Below, piece by piece: positions 1 through 64,000 of a DNA stretch of 64,000 nt. The DNA comes from Streptomyces sp. NBC_00775. Its GTDB lineage: Bacteria; Actinomycetota; Actinomycetes; Streptomycetales; Streptomycetaceae. The notes below the pieces were generated by a model, which was given only the letters and a program-made list of their open reading frames with translations, did no database searches and had not been told where the DNA came from. The stretch is taken from contig NZ_CP108938.1 in the NCBI RefSeq assembly GCF_036347135.1, positions 9,486,001 through 9,550,000 on the forward strand, read 5' to 3'. Made by a program: the position numbers and the translations under genes. The first letter of the stretch is position 1; each line of letters begins with the position of its first letter.

Positions 1-2
1 AC

Positions 3-314
3 GGCGGAAAGCGGCTCGGCGCGGCGGAGTTGGGGGAGGGGCTCGGCGAACGGGCCACGCTCGTCCAGTTCTCCAGCGCCTTCTGCGCGCCCTGCCGGGC
101 GACCCGGCGGGTGCTCGCCGAGGTGGCCGGCATGGTTCCCGGGGTGTCCCACGTGGAGATCGACGCCGAGGACCACCTGGACCTCGTACGCGAACTCGAC
201 ATCCTCAAGACGCCGACCGTGCTGGTGCTCGACGCGGACGGGCGGATCGTGCGGCGGGCGACAGGACAGCCGCGCAAGGCGGATGTGATCGCGGCGCTGG
301 GAGAGGCCGTCTGA
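3..314 (+). CDS. Thioredoxin-family protein (5' end outside window)
   Basis: The frame is already open at base 3 and ends with TGA at 312-314. No start codon with a convincing ribosome site lies inside the window, so the N-terminus, possibly a membrane anchor, is missing. The visible part has a thioredoxin core: a beta-strand VQFSS, then the redox motif CAPC followed by R, then a strand VSHVEID, and the TPTVLVLD segment holding the conserved cis-proline. The family exchanges thiols and disulfides through the CxxC pair; the partner of this one cannot be told. A TTG at 30 is in frame but has no good Shine-Dalgarno sequence, so I do not favour it. The fold is clear; cell location is inference. 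Confidence 0.85.
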   Translation, partial: GGKRLGAAELGEGLGERATLVQFSSAFCAPCRATRRVLAEVAGMVPGVSHVEIDAEDHLDLVRELDILKTPTVLVLDADGRIVRRATGQPRKADVIAALGEAV

Positions 315-359
315 CCCGTGACGATCATGGTGAGGCATCTCCCAGATTCCGGAACGCCC

Positions 360-388
360 TTGACTGCGTGCACCACCTATCGTCAGCC
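360..388 (+). promoter_or_regulatory. Candidate promoter of the leader peptide / flavin reductase unit
   Basis: TTGACT at 360-365 is a good -35 element. The -10 is poor; the best placement at 17 bp spacing is near 383-388. Transcription would begin at or very near the ATG at 396, the nearly leaderless arrangement usual for this class of actinobacterial leader peptide. Confidence 0.35.
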
Positions 389-395
389 TGACCGT

Positions 396-476
396 ATGCC
401 CCCGGAACTCCTTCTCTTCGCGCGCGTCCACGTGGACCTGGCCCGCACCGCGAGTGCGCGCTGTCCGGGCTGTTGA
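396..476 (+). CDS. Cys-containing putative leader peptide (26 aa)
   Basis: This short frame runs from ATG 396 to TGA 474-476 and encodes 26 residues. Its middle, RVHVDLARTASARC, matches the recurrent actinobacterial pattern of R-x-H-x-D-L-x-R followed by Ser and a near-terminal Cys; it ends C-P-G-C. Peptides of this type are known in front of sulfur and cysteine metabolism genes and are thought to sense Cys-tRNA supply through translation. Here it lies 44 bases before the flavin reductase start, with a -35-like box just upstream. Its regulatory role is inference from the family; the pattern is seen directly. It could still be a chance frame, but the match and position argue against that. Confidence 0.7.
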   Translation: MPPELLLFARVHVDLARTASARCPGC

Positions 477-520
477 ACAGCCACGGATCAGCTCGTCACC
501 CCTCGCAGAAGGACAACTCC

Positions 521-1030
521 ATGACGGCCACGCCCGACCTCGGCACCCCCCAACTCGCCTCTCCCGACCTGCTGCGCTCCGTCTTCCGGCGACACGCGGC
601 CGGTGTGGCAGTGATCACGGCTCCCGGCGGCGAGGGTCCCGTGGGCTTCACCGCCACCTCGCTCACCTCGGTCTCCGCGGAGCCCCCGGTTATCTCCTTC
701 GGTATCGGCGTCGGCGCCTCCAGCTGGCCCGCGATCTCCGAGTCCGGCCATGTCGGGGTCCACATACTCGGCGAACACCAGCAGGAGCTGGCCGCGACCT
801 TCGCCAGGAGCGGGGCCGACCGCTTCGGCGCGTCCACCCGTTGGCGTAGGGGACCCGAGGGAGTTCCCGTCCTCGACGACGTGCTCGCCTGGCTCGTGTG
901 CCGTGTCGTCGCGCGCGTACCCGCGGGGGATCACCGCATCGTCCTGGCCGAGGTGGTCCTCGGCGACCCTTCCGGCGCGGGCCGGCCGCTCCTGTACCAC
1001 CAGGGGCGATTCAACGGCCTGCGCGACTGA
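521..1030 (+). CDS. Flavin reductase family protein (NAD(P)H:FMN oxidoreductase-like)
   Basis: A 169-residue protein of the HpaC/flavin-reductase-like FMN-binding split-barrel family. Typical landmarks are FRRHAAGVAVITA near the N-terminus, then GPVGFTATSLTSVS and PPVISFGIG, and a C-terminal PLLYHQGRFNGL. Such enzymes supply reduced flavin to a partner monooxygenase or act as small flavin oxidoreductases. I start at ATG 521, where GAAGGA lies 9 bases upstream; the frame also extends to TTG 473, which overlaps the leader peptide and lacks a site. The Cys leader suggests that expression follows sulfur or cysteine status, so a role with a sulfonate or thiol monooxygenase is possible, but no such partner is in the window. 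Confidence 0.88.
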   Translation: MTATPDLGTPQLASPDLLRSVFRRHAAGVAVITAPGGEGPVGFTATSLTSVSAEPPVISFGIGVGASSWPAISESGHVGVHILGEHQQELAATFARSGADRFGASTRWRRGPEGVPVLDDVLAWLVCRVVARVPAGDHRIVLAEVVLGDPSGAGRPLLYHQGRFNGLRD

Positions 1031-1252
1031 AGTTACTCGCCGGTCCTACCCGTCGGTCCTACTCGCTGGTTACGCAGCGTTGCCAAGGTCACAGTTCAAA
1101 GCGCTTGCTTAGTGGGCGCTCAGTGGGTGTACTGACGAGTAATATTTCGTTCGGAGCGCGGGTCGCCCCGACCGGGATCGGCCGCTTCAGGCGCCTATGC
1201 TGCCTGAAAGAAGGCAGCAGCCCAGAAATGACGATGCAGTAGGAGAGCCGGC
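1031..1252 (+). promoter_or_regulatory. Regulatory leader region upstream of etfB
   Basis: This 222-bp gap holds two close copies of CGGTCCTAC, a palindromic AAGCGCTT at 1099-1106 followed by TTAG-type sequence, and a short hairpin (GCTGCCT at 1199-1205, AGGCAGC at 1212-1218, loop GAAAGA) in what is probably the etfB 5' leader. I see no clean -35/-10 pair. The palindrome could be an operator, but no regulator can be named. Confidence 0.3.
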
Positions 1253-2038
1253 GTGAGCTTGAGGATCGTTGTCACTGTGAAGTACGTGCCCGACGCCACT
1301 GGCGACCGGCACTTCGCCGATGACCTGACCGTCGACCGTGACGACGTGGACGGCCTGCTGTCCGAACTCGACGAGTACGCCGTCGAGCAGGCGCTGCAGA
1401 TCGCCGACGAGGCGGACGACGCCGAGATCACCGTGCTGACCGTCGGCCCCGAGGACGCCAAGGACGCGCTGCGCAAGGCGCTTTCCATGGGTGCCGACAA
1501 GGCCATCCACGTCGAGGACGACGACCTGCACGGCACCGACGCCATCGGCACCTCGCTGGTGCTCGCGAAGGCGATCGAGAAGGCCGGCTACGACCTGGTC
1601 ATCTCCGGCATGGCGTCCACCGACGGCACCGCCGGTATCGTCCCGGCCCTGCTGGCCGAGCGCCTGGGTGTCCCGCAGGTCACGCTGCTCTCCGAGGTCT
1701 CGGTCGAGGACGGCGTCGTCAAGGGCCGCCGCGACGGCGACTCCGCCTCCGAGCAGCTGGAGGCCTCCCTCCCGGCCGTCGTGTCGGTCACCGACCAGTC
1801 GGGTGAGGCGCGTTACCCGTCCTTCAAGGGCATCATGGCCGCCAAGAAGAAGCCGGTGGAGTCCTGGGACCTCGAGGACCTGGAGCTCGACGCGGACGAG
1901 GTCGGTCTCGAGGGTGCCTGGACCAAGGTCGACTCCGCGACCGAGCGCCCGGCGCGCACCGCCGGCACGATCGTCAAGGACGAGGGCGAGGGCGGCAAGC
2001 AGCTCGCTGAGTTCCTCGCGGGCCAGAAGTTCATCTAA
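1253..2038 (+). CDS. etfB: Electron transfer flavoprotein beta subunit
   Basis: A 261-residue ETF beta subunit (FixA family), starting at GTG 1253 with AGGAG in the ribosome-site position. It begins SLRIVVTVKYVPD, has the AMP/FAD-side loops VLTVGPEDAKDALRKALSMGADKA and the segment SGMASTDGTAGIVPALLAERLG, which carries the ETF-beta signature region. ETF is a soluble heterodimer carrying FAD and AMP that accepts electrons from acyl-CoA and other dehydrogenases and passes them to ETF:quinone oxidoreductase in the membrane. Full length for the family. The alpha subunit follows 52 bases downstream on the same strand, as usual. Confidence 0.97.
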   Translation: MSLRIVVTVKYVPDATGDRHFADDLTVDRDDVDGLLSELDEYAVEQALQIADEADDAEITVLTVGPEDAKDALRKALSMGADKAIHVEDDDLHGTDAIGTSLVLAKAIEKAGYDLVISGMASTDGTAGIVPALLAERLGVPQVTLLSEVSVEDGVVKGRRDGDSASEQLEASLPAVVSVTDQSGEARYPSFKGIMAAKKKPVESWDLEDLELDADEVGLEGAWTKVDSATERPARTAGTIVKDEGEGGKQLAEFLAGQKFI

Positions 2039-2090
2039 GGCTCACCCCCTCACCGCCCCCAGACTTCGCAATCCGCAGGAGAGCATTCCC

Positions 2091-3053
2091 ATGGCTGAAG
2101 TTCTCGTCTACGTCGACCACGTGGACGGTGCCGTCCGCAAGCCCACCCTGGAGCTGCTGACGCTGGCCCGCCGCATCGGTGAGCCCGTCGCCGTCGCCCT
2201 CGGCTCCGGTGCCGAGAACACCGCCGCCGCGCTCGCCGAGCACGGCGCGGTGAAGGTCCTCACGCACGACGCCGCCGAGTACGCCGACTACCTGGTCGTA
2301 CCGAAGGTGGACGCGCTGCAGGCCGCGTACAAGGCCGTCTCCCCGGCCGCCGTGCTCGTCCCGTCCTCCGCCGAGGGCAAGGAGATCGCGGCCCGCCTCG
2401 CGGTCCGTATCGGCTCCGGCATCATCACCGACGCCACCGACATCGAGGCCGGCGACGAGGGCCCGGTGGCCACGCAGTCCGCGTTCGCCGCCTCCTTCAC
2501 CACCAAGTCCCGTGTCTCCAAGGGCACTCCGGTCATCACGGTCAAGCCGAACTCGGCTCCCGTGGAGGCCGCCCCGGCCGCCGGCGCCGTCGAGGCGCTC
2601 GCCGTCTCCTTCTCCGAGAAGGCCACCGGCACCAAGGTCACCGCGCGCACCCCGCGCGAGTCGACCGGCCGCCCCGAGCTGACCGAGGCCGCGATCGTGG
2701 TCTCCGGCGGCCGTGGTGTCAACGGCGCCGAGAACTTCTCGATCATCGAGGGGCTCGCCGACTCCCTCGGTGCCGCCGTGGGCGCCTCGCGCGCCGCGGT
2801 CGACGCCGGCTGGTACCCGCACACCAACCAGGTCGGCCAGACCGGCAAGTCCGTGTCGCCGCAGCTGTACATCGCCTCCGGCATCTCCGGCGCGATCCAG
2901 CACCGCGCCGGTATGCAGACGTCGAAGACGATCGTGGCGATCAACAAGGACGCCGAGGCCCCGATCTTCGACCTGGTCGACTACGGCGTGGTCGGCGACC
3001 TCTTCGAGGTCGTCCCGCAGCTCACCGAGGAGATCAAGTCCCGCAAGGGCTGA
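2091..3053 (+). CDS. etfA: Electron transfer flavoprotein alpha subunit
   Basis: A 320-residue ETF alpha subunit (FixB family). It starts at ATG 2091 after GGAGAG. The N-terminal domain opens AEVLVYVDHVDG; the C-terminal FAD-binding domain contains VVSGGRGVNGAENF, GASRAAVDAGWYPHTNQVGQTG, SPQLYIASGISGAIQH and IVAINKDAEAPIF, all hallmark ETF-alpha segments that hold FAD. Cytosolic heterodimer with EtfB; feeds electrons from beta-oxidation and amino-acid dehydrogenases to the quinone pool. It forms an operon with etfB and is closed by a strong hairpin directly after the stop. Confidence 0.97.
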   Translation: MAEVLVYVDHVDGAVRKPTLELLTLARRIGEPVAVALGSGAENTAAALAEHGAVKVLTHDAAEYADYLVVPKVDALQAAYKAVSPAAVLVPSSAEGKEIAARLAVRIGSGIITDATDIEAGDEGPVATQSAFAASFTTKSRVSKGTPVITVKPNSAPVEAAPAAGAVEALAVSFSEKATGTKVTARTPRESTGRPELTEAAIVVSGGRGVNGAENFSIIEGLADSLGAAVGASRAAVDAGWYPHTNQVGQTGKSVSPQLYIASGISGAIQHRAGMQTSKTIVAINKDAEAPIFDLVDYGVVGDLFEVVPQLTEEIKSRKG

Positions 3054-3068
3054 TCGAGTCCCGCTGTA

Positions 3069-3105
3069 CGAGGCCCTCGCGACCGTCATGGTCGCGGGGG
3101 CCTCG
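3069..3105. terminator. Bidirectional terminator between etfA and the convergent phosphatase gene
   Basis: A 16-bp stem (3069-3084 paired with 3090-3105, one G-T pair) with a 5-base loop GTCAT. It lies between two convergent genes, 15 bases after the etfA stop and directly before the 3' end of the minus-strand gene, so it can serve both. Confidence 0.85.
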
Positions 3106-3107
3106 CC

Positions 3108-4001
3108 TCATCCCAGGGTCAGCGTGGTCTGCAGGGGCAGATGGTCGCTCGGGAACTGTCCATTGCGGGAGAACGTGTTGACCGACGCCCGGTGTGCGGT
3201 CACTTCGGGCGTGGCGAGGATCCAGTCGATGCGGTCGCCGTCCGGCACCAGCGGCCAGTAGCCGTGGAAGGTGGCGTACAGCGGACCGCGCTCGGCCGCC
3301 GCGTCCCAGGTGTCGACGAGACCGGCGCCCAGCATCGTGTCGTAGACGGGGTTCTTGTGGGCCGCGACATTGAAGTCGCCGGTCACGATCAGCGGCAGGG
3401 AACGGTCGAACCCGGCGATCCGCTGACCGATCAGGGTGGCGGCACGCGCGCGTGCCTTCTGACGTCCGCTGTCCAGATGGGTGTTGAGGACGTAGAACTC
3501 CCGCTCCCCGTCGCGCAGATCACGGAAGCGGATCCAGGTGACCATGCGGATGCAGACGCCACCCCAGGTGTTCGAACCGATCACGTCGGGCGTGTCGGAG
3601 AGCCAGAAGTGCTCGTACTCGACCGGGGCGAGACGGCGGGTGTCGTAGAAGACCGCCATGAACTCGTCGCGGCTGCCGCCCGCGCGGCCCGTGCCGATCC
3701 AGTCGTAGTGCGGTCCGAGGTCGGAGTCGATGTCGCGCAGCTGGTGGTAGAGGCCCTCCTGGGTGCCGATGACGTGGGGGGCCGCCCGGCGTAAGAGTTC
3801 GCCCATTACCGGGCGGCGGGTGGGCCAGCTGTGGGGTTCGGAGCCGCTCGCGTAGCGGAGATTGAACGTCATGACGTCCAGGTCCCGGCCCCGGTGCGGG
3901 GCGGCGGAGGCGGCCGCCGTACTCAACAGGGGCACGCCGACCGCGGCGGCCACGGCGGTCCTCAGTCCCATGCGACGAGTCACTCTGCTGGTGTCCGGCA
4001 C
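3108..4001 (-). CDS. Secreted endonuclease/exonuclease/phosphatase-family protein
   Basis: A 297-residue exported member of the EEP fold. The N-terminus has arginine pairs (RVTRRMG) and a hydrophobic stretch ending AAASAAPH, which could be a Tat or Sec signal. The mature part has the ordered EEP motifs: MTFNLRYA, IGTQEG (metal-binding Glu), FYVLNTHLD, VTGDFN and, near the C-terminus, RIDWIL and SDHLPL with the catalytic His. The family cleaves phosphoesters with a divalent metal; extracellular members act on nucleic acid, phospholipid or sugar phosphates. The substrate cannot be told. Convergent with etfA. Start chosen because it gives a complete signal peptide. Confidence 0.88.
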   Translation of the reverse strand: MPDTSRVTRRMGLRTAVAAAVGVPLLSTAAASAAPHRGRDLDVMTFNLRYASGSEPHSWPTRRPVMGELLRRAAPHVIGTQEGLYHQLRDIDSDLGPHYDWIGTGRAGGSRDEFMAVFYDTRRLAPVEYEHFWLSDTPDVIGSNTWGGVCIRMVTWIRFRDLRDGEREFYVLNTHLDSGRQKARARAATLIGQRIAGFDRSLPLIVTGDFNVAAHKNPVYDTMLGAGLVDTWDAAAERGPLYATFHGYWPLVPDGDRIDWILATPEVTAHRASVNTFSRNGQFPSDHLPLQTTLTLG

Positions 4002-4094
4002 GCGTACTCCTTCGGTCGGGGGTCAGGATGAGGGTGCAAGAGGGTGTTGACCATCGGGAAGATCCCCGGATAACTTCGCTATACGGATTGTTGA

Positions 4095-4109
4095 TTCCGT
4101 GGAGCGGAA
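4095..4109 (+). promoter_or_regulatory. Inverted repeat upstream of the aldolase gene (IclR/AllR-like candidate operator)
   Basis: TTCCG at 4095-4099 and CGGAA at 4105-4109 form a 5-bp inverted repeat with a 5-base spacer, immediately before the ribosome site of the next gene. This layout resembles operators of IclR-family repressors in streptomycetes. No IclR gene is present in the window, so the assignment is inference. Confidence 0.4.
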
Positions 4110-4125
4110 AACAGGAGGCTGTGGG

Positions 4126-5433
4126 ATGGGTCAGGGTCAGCAGGAGAAGGTGTCGACGAGCCTCGCGGGCGCCGTCAGCGAGGAGATCAGTGCCTCCCTC
4201 GCCCCGGTCGACGCCGAGCTGGAGCGCCGCTACCCCGGAGACCCCGGCACCCGGCAGCCCGTCCACACCGTGTACGTCCCCGGTGACGTGTTCGCCGCCG
4301 ACACCATCCGCTCCTGGGGCGACCGGGCCCTCGCCGCGCTCGACGAGCACGCCCCGGACGCGGCCTCCTTCGCCGCCGTCCTCGGCCTCTCCGACGAGCT
4401 CGCCGAGCCCGTGTACGACCGCGTACGGGCCAAGCTGGAACGCGAACCCATCGAGGACCTGCGCGTCGACTTCGAGGACGGCTACGGCCCGCGCCCGGAC
4501 GCCGAGGAGGACGAGGCGGCGGCCCGCGCGGCCCGTCTGATCGCGGAGGCGTACGAGAACGGCACGGCGGCCCCGTACATGGGCATCCGCATGAAGTGCA
4601 TGGAGGCTCCGGTGCGCGACCGGGGCATCCGCACCCTCGACATCTTCCTGACGGGCCTGATGGAGGCGGGCGGTCTGCCCGAGGGGCTGGTCCTGACCCT
4701 CCCCAAGGTGACGTACGCCGAGCAGGTCACCGCGATGGTCCGGCTCCTGGAGGAGTTCGAGAAGGCGCGCGGCCTGGAGCCCGGCCGGATCGGCTTCGAG
4801 ATCCAGATCGAGACCAGCCAGTCCATCCTCGCCACCGACGGCACCGCGACCGTCGCCCGTATGATCCAGGCCGCCGAGGGCCGCGCCACCGGTCTGCACT
4901 ACGGCACCTTCGACTACAGCGCCTGCCTCGGCGTCTCCGCCGCCTACCAGGCCAGCGACCACCCCGCCGCCGACCACGCCAAGGCGATCATGCAGGTCGC
5001 CGCCGCGGGCACCGGCGTACGCGTCTCCGACGGCTCCACCAACGTCCTGCCGGTCGGTCCGACCGAGAAGGTCCACGACGCCTGGCGCCTGCACTACGGC
5101 CTCACCCGCCGTGCCCTGGCCCGCGCCTACTACCAGGGCTGGGACATGCACCCCGGCCACATCCCCACCCGCTACGCCGCCGTCTTCGCCTTCTACCGCG
5201 AGGGCTTCGAACAGGCCGCGGCCCGCCTCGCCCGCTACGCCGCCCACACCGACGGCGACGTCATGGACGAGCCCGCCACCGCCAAGGCCCTCAGCGGCTA
5301 CCTGCTGCGCGGCCTGGACTGCGGCGCCCTGGACATCGCGGAGGTGGCACGGGTGACGGGTCTGACGCGGGCGGACCTGGAGGGGTTCGCGTCGCCGAGG
5401 CGGGCGGATCTGACGATCTCCGGGAAGCAGTAG
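4126..5433 (+). CDS. HpcH/HpaI aldolase / citrate-lyase-beta-like protein (DUF6986 type)
   Basis: A 435-residue protein. I start at ATG 4126 because AGGAGG lies at 4113-4118; the frame extends to GTG 4099, which overlaps the inverted repeat. Segments fit the CitE/HpcH TIM-barrel superfamily: LRVDFEDGYG, YMGIRMKCME, LVLTLPKVTYAEQV, IGFEIQIETSQ and GLHYGTFDYSACLG. In that superfamily acidic residues like those in IQIET bind Mg2+ and the enzymes make or break C-C bonds in acyl-CoA or oxo-acid substrates. A substrate cannot be assigned; related actinobacterial proteins are often named only by domain. The operator-like repeat upstream suggests induction by a small metabolite. Confidence 0.75.
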   Translation: MGQGQQEKVSTSLAGAVSEEISASLAPVDAELERRYPGDPGTRQPVHTVYVPGDVFAADTIRSWGDRALAALDEHAPDAASFAAVLGLSDELAEPVYDRVRAKLEREPIEDLRVDFEDGYGPRPDAEEDEAAARAARLIAEAYENGTAAPYMGIRMKCMEAPVRDRGIRTLDIFLTGLMEAGGLPEGLVLTLPKVTYAEQVTAMVRLLEEFEKARGLEPGRIGFEIQIETSQSILATDGTATVARMIQAAEGRATGLHYGTFDYSACLGVSAAYQASDHPAADHAKAIMQVAAAGTGVRVSDGSTNVLPVGPTEKVHDAWRLHYGLTRRALARAYYQGWDMHPGHIPTRYAAVFAFYREGFEQAAARLARYAAHTDGDVMDEPATAKALSGYLLRGLDCGALDIAEVARVTGLTRADLEGFASPRRADLTISGKQ

Positions 5434-5463
5434 CGGCCCTTCAGGGACGCGGGGCCGTGCCAT

Positions 5464-5480
5464 CCGCGGCTCCGCCGCGG
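5464..5480. terminator. Short GC hairpin between convergent genes
   Basis: CCGCGG at 5464-5469 and again at 5475-5480, with loop CTCCG. It lies between the aldolase gene and the convergent gene that ends at 5508. Such GCGGCTCCGCCGC elements recur in intergenic Streptomyces DNA; here it may act as a weak terminator. Confidence 0.45.
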
Positions 5481-5507
5481 GGCGCGACACGCCACGGACC
5501 GCCCGCA

Positions 5508-6278
5508 CTATGACGACGGACCCGTCTTCGCGTACCTCTCCAGACCGGAGGCGGTGGTCAACCCCTCTTCCACGAACAGACGGGTCCCCCGCGCACACAG
5601 CTCCGCGTCGAAGCGAGCCCTGGCACAGAACTCCTCCGGAGTCTGTCCGAACAGCTCCCGCAGGCGCGCCGACCCGGCAAGGAGCGAGGCGAGCAGCGGA
5701 CGCTCGCCCGGATGGGTACGGGGCACTCCGGCGCCGTCGTGGAGAACCCCGTGACGGTTGACGTAGACGTACGCGCCGGGCAGGAACTCACCGGAGTCCA
5801 GCTCGATCCGGACGCCGGAGGCGGGCGAGGGCAGCCACGCGCGATCGTACGCACCGGTCGCCTCCGGAACGCCCTCGCTCGCGTCGATCACCGCGAGCTG
5901 CTCCTCATCGAGCCAGGTGAGGAACAACTCACCGACGGCGCCCGGCGCGTGGAACGGCGACGCCGACACGTACCCCATGAGACTCACATGGGCCGAGACA
6001 CCGACCCCGATGCCGCCGACCCGCGCCTTCACCAGCGGAATCGTGCCGGACACCCCGGACAGCGCCATCTTGTGCCGGAGTTGGGCGGGACAGGCGTTGG
6101 AGCCGACCGCGAGGACCGGGACGCGGTCCTTGTACACCAGACGGCTCAGGGGCAACAGCCGGTCCCCGTCGAGGAGTCCGGAGTCCTTGGGCCAGGCCCC
6201 CGGATAGCTCAGCGGGTGCTCGCGGGGGATCTCGGCGAGGCCGAGGGCCTCCAGAGTGCGCGGGTCGGGGGCGGCCAC
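5508..6278 (-). CDS. Uncharacterised protein, possibly gamma-glutamylcyclotransferase-like fold
   Basis: A 256-residue cytosolic protein with no signal or membrane segment. It begins at GTG 6278, only three bases after the stop of the LacI-type regulator on the same strand, so the two are probably co-transcribed. The segment PVLAVGSNACPAQLRHK resembles the YGSN-type nucleotide-free loop of gamma-glutamylcyclotransferase-like folds, and GELFLTWLDEEQLAVIDASEG resembles the later acidic-residue region of that fold. This is a weak resemblance read by eye. I do not recognise a specific family and assign no reaction. Linkage to the sugar regulator is the main contextual clue. Confidence 0.65.
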   Translation of the reverse strand: MAAPDPRTLEALGLAEIPREHPLSYPGAWPKDSGLLDGDRLLPLSRLVYKDRVPVLAVGSNACPAQLRHKMALSGVSGTIPLVKARVGGIGVGVSAHVSLMGYVSASPFHAPGAVGELFLTWLDEEQLAVIDASEGVPEATGAYDRAWLPSPASGVRIELDSGEFLPGAYVYVNRHGVLHDGAGVPRTHPGERPLLASLLAGSARLRELFGQTPEEFCARARFDAELCARGTRLFVEEGLTTASGLERYAKTGPSS

Positions 6279-6281
6279 GGC

Positions 6282-7394
6282 TCAGTCCGAGGGCGGCAGT
6301 TCCCCGGAGCCGCGGGTGATCAGGCGCGTCGGGAGTTCGATGCGCTCCGGGGTGACGAGGCTGCCGTCGAGCTGGCGGAAGAGGCGTTCGGCGGCCGTGC
6401 GGCCGAGGGCGGCGGCGTCCTGGGCGACGACCGTGACGCCGGGCTGGAGGAGGTCGGCGAGTTCGATGTCGTCGAAGCCGACGAGGGCGACGGGGCGGCC
6501 GCGCTCGGCGATGACGCGGACGACCGTGACGGTGACACGGTTGTTGCCGGCGAAGACCGCGGTGACGGGGGCGGGGCTGGAGAGCATGTCCTCGGCCGCC
6601 TTGCGTACCCGGCGCGGGTCGGTGACGCCCAGGGACATCCAGGCGTCCTCGACCGGTATGCCCGCGTCCTCCATGGCGGCGCGGTAGCCGCGCAGCCGCT
6701 CGGCGGCGGTGTGGATGCGGGGCATGTCGCCGATGAAGCCGATCCGGCGGTGGCCGTGGGCGATGAGGTGGGCGACACCCTCACGGGCGCCGCCGAAGCT
6801 GTCCGACAGGACGACGTCGGCGTCGATCTTTCCGGCCGGGCGGTCCACGAAGACCGTGGCGACGCCCGCCTTTATCTCGGGTTCCAGATAGCGGTGGTCG
6901 TCACCGGCCGGGATGACGACGAGTCCGTCCACGCGGCGCGCGCACAGCGCGAGGACCAGTTCCTGCTCGCGCTCCGGGTCCTCGGCGCTGGAGCCGTTGA
7001 TCAGCAGCGCGCCGTGGGCACGGGCCACCTCCTCGACCGAGCGGCTCAGCGGCCCGTAGAACGGGTCCGCGAGGTCCTCCAGGACGAGGCCGATGCTCGC
7101 GGTGCTGCCCTTGCGCAGCACCCGTGCGCTGTCGTTGCGGCGGAAGCCCAGTGCGTCGATGGCCTCCTGGACGCGGCGCTCGGTGTCCGGGGTGACCCCC
7201 GGCTCGCCGTTGACTACGCGCGAGACCGTCTTGAGGCCGACTCCCGCACGCGCCGCAACGTCCTTCATGGTCGGACGGTTTCCGTAGCGGTTCTCGGATC
7301 GGCGGGCGGTCTCGGCCACGATGCGCTGTCCTGTCCTGTCGGCGACGGGGATGCGTCGGTCCATGGGGTTGTATGAGGATGTGGCGTCGAGCAT
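6282..7394 (-). CDS. LacI-family transcriptional regulator
   Basis: Up to 370 residues. A LacI helix-turn-helix starts at about residue 43 (MKDVAARAGVGLKTVSRVVNGEPGVTPDT), followed by the hinge RNDSARVLRKG and a periplasmic-binding-protein-like effector domain (IGLVLEDLADPFYG, VDGLVVIPAG, GHRRIGFIGD, VGFDDIELADL, and VVAQD). It should repress sugar genes and release DNA on binding a sugar. The 5' boundary is uncertain: ATG 7394 lies only 8 bases from a perfect palindrome, has no clear ribosome site, and later Met codons exist at residues 11 and 43. The divergent ROK kinase and nearby alpha-galactosidase system are likely targets. Autoregulation is probable because the palindrome abuts its own start. 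Confidence 0.92.
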   Translation of the reverse strand: MLDATSSYNPMDRRIPVADRTGQRIVAETARRSENRYGNRPTMKDVAARAGVGLKTVSRVVNGEPGVTPDTERRVQEAIDALGFRRNDSARVLRKGSTASIGLVLEDLADPFYGPLSRSVEEVARAHGALLINGSSAEDPEREQELVLALCARRVDGLVVIPAGDDHRYLEPEIKAGVATVFVDRPAGKIDADVVLSDSFGGAREGVAHLIAHGHRRIGFIGDMPRIHTAAERLRGYRAAMEDAGIPVEDAWMSLGVTDPRRVRKAAEDMLSSPAPVTAVFAGNNRVTVTVVRVIAERGRPVALVGFDDIELADLLQPGVTVVAQDAAALGRTAAERLFRQLDGSLVTPERIELPTRLITRGSGELPPSD

Positions 7395-7402
7395 AGAGCC
7401 TG

Positions 7403-7414
7403 GACAACGTTGTC
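7403..7414. promoter_or_regulatory. LacI-type operator palindrome
   Basis: GACAACGTTGTC at 7403-7414 is a perfect 12-bp palindrome with a central CG, the usual centre of LacI-family sites. It lies between the divergent lacI-type and ROK kinase genes, so bound repressor could control both. Confidence 0.8.
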
Positions 7415-7558
7415 AGATGCGAGAGAGACTGTCCACCGCATTCTCCGGCCTGCGCCTTCCCCCAGGGGCGCGTCGTCCTGCCTGCCTTTTCGGCCGGAGA
7501 CCCGGACCCGCAGCGCGGCGGGCCCGGAAACGACACCGCCTTGGGAGATCTGACTCTG

Positions 7559-8524
7559 ATGCACACCGACCTCGTGGCCGCGCTCGACATAGGCGGCACC
7601 AAGATCGCCGGAGCGCTGGTGGACGGCCACGGCCGGATCCTTCTGCGCGCGCAGCGCGCGACGCCCGCGCAGGAGGACGGCGACACCGTGATGCGAGCCG
7701 TCGAGGACGTGATCGGCGAGCTGACGGGCTCCCCGCTGTGGAGCAGCGCGCGGGCCGTCGGCATCGGCAGCGCGGGCCCGGTGGACGCCTCCGCGGGCAC
7801 GGTGAGCCCCGTGAATGTGCCGGGCTGGCGCGACTACCCGCTGGTCGAGCGGGTCCGCAAGGCCACGGCGGGGCTGCCCGTCGAGCTGATCGGCGACGGC
7901 GTGGCCATCACGGCGGCCGAGCACTGGCAGGGCGCCGCCCGCGGCCACGACAACGCGCTCTGCATGGTCGTGTCGACCGGGGTCGGCGGCGGACTCGTCC
8001 TGAACGGACAGCTGCACCCCGGCCCCACCGGCAACGCGGGCCACATCGGGCACATCAGCGTCGAGCTGAACGGCGACCTCTGCCCCTGCGGTTCCCGCGG
8101 CTGCGTCGAGCGCATCGCGAGCGGCCCGAACATCGCGCGCCGCGCGCTGGAGGGCGGCTGGCAGCCCGGCCCCGACGGCGACACCTCGGCCGCCGCGGTG
8201 GCCGAGGCCGCCCGCGCGGGCGACCCGGTGGCCGTGGCCTCCTTCGAACGGGCCGCGCAGGCGCTCGCGGCGGGCATCGCGGCCGCCGCGACCCTCGTCG
8301 AGATCGACATCGCCGTCATCGGCGGGGGCGTGGGCAAGGCGGGGGACATCCTGTTCACGCCGCTGCGCAAGGCGCTCGCCGACTACGCGACGCTCTCCTT
8401 CGTGCGGCGGCTGACCGTGGCACCCGCGCTGATGGGCACGGACGCCGGCCTGGTCGGCGCGGCCGCGGCCGCGCTCAGCAGGAACCCGAGCGCGACCGGG
8501 GCCGGGGCCGGGGCCGGAGTCTGA
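7559..8524 (+). CDS. ROK-family sugar kinase (glucokinase-like)
   Basis: A 321-residue ROK kinase. I choose ATG 7559, with GGGAGA about 9 bases upstream, over TTG 7541. The phosphate-binding motif DIGGTKIAGALVD is at the N-terminus, GIGSAGPVD follows, GDGVAITAAEH carries the catalytic Asp region, STGVGGGLVLNG is the second phosphate motif, and CPCGSRGCVE is the zinc-binding cysteine motif of ROK kinases. No N-terminal DNA-binding domain, so it is an enzyme rather than a ROK repressor. It should phosphorylate glucose or a related hexose released from imported oligosaccharide. Divergent from the LacI regulator, convergent with alpha-galactosidase. Confidence 0.92.
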   Translation: MHTDLVAALDIGGTKIAGALVDGHGRILLRAQRATPAQEDGDTVMRAVEDVIGELTGSPLWSSARAVGIGSAGPVDASAGTVSPVNVPGWRDYPLVERVRKATAGLPVELIGDGVAITAAEHWQGAARGHDNALCMVVSTGVGGGLVLNGQLHPGPTGNAGHIGHISVELNGDLCPCGSRGCVERIASGPNIARRALEGGWQPGPDGDTSAAAVAEAARAGDPVAVASFERAAQALAAGIAAAATLVEIDIAVIGGGVGKAGDILFTPLRKALADYATLSFVRRLTVAPALMGTDAGLVGAAAAALSRNPSATGAGAGAGV

Positions 8525-8547
8525 CGCCATGGGGCGGGTCGGCGGTG

Positions 8548-8579
8548 CAGGCCTCGGCCGACGGATCGGCCGAGGCCTG
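8548..8579. terminator. Strong bidirectional terminator between ROK kinase and alpha-galactosidase
   Basis: A perfect 13-bp stem (8548-8560 with 8567-8579) and a 6-base loop ACGGAT. It sits between two convergent genes. Confidence 0.85.
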
Positions 8580-8628
8580 AACGTGTCAGCCACGGTCTGA
8601 AGGGATCAGCCGAGGCCTGAGGGGATCA
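8569..8628. repeat. 20-bp tandem repeat, three units
   Basis: Units at 8569-8588, 8589-8608 and 8609-8628 share the frame GCC-ACGG/GAGG-TCTGA-GGGATCA. The first overlaps the right arm of the terminator and the third runs into the alpha-galactosidase stop codon (8626-8628). It looks like local duplication of the terminator arm. Confidence 0.8.
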
Positions 8629-10665
8629 GCAGCTGAGCTTCGCGTCCGCCCAGTCCGCGTGGTCCGAGTCGATTCCGTCGCCGCCGTCGGTGACGACGAG
8701 TCGGACCACCTGGGCGCCGGTCACATCGGCCGTGACCGGCTGGGCCGGCATCGCGTTGGTGAGGACGCCGGTCGAGGCGACCTTCGTCCCGTCGGCCCAG
8801 ACCTCGAAGGCGACGGTCCCCTTGGCACCCTTCTCGTCGTCGACGCCGACGTCCGCGGTGACCGTCTCGCACGCCGTGCCGGTGTAGTACTCGACGGCGC
8901 TCTCGGCGTGCACGCCGAGCCCCTTTGCGTAGACGACTCCGCCGAGAGTGATCGGATGACCGTCGCCCGCGGCGCTCTCACCGTTGCTGGTGTCGCGCTC
9001 AACCGGCCCCCAGCCGTTGGTTGTTGACAGCCACGGCAGGTCTCCGAGGGAGGAGACCCCCGAGGGTGGCGCCACGACCACGGAGGCCTTCAGGGGCAGC
9101 ACGCTCTCGGCGCGTACACCGGTCGGCGAGCGGTAACTCGCCTTCAGCGTCAGGTCGTACGATCCCGTGGCCGTGCCCTCGGGCGCGGTGACCTGCCATC
9201 CCGTACGCAGCGCACGGCCCGTCGGCACCACGCCCGCGGTGGTCGGTGAGGTCGCGCCGACCGTCCAGCCCTCGGGCCCGCTGAGCGTCACGGAGACGTG
9301 CTGGGCGGGCGTACGGCCGAGGTCGGTGACCGTGGACTCCAGGGAGGCGGTCTTCCCCGCCTCGACCAACGGGCTGCCGTTCAGGCCGAGTTCGACGGCG
9401 GGCGGGTTCTTGGCCCACTGGGCGTCGACCGAGACACGCACCAGTACGGTCCCGTGCGCGGGGACGGTCGCCGAGATCGTGCCCGCGGTGTTGTAGCTCT
9501 TGTGCTGCCACAGATCGCGCAGCGTGTAGGCGGACGCCTCGGGCAGGCCCACCGCCTGTGCGGTGGTGGCGATCCGCTGTGCGCTGCCCGTCTCGTTGAA
9601 CAGGGCCACCGCCCGACTGCCGTCCTGCATCTCCTTGGCGACGACCCAGCGTCCGCCCTCGGAGGAGAGCACCGTGCCCTGCTTGCCGAGCGGGTCCTGG
9701 TCGACCGCGATGACCTCCTTGTTGTCGAGGATGTCGAAGGTCGCCGCGGATGCCTTGCGCAGGTCCGAGCCGATGAGCAGCGGTGCCGCCATGACCGACC
9801 ACATCGAGAAGTGCGAGCGGTACTCGGTGTCGGTCATGCCGCCGTTGCCGACCTCCAGCATGTCCGGGTCGTTCCAGTGCCCGGGGCCGGCGTACGGGGC
9901 GAGTGGCAGGTTCTGCTTGAGGATCGACAGCATCGAGCCCCAACTGTCGCTGATGTCCCCGGTGGTACGCCACAGATGTCCGACGTCCGATGCCCATTCC
10001 CAGGGTTTGTTCTGGCCCCACTCGCAGATGCTGTAGACGATGGGCCGCCCGGTCGCTTTGAGGGCGTCACGCATGGTGGTGTAGCGCAACTTGGCGTCCA
10101 CGCCTTGGTTGTTGCAGTTGTCGTACTTGAGGTAGTCGACGCCCCAGTCGGCGAACTGCTGGGCGTCGCTGTACTCATGGCCGAGCGCGCCGGGGAATCC
10201 CGCGCTGTTGCACGTCTTCGTGCCCGCGCTGGTGTAGATGCCGAGCTTGAGCCCCTTGGCGTGCACATAGTCGGCAACCGCCTTGATTCCGCCCGGGAAT
10301 CGCACGGGGTCGGGCACCAGCTTGCCGGACGCGTCCCGGGACGGCAGTGCCCAGCAGTCGTCCAGATTGACGTACTGGTACCCGGCGTCCTTGAGCCCTT
10401 TGTCGACGAAGAGGTCCGCGATCCCCTTGACCATGTCCTCGTTGAACTCGGCGCGGCAGTGAGTGGAGTTCCAGTTGTTGAAACCCATGGGCGGGGTGAG
10501 GGCGAGGCCGTCCGCCAGGGTGGGGGAGACCGGGTCCTCGACGGGGGCCGCGAACGCGGGTGCGGCGGCGAAGGCGGGCGCCATGAGCCCGGTCGTGCAC
10601 AACAGTCCTGCGGCGAGTGCTCCGACCACTCTTCGGCGGGTTGTGCGGGTGTGAAGGTGACGCAT
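8626..10665 (-). CDS. Secreted alpha-galactosidase (GH27) with C-terminal NPCBM domain
   Basis: A 679-residue exported enzyme; GGAGGAAC lies 6 bases before ATG 10665. A signal peptide (about 1-40) begins RHLHTRTTRRRVVGALAAG. The GH27 barrel starts at LALTPPMGFNNWN (about 54). YLKYDNCN places the catalytic nucleophile at Asp182, and GHWNDPDML the acid/base at Asp266. After the C-terminal beta-sandwich come a NEW3-type alpha-galactosidase-associated domain (about 425-530) and an NPCBM carbohydrate-binding module (about 540-679; YAKGLGVHAES, VGVDDEKG). It should release galactose from raffinose-type oligosaccharides or galactomannan outside the cell. It is divergent from a sugar ABC importer, which likely takes up the products. 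Confidence 0.95.
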   Translation of the reverse strand: MRHLHTRTTRRRVVGALAAGLLCTTGLMAPAFAAAPAFAAPVEDPVSPTLADGLALTPPMGFNNWNSTHCRAEFNEDMVKGIADLFVDKGLKDAGYQYVNLDDCWALPSRDASGKLVPDPVRFPGGIKAVADYVHAKGLKLGIYTSAGTKTCNSAGFPGALGHEYSDAQQFADWGVDYLKYDNCNNQGVDAKLRYTTMRDALKATGRPIVYSICEWGQNKPWEWASDVGHLWRTTGDISDSWGSMLSILKQNLPLAPYAGPGHWNDPDMLEVGNGGMTDTEYRSHFSMWSVMAAPLLIGSDLRKASAATFDILDNKEVIAVDQDPLGKQGTVLSSEGGRWVVAKEMQDGSRAVALFNETGSAQRIATTAQAVGLPEASAYTLRDLWQHKSYNTAGTISATVPAHGTVLVRVSVDAQWAKNPPAVELGLNGSPLVEAGKTASLESTVTDLGRTPAQHVSVTLSGPEGWTVGATSPTTAGVVPTGRALRTGWQVTAPEGTATGSYDLTLKASYRSPTGVRAESVLPLKASVVVAPPSGVSSLGDLPWLSTTNGWGPVERDTSNGESAAGDGHPITLGGVVYAKGLGVHAESAVEYYTGTACETVTADVGVDDEKGAKGTVAFEVWADGTKVASTGVLTNAMPAQPVTADVTGAQVVRLVVTDGGDGIDSDHADWADAKLSC

Positions 10666-10798
10666 CGTTACGTTCCTCCGAACTCGCGAAAGATTGGATG
10701 TCTACATGTCCGCGACAATGGTGCGCGTTTACGGTAGGACCTGTCCGACTCTGGTGGAAGAGAAGTGGTAACGGTTGTTCGATATCTCGTCAGAACCC

Positions 10799-10827
10799 TT
10801 GACGGTGCCGCCACATGGGAGTGAGAT
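10799..10827 (+). promoter_or_regulatory. Promoter of the sugar ABC transporter operon
   Basis: TTGACG at 10799-10804 and TGAGAT at 10822-10827 are separated by 17 bp. The ATG at 10876 follows after a strong ribosome site. An AACGGTTGTT sequence about 25 bp further upstream could be a degenerate LacI-type site, but it matches poorly. Confidence 0.55.
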
Positions 10828-10875
10828 CCAAGCCTCGCGTTCGGTTGTGTTGGGTGGCACCCCGAGGAGGGGGAC

Positions 10876-12201
10876 ATGGCACAGTCATCGTTGAAGGGAC
10901 TTGTCGTACCCGGAGGTACGACAGGACATCGGATGTCCCGGCGAAATCTCTTGCGTGGTGCGGCCGTCGGAGCCGGTGCGGTCACGCTCCCCGCCCTGCT
11001 GTCCGCGTGCGGCGACGGACCCGGGGGAAACAAGAACGAAGTGACCGTGGGGTCCAACGCCTCGGACCCGGTGCCCAAGAAGGCGTACGCGGCGGCCTTC
11101 ACGGCGTACGAGAAGAAGTCCGGCAAGAAGGTCAAGGTCAACACCAAGGATCACAACGACTTCCAGGAGAACATCAACCGCTATCTCCAGGGCACACCCG
11201 ACGACGTCTTCATGTGGTTCGCCGGATACCGCATGCAGTACTTCGCGGAGAAGGGGCTCCTGCACGAGATCAGTGATGTGTGGGGCGGCTTCAGCGGATT
11301 CTCGGACGCGCTCAAGGAGCAGTCGACGCACGCGGGGAAGCAGTACTTCGTGCCCTATTACTACTACCCGTGGGCCGTCTTCCACCGGAAGAGCCTCTTC
11401 CAGAGCAAGGGTTACCAACAGCCCAAGACGTGGGACGAGTTCATCGCACTCGCCAAGAAGATGTCGAAGGACGGCGTACCGGTCGCCTTCTGCGACAAGG
11501 ACGGCTGGCCCGCGATGGGCACCTTCGACTACATCGACATGCGCCTGAACGGATATGACTTCCACAAGTCCCTGATGGCCGGCAAGGAGTCGTGGACCGA
11601 CACCAAGGTCAAGAACGTCTTCGACACCTGGCGCGAACTCATGCCGTACTACCAGAAGGGCGCCCTCGGCCGAACCTGGGAGGAGGCCGGGCAGAGCCTC
11701 CAGCAGCGCAAGACCGGCATGGCGGTCTTCGGAATGCCGCACCCCGGAACCCAGTTCCCGGAGAGCGAACGCGACGACATCGACTTCTTCGCCTTCCCCG
11801 AGATCGACCCGCAGTACGCGCAGGACGCCGTGGAGGCGCCCATCGACGGCTTCCTCGTCGCCAGGAAGTCGAAGAACCTCGACGGCGCCAAAGCCCTGCT
11901 GAAGTGGCTGGGCACGCCCAAGGCGGAGGACACCTACCTCGCCCTCGACCCCAACAACGTGGCCGTCAACGACGGCGCCGACACCTCCAAGTACAGCGCC
12001 CTGCAGAAGAAATCGGCCCAGCTCGTCTCCGGCGCGAAGCAGATCTCACAGTTCATGGACCGCGACACCCGGCCCGACTTCGCCTCGACCGTGATGATCA
12101 AGGCGATCCAGGACTTCATCGGCAACCCGAAGGACGTCGACGGTCTCTGCAACAGCATCGAACGACAGAAGAAGACCATCTTCTCGTCGCCCGTCGGCTG
12201 A
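10876..12201 (+). CDS. Sugar ABC transporter substrate-binding lipoprotein
   Basis: A 441-residue family 1 solute-binding protein. GAGGAGGGGG just before ATG 10876 supports that start, although a Met at residue 20 begins a more standard signal (MSRRNLLRGAAVGAGAV). The double arginine points to Tat export, and LSAC gives a lipobox Cys at residue 45 for lipid anchoring. The mature part has the two-lobe pattern of sugar-binding proteins (DDVFMWFAGYRMQYFAEKGLL, YYYYPWAVFHRKSLF, GLPMPH-like loop VFGMPHPGTQFPE). It should deliver oligosaccharide to the two permeases encoded next. Adjacency to GH27 alpha-galactosidase suggests raffinose- or melibiose-like ligands; this is inference. Confidence 0.93.
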   Translation: MAQSSLKGLVVPGGTTGHRMSRRNLLRGAAVGAGAVTLPALLSACGDGPGGNKNEVTVGSNASDPVPKKAYAAAFTAYEKKSGKKVKVNTKDHNDFQENINRYLQGTPDDVFMWFAGYRMQYFAEKGLLHEISDVWGGFSGFSDALKEQSTHAGKQYFVPYYYYPWAVFHRKSLFQSKGYQQPKTWDEFIALAKKMSKDGVPVAFCDKDGWPAMGTFDYIDMRLNGYDFHKSLMAGKESWTDTKVKNVFDTWRELMPYYQKGALGRTWEEAGQSLQQRKTGMAVFGMPHPGTQFPESERDDIDFFAFPEIDPQYAQDAVEAPIDGFLVARKSKNLDGAKALLKWLGTPKAEDTYLALDPNNVAVNDGADTSKYSALQKKSAQLVSGAKQISQFMDRDTRPDFASTVMIKAIQDFIGNPKDVDGLCNSIERQKKTIFSSPVG

Positions 12202-12220
12202 ACCTGGGGGAAGACGTTCC

Positions 12221-13135
12221 GTGGCGCTCAACATCCCACGGCGCGCCGGACGACGGCGGATGCGGCGGTTCACCCGCCGCGACGTCGTCGTCCTCGGCGT
12301 GCTCCTCGGCATACCGATCCTGCTGGACATCGTCATCATCTGGGGCCCGACCCTCGCCTCCATCGGACTCTCCTTCACCTCCTGGGACGGCGTCGGCGAC
12401 ATCCACTGGGTCGGCGGTGACAACTACAAGAACATGGTCGAGAACTACCCGGTCTTCTGGCCGGCCGTCCGCCACAACATCCTGTGGCTGCTGTTCCTCG
12501 GCCTGATCGCGACCCCGTTCGGCCTCTTCCTGGCCGTCCTCATCGACCGGGGCGTCCGCTTCAGCCGCTTCTACCAGTCCACGATCTACCTGCCGGTCGT
12601 GCTCTCGCTCGCCATCGTCGGCTTCATGGCCCAGCTGATCCTGGGCACCGACCAGGGCGTCATCAACACGATTCTCAACAACCACGACAACCCGGTCGAC
12701 TGGCTCGGCGACTCGCACATCAACCTCTGGATGATGATGATCGCGGCGAGCTGGCGGCACACGGGCTACGTCATGATCCTCTACCTCGCCGGACTCAAGT
12801 CCGTCGACCCGCAGCTCAAGGAAGCGGCCGCCATCGACGGCGCCAACGAGCGGCAGACCTTCTTCCGCGTCGTCTTCCCCACCCTCCGCCCGGTCAACGT
12901 CATCGTCGGCGTGATCACCGTTATCGAGGCGCTGCGCGCCTTCGACATCGTCTACGCGGTCAACAAGGGCCGCAACGGCCTGGAACTGCTCTCCGTCCTG
13001 ATCACCGACAACATCATCGGGGAAGCCAGCCGCATCGGATTCGGCTCCGCCATCGCGGTCGTCCTGCTCACCGTCTCCCTGGGGTTCATCGTGACGTTCC
13101 TGGTCCAAGAGCTGCGAGGTGCGCGCGACCGATGA
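12221..13135 (+). CDS. Sugar ABC transporter permease, MalF/LacF-like
   Basis: A 304-residue inner-membrane protein starting at GTG 12221, with GGGGGAAG upstream. It has six predicted membrane segments; the first is VVLGVLLGIPILLDIVIIW. The EAA loop, which contacts the ATPase, is AAAIDGANERQTFFRVVFPTL. It lies 19 bases after the binding-protein gene and overlaps the next permease by four bases (ATGA). No ATPase follows, so the complex must borrow a shared ATPase of the MsiK type encoded elsewhere; this sharing is known for streptomycete sugar importers. Confidence 0.94.
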   Translation: MALNIPRRAGRRRMRRFTRRDVVVLGVLLGIPILLDIVIIWGPTLASIGLSFTSWDGVGDIHWVGGDNYKNMVENYPVFWPAVRHNILWLLFLGLIATPFGLFLAVLIDRGVRFSRFYQSTIYLPVVLSLAIVGFMAQLILGTDQGVINTILNNHDNPVDWLGDSHINLWMMMIAASWRHTGYVMILYLAGLKSVDPQLKEAAAIDGANERQTFFRVVFPTLRPVNVIVGVITVIEALRAFDIVYAVNKGRNGLELLSVLITDNIIGEASRIGFGSAIAVVLLTVSLGFIVTFLVQELRGARDR

Positions 13136-14061
13136 CAGCCGACATCCGCGCCAGTGCGCCCACCCGTACGGTCGCCGCGTCCGCGTCGTCGTCCACGCCC
13201 CACCGGCCTTCGCGTCGCGGCCGCTTCGGGGTGCACATCTTCCTGATGGCCGTCTCCCTGGCCTTCCTCGCACCACTCCTGCTCGCCGTCTACGCCTCAC
13301 TGCGGCCGTACGAGGAGACGGCGCAGCACGGCTACTTCTCGTTCCCCAGGCACCTGTCGTTCGCGTACTACCGCCGGGCCTACACGGAGTCCGGCATGGG
13401 CAAGTACTTCACCAACACGCTCCTGATCGCCGTGCCAGGTGTGCTGATCACCCTCTTCCTGGCCTCGTTCGTCGCCTTCGCGGTCTCCCGTCTGAAGCTG
13501 CGCGGCGGCCTGGTGCTCCTGATGTTCTTCACGGCGGGCAATCTGCTGCCCCAGCAGGTGATCGTCACCCCGCTGTACGTCCTGTTCAACAAGATCCCGC
13601 TGCCGTGGTGGATGTCCGACTCCCAGATGATGTACGACTCCTACTGGGCCGTCATCATCGTCAACATCGGCTTCCAACTGGGCTTCTGCGTCTTCGTGCT
13701 CGCCAATTTCATGCGGACGCTGCCGCAGGAGATCCTGGAGGCCGCGATCGTCGACGGCGCGGGCGTCTGGACCCAGTTCTGGCGCATCACTCTCCCGTTG
13801 TGCCGCCCGGCCCTGGCAGCTCTGGGCACCCTCGAATTCACCTGGATCTACAACGACTTCCTCTGGGCCCTGATCTTCATCTCGAACCCGGACAAACTGC
13901 CGATCACGTCATCGTTGAACAATCTGAGGGGTCAGTTCTTCACCGACTACAACCTCCTCGCGGCGGGCTCGGTCCTCGTCGCCCTCCCGACGATCCTGGT
14001 GTTCCTGCTGCTGCAACGGCACTTCATCGCGGGGCTGACGCTGGGGTCGACGAAGGGGTGA
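13132..14061 (+). CDS. Sugar ABC transporter permease, MalG/LacG-like
   Basis: A 309-residue integral membrane protein. ATG 13132 overlaps the preceding stop (ATGA), indicating translational coupling. The N-terminal 30 residues are Ala/Ser-rich and cytosolic; membrane segments begin at GVHIFLMAVSLAFLAPLLL. The EAA motif is EAAIVDGAGVWTQFWRITLPL, and the C-terminal LQRHFIAGLTLGSTKG is typical of MalG-like permeases. Pairs with the upstream permease to form the channel. The operon ends here with no ATPase gene. Confidence 0.94.
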   Translation: MTADIRASAPTRTVAASASSSTPHRPSRRGRFGVHIFLMAVSLAFLAPLLLAVYASLRPYEETAQHGYFSFPRHLSFAYYRRAYTESGMGKYFTNTLLIAVPGVLITLFLASFVAFAVSRLKLRGGLVLLMFFTAGNLLPQQVIVTPLYVLFNKIPLPWWMSDSQMMYDSYWAVIIVNIGFQLGFCVFVLANFMRTLPQEILEAAIVDGAGVWTQFWRITLPLCRPALAALGTLEFTWIYNDFLWALIFISNPDKLPITSSLNNLRGQFFTDYNLLAAGSVLVALPTILVFLLLQRHFIAGLTLGSTKG

Positions 14062-14190
14062 GGCTGACCTGTGTGAACGTTACTGCGGGGCGCGGCCGGC
14101 GACCTCGTAGGGCGCGTGCGCGACCGTATCCGCTCCACCGGTCGGCCTGTCGGAGCGTGACCCCCGCGCTCTTCCTCAGTTGAACGGGGC

Positions 14191-14385
14191 ATGAAGAAGC
14201 GCAGCATGCTCGCCATCGCCTCCCTCGCCACCGGGTTCGTCGTCGCGGCGATCACCCCGTCCCATGCCACGGACAGCGACGTCCTCGGCGATCTGAACCT
14301 CAACGACACCGTCAGCACCCTCGATCACACCGCCAGCAGTGACAGCCTGGCGATGGACGAGCGCACGCTGGGGCAGAACTCCTGA
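14191..14385 (+). CDS. Small secreted protein of unknown function (64 aa)
   Basis: A 64-residue product starting at ATG 14191 (GGGG 4-8 bases upstream). A basic start (MKKRS), a hydrophobic core ([16 protein letters not shown]) and a cut site after SHA form a clear signal peptide. The mature peptide of about 38 residues is acidic and rich in Asp, Leu, Asn and Ser ([18 protein letters not shown]) with no Cys. I do not recognise the family; it is not a chaplin (no paired Cys or chaplin motif). A strong terminator follows directly, which supports it being a real expressed gene. Confidence 0.7.
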
Positions 14386-14394
14386 AGGGTCCGC

Positions 14395-14440
14395 ACGCGC
14401 GGCGCCGGTGCCCCCTGGGACGGGCACCGGCGCCGCGCGT
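14395..14440 (+). terminator. Strong terminator after the small secreted protein gene
   Basis: A perfect 19-bp stem (14395-14413 with 14422-14440) and an 8-base loop, 10 bases after the stop codon at 14385. One of the longest perfect hairpins in the window. Confidence 0.9.
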
Positions 14441-14519
14441 CGGCGCCCTCATCAGGGCCTGGTTTCCGTGGCAGGGTGGAGCGGGCAAGCCACAGGGGGC
14501 CAACAGAAGAGGGGGAACC

Positions 14520-15560
14520 GTGATCGTCTGGATCAACGGTGCGTTCGGTGCGGGGAAGACAACCACCGCACGGGAACTGATCGAGCTGATCCCGAACAGC
14601 ACGCTCTTCGACCCCGAGGTCATCGGCGGCGCACTCACGCACCTGCTGCCGCCCAAACGCCTCGCCGAGGTCGGCGACTTCCAGGACCTGCCGATCTGGC
14701 GACGCCTGGTGGTCGACACCGCGGCCGCCATGCTCGCCGAACTCGGCGGCGTCCTCGTGGTCCCGATGACCCTGCTCCGCCAGGAGTACCGCGACGAGAT
14801 CTTCGGCGGCCTCGCCGCGCGCCGGATACCCGTACGCCATGTGCTCCTCGCCCCGGCGGAAACGATCCTGCGCGAGCGAATAGCCGGGCGCGCGGTGCCC
14901 CCGGACCTGCCCGACGGTGACCTGCGCGTGCGCCAGTGGTCCTACGACCACATCGAGCCCTACCGGGCCGCGCTCGCCTCCTGGCTCACCGCCGACGCCC
15001 ACCCCGTGGACACCAGCGCGCTCACCCCGTACGACACCGCCCTGCGCATCGCCGACGCCGTACGCACCGGGGACGTACCCGTGTGCGACATCGTGCAGAC
15101 GCCCGAACCCACCGCGGAGACCGTCGCCGCGGGGGTGCTCCTCTTCGACGAGCAGGACCGGGTGCTGCTCGTCGACCCGACGTACAAGGCCGGCTGGGAG
15201 TTCCCCGGCGGCGTCGTCGAACCCGGCGAGGCGCCCGCGCGCGCGGGCATGCGCGAGGTCACCGAGGAGACCGGCATCACCCTCGACGACGTGCCCGCCC
15301 TCCTCGTCGTCGACTGGGAATCGCCCGTGCCCCCCGGTTTCGGCGGTCTGCGGCTGCTCTTCGACGGCGGTCGGCTCGACACCGCGGCGGCCCAGCGGCT
15401 GCTGCTGCCCGGGCCCGAGCTGCGTGACTGGCGCTTCGTCACGGAGCGGGAGGCGGCCGATCTGCTGCCGCCGGTGCGCTATGAACGGCTGTGCTGGGCG
15501 CTGCGGGCGCGCGAGCGTGGGGCGGCGCTCTATCTGGAGGCCGGGATTCCGGTCGGCTGA
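14520..15560 (+). CDS. P-loop kinase-like / Nudix hydrolase fusion
   Basis: A 346-residue two-domain protein starting at GTG 14520 (GAGGGGGAACC upstream). Residues 1-175 form a P-loop kinase-like domain with Walker A GAFGAGKT at 7-14, and [14 protein letters not shown] and RERIAGR segments that suit a small-molecule kinase. Residues 195-340 form a Nudix domain; the box GX5EX7REUXEEXGU is complete in [23 protein letters not shown]. Nudix enzymes hydrolyse nucleoside diphosphate derivatives. The joint substrate is unknown. The fusion suggests coupled phosphorylation and pyrophosphate hydrolysis, for instance in nucleotide sugar, cofactor or RNA-end metabolism; that is speculation. It stands alone, transcribed after a terminator. 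Confidence 0.88.
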
Positions 15561-15765
15561 CGTCGCTACTTTGCCCGGCATGTGGAGTTCCGAGAGAGAA
15601 GCGAGGGGGATCCAAGGGGGAAGCGAGGGTGAATCGACGCCATCCCGATATGGCGCGGGAACTTACGAAGAAATTTGACAGTCCTACCGTGAATGTGCAG
15701 ATCACCTCTGCGCGGCCCTGGGCCGCCCCAACAAGGCCGGATACACCGCCGGCTGAAGGAGGGAC

Positions 15766-17580
15766 ATGCGCGCGCACTCATCTGCCCTCACAAAGGGCTT
15801 CACGCTCGCCGCGGGGCTCACGCTGGTCCTGGCCGCCTGTAGCAGCGGCGGCGGGAACAGCACCCACAAGAGCAGCTCCGCGGGGTTGTCGTCGTGCAGC
15901 ACACAGGGCAAGGCGAACACCTGCAACGCGGCCGCCACCAAGTCCGGAGGCACCTTCACGTACACGCTGGAGAAGAACATCCAGCAGTGGAACGTGCAGG
16001 ACGTCAACGGCAACACCTTCGAGAACGGGGAGGCCCTGGAGGTCGTCCTGCCCCAGGTGTTCATACCCCGGCCCGACTTCTCCGTCGGCCTCAACACCGA
16101 TCTGGTCACTTCGGCGACCCAGACCAGTACCAGTCCGCAGACCATCGTCTACAAGATCAACCCGAAGGCGTCGTGGAACGACGGCACGCCCATCACGGCC
16201 GACGACTTCATCTACTACTGGCGCACCAACAACGGCAAGGACTGCCCGCCGCCACCCGCCGGCGACGCCAGCCAGACCAAGGGCTGTCTGCCGCAGAGCA
16301 CCGCCGGCTACGACCGCATCAAGTCCCTCACCCCTTCTGACGGCGGCAAGACCGTCACCATGGTGATGTCCAAGCCGTACTCGGACTGGAAGTCGCTGTT
16401 CGGCGGGGGCTACCCGATGTATCCGGCGCATGTCGTCGAGAAGCTGTCGGGCGCCACGGCCGGCGACGCCGCCCATATGACGGCCGCTCAGATGACCCAG
16501 GGCTGGCAGTACTTCCTCAAGACCCCGCCCTCCAAGTACGCGACGGCCGGCGCGTACAAGATGCAGGACTGGACGGACAACGACCACGCGACCTTCGTCC
16601 CCGACCCCAAGTGGACGGGCGCGAAGAAGGCGACCCTCCAGCGGCTGATCTTCAAGGTGATCTCGGACGCCACCCAGGAGCCGATCGCCCTGCGCAACAA
16701 CGAGGTGCAGGGCATCTACCCGCAGCCCGAGGTGGACCTCGTCAACCAGGTCAAGGCCATCCCGAACGTCACCTACACCATCGGCAGCGGACTGACCTGG
16801 GAGCACTTCGACCTCAACCTGCACAACCCGGTGATCGGCAAGTACACCGCGCTGCGCCAGGCGATGTTCACGGCCATCAGCATCAAGGACATCATGGCCA
16901 AGACCGTGGCCCAGTTCGATCCCACGGTGAAGCAGCTCGGCAACCACAACTACGTACCCGGGCAGGCCGGTTACCAGGACGTGGTCAACGCGAGCGGTCA
17001 GGGGTCCGGTGATCTCGCCAAGGCCAAGCAGTACCTCACGGACGCCAAGTTCACCGGGGTCGGGAGCGCGTTGAAGGCACCGGACGGCAAGGCCGTCGGT
17101 CCCTTCAACTGCCGTTACACCACCGGTAACCAGATCCGGCAGAGCGAGTGCCAGATCCTGCAGAGCGCCCTCGGCAACCTCGGCATCAAGATCACCATCA
17201 AGCCGATCGGCGCCGCCGACCTCGGCACGGTACTGGCCGGCCACCAGTACGACATCATCGTCTTCGCCTGGGTCGCCTCGCCGTTCCCGAGCAGCGGCGC
17301 CCAGCAGAACTGGTCCACCGGCGGTGGTGGCAACTACGGCGGCTACAGCAACAAGAAGGCCGATTCCCTGATCGCGCAGGCCGTGGGCGAGACGGACGCG
17401 GCGAAGGCCGCGGCGCTCCTCAACCAGGCCGACTCGATCATGGTGAACGACGCCTATGTCCTTCCGCTGTACCAGAAGCCGACGTTCCTCGCCGTCCAGA
17501 CGCGGTTCGTGAACATGCGGAACAACTCCACGAACGTGGGCCCGCCGTACAACACCGCGGAGTGGGGCCTCAAGAAGTAG
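15766..17580 (+). CDS. Peptide ABC transporter substrate-binding lipoprotein (family 5)
   Basis: A 604-residue lipoprotein of the SBP_bac_5 (DppA/OppA) family. ATG 15766 follows GAAGGAGG. The signal peptide ends at a lipobox LAAC with Cys25. The mature part shows family features: YKINPKASWNDGTPITADDFIYYW near residue 130, a metal-like Cys-containing insert (DCPPPPAGDASQTKGCLP), YPQPEVDLVNQ and LRQAMFTAISIKDIM. It captures oligopeptides or similar ligands outside the membrane for the permeases that follow. First gene of a five-gene transporter operon. An 11-12-bp hairpin after its stop probably lowers readthrough, giving more binding protein than permease. Confidence 0.95.
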   Translation: MRAHSSALTKGFTLAAGLTLVLAACSSGGGNSTHKSSSAGLSSCSTQGKANTCNAAATKSGGTFTYTLEKNIQQWNVQDVNGNTFENGEALEVVLPQVFIPRPDFSVGLNTDLVTSATQTSTSPQTIVYKINPKASWNDGTPITADDFIYYWRTNNGKDCPPPPAGDASQTKGCLPQSTAGYDRIKSLTPSDGGKTVTMVMSKPYSDWKSLFGGGYPMYPAHVVEKLSGATAGDAAHMTAAQMTQGWQYFLKTPPSKYATAGAYKMQDWTDNDHATFVPDPKWTGAKKATLQRLIFKVISDATQEPIALRNNEVQGIYPQPEVDLVNQVKAIPNVTYTIGSGLTWEHFDLNLHNPVIGKYTALRQAMFTAISIKDIMAKTVAQFDPTVKQLGNHNYVPGQAGYQDVVNASGQGSGDLAKAKQYLTDAKFTGVGSALKAPDGKAVGPFNCRYTTGNQIRQSECQILQSALGNLGIKITIKPIGAADLGTVLAGHQYDIIVFAWVASPFPSSGAQQNWSTGGGGNYGGYSNKKADSLIAQAVGETDAAKAAALLNQADSIMVNDAYVLPLYQKPTFLAVQTRFVNMRNNSTNVGPPYNTAEWGLKK

Positions 17581-17602
17581 GCCCGGCAACACTCCTCGCT
17601 GA

Positions 17603-17631
17603 GCCCGGCTCCGGCGACACCGGGGCCGGGC
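17603..17631 (+). terminator. Partial terminator between binding protein and permease genes
   Basis: A 12-bp stem (17603-17614 with 17620-17631, one G-T pair), loop CGACA. Its place inside the operon, between the binding protein and the first permease, fits attenuation. Confidence 0.6.
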
Positions 17632-17680
17632 CCCGCCCACGGACGGCATCTCCAACCCGTCGGCCCCGAGAGAAGACCGC

Positions 17681-18667
17681 ATGCTCGCCTACACCGTGCG
17701 CCGCATCCTCGTCTCGATCCCCGTCCTCATCGTCTCGACGTTCATCGTGTTCCTGGTCGTCATCAACTCGGGTGACCCGGTGGCCAACTTCGCCACCTCG
17801 CGGCAGCCGGCCCCCAGCAAGGCGGCCGTGACCGCGTTCGCCCGGCACATCCACGCCGACCAACCCGCGGTGGAGCGCTACTGGAACTGGATCACCGGAG
17901 TACTGCACGGCGACTTCGGTCCGTCCGTGCAGGCCAACCTCGACATCGGGCACGACCTGTTCACCCGCTTCAAGGTGACCGTGACGCTGGTCGCCGCCGC
18001 GATGATCATCGCGCTGATCCTGGCCGTGGTGTTCGGGGTGTTCAGCGCGCTCCGGCAGTACTCCTCCGCCGACTACACCATCACCTTCTTCGGCTTCCTG
18101 TTCCTCGCCATGCCGGTGTTCTGGTTCGCCGTTCTGCTCAAGCAGGCCGGGATCTGGTTCAACGAGAAGACCGGCAGCCAGTTCCTCGGCACGATCGGTG
18201 AGAAGTCGGCGTACCTCGAAGTCGACACCACCTGGAACGAGTTCACCGACCACATCGGCCATCTGATCCTGCCCACCATCACCCTCGCCCTGGTCTCCTT
18301 CGCGTCCTGGACCCGCTACACCCGCGCCTCCATGCTGGAAGTCCTCAACAGCGACTACGTACGGCTCGCCCGCGCCAAGGGGCTGCGCCGCGGCAAGGTC
18401 ATGACGCGGCACGCGCTGCGCACCGCGCTCATCCCGCTCGCCACCGTCACCGCGCTCGACATCGCGATCATCCTGGGCGGCGCGGTGATCACGGAAACGA
18501 TCTTCCAGTGGCACGGCATGGGCGAGATGCTGGTCCAGGCCGCGACGACCCTCGACGTCTACCGCACCATGGCCTGGCTGCTGCTCTCCGCCGTAGTCGT
18601 CATCGGGTTCAACCTCATCGCCGATCTCCTCTATGCCGTACTCGACCCGAGGATCCGCTATGACTGA
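17681..18667 (+). CDS. Peptide ABC transporter permease, DppB-like
   Basis: A 328-residue integral membrane permease of the DppB/OppB type, starting MLAYTVRRILVSIPVLIVST, the usual N-terminal helix. A periplasmic domain (about 30-100, GDFGPSV) separates helix one from the remaining five. The EAA-type loop is YVRLARAKGLRRGKVMTRHALR. DIAIILGGAVITETIFQWHGMGEML is also typical. Its 3' end overlaps the next gene by eight bases. Confidence 0.95.
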   Translation: MLAYTVRRILVSIPVLIVSTFIVFLVVINSGDPVANFATSRQPAPSKAAVTAFARHIHADQPAVERYWNWITGVLHGDFGPSVQANLDIGHDLFTRFKVTVTLVAAAMIIALILAVVFGVFSALRQYSSADYTITFFGFLFLAMPVFWFAVLLKQAGIWFNEKTGSQFLGTIGEKSAYLEVDTTWNEFTDHIGHLILPTITLALVSFASWTRYTRASMLEVLNSDYVRLARAKGLRRGKVMTRHALRTALIPLATVTALDIAIILGGAVITETIFQWHGMGEMLVQAATTLDVYRTMAWLLLSAVVVIGFNLIADLLYAVLDPRIRYD

Positions 18668-19580
18668 CATCGAGGCACCCGGATCCGCGGGCACCCAACA
18701 GCCGCGTGCCGAGCACGAGTTCACGGTACGGCAGCGCAGCCAGACCCAGCTGGTGCTGCGCCGCTTCGTGCGCCACCGGGCCGCCATGGCCAGCCTCGTG
18801 GTGTTCGTGCTGATTCTCCTGTGGGCGTTCATCGGCCCGCACCTGTGGCACTACTCGTACCAGAAGTACACGCCGGACAACTCCCAGGCGCCGTCCTGGA
18901 AGCACCCCTTCGGCACCAACTCCTCGGGATACGACGCCTATGCACAGGTCATGCGCGGCACCCAGACCTCACTCAAGATCGCCATCATGATCGCGCTCGG
19001 CTCCACCCTGGTCGGCGCGATCTGGGGAGCCATCGCCGGCTTCTACCGGGGTGTCGTCGACGCCGTCATGATGCGCGTCGCCGATCTCGTCCTGACGCTG
19101 CCCCTGTTCGCCATCGCCCTGGTCATCTCCTCCCGCACCGGCGGCTCCTGGTACTGGATCGCGCTGGTGATCGCCGGGCTGACCTGGGCGTACGTATCCC
19201 GGGTCGTGCGCTCCGCCGTGCTGTCGCTGCGCGAGAAGGAGTTCGTGGAGGCGGCGCGGGCGCTCGGCGCCTCGGACGCGCGGATCATCTTCCGCCATCT
19301 GCTGCCGAACGCGCTCGGCCCGATCATCGTCAACGCGACGATCCTGGTGGCCACGGGCATCCTCACCGAGACCGCCCTGTCCTTCCTCGGCTTCGGCGTC
19401 CAACCCCCCGACACCTCGCTGGGGCTGCTGGTCTCCCAGGCGCAGACGGCGGTGGACACCCGGCCCTGGCTCTTCTACATCCCCGGCGCGTTCATCATCG
19501 CCATCGCCCTGACCATCAACTTCATCGGCGACGGGCTGCGCGACGCCTTCGATCCCCGGCAGCAAAGGGTGCGACAGTGA
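18660..19580 (+). CDS. Peptide ABC transporter permease, DppC-like
   Basis: A 306-residue permease of the DppC/OppC type. I use ATG 18660, overlapping the previous stop by eight bases; ATG 18633 is in frame but would overlap more. After a 40-residue cytosolic N-terminus rich in Gln and Arg comes helix one ([18 protein letters not shown]). The EAA loop is [23 protein letters not shown], followed by [18 protein letters not shown], a strong DppC signature. It forms the channel with the preceding permease; its stop overlaps the ATPase start. Confidence 0.95.
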
Positions 19581-20695
19581 CGACCACGAGTCATGGAGTG
19601 CACGAGGTCCCGGTCACCGACACCGTGCTCGAAGTCGAGGACCTGAGCGTGGAGTTCTCCACGGAGGACGGGATCGTACGGGCCGTACGCGGCGTCGGCT
19701 ACCAGCTGGACCGCGGGGACTCGCTCGGCATCGTGGGCGAGTCCGGGTCCGGCAAGTCCGTCACCGCCCTGGCCGTGATGGGGCTGCTGCCGGCCGGCGC
19801 CCGGGTGCGCGGCTCGGTACGGTTCGAGGGCACCGAGCTGCTGGGGCTGTCCGACGCGCGACTGTCGGACCTGCGCGGCAGCGGCATCGCGATGATCTTC
19901 CAGGATCCGATGACCTCGCTCAACCCGGTCTATCCCGTGGGCTATCAGATCACCGAGACCCTGCTGCGGCACAACCCGGAGCTCAAGGGCAGAGCCGCCC
20001 GCGCTCGGGCCGTCGACCTGCTCGGCATCGTCGGCATCCCCAGCCCCGAGCGCCGCGTCGACAGCTATCCGCACGAGCTGTCGGGCGGTATGCGCCAGCG
20101 TGTCGTCATCGCCATCGCCATGGCCAACGATCCGGACGTGATCATCGCCGACGAGCCGACCACCGCGCTCGACGTCACCGTGCAGGCGCAGATCCTCGAC
20201 GCCCTGGAGACCGCCCGCGCCGAGACCGGCGCGGCCCTGGTCCTCATCACCCACGACCTGGGTGTGGTCGCCGGCCACACCGACCGGGTCGCCGTCATGT
20301 ACGCGGGCCGGATCGTGGAGACCGGCTCCGTCGAGGACATCTTCTACACCCCGCGCATGCCCTACACCCTGGGCCTGCTCGGCTCCCTGCCCCGCCTCGA
20401 CCGTGAGGAGGAACGTCTCACCCCGATCGGCGGATCACCGCCCTCGCTGCTGAACCTGCCGCCGGGCTGCCCCTTCGCGCCCCGCTGCCCCATGCGGCGG
20501 GACATGTGCGACACCGACGAGCCCGCCCTGCGCCGGGCGGGCCACGATCTGCACCTCAGCGCCTGCCACTTCGCCGACGAACTCGTCGACACCGGTGCCG
20601 ACCAGGTCTTCGACGCGGTGGGCGCCGACTCCGAGGCCCTGGCCCGCTTCGCCGACGCGGCACCCGTCACCCACCCCGAGGAGGACTCCGTATGA
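19577..20695 (+). CDS. Peptide ABC transporter ATPase, DppD-like
   Basis: A 372-residue ABC ATPase. GTG 19577 overlaps the preceding TGA by four bases. Walker [10 protein letters not shown]-loop [10 protein letters not shown], signature LSGGMRQR, Walker B DVIIADEP and switch THDLG are all present. The C-terminal oligopeptide-transporter extension has the [14 protein letters not shown] cysteine motif, known in the family to bind an iron-sulfur cluster, and then about 60 extra acidic residues. It pairs with the next ATPase to energise import. Confidence 0.95.
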
Positions 20696-21762
20696 CCGCG
20701 CCCGCGCAGGCCACCGCACCCCTGCCTCCGCTGCCCGGCCACGGTGGCACCGGTGAGCCGGTCCTTCAAGTCCGCGATCTCGTCAAGCACTTCCCGGTCA
20801 TGTCCCGGGGCGTCATCCGCCGGCGGGTCGGCGATGTGCACGCCGTCTGCGGGGTCTCCTTCGACCTGTTCGAGAACGAAACCCTGGGCCTGGTAGGGGA
20901 GTCGGGCTCGGGCAAGACGACGATCTCCCGCACCGTACTGGGCCTGGAGCGGGCCACCTCCGGCCAGGTCCGCTACCGGGGGCGCGAGCTCACCGAGCTG
21001 AGCAGACGCCGGATGCGGCCGCTCAGGCGTGAGCTGCAGATCGTCTTCCAGGACCCGTACGCCTCCCTCGACCCGCGGATCTCCGTGCACGAGATCGTCG
21101 CCGAACCGCTGCGCATCCACGGCCAGTACGGCCCCGGCGCCAAGGACGAGGTGCGCGAACTCCTCCGCCTGGTCGGACTCAACCCCGAGCACGGCAACCG
21201 CTTCGCCCACGAGTTCTCCGGCGGCCAGCGCCAACGCATCGGCATCGCGAGGGCGCTGGCCCTGCGTCCCAAGGTGATCATCCTCGACGAGCCGGTGTCG
21301 GCGCTGGACGTGTCGATCCAGGCGGGCGTCCTCAACCTGCTGATGGACCTGCAGAGCGAACTGGGACTGTCCTTCCTGTTCGTCGCGCACGACCTGTCGG
21401 TGATGCGACACGTGGCCGGCCGGGTGGCCGTCATGTACCTGGGCCGACTGGTCGAGATCGCCCCGGCCCGGCAACTCTTCGCCCGCCCGGCGCACCCGTA
21501 CACCCAGGCCCTCGTCTCGGCCATCCCGCTGCCCGACCCGCGTAAGGAGCGCGCACGGAAACGGATCACCATCCAGGGCGACGTCCCGAGCCCCGTCCGC
21601 CCGCCCAGCGGCTGCCGCTTCCGCACCCGCTGCCCCAAGTTCGCGGGCCGGCTCAGCGAGAGCGAACGCACGTCCTGCGTCGAGGAGATACCGGCGTTGG
21701 TGGACCGGGGCGGCGGCAACCCGGTCGCCTGTCACTACGCGGAGAGCGTGGAGCTGTTGTAG
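20692..21762 (+). CDS. Peptide ABC transporter ATPase, DppF-like
   Basis: A 356-residue ABC ATPase starting at ATG 20692 inside an ATGA overlap. It carries Walker [20 protein letters not shown], signature FSGGQRQR, Walker B VIILDEP, and VAHDLS. The C-terminal extension has [14 protein letters not shown] and later single Cys residues in the family Cys motif. Last gene of the operon. Its final 28 bases overlap the 3' end of the convergent kinase-like gene, so no separate terminator fits between them. Confidence 0.95.
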
Positions 21763-22790
21763 GCGAGCCCGAGTGTCTCGGCGGACGGGTACGGAGTCAG
21801 CCGGCTCTCCTGCTCCAGGCGGCGGTTGAAGTCGCCCACCGTCGCGGCGAGTTGTGCGTACCGGGAGATGATCCCGGCGGCGGCCCGGGGGATGCCCTCG
21901 GGCCGCCTGCCGTCGGCGCACCCGCGGATGAAGTCCTGGCGCTCGTCCCTGCCGTAGCCGTACTGGTCGACGACGAGCCAGTGCACCAGGTAGGAGAGGG
22001 CGTAGGCGCGGTCGTAGTGACGGTGACGGTCGTAGAAGTCGCGTTCGGCCGGGGCGAGTTGGAAGCGCGGTGAGAGGGCGAGGCCGTAGTCGGCCAGGTA
22101 GAGCTGCTGTCCGTCGGTGAGGATGTTGCCGAAGTGGGCGTCGAAGTGCAGGAGGTGCCGCTCGTGGAGGAAGCCGGTGACGGCTTCGAGGCCCCGCTCC
22201 ACGAGGGCGCAGGCGGTGTCGGGATCGTCGGTGCGCAGTTGGGCGGAGAACCAGTCGTGGAGGGTGTGCGGCAGGTGTTCCATGAACAACGTCAGGCTCG
22301 CGGACGCCGTGCGCAGTGCCTCGATGTGCTCACGCCCGCCGCCCCAGTAGGCCACGGCCCGCTCCACGTCGGCGAGTTCCTCGGGCAGTGACTGCCGCGC
22401 GTCGGGCAGCGCTCGCCAGTGGTGCAGCAGGGGGAAGCCCGGGAACCGGCCGGACAGTACCCAGTTGGTCGTCATCTCGTGTGTGGCCAGCTCGCGCCAG
22501 GCGCCGAAGCCGGGGCTGGGGATGGCGCCGATGCCGTAGTGGCAGAAGGCGGGCGTCCCGAACACGTTGGCTGTGGACCGGACGTTTTCCGGCCGGCGCT
22601 CGACATCGGTGAGCGGCATCCGCTTCACGAACACCCTTCTGCCGTCCACCTCGATCAGCGTCGAACGCCCGCCGATTCCGGTGCCGAGGGGGGTGCCGGC
22701 CTCGACCAGCTCGACGAGTTCGCGGTCGGACCGGAGGGCGAGAGACGTGGCGATGTCGCAGTGGGTGACGAGGCGCTCGGTGTGGGACAT
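21735..22790 (-). CDS. Protein kinase-like / aminoglycoside phosphotransferase-like protein
   Basis: A 351-residue protein with a kinase-type fold. I start at ATG 22790, where GAGGATGAA precedes it; an in-frame Met lies 24 codons upstream at 22862. Landmarks are LIEVDGRRVFVKRMPL (an ATP-anchoring Lys), HLLHFDAHFGNILTDG (the catalytic loop, H-x-D-x-x-x-x-N) and LADYGLA (a DFG-like metal site, here DYG). Such proteins phosphorylate a small molecule or protein; the substrate cannot be told. The gene stands alone and overlaps the peptide-transporter operon tail to tail. The DYG in place of DFG and HFDAHFGN fit an active phosphotransferase. Confidence 0.8.
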   Translation of the reverse strand: MSHTERLVTHCDIATSLALRSDRELVELVEAGTPLGTGIGGRSTLIEVDGRRVFVKRMPLTDVERRPENVRSTANVFGTPAFCHYGIGAIPSPGFGAWRELATHEMTTNWVLSGRFPGFPLLHHWRALPDARQSLPEELADVERAVAYWGGGREHIEALRTASASLTLFMEHLPHTLHDWFSAQLRTDDPDTACALVERGLEAVTGFLHERHLLHFDAHFGNILTDGQQLYLADYGLALSPRFQLAPAERDFYDRHRHYDRAYALSYLVHWLVVDQYGYGRDERQDFIRGCADGRRPEGIPRAAAGIISRYAQLAATVGDFNRRLEQESRLTPYPSAETLGLAYNSSTLSA

Positions 22791-22966
22791 GGCTTCATCC
22801 TCGGCGCGGGGCGGCGTACCTGTCCGCCGGTCTCCGAAGTGCCGCTCCCACTCCTCCAACACCGGCTGCGGGCCCGGTACTTGGAGAGGGCCCGCGCCTA
22901 CTGGCGAGGGCCCTCCGCTGTGGTCCGACCGATCGAGCAGACCGGTTCAGCCGACGGTGGTCGCGA

Positions 22967-24322
22967 TCAGCTCGCCGCGTAGTTGCGCAGGAACAGCGCC
23001 TCCGCGACCGAGAGGCGCTCCAGCTCGTCCGGGGAGACGCTCTCGTTGACCGCGTGGATCTGTGCCTCCGGCTCGCTCAGGCCGATGAGGAGGATCTCCG
23101 TCTGCGGGTACAGCGAGGCGAGGGTGTTGCAGAGTGGAATGGAGCCGCCCATGCCCGCGGACTGCATCTCCTGGCCCGGGTAGGCGACCGCCATGGCCTC
23201 GGCCATCGACGCGTACGCCGGGCTGGAGGTGTCGGCGCGGAACGCCTGGCCCTGGCCGATCTGCTCGGTGCTCACCCGCGCGCCCCACGGCGTGTGCGCC
23301 TCCACATGGGCCTGCAGCAGCTTGGTCGCCTCGGCCGCGTCCATGCCCGGCGGCACCCGCAGGCTGATCAGCGCACGGGCGCCCGCCTGCACGGACGGGG
23401 TCGCGCCGACGACCGGCGGGCAGTCGATGCCGAGGACGGTGACGGCCGGACGCGCCCAGAGCCGGTCGGCGACCGTGCCGGAGCCGATGAGCTCCACCCC
23501 GTCGAGCACCTTGGCGTCCTGACGGAACGCCTCTTCCTCGTACTGAAGACCGTCCCACTGGGCGTCTGCGGTGAGCCCGTCGACCGTCGTCGAACCGTCC
23601 TCGGACCGCAACGAGTCCAGCACGCGGATCAGCGCGGCCAGCGCGTCGGGCGCCGCGCCGCCGAACTGGCCCGAGTGCAGGTTCCCTTCCAGGGTGTCCA
23701 CCTGGACGCGTACGAGGGTCATACCGCGCAGGGTCGCCGTGACCGTCGGCAGACCCGCCCGGAAGTTACCGGCGTCGCCGATGACGATGGTGTCGGCGGT
23801 CAGCAGCTCCGGGTGCTCCTCGGCGTACCGCTCAAGGCCGCCCGTGCCCTGCTCCTCCGAACCCTCGACGATCACCTTGACGCTCACGGGAACGCCGCCG
23901 TTCGCCTTCAGCGCACGCAGCGCGAGGAGGTGCATGATGAAGCCGCCCTTGCAGTCGGCGCTGCCGCGGCCGTACCAGCGGCCGTCGCGCTCCGTCAGCT
24001 CGAAAGGCGGCGTCGCCCAGGCGGCTTCGTCCAGCGGCGGCTGCACGTCGTAGTGCGCGTACAGCAGGACGGTCTTCGCGTCCTCGGGCCCGGGCAGGTA
24101 GCCGTACACCGACTGCGTCCCGTCGGGGGTGTCGAGCAGTGCCACGTCCTGGAAGCCCTCGGCGCGCAGCGCGTCGGCGACCCAGTTCGCGGCGCCCTCG
24201 CTCTCGCTCTTCGGATACTGGTCGAAGTCCGCCACCGACTTGAAGGACACCAGCTCGGTGAGCTCCGCCTTGGCCCTGGGCATGAGCGAGGCGACGGTCT
24301 CGGCGACCGGATTCGACGACAT
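22967..24322 (-). CDS. M20-family dipeptidase
   Basis: A 451-residue metallopeptidase. AAGGAG 7 bases before ATG 24322 fixes the start, although the frame extends upstream. The M20 metal-binding and catalytic motifs are in order: LLYAHYDVQP (zinc His and bridging Asp), GRGSADCKGG, VEGSEEQGTGG (catalytic Glu pair) and IVIGDAG; HAVNE near the C-terminus gives a final His ligand. Residues 200-320 form the dimerisation lid. Cytosolic, likely splits dipeptides, plausibly the products of the neighbouring peptide importer. Divergent from the reductase-family gene at 24507. Confidence 0.94.
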   Translation of the reverse strand: MSSNPVAETVASLMPRAKAELTELVSFKSVADFDQYPKSESEGAANWVADALRAEGFQDVALLDTPDGTQSVYGYLPGPEDAKTVLLYAHYDVQPPLDEAAWATPPFELTERDGRWYGRGSADCKGGFIMHLLALRALKANGGVPVSVKVIVEGSEEQGTGGLERYAEEHPELLTADTIVIGDAGNFRAGLPTVTATLRGMTLVRVQVDTLEGNLHSGQFGGAAPDALAALIRVLDSLRSEDGSTTVDGLTADAQWDGLQYEEEAFRQDAKVLDGVELIGSGTVADRLWARPAVTVLGIDCPPVVGATPSVQAGARALISLRVPPGMDAAEATKLLQAHVEAHTPWGARVSTEQIGQGQAFRADTSSPAYASMAEAMAVAYPGQEMQSAGMGGSIPLCNTLASLYPQTEILLIGLSEPEAQIHAVNESVSPDELERLSVAEALFLRNYAAS

Positions 24323-24506
24323 GGGCACGCTCCTTGTGGGTGCGACGTTGTACTTCTGTGTACAGGTGATCGGGTGGTGCGTACGCGCGTACTGGTGTGC
24401 AGGGCGCATACGCTGCCGATCCTCCCACAGTGGCCTGCGGCGATGCCCGCCGTAGGATGCGGGAGACAAGTGCGGCAGACGGCTGGACTGGGAGCAGTAG
24501 ACCATC

Positions 24507-25712
24507 GTGAGCAGCGAGAACTCTTCGGCGGACGACGGGCAGCGGGTGTGGGACGTCGTCGTGGTCGGCGCGGGGCCCGCCGGGGCGTCGGCCGCCTATG
24601 CGGCAGCGGTCGCGGGACGCAGTGTCCTGCTGCTGGAGAAGGCGGAGCTGCCGCGCTACAAGACGTGCGGCGGCGGCATCATCGGCCCCTCGCGCGATGC
24701 GCTGCCACCCGGCTTCGAGCTGCCGCTCCAGGACCGGGTGCACGCGGTCACGTTCTCGCTGGACGGCAAGTTCGCCCGCACCCGCCGCTCCAAGCAGATG
24801 CTGTTCGGGCTGATCAACCGGCCCGAGTTCGATCAGCAGCTCGTCGAGCACGCCCAGAAGGCGGGCGCGGAACTGCGGACGGGTGTGACGGTCTCGCGGG
24901 TCGAGCAGCACGGGTCCGCCGTGCCGGACCGGCGCACCGTCGCCGTGGTCCTCCAGGGCGGCGAGACCGTGCTGGCCCGGGCGGTCGTCGGCGCCGACGG
25001 CAGCGCGAGCCGGATAGGAGCGCACGTCGGGGTGAAGCTCGACCAGGTCGACCTCGGCCTGGAGGTGGAGATCCCGGTGCCGGAGACCGTCGCCGAGGAC
25101 TGGCAGGGACGGGTACTGATCGACTGGGGTCCCATGCCCGGCAGTTACGGGTGGGTCTTCCCGAAGGGGGACACGCTCACCGTCGGCGTGATCTCCGCAC
25201 GCGGCGAAGGCGCCGCCACCAAGCGGTACCTGGAGGACTTCGTCGCCCGTCTCGGGCTCGCCGGCTTCGAACCGGCCGTCTCCTCCGGCCACTTGACGCG
25301 CTGCCGCGCCGACGACTCGCCGCTGTCGCGCGGCCGGGTGCTGGTGTGCGGCGACGCGGCGGGGCTGCTCGAACCCTGGACCCGCGAGGGCATCTCCTTC
25401 GCGCTGCGCTCCGGGCGGCTCGCGGGGGAGTGGGCGGTGCGGATCGCCGAGGCGCACGACGCGGTGGACACCCGGCGACAGGCCCTGAACTACGCCTTCG
25501 CGATCAAGGCGGGCCTCGGCGTCGAGATGAGCGTCGGCAAGCGGCTGCTGATCGCCTTCGAGCGCCGGCCGCGCATGTTCCACGCGGCGATCACGAGCTT
25601 CCGGCCGGCCTGGAAGGCCTTCGCGGGGATCACCCGCGGTTCGACTTCGCTCGGCGAGCTGGTCCGCTCCCACCCTCTGGCCGGGCGCGTCCTGACCGCG
25701 ATCGACCGGTGA
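24507..25712 (+). CDS. Geranylgeranyl reductase-family flavoprotein
   Basis: A 401-residue FAD enzyme starting at GTG 24507. The N-terminal dinucleotide fold VVVGAGPAGASAAYAAA and the family motif RYKTCGGGIIGPS are followed by the GADGSASRIG region and RVLVCGDAAGLLEPWTREGISFALRSG, the second FAD-contact motif. Relatives reduce isoprenoid double bonds in chlorophyll, archaeal lipids or, in actinomycetes, menaquinone side chains. That last use is plausible here but unproven, as no isoprenoid or menaquinone gene is adjacent. Divergent from the M20 peptidase across about 180 bp. Confidence 0.9.
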   Translation: MSSENSSADDGQRVWDVVVVGAGPAGASAAYAAAVAGRSVLLLEKAELPRYKTCGGGIIGPSRDALPPGFELPLQDRVHAVTFSLDGKFARTRRSKQMLFGLINRPEFDQQLVEHAQKAGAELRTGVTVSRVEQHGSAVPDRRTVAVVLQGGETVLARAVVGADGSASRIGAHVGVKLDQVDLGLEVEIPVPETVAEDWQGRVLIDWGPMPGSYGWVFPKGDTLTVGVISARGEGAATKRYLEDFVARLGLAGFEPAVSSGHLTRCRADDSPLSRGRVLVCGDAAGLLEPWTREGISFALRSGRLAGEWAVRIAEAHDAVDTRRQALNYAFAIKAGLGVEMSVGKRLLIAFERRPRMFHAAITSFRPAWKAFAGITRGSTSLGELVRSHPLAGRVLTAIDR

Positions 25713-25730
25713 GTGGCAGCGGAGCGCCGA

Positions 25731-26180
25731 TCAGCTCTTGAGCGTGACCCGGAAGACCGGGTGGTCGGGAGCGATGCGCCGCAGCTCCTCGTCGGAGGAG
25801 TCGGGGCCGACGCCGCCGAAGAAGACGCCGACCTCGGCCTTCCACCGCTTGAGGTAGGCGCGCAGCAGCGGGACCTTGTCGTCGTCGGCGACCTCGGTCG
25901 CGGTGAACGTGTCCACGTGCTTGCCGAGCCGCAGCTCGCCGCCTTCCGCGGCCCGCATGTTGTGCGTCCACTGGACGTGGCCGCGGGGGGCGACCAGGTA
26001 CTGCTCCCCGTCCACGGTGAGCAGATTGACGGGGGTCGTGCGCCACTCGCCGCTCTTGCGGCCGCGGACGGCCAGGACCCGGGAGCCCCAGATGCTGATG
26101 CCGCGGCGGGTCATCCAGGCGACGGCGCGGTTGAAGACGTTCACCGTGAACCAGCCGGGCTTCTGGACGTGTGTGGACAT
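25731..26180 (-). CDS. Ddn-like nitroreductase/quinone reductase family (deazaflavin-type)
   Basis: A 149-residue protein of the deazaflavin (F420)-dependent nitroreductase family. Start ATG 26180 (GGGGGT 4-9 bases upstream); ATG 26192 is the alternative. Features: FNRAVAWMTRRGISIWGSRVLAVRGRKSGEWRTTPVN near the N-terminus, then LVAPRGHVQWTHNMRAAEGGELRLG, the usual core. Family members reduce quinones or nitro compounds with F420H2. The gene faces a TetR regulator across a dense array of half-sites, so induction by a toxic or lipophilic ligand is likely. Confidence 0.88.
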   Translation of the reverse strand: MSTHVQKPGWFTVNVFNRAVAWMTRRGISIWGSRVLAVRGRKSGEWRTTPVNLLTVDGEQYLVAPRGHVQWTHNMRAAEGGELRLGKHVDTFTATEVADDDKVPLLRAYLKRWKAEVGVFFGGVGPDSSDEELRRIAPDHPVFRVTLKS

Positions 26181-26224
26181 GATGACCCCCATCGATTGAG
26201 AGAGCGCTGCTTCCTTTTGTGAGC

Positions 26225-26246
26225 ACTGCTCTCGCTTGAGAGCAGT
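26225..26246. promoter_or_regulatory. TetR operator 1 (perfect 9-bp inverted repeat)
   Basis: ACTGCTCTC at 26225-26233, four bases GCTT, then GAGAGCAGT at 26238-26246: perfect arms of 9 bp. It lies near the minus-strand gene start, in the divergent gap. Confidence 0.85.
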
Positions 26247-26277
26247 CTGCACGAGATCGGTGATCCAAAGCAAGAGC

Positions 26278-26305
26278 ACTGCTCTCGTTTGTGTGCACTG
26301 CTCTG
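26278..26305. promoter_or_regulatory. TetR operator 2 (direct half-sites)
   Basis: ACTGCTCTC at 26278-26286 and ACTGCTCTG at 26297-26305 are direct copies of the same half-site, 19 bp apart, immediately upstream of the TetR gene. Each is also preceded by GAGC/GTGC, giving GAGCACTGCTC, a near-palindrome. Confidence 0.75.
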
Positions 26306-26327
26306 AAAACGTGGGACACTGCCCCGC

Positions 26328-27056
26328 ATGAGTACCGCACGAGGGGCACGGGCCCGAGCCAGGATCGAGGTCACCGCAGCTATCAAGGACGAGGCGCGCA
26401 GACAGCTCGCGGCGGAGGGCGCCGCCAAGCTCTCGCTGCGCGCCGTGGCCCGCGAGCTCGGCATGGTCTCCTCCGCGCTGTACCGCTACTTCCCCAGCCG
26501 CGACGACCTGTTGACCGCGCTCATCATCGACGCATACGACTCCCTTGGCGAGGCCGCGGAGTCGGCGCACGCGGAAGTCGCCGGCTCCGGTCCCCGGGAG
26601 CGCTGGATCGCCGTGTGCCTGGCGGCGCGCCGGTGGGCGCTGGAGCATCCGCACGAGTACGCGCTCATCTACGGTTCGCCCGTGCCCGGCTACACCGCGC
26701 CGGACACGACCGTCCCCGCCGCTTCCCGGGTGGGCCTGCTCCTGATCGGCATCGTCCGCGACGCCTACCAGGGCAAGGGCGTGGCCCGCACGCCACTGCC
26801 CGCCGACCTGAAGGCCGAGGCCCAGCGGATGGCCGCCGACCTCGCGCCCGACCTGCCGCCCGAGGTGGCCGTGGCGCTGGTGGCCGCGTGGGCGCAGCTG
26901 TACGGGCTGATCGGCTTCGAGTTGTTCGGCCAGTTCAATCGTGTCGTGGAGGACCGTGAGCCGTTCTTCCGGCACGCGGTGGATCAGCTCGCGCAGGGTG
27001 TGGGCCTGGTGTTCCCTCAACCGACCGGCACGCGCCCGGGGCAGAGCTTCCCGTGA
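26328..27056 (+). CDS. TetR-family regulator (WHG-type C-terminal domain)
   Basis: A 242-residue repressor starting at ATG 26328. The TetR N-terminal domain is about 14-60, with helix-turn-helix LSLRAVARELGMVSSALYRYFPSRDDLLTALI. The C-terminal part (RWALEHPHEYALIYGSPVPGY and VAAWAQLYGLIGFELFGQF) resembles the WHG-type ligand-binding domain common in actinomycetes. It should repress its own gene and the divergent Ddn-like gene by binding the repeats between them; the ligand is unknown. Confidence 0.92.
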   Translation: MSTARGARARARIEVTAAIKDEARRQLAAEGAAKLSLRAVARELGMVSSALYRYFPSRDDLLTALIIDAYDSLGEAAESAHAEVAGSGPRERWIAVCLAARRWALEHPHEYALIYGSPVPGYTAPDTTVPAASRVGLLLIGIVRDAYQGKGVARTPLPADLKAEAQRMAADLAPDLPPEVAVALVAAWAQLYGLIGFELFGQFNRVVEDREPFFRHAVDQLAQGVGLVFPQPTGTRPGQSFP

Positions 27057-27124
27057 TGCCGTACTCCGGCGGGAGTACGGCTGATCACCTCGCCCGGCGG
27101 ACGCCGGAGCCGTCCTGTCGCGTC

Positions 27125-27130
27125 TAGCGT
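27125..27130 (+). promoter_or_regulatory. Candidate -10 element for a leaderless transcript of the histidine kinase gene
   Basis: TAGCGT at 27125-27130 fits the TANNNT pattern and lies seven bases before ATG 27138. With no ribosome site visible, the mRNA may start at or near the ATG. Confidence 0.45.
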
Positions 27131-27137
27131 GACCGTC

Positions 27138-28382
27138 ATGGAAGAGCAGCGCACCCCCAGGTCCCCGGCGTGGGGCGGTCCACCCCCGTTGTGGCGGCAC
27201 GGGCCGCCCGGGTGGAACCTCAGGGGCGACGAGGAGCGTGGCGCCCGCTGGCCGTGGCGTTCCACGCTGCTGATGACCGCCTTCGTGCTCATCGGTTCCC
27301 AAGTCGCGGGCCATGCCCAGCAGGGCGACCGTGCTTCGCTCGACAACTTCGCGCGGGCACTGCTGATCGTGGGATCCGGTCTGCTGCTCTGGCGACAGCG
27401 GCACCCCGTGCTCGTCGCGTTCGGCACGGCCGCGGCCGCCATGGTCTATCTGGGCGCCGGATATCCGTACGGGCCGGTCTTCTTCACCGTCGCCCTGGGC
27501 TGCTTCAGCGCGGTCGTCACCGGGCACCGCACGGCCGCCTGGGCGGCGGTCGGCATGTTCTGGGTCGGGCATGTGCTGGTGGCGCACTGGCTGTACCGAT
27601 GGCTGCCTCCGGCGGGGGACCGGCCCGCCTCCTGGGGGCAGGACGGGATCATGGCCACCTGGATCGTGGCGATCGTGGCGCTGTCGGTACTGCTCCGCGT
27701 ACGTCGAGAACAATGGGCCCGCGACCGCGCCGAGCGAGCGCAGGCCGCGCGGCGGCGCGCCGATGAGGAGCGGCTGCGGATCGCCCGCGAACTGCACGAC
27801 GTGCTGGCGCACAGCATCTCGGTGATCAATGTGCAGGCGGGTGTCGGTCTCGCGCTCCTCGACTCCGACCCCGAGCAGGCGCGCACGGCGCTCACCACCA
27901 TCAAGGCGGCCAGCAAGGAGGCGCTCGGCGAGGTCCGCCAGGTGCTCGACACACTGCGCGCGCCGGGGGAGGCGCCGCGTGCGCCGGCGCCCGGCCTCGA
28001 CCGGCTCCCCGAACTGGTCGAACAGGCGGCGGGCGCCGGGTTGACGGTAGAGGTGGAGGGGGAGGGCGAGGTCCCGAAGCTTCCGCCGGGCACCGACCTG
28101 GCCGCCTTCCGTATCGTCCAGGAGGCGCTCACCAATGTCGTACGGCACTCGGGGTCGCGGCACGCACGCGTGCGGCTCGGTTCCGCGGAGGGCGCACTGC
28201 GGCTGCGGATCGACGACGACGGGCCCGCGACCGGCGCGGACGCGGGCGGCAGCGGCAACGGGCTCGCCGGAATGCGGGAGCGTGCCGCGTCCCTGGGTGG
28301 CACGATCGAGGCCGGCCCGCGCGACGACGGAGGCTTCCGTGTGCTGGCCGTACTGCCGCTGAAGGTCAAGGAGGACCGGTGA
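27138..28382 (+). CDS. Two-component sensor histidine kinase (NarL-partner type)
   Basis: A 414-residue membrane sensor. After a cytosolic Pro/Arg-rich start, about five hydrophobic helices span residues 40-185 (STLLMTAFVLIGSQVA, AFGTAAAAMVYLGAGY, TWIVAIVALSVLL). The HisKA_3 segment IARELHDVLAHSISVINVQAG carries the phosphorylated His220, and the HATPase domain shows EALTNVVRHSG and GNGLAGMRERAASLGG. I favour ATG 27138, possibly leaderless; GTG 27129 is in frame. Its last bases overlap the response regulator start, so the pair is translationally coupled. The signal is unknown. Confidence 0.94.
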   Translation: MEEQRTPRSPAWGGPPPLWRHGPPGWNLRGDEERGARWPWRSTLLMTAFVLIGSQVAGHAQQGDRASLDNFARALLIVGSGLLLWRQRHPVLVAFGTAAAAMVYLGAGYPYGPVFFTVALGCFSAVVTGHRTAAWAAVGMFWVGHVLVAHWLYRWLPPAGDRPASWGQDGIMATWIVAIVALSVLLRVRREQWARDRAERAQAARRRADEERLRIARELHDVLAHSISVINVQAGVGLALLDSDPEQARTALTTIKAASKEALGEVRQVLDTLRAPGEAPRAPAPGLDRLPELVEQAAGAGLTVEVEGEGEVPKLPPGTDLAAFRIVQEALTNVVRHSGSRHARVRLGSAEGALRLRIDDDGPATGADAGGSGNGLAGMRERAASLGGTIEAGPRDDGGFRVLAVLPLKVKEDR

Positions 28383-29044
28383 TCCGCGTACTGCTCGCCG
28401 ACGACCAGTCATTGGTCAGGGCAGGCTTCAAGGCGCTGCTCGACGCGCAGCCGGACATCGAGGTGGCCGGCGAGGCGGCCGACGGCGAGGCGGCGGTGCG
28501 CAAGGTGCGCGAACTGCGCCCCGACGTCGTCCTGATGGACATCCGGATGCCTCTGCTCGACGGCCTCGCCGCGACCCGTCGGGTCACCGACGACGCGGAC
28601 CTGAAGGACGTCAAGGTGGTCATGCTCACCACCTTCGAGCTCGACGAGTACGTCTTCGAGGCGATCCGTTCCGGAGCCTCCGGCTTCCTGGTCAAGGACA
28701 CCGAGCCTGAGGAACTCCTGCGCGCGGTACGGGCGGTGGTCGAGGGTGACGCCCTGCTCTCCCCGGGGGTGACGCGCCGGCTGATCTCCGAGTTCGCGGC
28801 TCGTTCCAAGGAACCCGCGACCGCCGACTCCCTCGCCGAACTCACCGAGCGGGAACGGGAGGTGATGGCCCTGGTCGGCATCGGCCTCTCGAACGACGAG
28901 ATCGCCCGTCGTCTCGTCGTCAGCCCGCTCACGGCGAAGACCCACGTCAGCCGGACCATGGTCAAGCTGGGCGCCCGCGACCGGGCCCAACTGGTCGTGC
29001 TGGCCTACGAGTCGGGGTTGGTGCGGCCGGGCTGGCTGGGCTGA
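28379..29044 (+). CDS. Two-component response regulator, NarL/LuxR type
   Basis: A 221-residue regulator starting at GTG 28379 in a GTGA overlap with the kinase gene. The receiver domain begins IRVLLADDQSLVRAG (acidic pair), has the phospho-acceptor Asp54 in VVLMDIRMP, TTF (conserved Thr region) and the Lys of FLVKDT. The C-terminal LuxR helix-turn-helix is LTEREREVMALVGIGLSNDEIARRLVVSPLTAKTHVSRTMVKLGARDRAQLVV. Partner of the preceding sensor; targets are not evident. Confidence 0.95.
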   Translation: MIRVLLADDQSLVRAGFKALLDAQPDIEVAGEAADGEAAVRKVRELRPDVVLMDIRMPLLDGLAATRRVTDDADLKDVKVVMLTTFELDEYVFEAIRSGASGFLVKDTEPEELLRAVRAVVEGDALLSPGVTRRLISEFAARSKEPATADSLAELTEREREVMALVGIGLSNDEIARRLVVSPLTAKTHVSRTMVKLGARDRAQLVVLAYESGLVRPGWLG

Positions 29045-29209
29045 GCCCGCGCCGCCCTCGTGTCGGAAGCCCGACGGCGGGGCACGGGGCTGGTGCCGTG
29101 CAGCCCTCGTGGATCCCCCCAATTCTCCACCCGTCGGGCCAAACAGGCGTGCGCCAAGGTCCGTCCGGCGGGGCCGGCCCGTGTGAGGGCCGACGCCCCC
29201 CTGCCCTTC

Positions 29210-30265
29210 TCAGGGGCGGGCGCCCGGCTTGTTCACGACGCCCCAGGCGTTGCGGACGGTGATGAGCGCGGTGTCGGGGGCCTCGGACGGCATCGGTGAC
29301 TGGCCCATGCCTTCGGGGAGTTCGACCGGCGCGGCGTGCGCGATCTCTCCTAGATAGGTGTACGTCTTCGGGTCGAAGAAGATCTCCTGCTTGCCCTGGT
29401 GACCCGAGGCGCTGGGCTTGGTGTAGGTCACGGTCACGCCGATGGCCGCGCGCCCGATGGGGTCCTTGATGCCCTTCTCCACCCGGGCGCCGGGGATCTT
29501 CGCGAGCGCCCGGAACAGGCCCGCCTGCGCGTTCGGCGGGATCAGGACGGAGCGGTAGAGGACATCGATCTCCCGCCAGTCGCGTTCCGCCGTGGTCTCG
29601 CCCTTGATGTCGCCGATGGCGTGCTCCTTGCGGATCGCCGACATCATGCGGTCGGGGTCGCTCGGGAGTGTGGCGAGGAAGCGGTAGAACTGGCGCTGGG
29701 AACGGTCGTCGTAGCCCTCCTTCTTCCACTTCTCCTCCTGGTTGGGTCCGTACCAGACTTGGAGTTTGTTCGGGTCGAAGTCCGAGATGTCGCCCGAGCC
29801 CGGGATGCCGGGCAGGTGTGCCTCGCCGGTGCCGTCCCAGCGGGTCCACTGCTCCGACGTCTGGGGTTCGCCCTGGCCGAGGGACGTGCCCTTCTCGTAG
29901 ACCCACTGCTTCGGGCCGGGCTCGGTGACGCCGAGCTTCTCCACCGTGGCCGCGGCCAGTTCGAGGGTGTCGGCGGAGGCCTGCGCGGACAGCAGCTGAC
30001 GGCCGGTGCCGGCCGGGGCGGTACCGGGGGTGTCGTCGGGCAGCGACGCCACGACTCCGCCGGTCACGGCGAGCGCCCCGGCCGCCGCGGCGCTCATCAG
30101 GACGATCCTGCGCCGGGGGAGCGAAGTGCGCACCGCGGCGGGCCGACGGCCGGCGGTCTCCCGCTGGAACGCCTGGGTGAGCTGGGCCCGTTGCGGCGCG
30201 AGCCGGTCGCTGTCGGGCAGTGGGGCATCCGCGCGCAGGGCACGCGCTTCGGACAGCTCGTTCAT
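29210..30265 (-). CDS. CU044_5270-family protein, sigma-factor partner
   Basis: A 351-residue protein with one membrane segment near residues 52-75 (RRRIVLMSAAAAGALAVTGGVVA) and a large exported domain. The start overlaps the sigma-factor stop (ATGA). The N-terminal RADAPLPDSDRLAPQRAQL and the domain pattern (KLQVWYGPNQEE, DDRSQRQFYRFLATLPSDPDRM, GVTVTYTKP, YLGEI) fit the CU044_5270 family, which is found next to ECF sigma genes. It probably modulates the sigma factor in response to an envelope signal, as an anti-sigma-like partner, but it lacks a recognisable zinc anti-sigma motif (HxxxCxxC), so the mechanism is unclear. Confidence 0.85.
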   Translation of the reverse strand: MNELSEARALRADAPLPDSDRLAPQRAQLTQAFQRETAGRRPAAVRTSLPRRRIVLMSAAAAGALAVTGGVVASLPDDTPGTAPAGTGRQLLSAQASADTLELAAATVEKLGVTEPGPKQWVYEKGTSLGQGEPQTSEQWTRWDGTGEAHLPGIPGSGDISDFDPNKLQVWYGPNQEEKWKKEGYDDRSQRQFYRFLATLPSDPDRMMSAIRKEHAIGDIKGETTAERDWREIDVLYRSVLIPPNAQAGLFRALAKIPGARVEKGIKDPIGRAAIGVTVTYTKPSASGHQGKQEIFFDPKTYTYLGEIAHAAPVELPEGMGQSPMPSEAPDTALITVRNAWGVVNKPGARP

Positions 30266-30927
30266 GCGAGGTCACCTTCGGGTACGTGCGGTTCGGTCGG
30301 TTGGCTGGTTGCGCTGGACTCGCTGAAGGGGCTGTGCGCACCTGTCGCGGTGCGCAGCTTCGTGCGGGCTCGGTTGAGCCGGGACCGGACGGTGCCCACG
30401 GGGATGTCCAGGGCCTCGGCGATCTCCTGGTAGGTGAAGTCGGCCCAGGCGAACAGCAGGAGCGCGTGCCGGTCTCCCTCGGAGAGCTTGGCCAGTGCCT
30501 TGGCCAGCGGCCGGGAGGCGGCTTGTGCGGTGACGCGGTCGTCCGCGGAGTCGGTCCAGGTCTCGGCCACCGGGTCGCGGCCGGTGCGGGCGAGGATCTT
30601 CAGGGCTTTGGCCTCCTCGCGGCGGTGCCGGCTGATCAGCTTGGCCGCGATGCCGTACAGCCAGGGCCGCACACCGGCACGTCCGCTGTCGTAGCGGGCC
30701 CGGATCCGGAAGGCCGTCAGGAAGGTCTCCGCGGTGACGTCGTCGGCCACGTCACGGCCGAGGCGGCGGGCGACGTACTGGTGGATGGTGGGCGCATGGC
30801 GGTCGAAGAGCACCGCGAAGCGCTCGGGGTCGTCGAGCGACGCCGCGATCAGCACGGCATCCGCCCGCGCGGTGTCGGCGCCGGACGTGCCGGCCCCTTG
30901 GGAGGGGCGGCACAGCGAATCAGTCAT
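30262..30927 (-). CDS. ECF-subfamily RNA polymerase sigma factor
   Basis: A 221-residue sigma-70 family member with regions 2 and 4 only. Region 2 (about 30-95) contains FAVLFDRHAPTIHQYVARRLGRDVADDVTAETFLTAFRIR, with the -10 recognition and core-binding helices; region 4 (about 145-195) contains LSEGDRHALLLFAWADFTYQEIAEALDIPVGTVRSRLNRARTKL, the -35 helix-turn-helix. The downstream gene overlaps by four bases and encodes a membrane partner. It likely activates its own promoter; the envelope or stress signal is unknown. Confidence 0.94.
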   Translation of the reverse strand: MTDSLCRPSQGAGTSGADTARADAVLIAASLDDPERFAVLFDRHAPTIHQYVARRLGRDVADDVTAETFLTAFRIRARYDSGRAGVRPWLYGIAAKLISRHRREEAKALKILARTGRDPVAETWTDSADDRVTAQAASRPLAKALAKLSEGDRHALLLFAWADFTYQEIAEALDIPVGTVRSRLNRARTKLRTATGAHSPFSESSATSQPTEPHVPEGDLA

Positions 30928-31181
30928 GGACGGTCCGTGTGGTCAGAGGAAAGGGACAGCGTTCACTCAGTACTTGCCAACTGACCAGGAATGGGTTCAC
31001 GGGCCCGGGTCAGGCCGTCTGTCTGGTGGAACCTGCCTGCACGGTACGGCTCTTGGAGCAGACGACGGTGGCGGCGGTCCGCCGCGCATGACGACAAGAC
31101 CGCCGCCGCTGTCCGACCGGCCGGATCCGCCTTGCCGCCGCTTTCGTCCGGGCCGCGAGGCGATCGATCCGCGGGAAAGTC

Positions 31182-32675
31182 CTAGTCGCGGACCGTCACG
31201 CGCTCCGCCGCAGTCTCCTCCTCCTGGTTCTCCTGGAGGGACTTGGCGACGACGACGGACTGCTGTGTCCGCCGTGTCCGCAGGCCCGGCAGAGTGATCA
31301 GCAGACCCGCCAGTGCGATGCCGGTCACCACGATCAGGCCGGGCCGGTAGCTGTCGAGGACGGCCTGGGGCGAGGAACCCTCGGGGGAGTTCGCGGTCAC
31401 CACGGCCGTCACGACGGCCAGGAAGATCGCGCCGCCCACCTGGACCGAGGTGTTGAGCAGACCCGAGACCATGCCCTGCTCGTGGTCGTCGACGCCGTTG
31501 GTGGCCTGGATGTTGAGGGAGGGGAAGACCAGCGCGCAGGCCGCGCCGATCAGCAGCATGGTCGGCAGGATGACCGCCGCGTACACCGGGTCGAGGTCGA
31601 CGCGCAGGAAGAGCGCGTACCCGACGACCATCAGGGCGAAGCCCGCCGCGATGAGCCGCGGAGTCCCGAACCGGTCGACGACGGCCCCCACCTTGGTGGA
31701 GGACAGGGCCACCAGTGCGCCGGCCGGCAGGAAGGCGAGCGCGGTGTGCAGGGCGGACCAGCCCAGCAGCGACTGCATGTACAGCGTCACCAGGAACTGG
31801 AATCCGACGTACGAACCGAAGAACGCCATCGCGCCGAGCTGCGCCCGGATCTGGCTGCCGGAGCGCAGGACGCCGAGCCGGATCAGCGGGCTCGGGCTGC
31901 GCCGCTCGACGGTCACGAAGACGGTGAGCAGTACGGCGACGGCGACGAAGGACAGCAGCGTGCGGGCCGAGTCCCAGCCGGCCTCGGGCGCCTGTACGAC
32001 GGTGAAGACCAGCAGCAGCATTGAGGCGGTGCCGAGGATGGCGCCCGGGATGTCGTAACCGCGGTGGTCCTTCTCGCGCTCGCTGCGCGGGATGAGCCTC
32101 AGGCCGGCCAGCAGCGCGATGACCGCGATGGGTGCGGGCAGCAGCATGGTCAGCCTCCAGCTCGCCTCGGTGAGCAGACCGGACAGGACGAGGCCCATGG
32201 AGAAGCCGGTGGCCGCGCAGGTGGTGTAGATCGAGAGTGCGCGGTTGCGCAGCGGGCCTTCGGCGAAGGTCGTGGTGATGATCGACAGGCCCGCGGGCGC
32301 GGTGAACGCCGCGCTCAGGCCCTTGATGAAGCGGCTGGCGATCAGCAGCGGGCCCGAGTCGACGAGCCCGCCGAGCAGTGAGGCGAGCGCGAAGACCCCC
32401 AGGGCCACCAGGAAGACCTGGCGGCGGCCCAGCAGGTCGGCGGTGCGTCCGCCGAGCAGGAGCAGTCCGCCGTATCCCAGGATGTAGCCGCTGACGATCC
32501 ATTGGAGCGTCGAGGTGGAGAGGTCGAGTTCGGAGCCGATGGACGGCAGGGCGACGCCGACCATCGACACGTCCAGAGCGTCCAGGAACATCGCGGCGCA
32601 GAGCACCAGCAGGGTGCCCCACAGTCGGGGGGTCCAGCGTCCCTGGGACGCGGGGTGGGTGAGCGGAGAGGTCAT
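31182..32675 (-). CDS. MFS drug-efflux transporter (DHA2-like, 14 helices)
   Basis: A 497-residue efflux pump. I start at ATG 32675 (GGGGG 1-5 bases before); the frame runs ten codons further up to 32705, but that would enter the palindrome. N-terminal MFLDALDVSMVGVALPSIGSEL is motif-D-like, and LLLLGGRTADLLGRRQVF is the A motif (GxxxDxxGRR); SWRLTMLLPAPIA and a long array of helices fit DHA2 proton antiporters. The C-terminal tail is acidic. It exports hydrophobic drugs or metabolites. Divergent from MarR across a palindrome at 32704-32717, so it is likely repressed by that MarR and induced by its ligand. Confidence 0.9.
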   Translation of the reverse strand: MTSPLTHPASQGRWTPRLWGTLLVLCAAMFLDALDVSMVGVALPSIGSELDLSTSTLQWIVSGYILGYGGLLLLGGRTADLLGRRQVFLVALGVFALASLLGGLVDSGPLLIASRFIKGLSAAFTAPAGLSIITTTFAEGPLRNRALSIYTTCAATGFSMGLVLSGLLTEASWRLTMLLPAPIAVIALLAGLRLIPRSEREKDHRGYDIPGAILGTASMLLLVFTVVQAPEAGWDSARTLLSFVAVAVLLTVFVTVERRSPSPLIRLGVLRSGSQIRAQLGAMAFFGSYVGFQFLVTLYMQSLLGWSALHTALAFLPAGALVALSSTKVGAVVDRFGTPRLIAAGFALMVVGYALFLRVDLDPVYAAVILPTMLLIGAACALVFPSLNIQATNGVDDHEQGMVSGLLNTSVQVGGAIFLAVVTAVVTANSPEGSSPQAVLDSYRPGLIVVTGIALAGLLITLPGLRTRRTQQSVVVAKSLQENQEEETAAERVTVRD

Positions 32676-32703
32676 GCCCCCGACACTACATGCGCATGCA
32701 TCC

Positions 32704-32717
32704 AATGCAAGTGCATT
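32704..32717. promoter_or_regulatory. MarR operator palindrome
   Basis: AATGCA at 32704-32709, two bases AG, TGCATT at 32712-32717: a perfect 6-bp inverted repeat in the divergent gap between the efflux gene and marR. Two further TGCA elements at 32697-32700 and 32691-32700 (TGCGCATGCA) lie alongside, suggesting more than one dimer site. Confidence 0.8.
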
Positions 32718-32760
32718 TAATTCCGATGCAACAAAGCTGATTTTTTGCTACGGTGCGCCC

Positions 32761-33174
32761 ATGGCGGCGAAGAAGGCCGAGCAAGGGCTCGTGAATCAGT
32801 GGCGCGACATCCTCGCGGTGCATGCGCGCACCCTCTGCGAGCTCGATCGCGAACTGCATCGACACGGCCTGGGCGCCAGCGACTTCGAGGTGCTGGACGT
32901 ACTGGCCGACGGCACTGCGTCGGGCGGCGGCGCCGCCTTCCGCGTACAGGAGATCTCCGAGCGGGTCCACCTGAGCCAGAGCGCCCTGTCCCGGCTGATC
33001 GGCCGCCTGGAGAAGGACGGTCTCGTGACGCGCGGCATGTGCGAGGAGGACCGGCGGGGCGTGCGGGTGTGCCTCACGCCGAAGGGGCGCGAGCTGCACG
33101 GCGAGGTGCTGCCGGTGCAGCGCGCGGTGCTCACGCGGATGCTGGCGGGTGGCCCGGCTTCCGCCTGCGAGTGA
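32761..33174 (+). CDS. MarR-family regulator
   Basis: A 137-residue winged-helix repressor. ATG 32761 has no ribosome site, but TACGGT at 32749-32754 fits a -10 hexamer seven bases upstream, pointing to a leaderless mRNA. Domain landmarks: LHRHGLGASDFEVLDVL, then FRVQEISERVHLSQSALSRLIGRLEKDGLVTR (recognition helix) and the wing CEEDRRGVRVCLTPKGRELH. It should bind the palindromic sites between itself and the divergent efflux gene. Confidence 0.94.
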   Translation: MAAKKAEQGLVNQWRDILAVHARTLCELDRELHRHGLGASDFEVLDVLADGTASGGGAAFRVQEISERVHLSQSALSRLIGRLEKDGLVTRGMCEEDRRGVRVCLTPKGRELHGEVLPVQRAVLTRMLAGGPASACE

Positions 33175-33208
33175 CGGCTCCGGGCGATCCTTACCTCTGT
33201 GGTCAACT

Positions 33209-33943
33209 TCAGGTGACGCCGGACTTCTCCCGCCACAGCGTGGCCAGCGAGCCGTCGCCCGTCACGCTCGGGAACGGCAGCCTGTTCCACAGCGCCAGGT
33301 AGAGCCGCGCGGCGGGCCCTGCCAGTTCGCAGTCCGCTTCTCCTTCTCCGCCTCGCGCGCCGGCCGGTGAATCCGCCGACAGCCGTACGGTCCACACCGC
33401 GTCCGGGGAATCCGTGGCCCGCACCCGCAGGACGCGCGGCTCCTCCGTCCGCACCCTGCTCTTCGCGCGCCCGTGGAAGCCGAGCAGCAACTCGTCGATC
33501 CCGTCCACCGCGAAATCCGTGGCTACGGCGCTCCCTTCACCGCCGAGCGCCGACTCGGCGTCGACCCGGTGCACGGTCGTCTCGTGCGCCTGCCGCCGGG
33601 CCCAGAAGGCGAGCGGCGAGGGTGCGGGCAGGAAACTCCAGCACTCCACATCGGGCGGAGCGGCGCTGAGCGTGTCGACGAGCCGACCGTGGCCCTCCCG
33701 GAACCAGGCGAGCAACTCCTCGCCGTCGAGCTCCGGCAGGCCGCCGTCGGGGTGGTACGAGGTGTGCCCCTCGGCGACGAACGCGGTGGCCCACCGGTGC
33801 ACCATCCCCGTGTGCCGCAGCAGATCCCGTACCTGCCAGCCCGGGCAGGTCGCGACCTTGGCCTCGACCCCCGCCTTCCCGGCGGCCGCTGCCAGCAACC
33901 GGCCGTCCCTGTCCAGGGTTTCCACGTACTCCGGAATCTTCAT
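33209..33943 (-). CDS. Maleylpyruvate isomerase-family, mycothiol-dependent enzyme
   Basis: A 244-residue protein with the DinB-like MDMPI N-terminal four-helix domain and a C-terminal sterol-carrier-like domain. The start is ATG 33943. Visible features: CPGWQVRDLLRHTGMVHRWA (metal-ligand His), EELLAWFREGHGRLVDTL, FWARRQAHETTVHRVDAE (two more His ligands) and a C-terminal SADCELAG and LWNRLPFPSVTGD. Family members use mycothiol, the actinomycete thiol, for isomerisation or thiol transfer. Substrate unknown. Its downstream neighbour on the same strand is an MFS protein, but they are 65 bases apart with the MFS upstream. Confidence 0.86.
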   Translation of the reverse strand: MKIPEYVETLDRDGRLLAAAAGKAGVEAKVATCPGWQVRDLLRHTGMVHRWATAFVAEGHTSYHPDGGLPELDGEELLAWFREGHGRLVDTLSAAPPDVECWSFLPAPSPLAFWARRQAHETTVHRVDAESALGGEGSAVATDFAVDGIDELLLGFHGRAKSRVRTEEPRVLRVRATDSPDAVWTVRLSADSPAGARGGEGEADCELAGPAARLYLALWNRLPFPSVTGDGSLATLWREKSGVT

Positions 33944-34008
33944 GTGGTGAGTGTCCCGGATGGAGTGCGGTCGAGGGCTAGGGGGGGCGGCGCGTCGTGG
34001 GAGGGGCG

Positions 34009-35172
34009 TCAGTTCAGGGCCGCGCGGCGGGTGGCGGCGCCGATGAGGGCGGCCACCGCCGCGAGCGCCGCCACGCTGGTGAGGGCCGCGGGCAGGGAGA
34101 ACCACTCCGCCATGAACCCGATCGAGGGTGGGCCGAGGAGCATGCCGCCGTAACCGAGCGTGGACGCGATCGCGACGCCGCTGGGGCCTGCCAGGGTGCC
34201 GGCGCGTTCGACGGCGACCGGGAAGATGTTGGCGAGCCCGAGTCCCGTGACGGCGAAGCCCAGCAGGGCCGCCCACAATGAGGGGGCGAGCGAGCCGAGC
34301 AGCATTCCGGCGGTGGCCATGGTGCCGCCCGCCACCAGTGTCCGGGTCCGCCCGAGCCGTTCCAGCAGGGTCGTCCCGCCGGCCCGGCCGATCGTCATGG
34401 CCAGGGCGAAGCACGTGTAGCCCGCGGCCGCGACGCCGGGGTGCGCGTCGAGGTCCTGCTCCAGGTGCAGCGCACCCCAGTCGGCCAGGGCACCCTCGCC
34501 GTACGCCGTGCAGAGGGCGATCAGGCCGAAGACGGTGACCAGTCCCCGGGTGCGGGTGTCCAGCCGGCGCGGGGTGTGTTCCTCGCGGTGCGGACGGTCC
34601 GGTGTCTTCACGGGTTCGTGGCGCAGCAGGGTGCGTCCCGCGAGCGCGGTCACCAGCAGGCCGATCACGGCCAGGCCGAGCAGATGGCGGGCGGGCGACA
34701 GGGAACCAGCGACCAGTCCGCCGAGCCCCGCGCCGATCATGCCGCCCAGGCTGAACGCGGCGTGGAAGCTGGGCATGATCGGCCGCCGAAGCACGGCCAC
34801 CAGATCGACAGCGGCACTGTTGAACGCCACATTGATCCCGCCGTAGGCCGCTCCAAAGATCAACAGCACCGCGCCCAGGGCCGGTACGGAGTGTGTCAGC
34901 GGCGGGAGCGCCACGCTCAGTGAGAGCAGGATGCCGCAGACGACGGTCACCGGGTGGTTGCCGAAGCGGCGGCACAGCCGTCCGGTGAGCGTCATCGTGA
35001 TCACCGCCCCGGCGGAGACGCAGAGGAGGGCGAGCCCCAGTTCTCCGGCCGAGGCGCCGGTCTGTTCCTTGATCGCGGGGATGCGGACGACCCAGCCGGC
35101 GAAGACGAAGCCGTCGAGGGCGAAGAAGGCGGTGAGGGCTGTGCGGAGTCGGGTGAGGTCGTTGTCCGGCAC
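34009..35172 (-). CDS. MFS transporter (uncharacterised)
   Basis: Up to 399 residues with about 12 helices. I use GTG 35172 (387 aa) because GTG 35208 falls inside an inverted repeat and neither has a good ribosome site. It begins TALTAFFALDGFVFAGWVVRIPAIKEQTG, with LTGRLCRRFGNHPVTVV as the MFS A-type loop, GAAYGGINVAFNSAAVD, and a second-half copy FALAMTIGRAGGTTLLERLGRTRTL. Such proteins resemble a family of uptake or efflux carriers of unknown cargo (YbjJ/FsrC-like). The inverted repeat over the start suggests a repressor. Confidence 0.82.
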   Translation of the reverse strand: MPDNDLTRLRTALTAFFALDGFVFAGWVVRIPAIKEQTGASAGELGLALLCVSAGAVITMTLTGRLCRRFGNHPVTVVCGILLSLSVALPPLTHSVPALGAVLLIFGAAYGGINVAFNSAAVDLVAVLRRPIMPSFHAAFSLGGMIGAGLGGLVAGSLSPARHLLGLAVIGLLVTALAGRTLLRHEPVKTPDRPHREEHTPRRLDTRTRGLVTVFGLIALCTAYGEGALADWGALHLEQDLDAHPGVAAAGYTCFALAMTIGRAGGTTLLERLGRTRTLVAGGTMATAGMLLGSLAPSLWAALLGFAVTGLGLANIFPVAVERAGTLAGPSGVAIASTLGYGGMLLGPPSIGFMAEWFSLPAALTSVAALAAVAALIGAATRRAALN

Positions 35173-35187
35173 GACGTTGTGCTTTCG

Positions 35188-35214
35188 GACTTTGTTTATT
35201 AGCGGCACAAAGTC
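35188..35214. promoter_or_regulatory. Inverted repeat at the MFS gene start
   Basis: GACTTTGT at 35188-35195 and ACAAAGTC at 35207-35214: perfect 8-bp arms with an 11-base AT-rich spacer. It overlaps the upstream candidate start codon (35206-35208), so transcription probably starts here and translation at 35172. Confidence 0.6.
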
Positions 35215-35667
35215 AGGCTAGGTCGGTGATGGAGGTCGGGGCAAGTGGGAAGACTGGCTGGAGCGGTGAAGAGTGGCTGAGTTCCTGCTCAAGCTCACCG
35301 CCAGTTGAAACGGCTCGTGCCCCGTGGGCGCGCGCCGACGGGCCCGGCCTGCCCCCAGGTCTGCCGTGTCCGGCTCGGTTGGGAGGCGGGCGGCGCTGAC
35401 CTCGATCTACGGGGAATGCCCGACGCGCCTTCCTTGCCGCGACCAGCGCCGCACCGGGGCGGCCGGTCCCCGACTCGGGCCACATGCCCCGGCCGAGGGG
35501 ATGGGCGTCACGGGGTCATCAGGTCAATCGTCCGGGACTCTTGACTCGGAATGTGTCAGCCGTGATCCTCGTCGCATAACTTGCACCGGTCATGACAAGT
35601 CGGGAGGGGCTGTCTCCGGACCCCCGCCGGCCTGCTCGTTGACCGCGTCATCCCCGCCGACCGAGGG
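35215..35667. other. Gene-poor spacer
   Basis: About 450 bp between the divergent MFS gene and the secreted hydrolase. Short frames exist on both strands but show no start signals, motifs or membrane pattern I can support. No repeat or RNA fold stands out beyond the inverted repeat to its left. Confidence 0.5.
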
Positions 35668-37740
35668 ATGTGGGTAGTGATCGTGGATCGATGCTCGTAC
35701 CGCAGGCGCAAGGACGTCACTCTTGTGTCGCTGCTCCTCCTCGTGCTGGCCATGGCCCTCGGCCCCACGCCGAGTTCGGCCGCCGCCGCCGACTGGTGGA
35801 CTCCGACCGCACGCCCCACCCCGGACTCGCAGATCAACGTCACCGGCGAGCCGTTCACGGGCACCAACGCCGAAGGAGAGGTGCGCGGCTTCGTCGACGC
35901 CCACGACCACCTCTTCGCCAACGAGGCCTTCGGCGGGCGACTCATCTGCGGCAAGACATTCTCCGAGGCCGGGATCGCCGACGCGCTCAAGGACTGTCCC
36001 GAGCACTACCCCGACGGTTCGCTCGCGGTCTTCGACTTCATCACCAAGGGCGGTGACGGCCGGCACGACCCGGTCGGCTGGCCCACGTTCAAGGACTGGC
36101 CCGCGCACGACTCGCTGACCCACCAGCAGAACTACTACGCCTGGGTGGAACGGGCCTGGCGCGGCGGCCAGCGGGTGCTCGTCAACGACCTCGTCACCAA
36201 CGGTGTGATCTGCTCGGTGTACTTCTTCAAGGACCGCAGCTGCGACGAGATGACGTCGATCCGGCTGCAGGCGAAGCTGACGTACGACCTGCAGGCGTAC
36301 GTCGACAAGATGTACGGCGGTACGGGCAAGGGCTGGTTCCGGATCGTCACTGACAGCGCGCAGGCCCGCGAGGTCATCAAGCAGGGCAAACTGGCGGTCA
36401 TCCTGGGCGTCGAGACCTCTGAGCCGTTCGGCTGCAAGCAGGTCCTGGACATCGCCCAGTGCAGCAAGGCCGACATCGACGCGGGGCTGGACGAGCTGTA
36501 CGCGCTGGGCGTGCGCAGCATGTTCCTGTGCCACAAGTTCGACAACGCCCTGTGCGGGGTCCGCTTCGACGAGGGTGCGCTCGGAACGGCCATCAACGTC
36601 GGGCAGTTCCTGTCGACCGGCACCTTCTGGAAGACGGAGAAGTGCACGGGCCCGCAGCACGACAACCCCATCAACGGAGCCTCCGCGTCCGAGGCCGAGG
36701 AGAAACTCCCGACGGGCGTGGAGGTCCCCTCGTACGCCGGCGACGCCCAGTGCAACACCCGCGGTCTCACCGACCTCGGTGAGTACGCCGTGCGCGGCAT
36801 GATGAAACGCAAGATGATGCTGGAGATCGACCACATGAGCGTCAAGGCCGTCGGCCGCGCGCTCGACATCTTCGAGGCCGATTCGTATCCCGGCGTGATT
36901 TCCTCGCACAGCTGGATGGATCTGAACTGGACCGAGCGGGTCTACGGTCTCGGCGGCTTCGTCGCCCAGTACATGCACGGCTCGGAGGGATTCGTCGCCG
37001 AGGCCAACCGCACGAAGGCGCTGCGGGACAAGTACGACGTCGGCTACGGCTACGGCACGGACATGAACGGCGTCGGCGGCTGGCCGGCACCGCGCGGAGC
37101 GGATGCCCCCAACAAGGTCACGTACCCCTTCCGCAGCGTCGACGGCGGCTCCGTCATCGACAGGCAGACCACCGGCGAGCGCACCTGGGACCTGAACACC
37201 GACGGAGCCGCGCACTACGGCCTCGTGCCGGACTGGATCGAGGACATCCGGCTCGTCGGCGGACAGGACGTGGTGAACGACCTCTTCCGGGGCGCCGAGT
37301 CCTACCTCGACACGTGGGGCGCGACCGAGAAGCACCAGGCCGGAGTCAACCTCGCCAAGGGCGCGGCGGCCACGGCCAGTTCGGCCGAGTGGAACCCGTT
37401 CACGAGCTACGCACCCAGCCGGGCCGTGGACGGCACACGGGACACCCGCTGGGCCAGCGACTGGAGCGACGACCAGTCGCTGCGCATCGACCTTGGCTCC
37501 ACGAACCTGGTCGGGCGCGTCACGCTCGACTGGGAGCGGGCGTACGGGAAGTCGTACCGCATCGAACTCTCCACCGACGGAGCGAACTGGCAGACCGCCT
37601 GGTCCACGACGTCCGGCGACGGCGGCCTGGACACGGCCCTGTTCACCGGCACACCGGCCCGCTACGTCCGCATCCACGGCCTGGAACGCGGCACAGGCTG
37701 GGGATACTCGCTCTACGAAGTAGGCGTTCACAGCAGCTGA
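35668..37740 (+). CDS. Secreted M19-like metal hydrolase with C-terminal discoidin (F5/8) domain
   Basis: A 690-residue exported protein (start ATG 35668; GTG 35677 has the better-spaced GAGGGA). A signal peptide (about 1-39: RRRKDVTLVSLLLLVLAMALGP...SSAAAA) leads to a TIM-barrel hydrolase-like core: FVDAHDHLFANEAFGG, AVILGVETSEP, RSMFLCHKFDNALCGVRF, KMMLEIDHMS, PGVISSHSWMD and YGYGTDMNGVGG, a set of His/Asp/Glu ligands reminiscent of membrane dipeptidase (M19) and amidohydrolases. Residues about 555-690 form a discoidin/F5-8 carbohydrate-binding module (SAEWNPFTSYAPSRAVDGTRDTRWASDW, RVTLDWE, YVRIHGLERG). Substrate unknown; a cell-wall or glycoside target is plausible. A TetR gene follows 29 bases downstream. 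Confidence 0.85.
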   Translation: MWVVIVDRCSYRRRKDVTLVSLLLLVLAMALGPTPSSAAAADWWTPTARPTPDSQINVTGEPFTGTNAEGEVRGFVDAHDHLFANEAFGGRLICGKTFSEAGIADALKDCPEHYPDGSLAVFDFITKGGDGRHDPVGWPTFKDWPAHDSLTHQQNYYAWVERAWRGGQRVLVNDLVTNGVICSVYFFKDRSCDEMTSIRLQAKLTYDLQAYVDKMYGGTGKGWFRIVTDSAQAREVIKQGKLAVILGVETSEPFGCKQVLDIAQCSKADIDAGLDELYALGVRSMFLCHKFDNALCGVRFDEGALGTAINVGQFLSTGTFWKTEKCTGPQHDNPINGASASEAEEKLPTGVEVPSYAGDAQCNTRGLTDLGEYAVRGMMKRKMMLEIDHMSVKAVGRALDIFEADSYPGVISSHSWMDLNWTERVYGLGGFVAQYMHGSEGFVAEANRTKALRDKYDVGYGYGTDMNGVGGWPAPRGADAPNKVTYPFRSVDGGSVIDRQTTGERTWDLNTDGAAHYGLVPDWIEDIRLVGGQDVVNDLFRGAESYLDTWGATEKHQAGVNLAKGAAATASSAEWNPFTSYAPSRAVDGTRDTRWASDWSDDQSLRIDLGSTNLVGRVTLDWERAYGKSYRIELSTDGANWQTAWSTTSGDGGLDTALFTGTPARYVRIHGLERGTGWGYSLYEVGVHSS

Positions 37741-37769
37741 GCTGCGGCACGAGCACGAAGGACACGCGG

Positions 37770-38378
37770 ATGGCACGGATGCCGTTGGCCGAACGGCGCC
37801 GGCAGCTGACGGAAGCAGCGATCAGGGCGATGGCCCGGGACGGCGTCGCCAAGACGACGACCCGGTCCATCGCCGCCGAGGCGAGCGTGTCCCTGAGCGT
37901 CTTCCACTACTGCTTCGATTCCAAGCAGGCCCTGGTCGAGTCCGTCATCACGACCCTCACCGACCACTCCGTGACAGTGGTGAAGGACGCGCTACGACCC
38001 AGGGCCACGCTCGAGGAGACGGTCCGGGCCGGCTTCCAGGCCTACTGGGACCACGTCCGCGCCCACCCCGACGAGCACATGCTCACCTACGAACTGACGC
38101 AATACGCCCTGCGCCAGCCGGGGTTCGAGCATCTGGCCCGACGGCAGTACGAGCTGTACAGCGACGCGTACGCCGCTCTGATCGACCAGTTGACCCGGAG
38201 CATGAACCTCCGACTCCACGTGCCCGTCTCGGTACTGGCCCGCTATCTGGCTGCCATGACCGACGGCCTGACCCTCAACTACCTCGTGCTCGGTGACGAG
38301 TCCGCCTGGACCGAAATCCTCGACACGCTCATCGCCCACATAGCCGGTCTGGTGCACGACGAAGCGCACCAGGCTTAG
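37770..38378 (+). CDS. TetR-family regulator
   Basis: A 202-residue regulator. ATG 37770 has AAGGA 7 bases upstream; the frame is open further back into the hydrolase gene's 3' end, which I reject. The helix-turn-helix is KTTTRSIAAEASVSLSVFHYCFDSKQALVESVI. The ligand-binding half contains LRPRATLEETVRAGFQAYWDHVRAHPDEHMLTYELTQYALRQPG, resembling the BetI-like C-terminal domain. It lies only 29 bases after the secreted hydrolase gene, so the two are probably one unit, and it may regulate that gene. Confidence 0.92.
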   Translation: MARMPLAERRRQLTEAAIRAMARDGVAKTTTRSIAAEASVSLSVFHYCFDSKQALVESVITTLTDHSVTVVKDALRPRATLEETVRAGFQAYWDHVRAHPDEHMLTYELTQYALRQPGFEHLARRQYELYSDAYAALIDQLTRSMNLRLHVPVSVLARYLAAMTDGLTLNYLVLGDESAWTEILDTLIAHIAGLVHDEAHQA

Positions 38379-38512
38379 CCCATTGAGCCTCTCGTGCCCG
38401 CGCATGGCTTCGCCGAATTGCGGGGAGCGGCCGCAGCGTTACGGCTTCCTGCCATCCTCCCTGACATAGTCGACAAAAGGAATTTTTCGCACGGGAGATC
38501 TGGGGGTGGCAG

Positions 38513-39349
38513 ATGAGCCAGCACGAGGAGCACTCCGAAGGGGCGGGGCCGTTCACCACCCGGCTGACCTGGCGGCTCGTGTCTGGGGGCACTGCGGTCT
38601 GGGAGTCGCGCCTGGCGCGTAAACGTGGCCTGGTCGCCGTACGCGCCGCGGGTGAGCTGGAGTTCCGCTTCCGGCGAGCAGACAGCGTGTCGGTTGGCCG
38701 GCTGCGCAGGCTCAACGACGTCGCCGCGGGTGCGTTCACCGTTGGCGGGGCCCTCTTCGCCCTCGGGGCCGGAGTCGCCCAGTTCGGCTCGGGCGACGCG
38801 ACGGGCGCCTGGATCTATTTCGCGGGCGGCCTCTTCTTCAACACCGGTGGTTACGCCTCGCTGCTTCAGGCGATCAATGCTCCTCGCCGGGACAGCGAAG
38901 CTGGTGCGCTGGCGGCGCGGCGCTGGAGGTTGTGGAGCTACGAGCCCACCCGGATCGACTGGCTGAGCACTTTCTTGCTGTTCGTGGGAACGCTGGTGTT
39001 CGGCATCAATCTGCTGAACTCCCTGCTTCAGGGGCTCTCGCTCCACCAGGTGAACAGACTCATCTGGGCCCCCGACATGGTCGGGTGCATCCTGTTTCTG
39101 ATTTCGGGGCACCTTGCGCTGGTCGAGGTCTGCCATGGCCGGCCAGGCGTCCGTGCCCGTGACCTCGGCTGGTGGATCGTCGCGATCAATCAGTTCGGGT
39201 CCGTGCTCTTCCTGGTTTCGGCGCTGGCTGCCTTCACACGTCCCGCCACCGGAAGCGTTGTGAATGCCGACATCGCCAACTGGGGCACGCTCGCTGGGGC
39301 GTTGTGCTTCTCGGTCGGAGGCGTGCTCCAATTCTTCGAACGCCCCTAG
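38513..39349 (+). CDS. Multi-pass membrane protein with YrhK-like segments
   Basis: A 278-residue protein starting at ATG 38513, with GGGGGTGG upstream. After a soluble N-terminus of about 70 residues come at least six helices. Helix pairs such as VAAGAFTVGGALFALGAGVAQ with WIYFAGGLFFNTGGYASLLQAI, and WWIVAINQFGSVLFLVSALAAF with WGTLAGALCFSVGGVLQFFE, resemble the short YrhK-type membrane domain, here apparently repeated. No enzymatic motif is visible. Function unknown. No close neighbours on its strand. Confidence 0.75.
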   Translation: MSQHEEHSEGAGPFTTRLTWRLVSGGTAVWESRLARKRGLVAVRAAGELEFRFRRADSVSVGRLRRLNDVAAGAFTVGGALFALGAGVAQFGSGDATGAWIYFAGGLFFNTGGYASLLQAINAPRRDSEAGALAARRWRLWSYEPTRIDWLSTFLLFVGTLVFGINLLNSLLQGLSLHQVNRLIWAPDMVGCILFLISGHLALVEVCHGRPGVRARDLGWWIVAINQFGSVLFLVSALAAFTRPATGSVVNADIANWGTLAGALCFSVGGVLQFFERP

Positions 39350-39664
39350 GAGAGCTGCGGGAAGCGCCATTGCCGCGGGCGGCGCCATAACCTTCGGGAC
39401 ACCGTCATGGCGGGTGAAGACCCCGGAAGAGCGGCTCGGACGACCTCTCCAGTGCCTTGGGAACCGACGGTGGAGCGGGCGGTGAGTGCGACCCCGCACC
39501 ACGAGTCATCCGGATGCCGCAACGAAAACTGCATCACCCATCCGGCCGACCCGACGTGCCGTCGTCTGCCGCGCCGGGAAGCCTAGGATCCGCCACTAGA
39601 GAGAGGGACGTCGCCTACCCCTGTCTGGTATCGGCGAGCCCACGTCATGACCGGAGGAAACGGG
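39350..39664. other. Spacer before the DUF6230 gene
   Basis: About 315 bp without a supportable gene. TAGGAT at 39584-39589 fits a TANNNT -10 element, followed by GGAGG at 39653-39657 as the ribosome site of the next gene. No clear -35 was found. Confidence 0.4.
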
Positions 39665-40288
39665 ATGCTGCACCGCGCCGGCAGGACCTCCTGGAAGCGT
39701 TTTGCCGCCGTTCTCGTCCCGAGTGTCATGGCCGTCGCGGCTCTCGGTATCGGCATGGCGCAAGGAGCACTGGCCGCGTCGTTCCTCATCTCCGGCCAGA
39801 AGTTCCAGGTGGCCCTGGACACTCTGGACGTCCGTGGTCTGAGCATCTACGGCATGGTGGACGTGACCAGGAAGGGTGCCCCCGTGCCGGTAGTGGTCAC
39901 CGGGGCCAGACGTGCGGAGATCAGCGGGCTGTGCCAGTCCGTGGTGGTCCCGATCCCGGTCCTGGGCCCGTACACGCTGAAGATCACCGGCGGCGAACGG
40001 AGGCCGGTCGAGGCGAAGAACTTGTTCCTCGACGCGACATCCCTGTCGAGCGGACAGGCGAATTTCGACGACCTCGACATCGGTGTGGCGGCGGGAGCGG
40101 TCAGCAAGGGCCCGATCAGTCGGGAGGACAGGAACTCCCGGTTCTTCGATCCCAACGGCTTCGCTCAGCAGGCGGATTCGGCCTTCCTGAGCGACGTGCG
40201 CTTCACTACGGTCGCAGTCTCGGCCGCCACGTTCAACGTTCCGGGCCTCGATGTGAGGCTCAAGCAAGGCAGCCACGAGTGCTTCTGA
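39665..40288 (+). CDS. DUF6230-family exported protein
   Basis: A 207-residue protein. I start at ATG 39665 because GGAGG lies 7 bases before it; ATG 39647 is also in frame. A signal or anchor helix is FAAVLVPSVMAVAALGIGMAQGALA (about 14-38), followed by a mainly beta domain opening SFLISGQKFQVALDTLDVRGLSIYG, typical of DUF6230. No enzyme motif is seen. In many streptomycetes this family is coded beside a DUF6114 membrane protein, as here; the pair is presumably a membrane or envelope unit. Function not established. Confidence 0.9.
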   Translation: MLHRAGRTSWKRFAAVLVPSVMAVAALGIGMAQGALAASFLISGQKFQVALDTLDVRGLSIYGMVDVTRKGAPVPVVVTGARRAEISGLCQSVVVPIPVLGPYTLKITGGERRPVEAKNLFLDATSLSSGQANFDDLDIGVAAGAVSKGPISREDRNSRFFDPNGFAQQADSAFLSDVRFTTVAVSAATFNVPGLDVRLKQGSHECF

Positions 40289-40364
40289 CCCATCGAAACA
40301 GGCACGCACCTTCCGCGCCCGCTCGCCGCACGCTCCCGCCTGCCGCACATCATGGAAGGCCCAC

Positions 40365-40847
40365 GTGTTCTTCGAACTATTCGGCGGACGCCGAGATTTG
40401 CGTGTCGCTGCCGCCGACGCCAGACGGGGATTCAGGACGTGGCGGGGCGAACGTCCCTTCTGGGCAGGACTGTTCACCTTCGCGGCGGGCCTGCCCATCC
40501 TCTACTTTCCGTACGCGCACTTGAACTTCGGCGCCATCCCACTGGCACTGTCGACCTCGGCCGGCGCGGGGTCGCTGATCATCGGGGTTCTCCTCGTGGC
40601 CCTGGCCATCTCCCTCTGGTTCCACCAGCAGGCGCGCGTGTTCGCGGGGATCACAGTCATTCTGCTTGCCCTCATCTCGTTTCCCGTCGCCAATTTCGGG
40701 GGCCTCCTCATCGGGTTGATTTCCGGCCTGATCGGCGGATCCCTGGCGTGTGCCTGGATTCCTCCGACGGGCGGCGCCGAGTCGCAGCCCGCAGCGAACC
40801 GTGCATCAACGACCGTCCCCGCGGGTGAGGACCACGGTGGCGAGTGA
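40365..40847 (+). CDS. DUF6114-family membrane protein
   Basis: A 160-residue protein starting at GTG 40365 with GGAAGG 5-10 bases before it. Four helices: WAGLFTFAAGLPILYFPY, STSAGAGSLIIGVLLVALAISL, VFAGITVILLALISF and FGGLLIGLISGLIGGSLA. RTWRGERPFWAG at the N-terminal cytosolic side is typical of DUF6114. Linked to the DUF6230 gene and to a third gene that overlaps its 3' end by 11 bases, suggesting a three-gene operon with a shared role at the cell surface. Function unknown. Confidence 0.9.
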   Translation: MFFELFGGRRDLRVAAADARRGFRTWRGERPFWAGLFTFAAGLPILYFPYAHLNFGAIPLALSTSAGAGSLIIGVLLVALAISLWFHQQARVFAGITVILLALISFPVANFGGLLIGLISGLIGGSLACAWIPPTGGAESQPAANRASTTVPAGEDHGGE

Positions 40848-41553
40848 CGACCTGACCGACTGTGCGGCAGGCGGGCCGGAGTCCGAGCCCCGCCATCTGA
40901 GCAGTGCGGTGAAGAGCCGCTCGGCCGGTCGGCTGCTGCGGCCTCTCGCCTGCGCGCTGGCAGTGGCCGCCCTGTCGTTGGTCCTCCAGGTCGCCACGCC
41001 AGCGACCTCGAAGGCGTTGCTCGCCCCTGGCGGCATCCGCTCCTCCAAGACACCAGCAGGTGCCCGCACGCCGGTCGACCAGCCGTCGGCCCGCCCGGCG
41101 AACGTCCCCTGGGTGCTGCGCGCCGACAGACTCGTGCTCCACGACAGCGCCTTCCTGGGCGTGGTCACCGTCCGGACCGCGGCCGGGTCCAAGCGGGTGT
41201 TGAAGTTCACCGCACGGTCGCTGGACTTCGGCGACCTCGCCCTGACGGCGGGCCGCGGCCGCGCGGCGATGCGTCTGCGGGCCAAGCCCGCGACCACATC
41301 TACGGTCAAGGGCAAGGACCTGGTGACTCTGTACACCCAGAAGCTGTCCGGCACACTCGTCGGACTGGGCGGCGCTCCGCTCCCGGCGGACCGCAGCGTC
41401 ACCGTCACGCCCGACAAGCTGCCCCCGTGGCTCTCCCACCCCGCTGTGCCCACCCGCACGGTCACCTTCGAGAACGTGACCGTTTCACAGGTCGCCCAGC
41501 TCAGCGGCGACATGTCCATCACCGGACCGGCCCTCAGCGCCGCGGCCGGGTGA
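40837..41553 (+). CDS. Membrane-anchored protein of the DUF6230/DUF6114 operon, unknown function
   Basis: A 238-residue product starting at GTG 40837, which overlaps the DUF6114 stop by 11 bases; GTG 40825 is an alternative. After about 30 cytosolic residues an uncleaved or signal-type helix appears (RPLACALAVAALSLVLQVA), then an exported, mainly beta region (WVLRADRLVLHDSAFLGVVTVRTAAG, VTVTPDKLPPWLSHPAVP, VTFENVTVSQVAQLSGDMSI). The phrasing of the beta region recalls the DUF6230 protein, so it may be a distant copy. I do not recognise a named family. Confidence 0.72.
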   Translation: MASDDLTDCAAGGPESEPRHLSSAVKSRSAGRLLRPLACALAVAALSLVLQVATPATSKALLAPGGIRSSKTPAGARTPVDQPSARPANVPWVLRADRLVLHDSAFLGVVTVRTAAGSKRVLKFTARSLDFGDLALTAGRGRAAMRLRAKPATTSTVKGKDLVTLYTQKLSGTLVGLGGAPLPADRSVTVTPDKLPPWLSHPAVPTRTVTFENVTVSQVAQLSGDMSITGPALSAAAG

Positions 41554-41719
41554 CGCCGCTTCCTCGCCTTCTTCGGCGAGCAGCTCACCAGAAGGTTCTC
41601 GGGACCGCTCTCGGCCCCAAGTACGCCCCGAGATCGGGCTTGCCGTCGTGCCCCCGGGTCTGGAACGATCGCTGCCCCCGTCACTCACCACAATGGGTGA
41701 TGGCCGTCAAGGAGGTCCG

Positions 41720-42622
41720 ATGCACAGGCGGTGGCTGTTCATATCGGCGGCCGCGGCGCTCGTAGTCGTCTCCTTGGTCCTGGTGCTCCTCCCCGACCAT
41801 GAGGCCGACGCCAGGCACGCCGCGGCCACCCCTGTCGTCGGTACGCCGGCGAACGTCCCGCCCACGACGGGGTCCCCGACCCCCTCCGGTGGTGCGACCA
41901 CCGCGTCGGCGAAGCCTTCGGCCAAGAGCACCCCGCGGACGCCGTCCACCGCGTCGGCGAAGCCGTCAGCGACGGACGCCCCGCAAGCACCGTCCGCCGG
42001 CGCACCGTTGGCGGGACGCATACGGCCCGCCCTCACCTACGAAGGAGTTGCCACCTTCTACGACTCGGACGGCGGAGGCGCATGCCTGTACGACCCGAGT
42101 GGTGATGTCATGACCGGGGCGATGAACTCCACCGACTACGAGTCGGCCAAGGCCTGCGGCGCGTATGTGTCCGTCCGCGCGGCCAACGGGGCCTCCATCA
42201 CGGTCCGCATCACCAACGAATGCCCAGGGGAGTGCGCACCCGGGCAGATCGACCTCAGCGCAGAGGCGTTCGCCAAGCTCGCGGCCCCCTCGCGCGGCCG
42301 GATCGCGATCACGTGGAAGCTGGTGAGCCCCAGCACTCCCGGCACGATGTCGATCCGGTACAAGACCGGGTCCAGCCGCTACTGGTGCGGCATCCAGGTC
42401 ATAGGTCACCGGAATCCGGTGGGCCGCTTGGAGGTCCGTGCCGGCAGCGGCTGGCGTCAGCTGTCGCGCGCCGACTACAACTACTTCATTTCCGGCGACG
42501 GTACCGGGTGCGGCGGCGCGATCAGGATCACCGACATCTTCGGAGAACGGCTCACCGTCGACGGGATCGCGATCCGGCCGAACGTCATGCAGCCGACCCG
42601 GGTCCAGTTCGCCAAGCACTGA
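41720..42622 (+). CDS. Expansin EXLX1-family secreted protein
   Basis: A 300-residue exported protein. AAGGAGG at 41709-41715 fixes ATG 41720. A helix at 6-25 anchors or signals export; residues 30-95 are a Ala/Pro/Thr/Ser-rich linker (TPSGGATTASAKPSAKST...) that would span cell wall. Then a double-psi beta-barrel domain (YEGVATFYDSDGGGACLY, KACGAYVSVRA, VRITNECPGECAPGQIDLSAEAFAKLA) with the Cys and Asp of the expansin core, and a second beta domain (about 205-300: YWCGIQVIGHRNPVGRLEVRAG). Expansins loosen polysaccharide networks without hydrolysis. Probably acts on plant or its own cell wall. Confidence 0.88.
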   Translation: MHRRWLFISAAAALVVVSLVLVLLPDHEADARHAAATPVVGTPANVPPTTGSPTPSGGATTASAKPSAKSTPRTPSTASAKPSATDAPQAPSAGAPLAGRIRPALTYEGVATFYDSDGGGACLYDPSGDVMTGAMNSTDYESAKACGAYVSVRAANGASITVRITNECPGECAPGQIDLSAEAFAKLAAPSRGRIAITWKLVSPSTPGTMSIRYKTGSSRYWCGIQVIGHRNPVGRLEVRAGSGWRQLSRADYNYFISGDGTGCGGAIRITDIFGERLTVDGIAIRPNVMQPTRVQFAKH

Positions 42623-42702
42623 TCCTGTATTCCGTGTCCATCTGAACGACCGTCATATCAGGCTGGCATGCTGTCAGTTCCGCCTTGCCTCAGGGGGTTC
42701 TC

Positions 42703-43488
42703 ATGCCCGAGCCGTCCGTCCTCGCCTCGCTGGTGTCCGGGTTGCGGGGTGGGTCGATCGAAGTCGTCGACCTCACGTCGCCGTTGTCGTCGTCGACACC
42801 GGTGATCCAACTGCCGCCGGAGTTCGGCCAGACGGCGGCGTTCGAACTGGAGGAGATCAGCAGGTATGACGTACGGGGGCCGGCCTGGTACTGGAACAAC
42901 TTCCGCAGTGGCGAGCACACAGGGACCCACTTCGACGCCCCGAACCACTGGGTGACCGGGAAGGACCTCTCCGACGTGGCGTCGGTGCCGGCGCGTCGGC
43001 TGATCGCACCGGCCGCCGTGCTGGACTTCACCGCCGAAGCGCGGGAGAACCCGGACTTCCTCGTGGAGGTCGAGCACGTGCGGGCCTGGGAAGCCGAGAA
43101 CGGGCCGCTGCCCGACGGCGGTTGGCTGTTGCTGCGCACCGGCTGGGACGCCCGCGCGCACTCCCAGGAGGCGTTCCTCAACGCCGACGAGAACGGCCCG
43201 CACACCCCCGGCCTGTCGCCGGAATGCGCCCGCTGGGTGGCTCAGGAGTCGCCGGTGATCGGCCTCGGAGTCGAGACGGTGGGCACCGACGCGGGACGTG
43301 CGCACGCGTTCGACCCGGCGTTCCCGTGTCACTCCTCTCTCATGGGCAGTGACAAGTACGGGCTGACCCAGTTGCGGAACCTGGATCTGCTGCCGCCGAC
43401 CGGCTGCGTCGTCATCGCGGGACCCTTGCCCATCGTCACGGGGTCGGGGGCTCCCGCACGGGTGCTCGCGCTGGTGGAGCGCTCGTGA
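42703..43488 (+). CDS. Cyclase-family metal hydrolase (isatin hydrolase/kynurenine formamidase-like)
   Basis: A 261-residue member of the cyclase/metal-dependent hydrolase family. ATG 42703 has AGGGGG 7-12 bases before; TTG 42685 is the rejected alternative. The metal motif HxGTHxDxPxH is complete as HTGTHFDAPNH (residues 72-82), and DAGRAHAFDPAFPCHSSLMG holds further ligands. Relatives hydrolyse amide bonds in isatin, kynurenine or related lactams. Its stop overlaps the start of a TPP enzyme (GTGA), so the two act together; isatin hydrolysis to isatinate, a keto acid, would fit a TPP decarboxylase partner. That is a hypothesis. Confidence 0.88.
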   Translation: MPEPSVLASLVSGLRGGSIEVVDLTSPLSSSTPVIQLPPEFGQTAAFELEEISRYDVRGPAWYWNNFRSGEHTGTHFDAPNHWVTGKDLSDVASVPARRLIAPAAVLDFTAEARENPDFLVEVEHVRAWEAENGPLPDGGWLLLRTGWDARAHSQEAFLNADENGPHTPGLSPECARWVAQESPVIGLGVETVGTDAGRAHAFDPAFPCHSSLMGSDKYGLTQLRNLDLLPPTGCVVIAGPLPIVTGSGAPARVLALVERS

Positions 43489-45125
43489 AAGTCGCGGAGG
43501 CCGTCGGACGGGCGCTGTCCGCGGCAGGGGTCGGCCGTGTCTTCGGCGTGGTCGGATCGGGCAACTTCCATCTCACCAATGCCATGGTCGCGCAGGGCTC
43601 GCGGTTCGTCGCCGCACGCCATGAAGGCGGCGCGGCGACGATGGCTGACGCCTACAGCCGGATGAGCGGCACGGTGGCCGTGCTGAGCGTTCACCAGGGT
43701 CCCGGCCTGACGAACGCCATGACCGGCATCGCCGAGGCGGCCAAAAGCCGTACACCGCTGCTCGTACTGGCAGCCGAGGCGACCGAGCCGAGGTCCAACT
43801 TCTACGTCGACCAGGAGGCGTTGGCGCGATCGGTGGGCGCGGTCACGGCGCGCGTGACGTCGGCGGAGGGCGCCGTCGCGCAGGCCCGCGACGCGCTACG
43901 ACGTGCTGTGCACGACAGACGTACCGTGCTGCTCAACCTCCCGCTGGACGTACAGGCCCGCGACGTACCCGAGGGCGCACACGCCCTGAACGTGGCGCCG
44001 CCCGAACGGACCGCGGTCGAACCGGAGTCGGCCGACGTGCAGGCGCTGGCGCAGGTGCTGGAGAAGTCCCGGCGGCCGGTCTTCGTGGCCGGCCGGGGAG
44101 CGCGCTCACCGGGCTCCCGGGACGCCTTGGCGGCGCTGGCCGAACGCCACGGCGCGCTGCTGGCGACATCGGCCGTCGCCCGCGGCCTCTTCCACGGCAA
44201 TCCGTGGGCGCTCGACGTGTCCGGAGGCTTCGCGTCCCCCCTGGCGGCCGAGCTGATCCAGGGGGCCGACCTGATCGTGGGCTGGGGCTGCGCGCTGAAC
44301 ATGTGGACCACGCGCCACGGCCGGCTGATCGGTGCGGACACCACCGTGGTTCAGGTCGACGACGACGCGTCCGCGCTGGGTGCGCACCGGGAAGTGGACC
44401 TCGGGGTCACCGGCGACGTGGAGTTGACGGCGCGGCGTGCGCTCGCGAGGGCCGGCGGGCGTCGGAACGGCTACCGGACCGACGATGTCGAGGCGGCTCT
44501 CACCGCACGCGTGCGGTGGCGGGATGTGCCCTACGAAGACACGAGCGGCCGCGAGCGGATCGACCCGCGCACACTGAGCATCGCGCTGGACGACATTCTC
44601 CCCGCGGAGCGGGTGATCGGCGTGGACTCCGGCAACTTCATGGGCTACCCGAGCATGTACCTGTCGGTGCCCGACGAGAACGGCCTGTGCTTCACCCAGG
44701 CGTTCCAGTCGATCGGCCTGGGGCTGGCGACCGCGATCGGTGCGGCACTGGCGCAGCCGGACCGGCTTCCGGTGGCCGCGCTCGGGGACGGCGGGGCGAT
44801 GATGGGCGCCGCGGAACTCGACACGGTACGCCGGCTCGGGCTGCCGATGGTGGTCGTCGTGTACAACGACGACGCCTACGGAGCGGAGGTGCACCACTTC
44901 GGGCCCGACGGATATCCGCTGGAGACAGTCGAGTTCCCGCCGACGGACGTCGCCGCCGTGGCGCGCGGGTACGGCTTCGAAGCGGTGACCGTGCGCACGC
45001 GGGCGGATCTGAAGGCCGTCGAGGACTGGGTCGCCGGGCCACGCTCCGCGCCTCTGCTCATCGACGCGAAGGTGGTCGCAGACCGAGGGGCCTGGTGGCT
45101 CGAGGAGGCGTTCCGCGGACATTGA
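43485..45125 (+). CDS. Thiamine pyrophosphate-dependent enzyme (benzoylformate decarboxylase/acetolactate-synthase-like)
   Basis: A 546-residue TPP enzyme starting at GTG 43485. N-terminal domain: VFGVVGSGNFHLTN and the catalytic Glu47 in ARHEGGAATMADAYSRMSG. Middle domain (about 190-330). C-terminal TPP-binding domain with GDGGAMMGAAELDTVRRLGLPMVVVVYNDDAYG, the GDG...N metal-diphosphate motif. It decarboxylates a 2-oxo acid or makes C-C bonds via the ThDP ylide. No acetolactate-synthase regulatory subunit is adjacent, so branched-chain biosynthesis is unlikely. Translationally coupled to the cyclase-family hydrolase, so the substrate is probably the hydrolysis product. Confidence 0.92.
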   Translation: MKVAEAVGRALSAAGVGRVFGVVGSGNFHLTNAMVAQGSRFVAARHEGGAATMADAYSRMSGTVAVLSVHQGPGLTNAMTGIAEAAKSRTPLLVLAAEATEPRSNFYVDQEALARSVGAVTARVTSAEGAVAQARDALRRAVHDRRTVLLNLPLDVQARDVPEGAHALNVAPPERTAVEPESADVQALAQVLEKSRRPVFVAGRGARSPGSRDALAALAERHGALLATSAVARGLFHGNPWALDVSGGFASPLAAELIQGADLIVGWGCALNMWTTRHGRLIGADTTVVQVDDDASALGAHREVDLGVTGDVELTARRALARAGGRRNGYRTDDVEAALTARVRWRDVPYEDTSGRERIDPRTLSIALDDILPAERVIGVDSGNFMGYPSMYLSVPDENGLCFTQAFQSIGLGLATAIGAALAQPDRLPVAALGDGGAMMGAAELDTVRRLGLPMVVVVYNDDAYGAEVHHFGPDGYPLETVEFPPTDVAAVARGYGFEAVTVRTRADLKAVEDWVAGPRSAPLLIDAKVVADRGAWWLEEAFRGH

Positions 45126-45334
45126 GCCCGGGCTCACCGCTCTCTCGGTCTTGGTGTCGCGGTGTCCGCGCGCGCCGGACGGTGGCGGACATGCGCCTTG
45201 TGCCTGCGGCGACGCGATGGAACGCTTCCTGTCCGCCGGCCGCGACCACGGACCGGCATGGGCCCGGTGGGGAGGCGCCACGGTGGCGATGACGTCGTGG
45301 GGCCGGCCGGGTGGACGGATGGGGGAGTGGACGG

Positions 45335-46294
45335 ATGGAGCTGGAGCTTCGGCATCTGCGCGTCCTGTGCGCGATCGCCGACGCGGGGAGCGTGGGCCGG
45401 GCCGCGTCGGACCTGGGTTACTCGCAGCCGGCCATGAGCACCCAACTGCGGCGGATCGAGCGCTACTTCGGCGAGGCGCTGTTCGAGCGCGGGCCGGCGG
45501 GGGTGAGGCTGACACCGTACGGCATCGAGGTCGTCGCTCAGGCACGTGACGTCCTGGCCCGTGCCGCCGCGATCGGATGCCGGCCGGCCGGTGAAGCCGC
45601 GAGAACCCGTCGGACCTTGCGCGTGGCGGCGACCAACTCCCCGGTGCTGTCGGGCATGGTCTCCCGGGTCCGTGCCCGGTTGCCGGATGTGCCGCTCGCG
45701 GTGAGCAGCGTGTACGCCTCCTCGCGGATCGTCGAACTCCTGGAGGAGGGCGCGGTGGACGCGGCGGTCGCCGCGGACTACCCCGGAATGGAGCTGAGGC
45801 ATTCGGACGCGGTGACGCACCGCGGGATCGTCACCGAGCCCACGTTCGTGGCCCTGCCGTCCCGGCATCGCCTCAGACACCGCGCTCAGGTCTCGCTCGC
45901 CGACCTGGCCGGGGACGCGTGGTTCCTGACACCGGACGACGGAGCCGGCTGGCCGCAAGTCTTCTACACCGCCTGTGAAGCGGCCGGATTCTCGCCGGTC
46001 GCCGTGCACGAATTCCTCGGCGACCAGCTGCAGTTGCAGAGCATGATCGGTGCCGGACTCGGTGTGTCCGTCGTACAGGCGACGCTGCGACCGATCCCGG
46101 ACGTGGTGATCAAGCCGCTGATCGGTACGCCGCTGTGGTGCCGTTACGTGCTGGCCTGGCGGCGCGACGCGGTTGCCGGGGAAGTGGCGGAGACGCTGTT
46201 CGACTGCGCCGCCTCCGCGTATCGCGAACTCGTCGGCCAGTCACCGCACTTGAGGACGTGGGCCGCGCGCACCTGGAGCGTGACCGGGGCGTAG
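45335..46294 (+). CDS. LysR-family regulator
   Basis: A 319-residue LysR-type regulator. GGGGGAG about 9 bases before ATG 45335 supports that start. The N-terminal winged helix MELELRHLRVLCAIADAGSVGRAASDLGYSQPAMSTQLRRIERYFG carries the helix-turn-helix; the C-terminal two-lobe inducer domain runs from about 90 (LRVAATNSPVLSG). It lies 209 bp downstream of the cyclase/TPP pair on the same strand and probably activates that catabolic pair on binding the substrate. No repeat was found that proves a target. Confidence 0.93.
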   Translation: MELELRHLRVLCAIADAGSVGRAASDLGYSQPAMSTQLRRIERYFGEALFERGPAGVRLTPYGIEVVAQARDVLARAAAIGCRPAGEAARTRRTLRVAATNSPVLSGMVSRVRARLPDVPLAVSSVYASSRIVELLEEGAVDAAVAADYPGMELRHSDAVTHRGIVTEPTFVALPSRHRLRHRAQVSLADLAGDAWFLTPDDGAGWPQVFYTACEAAGFSPVAVHEFLGDQLQLQSMIGAGLGVSVVQATLRPIPDVVIKPLIGTPLWCRYVLAWRRDAVAGEVAETLFDCAASAYRELVGQSPHLRTWAARTWSVTGA

Positions 46295-46430
46295 GGCGGC
46301 GCCGGGTGTTATGGCTCAGCGATGCAATGTGCTATGTCACACACCATTGTTGGGGCGGGTCGGTGTTGAGAAGGTGCCACACACGCCTCAACACCCGTAT
46401 CGAGGCGCATCCATCCGTGGAGGAGTCCAG

Positions 46431-48416
46431 ATGCGCTACCGCTTCGCGCTGCCCAGACGCACGGCCGGCGCCCTCGCCGTCTGCGTCACCGTCGCCGGCC
46501 TGCTGTCGACACCGGCGCTCGCGGCACCCCCCGCTCGGGACGGCACCACTGAGGTGACCGCGTCCCGGAAGGCGACGCCACCCCCGCCGCCGACCGGCTC
46601 GACGGCAAGTGCCGCCGACCGCCCCGCCGTACAGGGCCGACCGCTCACCGCGGCCCAACTGCCTCCCCTGGCGCCGACGCCCTCCCGGGCCCGTCCGAGC
46701 GCGGAAACCGGTACGAAGACCACACCGAAGGCCGCCTCCTGCACTCCGGCCGACTTCGCCGGCCGGACCGGTCCCGCACTCGTCGCGTTCGTCAAGGCCT
46801 CGACCACGGGCTGCGTCAACACCTTGTTCGCCGTCACCGGTACCGACGCCCGCGACATCTTCCGCGAGGCCCAGATGGTCACCCTGGCCAAGGCCTTCAC
46901 GCGAGAGGCGCAACGCTATCGAGGCGACAACTCGTCCCAGGTGTGGCAGCTCGTCCTGTTCCTGCGCGCCGGCTACTACGTGCAGTTCAACAACCCGTCC
47001 GACGTCGGCCCCTACAGTGCGACCCTCGCCGGAGCCACCACCCGCGGCCTGGACGCCTTCTTCGCCAACCGGCACTCCAGGGACGTCACCGCGGCGAACG
47101 GTGACGTGCTCGGTGAGGTCGTCATCCTCACCGACAGCGCCGACCAGCAGGCCCGCTATCTGAAGGTCTACCGGCGGTTGCTCAACGGGTACGACAGCTC
47201 CTATGACGCCATCGGCAGCATGCTCGCGGCCGTCAACGACGTCTACACCCCGCTGTGGCGCGGCAATTGGAACACGGACTACGTCAACGCGGTCGCCGCC
47301 GACCCGGGTATCGTCCGGACCCTCCACACGTTCGCGCTGGGGCACCTGGACCTGCTCGGGACCGACCGCGCCTACCTGGACTCCAACGCAGGGATGAACC
47401 TCGCCCGCTACGTCGAACACACGGCGCTGCAGGCGACGGTCCGGCCCCTGACCAAGGACCTGTTGAACGCGTCGGAGCTCACCGGCCCCACGGCCGGCCT
47501 GTGGATCGCGGTGGCGACGCAGGCGGACTACTACGACCACCTCAACTGCTCGTACTACGACGTCTGTGACCTGACGGGCCGGCTGACCAGGGCGGCCCTG
47601 CCGATCACCCACACCTGCGACGCGACCCACACCGTCCGGACCCAGGCGCTCACCTCCGACGAGCTCGACGCCGTATGCGCCAACTTGCTGGGCCAGGACC
47701 CGTACTTCGACAACCTCGTCAAGGACGACGGCCCCATACCCGGCCAGTACGTGTCGACCCTCCAACTCGTCGTCTTCGCCAGCCGCGCGGACTACCAGAC
47801 CTACGCCGGGGCGATCTTCGGCGTCAGTACGGACAACGGCGGCATCACCCTGACAGGAGACCCGTCCGACCCCGCCAACCAACCGGTGGCGATCATGTAC
47901 CAGAAGAACGTCGATGACGGCTTCACGGCCCGGATCTGGAACCTCAACCACGAGTACACGCACTTCCTCGACGCCCGCTACGACATGAAGGGCGACTTCG
48001 CCCAGCAGACATCGGTGCCGGACGTCTGGTGGATCGAGGGCCTGGCCGAATACGTCTCCTACGGCTACCGCGGCATCACCGACGAGCAGGCCGTCACGGA
48101 GGCGGGCAAGCACACCTACCGACTGAGCACGCTGTTCCAGAACACCTACGCCAACAGCGACGTGACCCGCACCTACCCCTGGGGCTACCTCGCGGCCCGC
48201 TACATGTTCGAGCAACACCCGACGGACATCCAGCGCATGCTCGCCCGCTTCCGCGTCGGCGACTACGCGGGCGGATACGCCGTCTACAGCTCCGACATCG
48301 CCACCCGCTACGACGCCGATTTCGACCAGTGGCTCACGGCGTGCGCCGCCGGCGCCTGCTCCACACCCGGCCGAGCCGGACTCCGCGCGGCGTCGGCGCA
48401 CGCCTGGACCCCGTAG
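46431..48416 (+). CDS. Secreted M9-family microbial collagenase
   Basis: A 661-residue exported protease with GGAGGAG 5 bases before ATG 46431. The signal peptide is MRYRFALPRRTAGALAVCVTVAGLL...ALA (about 1-30), followed by a Pro/Thr/Ala-rich propeptide (about 35-100). The activator region runs 110-380. The peptidase domain has the zinc motif HEYTH at 507-511 with catalytic Glu508, and the downstream ligand Glu536 in WWIEGLAEYVSYGYRG. MYQKNVDDGFTARIWNLNHEYTH is typical of M9 enzymes. No PKD or collagen-binding module follows, so it is a catalytic-core-only collagenase. It cuts collagen-like substrates; its role in soil nutrition is inference. A strong terminator follows. Confidence 0.92.
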   Translation: MRYRFALPRRTAGALAVCVTVAGLLSTPALAAPPARDGTTEVTASRKATPPPPPTGSTASAADRPAVQGRPLTAAQLPPLAPTPSRARPSAETGTKTTPKAASCTPADFAGRTGPALVAFVKASTTGCVNTLFAVTGTDARDIFREAQMVTLAKAFTREAQRYRGDNSSQVWQLVLFLRAGYYVQFNNPSDVGPYSATLAGATTRGLDAFFANRHSRDVTAANGDVLGEVVILTDSADQQARYLKVYRRLLNGYDSSYDAIGSMLAAVNDVYTPLWRGNWNTDYVNAVAADPGIVRTLHTFALGHLDLLGTDRAYLDSNAGMNLARYVEHTALQATVRPLTKDLLNASELTGPTAGLWIAVATQADYYDHLNCSYYDVCDLTGRLTRAALPITHTCDATHTVRTQALTSDELDAVCANLLGQDPYFDNLVKDDGPIPGQYVSTLQLVVFASRADYQTYAGAIFGVSTDNGGITLTGDPSDPANQPVAIMYQKNVDDGFTARIWNLNHEYTHFLDARYDMKGDFAQQTSVPDVWWIEGLAEYVSYGYRGITDEQAVTEAGKHTYRLSTLFQNTYANSDVTRTYPWGYLAARYMFEQHPTDIQRMLARFRVGDYAGGYAVYSSDIATRYDADFDQWLTACAAGACSTPGRAGLRAASAHAWTP

Positions 48417-48451
48417 TCGGTGCACCGCCGCCCAGGGGAGCGGCATGCGGT

Positions 48452-48480
48452 GGACCCGGCCGACCGGTTCGGCCGGGTCC
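48452..48480 (+). terminator. Terminator of the collagenase gene
   Basis: A perfect 12-bp stem (48452-48463 with 48469-48480) and a loop CCGGT, 36 bases after the stop codon. Confidence 0.85.
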
Positions 48481-48595
48481 GCTACGGCTTCTGGAACCTC
48501 CGGGCTGCCGGTAGTCGGACCCCGGATCACATGAACCGACGTGTGGATCCGGCGGGTTGATCGCGTTGTCAGTCCCCTCTGCCATGATCCCGCCC

Positions 48596-49399
48596 ATGCT
48601 CTACGACGCCCTGGTGGCCGAATCCCGTAGGAACGACTCGCTCGACGAGGTGAGGTCTACCGCGCTCGGCCGCGTCCGCTGGCTCGTCGACCTTCTGGAA
48701 CGCCAGCGGACGGATTCCCGGTGGGGCGACGTCAGGTGGCTGGGGCCCGGCGGGCACGAGCGGTTCGCGGCGGCGTGTGCGGCGACCCGGACCGAGATCG
48801 ACATGCGGCTCGCGGCCTGCGCGGACGAGGAGTGCAGGGCCGCGGTCCTGTGCCTCCTGCTGGCCGCCCGCTTCGAGGACACCGGCTTCTGGCAGTACGA
48901 CACCCAGATAGGGACTCTGATCTCGCGGGCGCGCGGCTGGACTTCGGACGAGGTCGCCGTGATGCTGCTGCGCGCCACCGAGTACGACATGGGCCACTGG
49001 TTCGCCGAATCGCTGAGGATGGTGCTGAACGCGGCCGAGTGCCTCGACGCCGACGGCCGCCGCACGGTCGCGCCCTGGCTGCGGCACGCCCACGCGGAGC
49101 TCATGAACACCGATGTCGCGGCGCGCCTGCGCGGGCCGCTCGCCCAGCGCCTCCGTACGCTGCTCGAAAGCGTGGACGAGGCGCACATCCCCGAGGGACT
49201 GATCCCCTCGTACGCCCCCTGGGCCGCCCCACTGCGAGACCGGGCCGACACCTCGCCGACGCCGGAGCTGGCCGGCTTCGTCCGGCACCTGGCAAGCCTG
49301 TCGGGCCCGCGTCCCACGCAGCGGTGGCGGCGGACGTGCCGCGCGCTCTCGGACGCGGCGGCGGTGGGTGACCTCGCGGTCGAGATCCTGCGGGGCTGA
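48596..49399 (+). CDS. N-terminal part of a DUF4132-type protein (apparently split)
   Basis: A 267-residue product. I start at ATG 48596, possibly leaderless (CATGAT seven bases upstream); ATG 48584 is in frame. It is mainly helical (LRTLLESVDEAHIPEGLIPSYAPWAAPL) and ends with LASLSGPRPTQRWRRTCRALSDAAAVGDLAVEILRG, which resembles the tail of the HEAT-like helical N-terminal half of DUF4132 proteins. The stop at 49397-49399 is followed, one frame over, by an open frame that leads into the DUF4132 gene. A one-base frameshift would join them into one protein of about 830 residues. So this is probably the broken first half of one gene. No function is known. Confidence 0.6.
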   Translation: MLYDALVAESRRNDSLDEVRSTALGRVRWLVDLLERQRTDSRWGDVRWLGPGGHERFAAACAATRTEIDMRLAACADEECRAAVLCLLLAARFEDTGFWQYDTQIGTLISRARGWTSDEVAVMLLRATEYDMGHWFAESLRMVLNAAECLDADGRRTVAPWLRHAHAELMNTDVAARLRGPLAQRLRTLLESVDEAHIPEGLIPSYAPWAAPLRDRADTSPTPELAGFVRHLASLSGPRPTQRWRRTCRALSDAAAVGDLAVEILRG

Positions 49400-49449
49400 C
49401 CGAGGGGGATCCGCTGTGCAGCAGCGGACAGGGTCCGCACACCGCCTGG

Positions 49450-51102
49450 ATGGGCGAGTACCACTACCACTACGTCGTTCATCAGAGCGACGGCGACCTG
49501 GCGCGCGGCGTCGTCTGGGCGGCCGCGCTCACCGGCGGCCCGGCCGCGGTGCCGTACCTCCGCGCGCTCGCCCTGCGGGTCGGCGGACCCGTGTCCGACG
49601 TGATCGAGGACCTCAAGCTCGCGGGCGCGGCGATCAACGCGCTCGCCGAGATCGACGATCCGGCCGCTCTGGAGGCGCTGTGGCGGTTGCAGTCCCGGAT
49701 CAAGCACCGGGCTCTGCGCAAGCAGCTCGACACCGCTCTGCTGACGGCCGCCGACCGGCAGGGCATCACGGCGGGGCAACTCGTCGAACGCAGCGTGCCG
49801 GACCACGGCCTGGCGTCGGACGGCTCGCTGGAGCACGAGCTGGGCGGATACCGGGTACGGGTGGCGATCGAGGACGCGGTGACGGTGCGGCTCACCTTCG
49901 CGGGCCCCGACGGGCGCCTGTTCCGTACGGCCCCGGCGGCGGTGAAGGACGGGTTCCCGGACGAACTCAAGCAGTTGAAAGCCCTGGCCAAGGAGGTACG
50001 GGGCACGCTCTCGGGCGAGCGGGCCCGCGTCGAGGCGCTGATGTCGGCCGGGCGTGAGTGGCCGTACGACGAGTGGTGCCGCTACTACCGCGACCATCCG
50101 GTCACCGGGGTCCTCGTCCGAGGTCTGATCTGGGAGTTCCAGCATTCGGACGGCGTGTGGCATGCGGCGGTGCCCATGACCGAACCGCCCGGCGAGCCGG
50201 CGCGCGCACGGTTGTGGCATCCGGTCAGGGCGTCGACGGACGAGATCAGGGCGTGGCGGGAGCGGATCGTCGACCAGCGGCTGCGGCAGCCGTTCAAACA
50301 GGCGTTCCGGGAGATCTATCTGCTCACTCCGGCGGAGGAGGAGACCGGCGTCTATTCCAACCGGTTCGCCGCCCACATCGTCCACTACCCGCGGCTCTAC
50401 GCGCTGTTCAAGGAACGCGGATGGCAGGCCAACTTCCTCGGCCGGTACGACGGCGGCTACGAGGGGAAGGCGCGGGCCGAGTTCGGCGACGGCGAGTGGC
50501 GGGCGTGCTTCTTCCACGAACCTGCCGCGGAGGACTACGGGGACTACGCGCCCGATCACGCCGCGACGGACCAGGTCCGGTTCGAGCGGCGTGACGGCCG
50601 ACGCCGGCGGGAGGTTCCGCTGGCCGAGGTTCCGCCGCTGGTGTTCAGCGAGGCGATGCGGGACGTCGATCTGTTCGTGGGCGTGACCTCGATCGCGGCC
50701 GATCCCGAGTGGGCCGACCGGGGCGAGGACCGCTATGCCGCGTACTGGCGGACGGCCACGTTCGGTGAGCTGACGGCGAACGCGGAGGTCCGGCGTGAGG
50801 CGCTGGAACGGATCCTGCCGCGCTTGAAGATCGCCGACCGGTGCGCGCTCGACGGCCGCTTCCTGGTGGTCCGCGGCGGGCTCCGTACGTACAGGATCCA
50901 TCTGGGCTCGGCCAACATCCTGATGGAGCCGGACGATTCCTACCTGTGCATTGTCCCGTCGCGTCCCAAGAGTGACGGCAAGGTGTTCCTGCCGTTCGAG
51001 GACGACCGGCTCTCGCTGATTCTCAGCAAGGCGTTCCTGCTGGCCGCCGACTCCAAGATCACCGACGAGACCATCCTCACGCAGATCAAGCGAGGTGGCT
51101 GA
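49450..51102 (+). CDS. DUF4132-domain protein (C-terminal part of a split gene)
   Basis: A 550-residue product starting at ATG 49450 without a visible ribosome site. It begins GEYHYHYVVHQSDGDLARGVVWAAALTGGP, a segment that in full-length relatives lies in mid-protein, and carries the DUF4132 core (SVPDHGLASDGSLEHELGGYRVRVAIED, FKQAFREIYLLTPAEEETGVYSNRFAAH) and the C-terminal DUF7737-like part (LPRLKIADRCALDGRFLVVRGGLRTYRIHLGSANI). The same frame stays open upstream of the start, over codons that read like a continuation (LTEGDPLCSSGQGPHTAW). No ribosome site and the missing N-terminus suggest the remnant of a frameshifted gene. Function of the family is unknown. Confidence 0.7.
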   Translation: MGEYHYHYVVHQSDGDLARGVVWAAALTGGPAAVPYLRALALRVGGPVSDVIEDLKLAGAAINALAEIDDPAALEALWRLQSRIKHRALRKQLDTALLTAADRQGITAGQLVERSVPDHGLASDGSLEHELGGYRVRVAIEDAVTVRLTFAGPDGRLFRTAPAAVKDGFPDELKQLKALAKEVRGTLSGERARVEALMSAGREWPYDEWCRYYRDHPVTGVLVRGLIWEFQHSDGVWHAAVPMTEPPGEPARARLWHPVRASTDEIRAWRERIVDQRLRQPFKQAFREIYLLTPAEEETGVYSNRFAAHIVHYPRLYALFKERGWQANFLGRYDGGYEGKARAEFGDGEWRACFFHEPAAEDYGDYAPDHAATDQVRFERRDGRRRREVPLAEVPPLVFSEAMRDVDLFVGVTSIAADPEWADRGEDRYAAYWRTATFGELTANAEVRREALERILPRLKIADRCALDGRFLVVRGGLRTYRIHLGSANILMEPDDSYLCIVPSRPKSDGKVFLPFEDDRLSLILSKAFLLAADSKITDETILTQIKRGG

Positions 51103-51160
51103 CGGCCACCGTGGCGTTCCGGGAGCCATGGAAGAAGGTCAAGGATGACTCATCGTTGAC

Positions 51161-51186
51161 ATTATGCAGGTAACTACCTGCATAAT
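51161..51186. promoter_or_regulatory. 26-bp perfect palindromic operator in front of a degraded ArsR gene
   Basis: ATTATGCAGGTA (51161-51172), two bases AC, TACCTGCATAAT (51175-51186): perfect arms of 12 bp. ArsR-family proteins bind such symmetric AT-flanked sites over their own promoters. The site is intact although the regulator domain after it is not. Confidence 0.9.
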
Positions 51187-51192
51187 TGGGGT

Positions 51193-51383
51193 GTGAGTCT
51201 CGAAGCGAGGACTGCGCGAGCTGTGTGAACGCTTGGGCATGGCGGGCCAGTCGGCGACACGGCATCTCGACATTCTTGAGCGGGCCGCCCATCCACGAGA
51301 TCGAGGAGCGCTGGATCTCGGAGTTCGACAAGCCCCGCCTGCAAGCGATCAGCGTCATCAAGAACCAGGCAGAGGAGTACGCC
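51193..51383 (+). pseudogene. Remnant of an ArsR-type DNA-binding domain
   Basis: From 51212 one frame reads LRELCERLGMAGQSATRHLDILERA, the recognition-helix part of an ArsR/SmtB regulator, and then goes out of frame. Another frame resumes with PIHEIEERWISEFDKPRLQAISVIKNQAEEYA, the linker that joins ArsR to SRPBCC in fusion proteins. The wing hairpin that should lie between is missing, as is the N-terminal helix region, so there is at least one deletion plus a frame change. A GTG at 51193 gives only a few codons before a stop. It cannot bind DNA as it stands. Confidence 0.8.
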
Positions 51384-51863
51384 ATGACCAACGGAACCGC
51401 GTCTGTACCGACCTACGTCTACGTCACCTACATCCGTGCGAGCGCGGACCAGGTGTGGCAAGCCCTGACGGACGCGGACCTGACGGCGCGCTACTGGGGG
51501 CACGCCAACATTTCGGACTGGCAGCCGGGCTCGGCCTGGGAGCACCGGCGCGTCGACGGATCAGGCGTCGTCGATGTCGTCGGTGAAGTGATCAAGGCGG
51601 AGCCCCCGACGCGCTTGGTCATCACCTTCGAGGACACCCCCGACGCCGAAGCGCCAAGGGAACCGTCGGTTGTCACCTTTCTCGTAGAACCACACCAGGA
51701 CATCGTCCGGCTCACCGTGACCCACGAGAACCTCCCCAACCAGGAGATGCTCCACGGCATCTCGCGCGGTTGGCCGGCCGTGCTGGCGAACCTCAAGTCG
51801 CTGCTTGAGACCGGCGATGTCCTGCCGCAGGCGCCATGGGAGATGTCCCCCGGGCACGCCTGA
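51384..51863 (+). CDS. SRPBCC (AHSA1-type) ligand-binding domain protein
   Basis: A 159-residue protein starting at ATG 51384 with GAGGAG 6 bases upstream. It has the AHSA1/START-like fold: TYVYVTYIRASADQVWQALTDADLTARYWGHANISDWQPGSAWEHR at the start, VDVVGEVIKAEPPTRLVITFED, VVTFLVEPHQDIVRLTVTHENL and GWPAVLANLKSLLETGD at the end. Such domains hold a small hydrophobic ligand. In relatives it is the C-terminal half of an ArsR fusion; here it is detached and may be translated alone. Expression now lacks its own repressor. Followed 63 bases on by a DinB-like gene. Confidence 0.85.
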   Translation: MTNGTASVPTYVYVTYIRASADQVWQALTDADLTARYWGHANISDWQPGSAWEHRRVDGSGVVDVVGEVIKAEPPTRLVITFEDTPDAEAPREPSVVTFLVEPHQDIVRLTVTHENLPNQEMLHGISRGWPAVLANLKSLLETGDVLPQAPWEMSPGHA

Positions 51864-51926
51864 GACGGCACTCGCCACCACCCTTCCCGTTATCGCCCCC
51901 GCGTACGACCGGAGAAAGAGGACGAC

Positions 51927-52448
51927 ATGATGGACGCCACCCCGCTTCGGGACGCCTACCGCGCGCTGCTGGACGCTGCCGCCACGGTGGCCGAATCTGG
52001 CGACACGAGCCCTGTCCCGCCGGCCGGCGAGTGGAACGCTGAGCAGATTCTGGCGCACGTCTCCATCGTCAACGCCGCCACCATCGCCGCCATCTCCTGC
52101 GTCGCCACGGGAGCGAACACGACGTATGACAACCGTATGGCGCTCGACACCTGGACCATCGAACGCGTCATCACGCTCGCGGGCGGCAACGCGGGGCTTC
52201 GGGACCGCATCCGCCTCCAAGGAGACGCCCTCTGCGCACTCGGCGGGCCGATGCTGAGCGAGGCCGAACTCGACACCCTGGTGCCCACTCTGCTCCTGTC
52301 CAACGACAAAGTCCTGGTCGATCAGCCTGTGCCCCTCAGGGACCTCATCGCGGGCCTCGCGGAAGTGGAGCTGCCCGGCCACGCGAAGCAGCTCCTGGCC
52401 CTCCTGCCTGACGGCGCCGGGACCGGAGCCGGGGCCGAAACCACGTGA
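51927..52448 (+). CDS. DinB/MDMPI-N-like protein
   Basis: A 173-residue, mainly helical protein starting at ATG 51927 (AGAGGA about 10 bases before; ATG 51930 is an alternative). PPAGEWNAEQILAHVSIVNAATIAAI is the classic DinB/mycothiol-dependent maleylpyruvate isomerase N-terminal helix with a potential metal-ligand His, but the later His positions are not clear, so metal binding is doubtful. It follows the SRPBCC gene closely and probably shares its transcript. Function unknown. Confidence 0.78.
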   Translation: MMDATPLRDAYRALLDAAATVAESGDTSPVPPAGEWNAEQILAHVSIVNAATIAAISCVATGANTTYDNRMALDTWTIERVITLAGGNAGLRDRIRLQGDALCALGGPMLSEAELDTLVPTLLLSNDKVLVDQPVPLRDLIAGLAEVELPGHAKQLLALLPDGAGTGAGAETT

Positions 52449-52834
52449 CCTTCCAGCTGATCAAGGGAGGCGGCTACCGCCCCTTCAGCAAGGCGAGTTG
52501 AGCGGCGCGCACTCCGGCCGACCCGGTCGTTCGGCAGGGAGGGGCTCCGCTGAGCGACAAGTCGATGCGCCGCATGCGTTCCGCCGACGGACACTTGGGC
52601 CGACTGGTCACCGGACACGCCGCCGCCCGGATGGCCGTCGGCCTCCGCCCCGCCGGAGCCATCGCCCTCAACTCCCTGGATTCCCCGGACTCGTGGCGAC
52701 CGTGGCGCATCCCGGAGCGAGAACCCCGCACCGTGCACCGGTGGGGGGCTCTCGCGCGTCCGGACCGGTCTGGGTACGGAAGGCTCACATCAGCCCGAAC
52801 GGCTCCCGCGTGGCACCGTGATGCAGCAGACTCA

Positions 52835-52890
52835 CGTCTACGGCTCTACGGCTCTACGGCTCTACGGCTCTACGGCTCTACGGCTCCACG
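52835..52890. repeat. 8-bp tandem repeat, seven units
   Basis: GCTCTACG is repeated five times exactly (52843-52882), with variant units at 52835-52842 (CGTCTACG) and 52883-52890 (GCTCCACG). Likely slippage-prone; no obvious function. Confidence 0.95.
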
Positions 52891-53103
52891 GCCCTCGTGT
52901 TGATCCGGTGCCTCTGTGACGGAGCACAGGATCAGACGGAGGCAGCCGCCCTCACGAACAGTGCTTATCGCTACGTGTTCTGCCATGCCGCTGCCGTTTG
53001 CCGACCTCCTTCCCGAAGGGCTGGACGGCCAGGAGTCGCGGGTCGGGCGGCCCCGAGTGGACCCGGCCGCTCAATCCACAGCTTTCCGATGCGGTAGGGG
53101 CTC

Positions 53104-53133
53104 TTGACAGCGTGCGTACTGTTTCGCGACGTT
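53104..53133 (+). promoter_or_regulatory. Candidate promoter upstream of the acyltransferase gene
   Basis: TTGACA at 53104-53109 is a perfect -35 box; GACGTT at 53128-53133 is a weak -10 with an 18-bp gap. It lies about 220 bp before the GTG at 53353. Confidence 0.35.
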
Positions 53134-53352
53134 TGAGCCCCGCCGCACCGTTCAAATCTCGGTCGCGACCGCGGAACGAGCGTGTATACGGCGTGGATCT
53201 CGGATAGCCAAAGAAGTGGCGGGACGCGCACAGCGCGTCATGGGGGGAGCGGTCGTCGATGCGATCCATGAGCAATGATCCACACATCTCACCGGCCTGT
53301 GCTGTGACCGGCACGTTCCTCGCGGACTCTGCGGAAGGGCGGTTGATCTGAG

Positions 53353-54468
53353 GTGGACATCACCATCTACAGGCTCGACGAGCTGGGCGACTCGCTGCGC
53401 AAGGCGTGGCACCAGGCGATGGACGAGTCGCCCGAATACGCCAACCCTTTCCTGGCGCCGGAGTTCGCGATCGGGATCGGCAAGTACCGCGGTGGGGCTC
53501 GGGTGGCGGTCCTGCACGAGAACGGGGAGCCCGTCGGGTTCCTCCCCTACGAGCGCAACGTCTTCGGCGTCGGCCGGGCCGTTGGGCTGGGCCTGTCCGA
53601 CTGCCAGGCACTCGTGCACCGTCCCGGGGTCACCTGGGACACCGAGGAGTTGCTGCGGGCCTGCGGGCTGTCGATCCTCGAGTTCGACCATCTCGTCGAG
53701 GAGCAGAAGCCGTTCGGCAGACATGTCACGGGGACGTTCGCCTCACCGGTGATCGACGTGAAGCCCGGCGACGGCAGCTACGCGGAGTGGCTGCGCGGCG
53801 CGTACCCGGGGCTGGCCAAGACGACGCTGAAGAAGGAACGCCGCGTGGGGCGTGAGGTGGGGGAAATGCGGTTCGTCTTCGACGAGCGCGACCCCGAGGT
53901 GCTGCACCAGCTCATGCAGTGGAAGTCCGCCCAGTACCGAAGAACGGGGCGGATGGACCGGTTCGCGCGGCCGTGGATCGTCGACCTGGTGGACTATCTG
54001 TTCCACGTCCGCGAGGAGCACTTCACCGGCGTCCTGTCCGTGGTGTACGCCGGTGACCGGCCGGTGGCCGCACACTTCGGGCCGAGATCGCGCACGGTCC
54101 TGGCGGCCTGGTTCACCGCGTACGACCCCGAATTCCACCGCTACTCGCCCGGGTTGATGATGCACCTTCGGATGGCCGAGGCGGCGGGTCGGAACGGCGT
54201 GACGCTCCTGGACCTGGGACGCGGTGACAAGGAGTACAAGGACTGGCTCAAGACCCGTGAACTGCGCGTGGGAGAAGGCTTCGCGGCCCGCCCCCACCCG
54301 GTGGCCGCGGCGCACCGGCTGTGGCGCAGACCGGTGCGGGGCCTGCGCAACACGGTCCTGGCCCATCCCAGACTGCGGGAACCCGCCGACCGGCTGCTGA
54401 AGACGGTCGGCACGCTGCGTACGTCGGGCCGTGCGGACCCCGGCGGAGCGGGACCGCGCGCACACTGA
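53353..54468 (+). CDS. CelD/FemAB-like GNAT acyltransferase at the biosynthetic cluster edge
   Basis: A 371-residue cytosolic protein starting at GTG 53353 (a GGAAGGGCGG lies rather far upstream). It has the two-GNAT-fold layout of the CelD/BcsL and FemAB-like acyltransferases: RVAVLHENGEPVGFLPYER in the first half; LKKERRVGREVG and FTGVLSVVYAGDRPVAAHFGPRSRTVLAAWFTAYDPEFHRYSPGLMMHLRMAEAAG in the second, followed by LDLGRGDKEYK. Such enzymes acylate amines or link amino acids to sugars or peptidoglycan. Here it lies next to fatty acyl-AMP ligase and PKS genes, so it may transfer an acyl group in tailoring. No proof. Confidence 0.8.
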   Translation: MDITIYRLDELGDSLRKAWHQAMDESPEYANPFLAPEFAIGIGKYRGGARVAVLHENGEPVGFLPYERNVFGVGRAVGLGLSDCQALVHRPGVTWDTEELLRACGLSILEFDHLVEEQKPFGRHVTGTFASPVIDVKPGDGSYAEWLRGAYPGLAKTTLKKERRVGREVGEMRFVFDERDPEVLHQLMQWKSAQYRRTGRMDRFARPWIVDLVDYLFHVREEHFTGVLSVVYAGDRPVAAHFGPRSRTVLAAWFTAYDPEFHRYSPGLMMHLRMAEAAGRNGVTLLDLGRGDKEYKDWLKTRELRVGEGFAARPHPVAAAHRLWRRPVRGLRNTVLAHPRLREPADRLLKTVGTLRTSGRADPGGAGPRAH

Positions 54469-54575
54469 ACTGGCTTCCCTGCTCCCGGCTTTCGCGCGAC
54501 GCCGGCCGGGTGTACGGGTATGCCGACGTCCTGACGAGAGATCAGGCGAGCAGCGTAGTGGATGTGTTCTGCGGC

Positions 54576-54593
54576 ACATACCAAGTGGTACGC
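54576..54593. promoter_or_regulatory. Gamma-butyrolactone-receptor (ARE)-like element
   Basis: ACATACC at 54576-54582, four bases AAGT, then GGTACGC at 54587-54593. The left half equals the consensus half-site of gamma-butyrolactone receptor boxes, and the right half matches GGTA(T/C)G. It also contains the inner palindrome TACCA-AG-TGGTA. It lies in the 480-bp gap before the fatty acyl-AMP ligase. Confidence 0.4.
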
Positions 54594-54726
54594 AATAGGG
54601 GGCATCGGACTCGTGCATCCAGATAAGCGCAACCGTGCACGCCGGTGACACGTTTCTCCAACTGGGCGTCAGATCATTTAATTGCCTATTGAAATACCCG
54701 GGGTTACATCTGTCGAGCCGAAAAGA

Positions 54727-54756
54727 CTTGCTATCGTCCTACTCATCGGTAGCAAG
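54727..54756. promoter_or_regulatory. Dyad in the fatty acyl-AMP ligase upstream region
   Basis: CTTGCTA at 54727-54733 and TAGCAAG at 54750-54756 are perfect 7-bp arms with a 16-base spacer. The pair also looks like a -35/-10 arrangement (TTGCTA...TAGCAA, 16 bp apart), so it may be a promoter that overlaps an operator. Confidence 0.45.
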
Positions 54757-54950
54757 CCGAACGGGGGGCACGAGGAGCCGGCGTACGCATCGCTGCTGCT
54801 CATCGGCGGGTTGGTCGTGTGGGCATGTCTGGCAAGGGGGCCAGGCGGCCACGGCGTCTTCGCGTACGCATCACGCGGCCGGTCTTCGAGCTCCAGTTTT
54901 CTGGCCCTCCCCTTTCCTCGCCCATTTATCCGAACAGGTGAGACTCGTCA

Positions 54951-56711
54951 ATGGCTCGATCCCTGGTCGATTTACTGACCGCGCACGCCTCGCAACAGCC
55001 CGAACGGACCGCCTACCGCTATCTCGTCACGGGCGACTGTGACGGAGAGATCCAGGACATCTCGTTCGGGCGTCTGGCCGGCCGGTCCCGGGCCGTCGCC
55101 GCCTGGCTGCAGGAGCGCGGTCTGGCCGGTTCCCGCGCCCTGCTGCTGTATCCGCCCGGTCTCGAGTTCATCTGCGGCTACCTGGGCTGCCTTTCGGCCG
55201 GAGTCGTCGCCGTGCCGGGCGTGCCCCCGCAGGGGCGGTCGCAGAACCATCGCGCCCTGACCCGGATGAAGCGGCTGATCGCCGACGCGGACGCCAAGGT
55301 GATCCTGGGCGGCCGTGAGGTGATCGCCGCTCTGGGCGCCATGTCGGAGCACCTGCCCGAACTGGCCGAGATCACCTGCGTCGCCACCGAGGACATCCCC
55401 GACGAGGCGGCCTGCTCCTGGCGCGAACCCGACCTCACCGCCGACTCGGTCGCCTTCCTCCAGTACACCTCCGGGTCCACCTCCGCCCCGCGCGGCGTGA
55501 TGGTGACCCACGGGAACCTGCTGGACAACGAGCGGGTCATCACGGAGCGGATGGGCCACACCCCGGACGTGATCGCCGAGTACGACCACGAACTGTTCGT
55601 CAGCTGGCTGCCCGTGTACCACGACATGGGTCTCATAGGCCCGGTCCTGAGCACGGTCTACCTCGGCGTGACCGCCACGCTCTTCTCGCCGCTGCACTTC
55701 CTGCAACAGCCCCAGCGCTGGCTGAGCGCCATCGACCGCTACCGTCCGCACACCAGCGGCGGACCCAACTTCGCGTACGAACTGTGCCTGAAGCACGCCA
55801 CCCCCGAACTCCTCGACGGCCTCGACCTGAGCCGCTGGAAGGTCGCCTTCAACGGCGCCGAACCGGTGCGGGCCGCCACCCTGCGGCGCTTCACCGAGAC
55901 CTTCGGCGCGGCCGGCTTCCGCCGCGAGGCCCTGTACCCGTGCTACGGCCTGGCCGAGGCCACCCTCATGGTCACCGGCAGCACGGTCGAGACCCCGCCC
56001 ACCCTCGTCGAGGCCGCCGGGACCGGGCCGCACGCCGGCGCGGCGGACGCGGCGGCGGTCAGCTCGGGCCGGCCCGGTCCCGGTATGACCGTGGTGATCG
56101 CCGACCCCGAGCGGCAGGAGCCGCTGTCCGAGGGAGAGGTCGGTGAGATCTGGGTCGCGGGCGCGAGCGTCGCCAAGGGTTACTGGCGCAACACCCTCGC
56201 CACCCGCGAGACCTTCCGGGCCACGCTGAAGGACCGCGAGGGCCGCTTCCTGCGGACCGGCGACCTCGGATTCCTGCGCGACGGCGAACTGTTCGTCACC
56301 GGCCGTCTCAAGGACCTGATGGTCATCGACGGACGCAACCACTACCCGCAGGACCTGGAACTGTCCGCCGAGATGTCCCACGGGGCGCTGCGCCCCGGCT
56401 GCACCGCCGCGTTCTCCGTGGACGGCGCAGTGGACAGCGGAGCTGACGACACGGTGGACGGCGCGGTGGAGGGCGAACAGCCCGTCATCGTCGCGGAGAT
56501 GGCCCCGGAAGCGGCGGGCGACTCCGACAAGATCACCGATCTGATCCGCAGCGCGATCGGCGAGGCCCACGGTCTGTCGGTGCGCGAGGTCGTGCTGGTC
56601 CACCCCGGCACCATCCCCAAGACGTCCAGCGGGAAGATCCAGCGCCACGCCTCCCGGGCTGCCTACCTGGCCGGGACCCTTTCGGTGGTCGGCGCGCCCG
56701 CCATGAGATGA
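54951..56711 (+). CDS. Fatty acyl-AMP ligase (FAAL)
   Basis: A 586-residue adenylate-forming enzyme starting at ATG 54951. Core motifs: FLQYTSGSTSAPRGVMVTHGNL (P-loop, about 169-190), SWLPVYHDMGLIGPVL, GAEPVRAATLRRFTETFG, YPCYGLAEATLMVTG, then TGDLGFLRDGELFVTGRLKDLMVIDGRNHYPQDLE. PVYHDMGLIG and the D-L-E ending after RNHYPQ are typical of FAALs, which load a fatty acid as acyl-AMP onto an ACP rather than onto CoA. A C-terminal Lys region (TIPKTSSGKIQRHASR) is present. The PKS that follows begins with an ACP, the expected acceptor. Codon 8 is TTA, the bldA codon. Confidence 0.95.
   Translation: MARSLVDLLTAHASQQPERTAYRYLVTGDCDGEIQDISFGRLAGRSRAVAAWLQERGLAGSRALLLYPPGLEFICGYLGCLSAGVVAVPGVPPQGRSQNHRALTRMKRLIADADAKVILGGREVIAALGAMSEHLPELAEITCVATEDIPDEAACSWREPDLTADSVAFLQYTSGSTSAPRGVMVTHGNLLDNERVITERMGHTPDVIAEYDHELFVSWLPVYHDMGLIGPVLSTVYLGVTATLFSPLHFLQQPQRWLSAIDRYRPHTSGGPNFAYELCLKHATPELLDGLDLSRWKVAFNGAEPVRAATLRRFTETFGAAGFRREALYPCYGLAEATLMVTGSTVETPPTLVEAAGTGPHAGAADAAAVSSGRPGPGMTVVIADPERQEPLSEGEVGEIWVAGASVAKGYWRNTLATRETFRATLKDREGRFLRTGDLGFLRDGELFVTGRLKDLMVIDGRNHYPQDLELSAEMSHGALRPGCTAAFSVDGAVDSGADDTVDGAVEGEQPVIVAEMAPEAAGDSDKITDLIRSAIGEAHGLSVREVVLVHPGTIPKTSSGKIQRHASRAAYLAGTLSVVGAPAMR
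54972..54974 (+). other. TTA codon 8 of the fatty acyl-AMP ligase
   Basis: The codon is read in frame as ATG-GCT-CGA-TCC-CTG-GTC-GAT-TTA. In streptomycetes TTA is rare, and only the developmentally controlled bldA tRNA reads it; its place at the start of a biosynthetic gene is a recurrent control point. Confidence 0.95.
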
Positions 56712-56990
56712 CCTGGACGACGGCACCCGCCGCCGGCACGCACCTTCGTGCCGGCGGCGGCATCGCCGTCGCCCTGGTCGTACGCCGGTTCCTTGGCCGT
56801 ACGACGCCGGAATCGCCGTACGTCGCCGAAGTCCGCCCACACCGGTCGCATGGTCCGTCCGTCCGCCGTCCGCAACCGCCGTGCACCCGTCGCACCGATC
56901 GCACCTGCTGTGCCAGCCGTATCGGCCGTATCCGTCGTACGGAAATCGCCTGAGCCCGAGTTCACGAGTTCACGAGGACACCTTTTCCAG

Positions 56991-59900
56991 ATGCCTGCGA
57001 ACGAGTCTCCGAAGCAGTTCCCCGAGATGTCCGTCACGACCTCCGAGGGTGTGCGGGCCTGGCTGGCGGCGGCTGTCGCCGAGGATGCCGGGATCGACCC
57101 GCCGGCCGTCGACCCGGAGCGGCCGATCGCCGAATTCGGTCTGGGATCACGGCAGTTGGTGACACTGGCCGCCGGCCTCTCGCAGCGGATCGGGCGGCCT
57201 CTGGAGCCGTCCCTCGTCTTCGACCACCCCACGATCGCGGAACTCGCCGAGGCGGTCCTCGGTGAACGGCCCGACGTCGCCGTCGCGGCGGACCAGGCGC
57301 CCGCGAACCCGGCCGTACGAGCCGTCGCACGGGCCGACGACGACATCGCCATCATCTCCATGGCCTGCCGCTTTCCCGGCGGCGCCGACGACCCCGAGGC
57401 GCTGTGGCGGCTGCTGGCCGCGGGCGAGGACGCCATCACCGAGGTGCCCGCGGGCCGTTGGGACACTCAGGGGCTCTACGACCCCGACCCGGAGGCCACC
57501 GGCAAGGCGTACACCCTGCGCGGCGGCTTCCTCGCCGACATCGACCGCTTCGACGCGCCCTTCTTCGGGATCTCGCCGCGCGAGGCCGCGGCCATGGACC
57601 CGCAGCAGCGCCTGCTGCTCCAGACCACCTGGGAGACGATCGAGCGCGCCGGGATCGTCCCAGAGACGCTGAACGGCAGCTCCACAGGCGTCTACATCGG
57701 CCTGTACGACAGCGGATACCTGGCCTCGGCCGGGCTGGGCCAGCTCGACGGGCATGTGGGCACGGGCTCGGCGTCCAGCGTGGCCTCCGGGCGCATCGCC
57801 TACACCCTCGGTCTCCAGGGCCCGGCGATCACCGTCGACACCGCCTGCTCCTCCTCCCTCGTCGCCCTGCACCTGGCCGCGCGGGCGCTGGCGAGCGGCG
57901 AGTGCGACCTGGCGTTGGCCGGTGGCGCGACGCTCCTGGTGACACCGCGCGGGCACGTCGAGTTCAGCAGGCTGCGCGGGCTGTCGCCGTCCGGGCGGTG
58001 CAGCCCCTTCTCGGCCGACGCGGACGGCGTGGTGTGGGCCGAGGGCTGCGGTCTGGTGCTGCTCAAGCGGCTCTCGGACGCACGCCGGGACGGTGACCGG
58101 GTCCTCGCGGTCGTCAAGGGCTCCGCGATCAACCAGGACGGCCGCAGCCAGGGCCTCAGCGCCCCCAACGGCCCCGCACAGGAACGGGTGTTGCGCGCCG
58201 CCCTCGACGCCGCCGGGCTCCGGCCGGACGACCTGGACCACGTCGAGGCGCACGGCACGGGCACCCGTCTCGGTGACCCGATCGAGGGCCGGGCGCTGGC
58301 ATCGGTGTTCGGTCCGGGGCGCCCCGCCGACCGGCCGCTCGGCGTCGGCTCCCTGAAGTCCAACATCGGCCACACCCAGGCCGCGGCCGGCATCGGCGGC
58401 GTCATCAAGACCGTCCTGGCCCTCGGCCACGAGCTGCTCCCGGCCTCGCTGCACGCCGACACCGTGACCGAGCACGTCGACTGGGCGGGCGGCGGCCTGC
58501 GTGTGCACAGCGGCGCCCAGGCGTGGCCGCGCGGCGGCGACCGGGTGCGGCGGGCCGGGGTGAGCGCCTTCGGGATCAGCGGTACGAACGCGCATGTCGT
58601 GCTGGAGGAGGCGCCGGAGGACCTGGCGCGGCCGGCCGGCGAAGCGCTGCCCGCGGAGCTGTCCGGAGAGCCGGCCGCGGAGTTGTTGCCTGGGGAGCCG
58701 ACCGCGGAACTGCCCGGAAAGACCCTGTTCCCGCTCTCCGCCCGGACCCTCCCAGCCCTCCGGGGGCAGGCCGCCCGCCTCCACGAACTGCTCACCGGAC
58801 AGCCAGAGTTGCCCCTGTCGACCGTGGCCGGAACGCTGACCCACCACCGCACGCACTTCCAGCACCGAGCCGTCGTCCAGGCGGGCAACCGCGACGAACT
58901 GCTGACCGCGTTGCGCGGACTCGCCGAGGCGCAGCCCGACACCGACACCGACACCGATGCCGACACCGGCACCGCCACTGACGCCGGCACCGCCACTGAC
59001 ACCGGCTTCGGCGTCGTCGTAGGCCCCCAACAGACCCTTCCCCCTGGGAAGTTGGCCTTCGTCTTCCCAGGTCAGGGTGCTCAGTGGACCGGCATGGCCC
59101 GCGATCTGCTCGACCGTGACCCGGTGTTCGCGGACGAACTCGACCGCTGCGACGCCGCCCTGCGCCCGTTCACCACCTGGTCGGTGGCCGCCGTCCTGCG
59201 CGGTGACGGGGGCGCCCCGCCCCTGGACCGTGTGGACGTCGTGCAGCCGGTCCTCTTCGCCGTGATGGTGTCCCTGGCCGCGGTGTGGCGGGCCCGTGGC
59301 GTACGGCCGGACGCGGTGATCGGGCACAGCCAGGGCGAGGTCGCCGCGGCCTGCGTCGCCGGGGCGCTCAGCCTCAACGACGCGGCGGCCGTGGTGGCCC
59401 TGCGCAGCCAGGCCCTGACCGAACTGTCCGGCACCGGCACCATGGCGGTCGTCGCCCTGCCGCACACCGAGGCCGAGGCCCGCCTCGCCGAAGCCGGCCT
59501 CGGCGGCCGGGTGACCGTCGCCGCCGTGAACAGCGGCCGCTCGACCGTGATCGCCGGTGAAGTGGAGCCGCTGGAAGCCTTGTTGGCCGCCCTCGACCAC
59601 GACCTGGTGTTCACCCGCCGCCTCGACGTCGACTACGCCTCCCACAGCGCCCAGGTCGAAGCGGTCCGGGCCACCGTCCTCGACGAACTCGACGGCGTCA
59701 CCACCTGCCCGACTTCCGTCGCCTGGTACTCCACGGTCACCGGTGAGCCGGTCACCGAGGAACTGGAGGCCGACTACTGGTACACCAACCTCCGCGAAAC
59801 CGTCCGCTTCGCGCCCACCGTGGAGCGCATGGCGGCCGACGGCTACCGCTACTTCGTCGAACTCAGCCCCCATCCCTCCCTGGTCACCGCCCTGCGCACC

Positions 59901-62900
59901 GTCGCCGAGGACTCCGGCCACGAGGATCTGGCCGCAATCGGATCGCTGCGCCGCGACGAGGACGGTCCCGCCTGCCTGGACCGGGCCGCCGCCGAACTCC
60001 ACGTCCACGGACGGAGGATCGACTGGCGCCGCCTGGTCCCCGACACCGCACCGGCGGACCTGCCGACGTACGCCTGGGATCCGCAACGCCACTGGATCGA
60101 GCCCGAGTCCGCTTCCGGCGCCCCCGGCCTCTTCGACCGCGCCGCGCACCCGCTGCTCGGCGTCCAGCTCCAGTCGGCGGACGAGACCCGCTGGACCTTC
60201 CGCAACGAGTGGTCCCCGGCCACCGCCGACTGGCTGCCCGACCACGCCGTGTTCGGGCGGACCGTGGTGTCGGGCACGACGCTGATGGAGCTGTGCCGTG
60301 CCGCGCTCGCCGTGGCCCGCCCGGACGCTCCCGGCGACGTCACCGACCTGCTCCTCCTCGCGCCTCTCACCCTGCCTCAGTCCGGCACGGCCGAGGTGTC
60401 CGTCGAGGTGGTCACCACCGGTCCCGTACCGGAGATCACCGTGCACAGCCGTCCGCGCGGTCAGGAGGTCATGGGCTGGACCCTGCACGCCACGGCGTCA
60501 GCGGCCGAACCCGCCCCGCTGACGGCGGACCGGCCACCGGTGTGGCCCGAGGCGGCCGAACCGGCCTGGACCGAGCGGACATACGAGCGGCTCAGCACGC
60601 TCGGCCTCGGCTACGGCCCCGCCTTCCAGGGCGTACGGTCGGCCGTCACGACCGGCGACGGCGCGCTGCTCGCCCGGCTCTCGTTGCCGTCCGTGGCGCG
60701 TGATGTGGCCGACCCGTACCCGGTCCACCCGGCCCTGCTGGACGCCGCACTGCAGGTGGCCGCCGCGTTCGAGGCTTCCGACGGCCGGGTGCTGCTGCCG
60801 GTCGCGGTGGGCCGCTGCGTCCTGCCGCCCGGTGGCGCGACCGACCTCACCGCGTCCGTACGGCGCACGGGTGGCTCCGGCACCGACCTCACGCTGGACG
60901 TGACGCTGTGGGACGCGGACGGTCTCCCGGCGGGCCGCCTGGAGGGCGTACGGCTGCGGGCCGCGGACCCGGCGGACCTGAACGGCGCCTCGGAGAACGC
61001 CCGGCACCTGTACGAGGTGGTGTGGACGGCCGTGGGCGATGAGCCCGCGGAGGCGCCGGGCCCCGAGTGGACCGTCCTCGGTGACCCCTCGGACCCGGAG
61101 CTCGCCGCAGCCCTGCGCGGCCTCGAAGCGGCGGGGATACAGGTGCGCGAGACGGGCGCCGACGTCGTCGCACGGTTCTGGCCGTGCCCGGCGGCGGATG
61201 CCGAACCGGCCGCCGCGGCACAGGATTTGGCGGCCACGGCCCTGGCCGAACTCCATGCGCTGATCGCCCTTCCGCAGGACGAGGCGCCCGCCCGGACCGT
61301 ATGGGTGACGCGCGGCGCGGTCGCGGCCGACGACCGGGACACCGTGCCCGGCCTCGCCCAGTCGGTGCTCTGGGGACTGGCCCGCAGCGCCCGCGCCGAA
61401 CACCCGGACCTCGGGCTGACCCTGCTCGACCTGGAAGGCTCGGATCCCGCCGACGTTCTGGCGGCCGCCGTCGCGTATGCCGACGAACCCGAACTCGCCG
61501 TTCGTGCCGGGGCGTTGCTCGTGCCCCGGCTGGTGCGGGCCCGTGCCCAGGACGCGTTGCGGACCCCTGCGGACGCGACCCTTGATGCGGTGCTGCCCGA
61601 GGAGACCCTCGCACCCGGTGGCCGCCCCACCCTCGTGCCCACCGACGGCACCGTCCTGATCACCGGCGGTCTCGGTGCCGTCGGCCGGCACATTGCCCGA
61701 CTCCTCGCCGAACACGGCGTCCCCCGACTGCTGCTGACGTCTCGTCAGGGGCCGGCCGATCCGCGCACCGACGAGGTCATCGCCGAACTGACCGCGCTCG
61801 GCGCCGAGGTGGAGGTCGCGGCCTGCGACATCGCGGACGCGTCCGCGGTGGCCGACGTACTCGGCCGTATCGGCGACGCGTTGCCGCTGCGCGGCGTCGT
61901 GCACTGCGCCGGCGTCCTCGCCGACGGGGTGGTCGCCGAGCTGACGCCCGAACGCCTCGCACGGGTACTGCGCCCCAAGGTCGACGGCGCCGCCCACCTC
62001 CACCGGCTGACCGCCGGCACACCGCTCGACCTCTTCCTGCTGGTCTCCTCGGCCGCCGGTGTCGTCGGCAACGCGGGCCAGGGCAACTACGCGGCGGCCA
62101 ACGTCTTCCTCGACCAACTGGCCCATCACCGAAGGGCCCTGGGCCTGCCCGGCCTCTCGGTCTCCTTCGGCGCGTGGGCGGGCGAGGGCCTCGCCGCCGA
62201 ACACGCCGACCTGGAGCGGATGGCCCGCCTCGGCCACCGCGCACTCACCCCCGACCAGGGCCGCGACCTCGTCGAACTCGCCCTGCGACGAGGCGCACCG
62301 CACCTGGTCGCCTGGGCCCTGGACCTGCCCCGGCTGCGCGACCACACGGCGGCCGCGGGCGACGGTACGGCGGCGCTGTGGCGCTCGCTGCTCCCGGCTC
62401 CCCGCACCGGCCAGGACGCCGGCGACGGCCTGGCGGACCGGCTGGCCCGGCTCCCTGAGACCGAACGCGCCGAACGCGTCCTGTCCCTGGTCCGCGAGGA
62501 GGCCTCCCGCGCCCTCGGCCTGCGCTCGGCCGACTCCGTCCGCCCCGACCAGCCGCTGCGCGAACTCGGCATGGACTCGGTGACGGCGGTCGAACTCCGC
62601 AACCGCATCGGCACCCGCATCGGCGCCAAGCTTCCCGCCACCCTGCTGTTCGACCACCCCACCGCCGCCCGGCTGGCCGAGTACCTGCTGACCACCGCCC
62701 TCGCGACCGGCGACCGCGCCACCCGTCGCACCGCTCCCCAAAAGCAGCCCACCCGCACGGCTGCGTCCGCGGCTGACGAGCCGGTGGCCCTGGTGGCCAT
62801 GGCCTGCCGTCTGCCGGGCGGCGTCAGCGACCCGGAAGACCTGTGGCACCTGGTCGCGGAGGGCCGCGACGCGGTGGGCCCGTTCCCGGCGGGACGCTGG

Positions 62901-64000
62901 GACGTGGAGGCGCTGTACGACCCCGACCCGGACGCCATGGGCAAGTCGTACGCCCGCGAAGGCGGCTTCCTCGACGACAACGACCTGGAGACCTTCGACG
63001 CGGGCTTCTTCGGGATCACCCCGAAGGAAGCGGCCGCCATGGACCCGCAGCAGCGCCTGCTGCTGGAGACGGCGTGGGAGGCATTGGAGCGCGCCGGGAT
63101 CGTGCCCGACGACCTCGAAGGCAGCACCACCGGTGTGTACGTCGGCATGTTCGGCAGCGACTATCTGTCGGGCTCCCGACTCGACCAGCTGGACGGGTAC
63201 GTCGGTACGGGATCGGCGCTGAGCGTGGCCTCGGGACGGCTCGCGTACACGCTGGGGCTCACCGGCCCGGCGCTCACGGTCGACACGGCCTGCTCGTCGT
63301 CGCTCGTCGCGCTGCACCTGGCCGCGCACGCGCTGCGGTCGGGCGAGTGCGACCTCGCGCTCGCCGGCGGTGTGACGGTGATGGTGACGCCGGGAACCTT
63401 CGTCGAGTTCAGCCGGCTGCGGGGCCTGTCGCCGACCGGCCGCTGCCGCTCCTTCTCCGACGACGCCGACGGCGCCATCTGGGCCGAGGGCGCGGGCATG
63501 GTCGTACTGAAGCGGCTGAGTGACGCGCGGCGTGACGGTGACGAGGTGCTGGCCGTGCTGCGCGGCACGGCCATGAACCAGGACGGCCGCAGCCAGGGCC
63601 TGTCCGCGCCGAACGGTCCGGCACAGGAGCGGGTGATCCGGCGGGCGCTGGAGCTGTCCGGGCTGGAGCCCGCCGACATCGACTACGTGGAGGCGCACGG
63701 CACGGGCACGACACTGGGCGACCCGATCGAGGCGAACGCCCTGTCGCAGGTCTTCGGTGACTCGCGCCCGCAGGACCGCCCGCTGCACCTGGGTTCGCTC
63801 AAGTCCAACATCGGGCATACACAGGCGGCTTCGGGCGTGGTCGGGCTGATCAAGGTGGTGCAGTCACTGCGCCACCGGACCCTGCCGCGCACCCTGCACG
63901 CCGACACGCCCAGCAGGCACGTCGACTGGGACGGCAGCGGGCTGCACCTGCTGCACCAGACGGCGGCCTGGCCGTCGTCGCCGCAGCGCGTACGACGGGC
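56991..64000 (+). CDS. Modular type I polyketide synthase, 3' end outside window
   Basis: An open frame of at least 2,336 codons from ATG 56991 to the window edge, with no stop. Domains by residue: ACP1 with phosphopantetheine Ser53 (GLGS); KS1 about 119-544 (Cys286, His421, His461); AT1 about 691-1000 with Ser780 (GHSQGE), RVDVVQ and YASH at 882-885, the two methylmalonyl-CoA signatures; DH from about 1053 (His1085, Asp1251); KR with ITGGLGAVG at 1558, Tyr1700 and no A-type Trp, so probably B-type; ACP2 with Ser1863; KS2 from about 1931 (Cys2101, His2236, His2276), incomplete. No enoylreductase is present. ACP1 should receive the fatty acid from the upstream ligase. Minus-strand frames across this region are shadows. 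Confidence 0.97.
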   Translation, partial: MPANESPKQFPEMSVTTSEGVRAWLAAAVAEDAGIDPPAVDPERPIAEFGLGSRQLVTLAAGLSQRIGRPLEPSLVFDHPTIAELAEAVLGERPDVAVAADQAPANPAVRAVARADDDIAIISMACRFPGGADDPEALWRLLAAGEDAITEVPAGRWDTQGLYDPDPEATGKAYTLRGGFLADIDRFDAPFFGISPREAAAMDPQQRLLLQTTWETIERAGIVPETLNGSSTGVYIGLYDSGYLASAGLGQLDGHVGTGSASSVASGRIAYTLGLQGPAITVDTACSSSLVALHLAARALASGECDLALAGGATLLVTPRGHVEFSRLRGLSPSGRCSPFSADADGVVWAEGCGLVLLKRLSDARRDGDRVLAVVKGSAINQDGRSQGLSAPNGPAQERVLRAALDAAGLRPDDLDHVEAHGTGTRLGDPIEGRALASVFGPGRPADRPLGVGSLKSNIGHTQAAAGIGGVIKTVLALGHELLPASLHADTVTEHVDWAGGGLRVHSGAQAWPRGGDRVRRAGVSAFGISGTNAHVVLEEAPEDLARPAGEALPAELSGEPAAELLPGEPTAELPGKTLFPLSARTLPALRGQAARLHELLTGQPELPLSTVAGTLTHHRTHFQHRAVVQAGNRDELLTALRGLAEAQPDTDTDTDADTGTATDAGTATDTGFGVVVGPQQTLPPGKLAFVFPGQGAQWTGMARDLLDRDPVFADELDRCDAALRPFTTWSVAAVLRGDGGAPPLDRVDVVQPVLFAVMVSLAAVWRARGVRPDAVIGHSQGEVAAACVAGALSLNDAAAVVALRSQALTELSGTGTMAVVALPHTEAEARLAEAGLGGRVTVAAVNSGRSTVIAGEVEPLEALLAALDHDLVFTRRLDVDYASHSAQVEAVRATVLDELDGVTTCPTSVAWYSTVTGEPVTEELEADYWYTNLRETVRFAPTVERMAADGYRYFVELSPHPSLVTALRTVAEDSGHEDLAAIGSLRRDEDGPACLDRAAAELHVHGRRIDWRRLVPDTAPADLPTYAWDPQRHWIEPESASGAPGLFDRAAHPLLGVQLQSADETRWTFRNEWSPATADWLPDHAVFGRTVVSGTTLMELCRAALAVARPDAPGDVTDLLLLAPLTLPQSGTAEVSVEVVTTGPVPEITVHSRPRGQEVMGWTLHATASAAEPAPLTADRPPVWPEAAEPAWTERTYERLSTLGLGYGPAFQGVRSAVTTGDGALLARLSLPSVARDVADPYPVHPALLDAALQVAAAFEASDGRVLLPVAVGRCVLPPGGATDLTASVRRTGGSGTDLTLDVTLWDADGLPAGRLEGVRLRAADPADLNGASENARHLYEVVWTAVGDEPAEAPGPEWTVLGDPSDPELAAALRGLEAAGIQVRETGADVVARFWPCPAADAEPAAAAQDLAATALAELHALIALPQDEAPARTVWVTRGAVAADDRDTVPGLAQSVLWGLARSARAEHPDLGLTLLDLEGSDPADVLAAAVAYADEPELAVRAGALLVPRLVRARAQDALRTPADATLDAVLPEETLAPGGRPTLVPTDGTVLITGGLGAVGRHIARLLAEHGVPRLLLTSRQGPADPRTDEVIAELTALGAEVEVAACDIADASAVADVLGRIGDALPLRGVVHCAGVLADGVVAELTPERLARVLRPKVDGAAHLHRLTAGTPLDLFLLVSSAAGVVGNAGQGNYAAANVFLDQLAHHRRALGLPGLSVSFGAWAGEGLAAEHADLERMARLGHRALTPDQGRDLVELALRRGAPHLVAWALDLPRLRDHTAAAGDGTAALWRSLLPAPRTGQDAGDGLADRLARLPETERAERVLSLVREEASRALGLRSADSVRPDQPLRELGMDSVTAVELRNRIGTRIGAKLPATLLFDHPTAARLAEYLLTTALATGDRATRRTAPQKQPTRTAASAADEPVALVAMACRLPGGVSDPEDLWHLVAEGRDAVGPFPAGRWDVEALYDPDPDAMGKSYAREGGFLDDNDLETFDAGFFGITPKEAAAMDPQQRLLLETAWEALERAGIVPDDLEGSTTGVYVGMFGSDYLSGSRLDQLDGYVGTGSALSVASGRLAYTLGLTGPALTVDTACSSSLVALHLAAHALRSGECDLALAGGVTVMVTPGTFVEFSRLRGLSPTGRCRSFSDDADGAIWAEGAGMVVLKRLSDARRDGDEVLAVLRGTAMNQDGRSQGLSAPNGPAQERVIRRALELSGLEPADIDYVEAHGTGTTLGDPIEANALSQVFGDSRPQDRPLHLGSLKSNIGHTQAASGVVGLIKVVQSLRHRTLPRTLHADTPSRHVDWDGSGLHLLHQTAAWPSSPQRVRR

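Follow-up and report, generated by a model that had tools for sequence, protein, structure and literature searches.

The right end of the stretch of DNA analyzed here (64,000 nucleotides from Streptomyces sp. NBC_00775, hereafter the window) raises the question of which pathway starts with a ligase placed in front of a modular polyketide synthase (PKS), and of how such an assembly line is loaded and unloaded. The analysis of open reading frames, Pfam and NCBIfam matches revealed that the region 53353-64000 harbors a FemAB/CelD-like gene, a ligase of the fatty acyl-AMP ligase (FAAL) type and a PKS frame still open at the window end; the PKS domain families are matched with whole-protein Pfam E-values ≤2.7e-40, so that chance is excluded for these matches. 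The genes found, including those read past the window (with the window numbering continued), are the following:

53353..54468, + strand: FemAB/CelD-like acetyltransferase, orthologue of foxA (Pfam PF13480 Acetyltransf_6, 140.7 bits; 83% identity to the Tu6028 copy)
54951..56711, + strand: FAAL, orthologue of foxBI (Pfam, NCBIfam and structure-chain comparison; 84% identity to Tu6028 FoxBI)
56748..64000, and on to 71024 outside the window (G000:C1:9557024), + strand: modular PKS, orthologue of foxBII (4758 aa in total; 79.8% identity to the Tu6028 protein)
71126-73600, + strand, beyond the window: ACP-thioester reductase-unknown domain protein, orthologue of foxBIII
73597-74733, + strand, beyond the window: alpha/beta hydrolase with Cys at the nucleophile position, orthologue of foxEI
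74796-75575, + strand, beyond the window: second alpha/beta hydrolase, orthologue of foxEII

The orthologues of foxBI, foxBII, foxBIII, foxEI and foxEII are thus all present, in this order and on one strand. The foxicin cluster of Streptomyces diastatochromogenes Tu6028 has been published with the lengths of foxA, foxGI, foxBI, foxBII and foxBIII (Table 1 of PMC5318452); since the Tu6028 genome contains a locus with frames of 371, 481 and 583 aa and with ATG codons giving 4807 and 945 aa, matching those lengths, this locus is the fox locus. Foxicin-type clusters are characterized by five adjacent genes, the same domain series and 73-96% identity (PMC5318452); in the genome under study the five genes are adjacent and encode the same domain series, with 77-90% identity per gene to Tu6028. 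Judged from these genes, a foxicin-type cluster starts at the right end of the window, which holds its left half. An earlier note on this DNA had seen here the left end of a biosynthetic core, which the genes read rightward bear out, and an ACP-KS-AT-DH-KR-ACP-KS series behind the ligase, which is present by Pfam and NCBIfam. It had also regarded the pathway as undescribed, naming a close match of the rightward genes to a known cluster as what would speak against this, and such a match is what was found (PMC5318452). The pathway is of a known kind, and the value of the locus is a testable correction of the published scheme.

The gene order FAAL-PKS-ACP/TR-FoxEI-FoxEII, the domain order, the variant motif of the first DH and the AT motifs are shared with the foxicin cluster, whereas no gene lies here in the 482-base gap between the FemAB-like gene and the FAAL (where Tu6028 has foxGI), and two further hydrolases follow FoxEII. 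The disruption of foxBII abolishes the foxicins (PMC5318452). The link between cluster and compound is made by one single-crossover mutant only. In the published scheme, an unusual amino acid is activated by FoxBI, regarded as an NRPS adenylation domain, and takes over the chain; a thioesterase at the end of FoxBIII releases it, and FoxA acetylates. This scheme accounts for the amide and the nitrogen atoms of foxicin A (PMC5318452), but it appears unlikely when its three enzymes are considered one by one.

In sequence, CoA ligases and amino-acid adenylation domains are both more distant from the ligase than FAALs are. Against solved FAALs, it scores 492-494 bits with 7r7e-g (deposited under the name 'Polyketide synthase', and regarded here as a PKS FAAL), 382 with 3kxw (title 'Saframycin Mx1 synthetase B', presumably a FAAL) and 327-348 with FadD32-type chains, compared with 163 bits for the adenylation domain of McyG (4r0m), 149 for 6ulx and about 84 for gramicidin synthase chains. 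In NCBIfam, the FadD32 FAAL model gives 435.5 bits versus 137.7 for the amino-acid adenylation model, none of the listed FAAL models being passed at its own cut-off (975 in the case of FadD32). In 12/12 Nocardia genomes examined, the FAAL and the PKS form a single open frame (the KS was checked in the same frame in four genomes, and all domains by Pfam in two), so that a FoxBI-type ligase lies upstream of ACP1-KS1; this strongly suggests that the ligase loads ACP1, lends indirect support to a transfer of acyl-AMP to holo-ACP and not to CoA, and speaks against the activation of an amino acid that takes the chain. The published label of FoxBI looks wrong on these comparisons, the protein being, as the earlier note had recognized, a FAAL rather than an amino-acid adenylation domain.

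The published release step fares similarly. The FoxBIII-type protein matches the thioester reductase model TIGR01746 with 245.9 bits (cut-off 213.35), and, as expected for a thioester reductase, it has the Rossmann motif, and YxxxK is kept in 76/77 sequences, as are Y/K together with S; the label of FoxBIII thus looks wrong, too, its C-terminal part being apparently a reductase and not a thioesterase. If the FAAL and reductase readings hold, the published route (amino-acid activation, thioesterase release) would be wrong at both ends, and the acylated glyceraldehyde would be the intermediate to seek.

As for FoxA, the FemAB-like gene lies upstream of the core in 4/15 genomes compared. A close copy occurs in 18 of the 29 cassette-bearing Streptomyces genomes (of 247), and in just two of these 18 (this genome and G007) is it located ≤30 kb from the cassette, which counts against the proposed role of FoxA; in eight it is on the same contig at 0.2-10.4 Mb, and in eight on another contig. 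Close copies are nevertheless commoner with the cassette (18/29) than without it (36/218), a point in favor of the published scheme, and this excess may reflect some tie to the cassette or shared ancestry. The FemAB-like gene is read as a chromosomal neighbor and not as part of the core.

The rare linkage likewise weakens the model of the earlier note, which had proposed a fatty-acid starter, read here as a long one in a lipid pathway not yet described, with the FemAB-like acyltransferase as a tailoring partner. It is true that FAALs often accept linear fatty acids, the corramycin FAAL having activated numerous ones (PMC10099666). Orthology to the foxicin cluster points elsewhere, since the starter proposed there is C4, isobutyryl, and the side chain of foxicin A fits isobutyrate plus two methylmalonate units (PMC5318452); by this analogy, a starter acid that is short and branched is more likely than a long fatty acid, and the lipid model as a whole is quite improbable.

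The whole PKS (4758 aa) is organized as ACP1-[KS-AT-DH-KR-ACP]-[KS-AT-DH-KR-ACP]-C-FkbH. Within the window, its domains are located as follows:

57045..57257, + strand: ACP1, loading carrier, boundaries approximate (Pfam PP-binding, three stretches in the protein; GLGS at aa 131-134)
57339..58607, + strand: KS1, right boundary approximate (Pfam PF00109 from aa 198; TACSSS, HGTGT, IGHTQ)
59058..60014, + strand: AT1, motif GHSQG ... YASH, which we take to be of the methylmalonyl type (Pfam aa 771-1089)
60135..60968, + strand: DH1, HxxxGxxxxS variant, left boundary approximate (Pfam PS-DH to aa 1407; DHAVFGRTVVS at aa 1165)
61647..62180, + strand: KR1 (Pfam aa 1634-1811; GGLGAVG, YAAAN)
62487..62687, + strand: ACP2 (Pfam aa 1914-1980)
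62778..64000, + strand: KS2, cut by the window end (Pfam/NCBIfam)

Past the window, the protein continues with AT2, DH2, KR2, ACP3, C (aa 3801-4194) and FkbH (aa 4411-4736). The HxxxGxxxxS variant of DH1 has been tied to a beta,gamma double bond (PMC5318452), at variance with the 2-methyl-2-enoyl unit that the earlier note had expected from module 1. The AT2 motif (GHSLG/FASH) does not make a methylmalonyl type clear, which counts against a model with two methylmalonate units; in the foxicin paper, the antiSMASH call for AT2 is methylmalonyl (PMC5318452).

The terminal domains complete the picture. The FkbH domain scores 419 bits with TIGR01686 (cut-off 146.65), and it keeps DxDxT in 71/72 family loci and Cys in 70/72, presumably the motifs of a HAD phosphatase and the Cys used for acyl transfer, as expected for a glyceryl transferase/phosphatase. 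HHxxxD is kept in 70/72 C domains, the other two being gapped, and is non-specific for ester formation, being common to amide-forming C domains. The Ser of ACP4 is kept in 71/77 sequences and the Cys of FoxEI in 74/74; in all these residue counts the remaining rows are gaps or unreadable, except for one Arg at the ACP4 Ser. Structure prediction gave weak models for the domain that follows the reductase and for FoxEI, with pLDDT values of 70.8 and 57.6, respectively.

Overall, the best explanation is that the locus probably encodes a foxicin-type line making an O-acyl-glyceraldehyde en route to its product. From the gene and domain order and its conservation, which can be read directly, we infer the following chemistry. 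The FAAL would adenylate a short branched acid, namely isobutyrate if the analogy with foxicin A holds, and load it on ACP1; the chain would then be extended twice with methylmalonate, reduced and dehydrated (beta,gamma in module 1 and alpha,beta in module 2), so that ACP3 carries a 2,4,6-trimethylhepta-2,5-dienoyl group. The FkbH domain would convert 1,3-bisphosphoglycerate into a D-glyceryl unit on ACP4, the C domain would esterify the chain to a glyceryl hydroxyl, and the reductase, with NADPH, would release the O-acyl-glyceraldehyde. Further processing of this aldehyde ester toward the final product might fall to the domain after the reductase, together with FoxEI and FoxEII. Two points count against this model: in foxicin A, an amide and not a glyceryl ester links the chain to a C6N2 aminoquinone (PMC5318452), and no ring-forming gene conserved beside the core was seen in the stretches compared. 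If the FAAL and reductase readings hold, the cluster would bear on the entry of a glycolytic C3 unit into an aminoquinone siderophore pathway.

It is also rather improbable that this copy is intact but silent, or that its product is a relative in which the head group differs; no foxicin-like compound is known to the authors of the foxicin paper from 21 further strains, and they suspect silence (PMC5318452), but the catalytic motifs searched for are intact here, which argues for selection and not for decay.

Parts of the proposed line have counterparts in other systems. In vioprolide and corramycin biosynthesis (PMC8949500, PMC10099666), the architecture is FAAL-ACP-C-FkbH-T with, for vioprolide, an ester-forming C domain; as here, a FAAL-primed acyl group meets C and then FkbH, with the glyceryl unit on the next carrier. 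The line under study differs in the PKS modules that separate ACP1 from C, and in the reductase that, in place of more NRPS modules, awaits the acylated glyceryl unit. In malleicyprol biosynthesis, the ester-forming C domain and the reductase of BurF yield aldehydes in vitro, and its terminal module is ACP-C-NEX-T-Red, NEX being an FkbH-like remnant (PMC12304814). As proposed here, the C domain of BurF links a fatty-acid-primed polyketide with a carrier-bound hydroxy acid before reductive release; unlike here, BurF has only the remnant, the hydroxy acid is supplied by other proteins, and the chain bears a beta-keto group and cyclizes. A butenolide or tetronate formed in the same way, with the glycerate ester cyclizing on release via a Knoevenagel or Dieckmann reaction, would suit this shared order of C domain, carrier and reductase and the FkbH-like remnant, but is very improbable, since a KR is present in the terminal module of 67/72 family loci (of the other five, L043 is cut by a contig end) and DH and KR motifs are intact in the terminal module here, so that the ACP3 chain should lack the beta-keto group driving cyclization.

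Returning to the O-acyl-glyceraldehyde line, it can be tentatively proposed, with somewhat less than even confidence, that C-FkbH, the ACP-thioester reductase-unknown domain protein and the cysteine hydrolase form a portable terminal cassette capping polyketide chains as O-acyl-glyceraldehydes. In Streptomyces, Nocardia and Amycolatopsis, this cassette would be set on assembly lines that vary in length, from a single module to three or more, and that may or may not include a FAAL. The published foxicin pathway would then need rewriting, and the foxicins would be one downstream product of reactive glyceraldehyde esters that make up a large and so far unexplored class. In 2017, the cluster frequency was estimated at 2.6%, and no genus besides Streptomyces was stated to contain the cluster (PMC5318452). 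The core cassette is common in Streptomyces, being retrieved here from 29/247 genomes drawn from the genus, with the gene order conserved in relatives, and also from Nocardia and Amycolatopsis, an occurrence that contradicts the published restriction to one genus.

The window occupies positions 9486001-9550000 of the single 11.1 Mb contig of its host genome. The genes considered here, some of which lie beyond position 64000 (window positions being counted on into the same chromosome, "continued numbering"), are the following:

53353-54468, + strand: Acetyltransf_6 protein (FemAB; Pfam, NCBIfam)
54951-56711, + strand: AMP ligase (the fatty acyl-AMP ligase, FAAL; Pfam, NCBIfam)
frame open at the window end, ending at 71024 (continued numbering), + strand: PKS, 4758 aa
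71126-73600 (continued numbering): 824-aa protein, foxBIII orthologue
73597-74733 (continued numbering): alpha/beta hydrolase FoxEI
74796-75575 (continued numbering): alpha/beta hydrolase FoxEII
75715-76530 and 76603-77532 (continued numbering; G000:C1:9561715-9563532 of the host chromosome): third and fourth alpha/beta hydrolases

From the FAAL gene to foxEII the layout is operon-like, with 36 bases between FAAL and PKS, 101 between PKS and foxBIII, a 4-base overlap of foxBIII and foxEI, and 62 bases between foxEI and foxEII. The FemAB-like gene is separated from FAAL by 482 bases; to the right of the fourth hydrolase, a small frame is followed by opposite-strand genes. According to Pfam and NCBIfam, the PKS is organized as ACP-[KS-AT-DH-KR-ACP]-[KS-AT-DH-KR-ACP]-C-FkbH, with a Pfam Condensation (C) domain at aa 3801-4194 and an FkbH domain at aa 4411-4736 (TIGR01686, 419 bits), and both modules carry the KS, DH, KR and carrier motifs searched for. 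For 53353-64000 the same two databases bear out the domain order read by the earlier note, which was a sound observation. At 46311-48416 the window also encodes a collagenase (Peptidase M9) in which both M9 Pfam domains are found, and at 49450-51102 a DUF4132 + DUF7737 protein. DNA resembling that of the PKS is found elsewhere in the host chromosome, at about 6226000-6259000, 459500-464100 and 1845000-1855500, where the similarity probably reflects further PKS clusters.

PMC5318452 describes the foxicin cluster in S. diastatochromogenes Tu6028 and in 21 more Streptomyces strains. The Tu6028 locus (L035), from a genome entered as Streptomyces sp. Tue6028, has frames of 371, 481 and 583 aa, and ATG codons allowing 4807 and 945 aa, which are the lengths of foxA, foxGI, foxBI, foxBII and foxBIII in Table 1 of that paper. 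The identity between the window genome and L035 is 83% for FemAB/foxA, 84% for FAAL/foxBI, 77% for C-FkbH, 77% for foxBIII, 90% for foxEI and 83% for foxEII, and 3733 of the 4677 aligned PKS residues (79.8%) are identical; the HxxxGxxxxS variant of DH1 and the AT motifs are common to both synthases. On these sequence comparisons the cluster is identified as the foxicin cluster, a known kind of pathway, and the suggestion that it might represent an undescribed one therefore falls. Its interest now lies in two enzyme labels to be corrected, in a broader distribution of the foxicin-type cassette (C-FkbH/ACP-TR/FoxEI) and in a concrete, testable release product. Three other papers use foxicin as a pathway or antiSMASH label, two of them, on Nocardia, at 4% similarity, and searches of open-licence PMC papers turned up no revision of the pathway.

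In PMC5318452 the two labels are adenylation domain, for foxBI, and thioesterase, for the C-terminal part of foxBIII. The present results disagree with both. Compared with solved chains, the ligase scores 494 bits with 7r7g and 327-348 bits with FadD32-type chains, versus 163 bits with McyG, 149 bits with 6ulx and less with the other adenylation domains, so that the FAAL reading of the earlier note was right. The entry 7r7g is named "Polyketide synthase", and we take it to be a PKS FAAL. The top NCBIfam match is to the start of an NRPS/PKS model (510.3 bits), followed by FadD32 FAAL (435.5, under its cut-off of 975), and the amino-acid adenylation model reaches 137.7. The 824-aa protein is composed of a carrier (ACP4), a thioester reductase (TR; TIGR01746, 245.9 bits against a cut-off of 213.35) and, behind it, some 270 residues without a Pfam match; its closest solved structure by sequence is MxaA (4u7w, 202 bits). 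For the part behind the reductase the structure model is a small beta-barrel (pLDDT 70.8), which gave no significant match.

According to PMC5318452, foxBII disruption abolishes foxicins, and the acyl chain of foxicin A is consistent with isobutyryl as starter and two methylmalonyl extensions, the first of which leaves a beta,gamma double bond. Vioprolide (PMC8949500) has a FAAL-ACP-C-FkbH-T architecture in which the C domain esterifies glycerate, and corramycin (PMC10099666) the same architecture; in malleicyprol BurF (PMC12304814) a carrier and then a reductase come after an ester-forming C domain, the enzyme gave DNPH-trapped aldehydes from substrate mimics without a beta-keto group, and the module retains a domain resembling the N-terminal extension of FkbH proteins. 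In the foxicin-type line the BurF arrangement seems to be present in complete form. On the basis of these precedents it is proposed that the C domain would esterify the acyl chain onto glyceryl-ACP4, and that reductive release would give an O-acyl-glyceraldehyde.

A scan by foxBIII-type alignment gave 89 matches, of which the best 80 correspond to 77 distinct loci. Among these loci, the C-domain HHxxxD is kept in 70/72, the FkbH DxDxT in 71/72 and its Cys in 70/72, the ACP4 Ser in 71/77, the reductase YxxxK in 76/77, and the FoxEI His, together with the cysteine replacing serine at the nucleophile elbow, in 74/74 (two short FoxEI matches being left out); the residues predicted to be needed for each proposed step are retained across the family. 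Since the last module has a KR in 67 of 72 loci (same best 80 of 89 matches), a butenolide through Knoevenagel closure would not be expected.

In foxicin A the chain is bound to an aminoquinone as an amide, which the proposed glyceryl ester does not yield directly. The two would be reconciled if FoxEI moved the acyl group from oxygen to nitrogen, speculative as this is. The weak FoxEI model (pLDDT 57.6) is similar to lipases of the lysosomal and gastric types and to RhlA, an enzyme with both thioesterase and acyltransferase activity according to the title of its entry. No ring-forming gene conserved beside the core was seen in the upstream and downstream stretches compared; FoxEII is the only widely shared gene downstream.

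The 77 loci (best 80 of 89 matches) belong to Streptomyces (62), Nocardia (13), Amycolatopsis (1) and an unnamed actinobacterium (1). C-FkbH is present in 72, while in the other five the contig breaks off at foxBIII or within it, and FoxEI in 76, the remaining locus being cut by a contig end; FoxEII turns up in 46 loci, once as a short piece, and all 13 Nocardia loci lack a match to it. In the 77 loci the third and fourth hydrolases have only weak matches (25-29%); copies (79% and 83%) lie directly upstream of FAAL in S. olivochromogenes, and their genes may travel with the cluster. A C + FkbH match of at least 57% occurs in 6 of 61 related genomes, own included (a match of any kind in 50), and a cassette match at E <= 1e-200 in 29 of 247 genomes drawn from the genus.

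The best FAAL match in each of the 12 Nocardia genomes examined falls within an open frame, 3355-6336 aa long, and in the four inspected for it a KS shares that frame. Pfam reads the frame of N. exalbida (3366 aa) as FAAL-ACP-one module-C and that of N. cyriacigeorgica (4943 aa) as FAAL-two modules-C; the one in N. wallacei contains three KS. The best FAAL match is only 40-48% in 4 of 14 genomes compared (G065, G067, G068, G072), and where positions are comparable (G067, G068) it does not adjoin the cassette. In these comparisons, therefore, C-FkbH/ACP-TR/FoxEI is the constant element and the upstream part is variable. At four Streptomyces loci (L066, L068, L070, L072) foxicin-type queries found no AT, DH or KR between the cassette and the KS that precedes it; such an assembly line may be of trans-AT type or highly diverged. 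At L067 (G068) and G014:C101, the cassette stands on longer PKS lines; the stretches compared there contain several KS and gave no FAAL match.

As for FemAB, which is not read as part of the core, genes were called by a simple GC-based script in about 7-28 kb before FAAL in 15 genomes: FAAL is common to all, every other gene occurs in at most four, and FemAB is upstream in 4/15, from next door to 26 kb away. A FemAB match of any kind exists in 13 of 23 cassette-selected genomes (one a 42-residue piece) and in 24 of the 61 related genomes, including all six with the cassette, although in G024 only as a 42-residue piece and in G014 at 59%. Among the 18 cassette-less genomes with a match, only G011 (80%) is near the usual copies (82-84%), the others being 48-63% or short pieces. 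When both searches were rerun on the 247 genus members with strict cut-offs, 54 had a close FemAB, 29 the cassette and 18 both, i.e., 18/29 genomes with the cassette versus 36/218 without. The two tend to co-occur, which counts for a tie or shared ancestry. They lie within 30 kb in only two of the 18 (window genome and G007); FemAB is 0.2-10.4 Mb off on one contig in eight and on a different contig in the other eight.

In Tu6028, foxTV (399 aa) adjoins foxA; the window counterpart (34009-35208, - strand) is separated from FemAB by 18 kb of other genes, and that of foxTIV (493 aa; 31182-32705, - strand) lies over 18 kb away, which suggests that both are backbone genes outside the foxicin pathway. 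Downstream, within about 10 kb past foxBIII, the DeoR, aldolase, PhyH, AraC and methyltransferase genes have matches in L035, L037 or both, and in none of the rest of the 77 loci (best 80 of 89 matches). Given such limited conservation on both flanks, the published 57.6 kb foxicin cluster probably takes in chromosomal flank at both ends.
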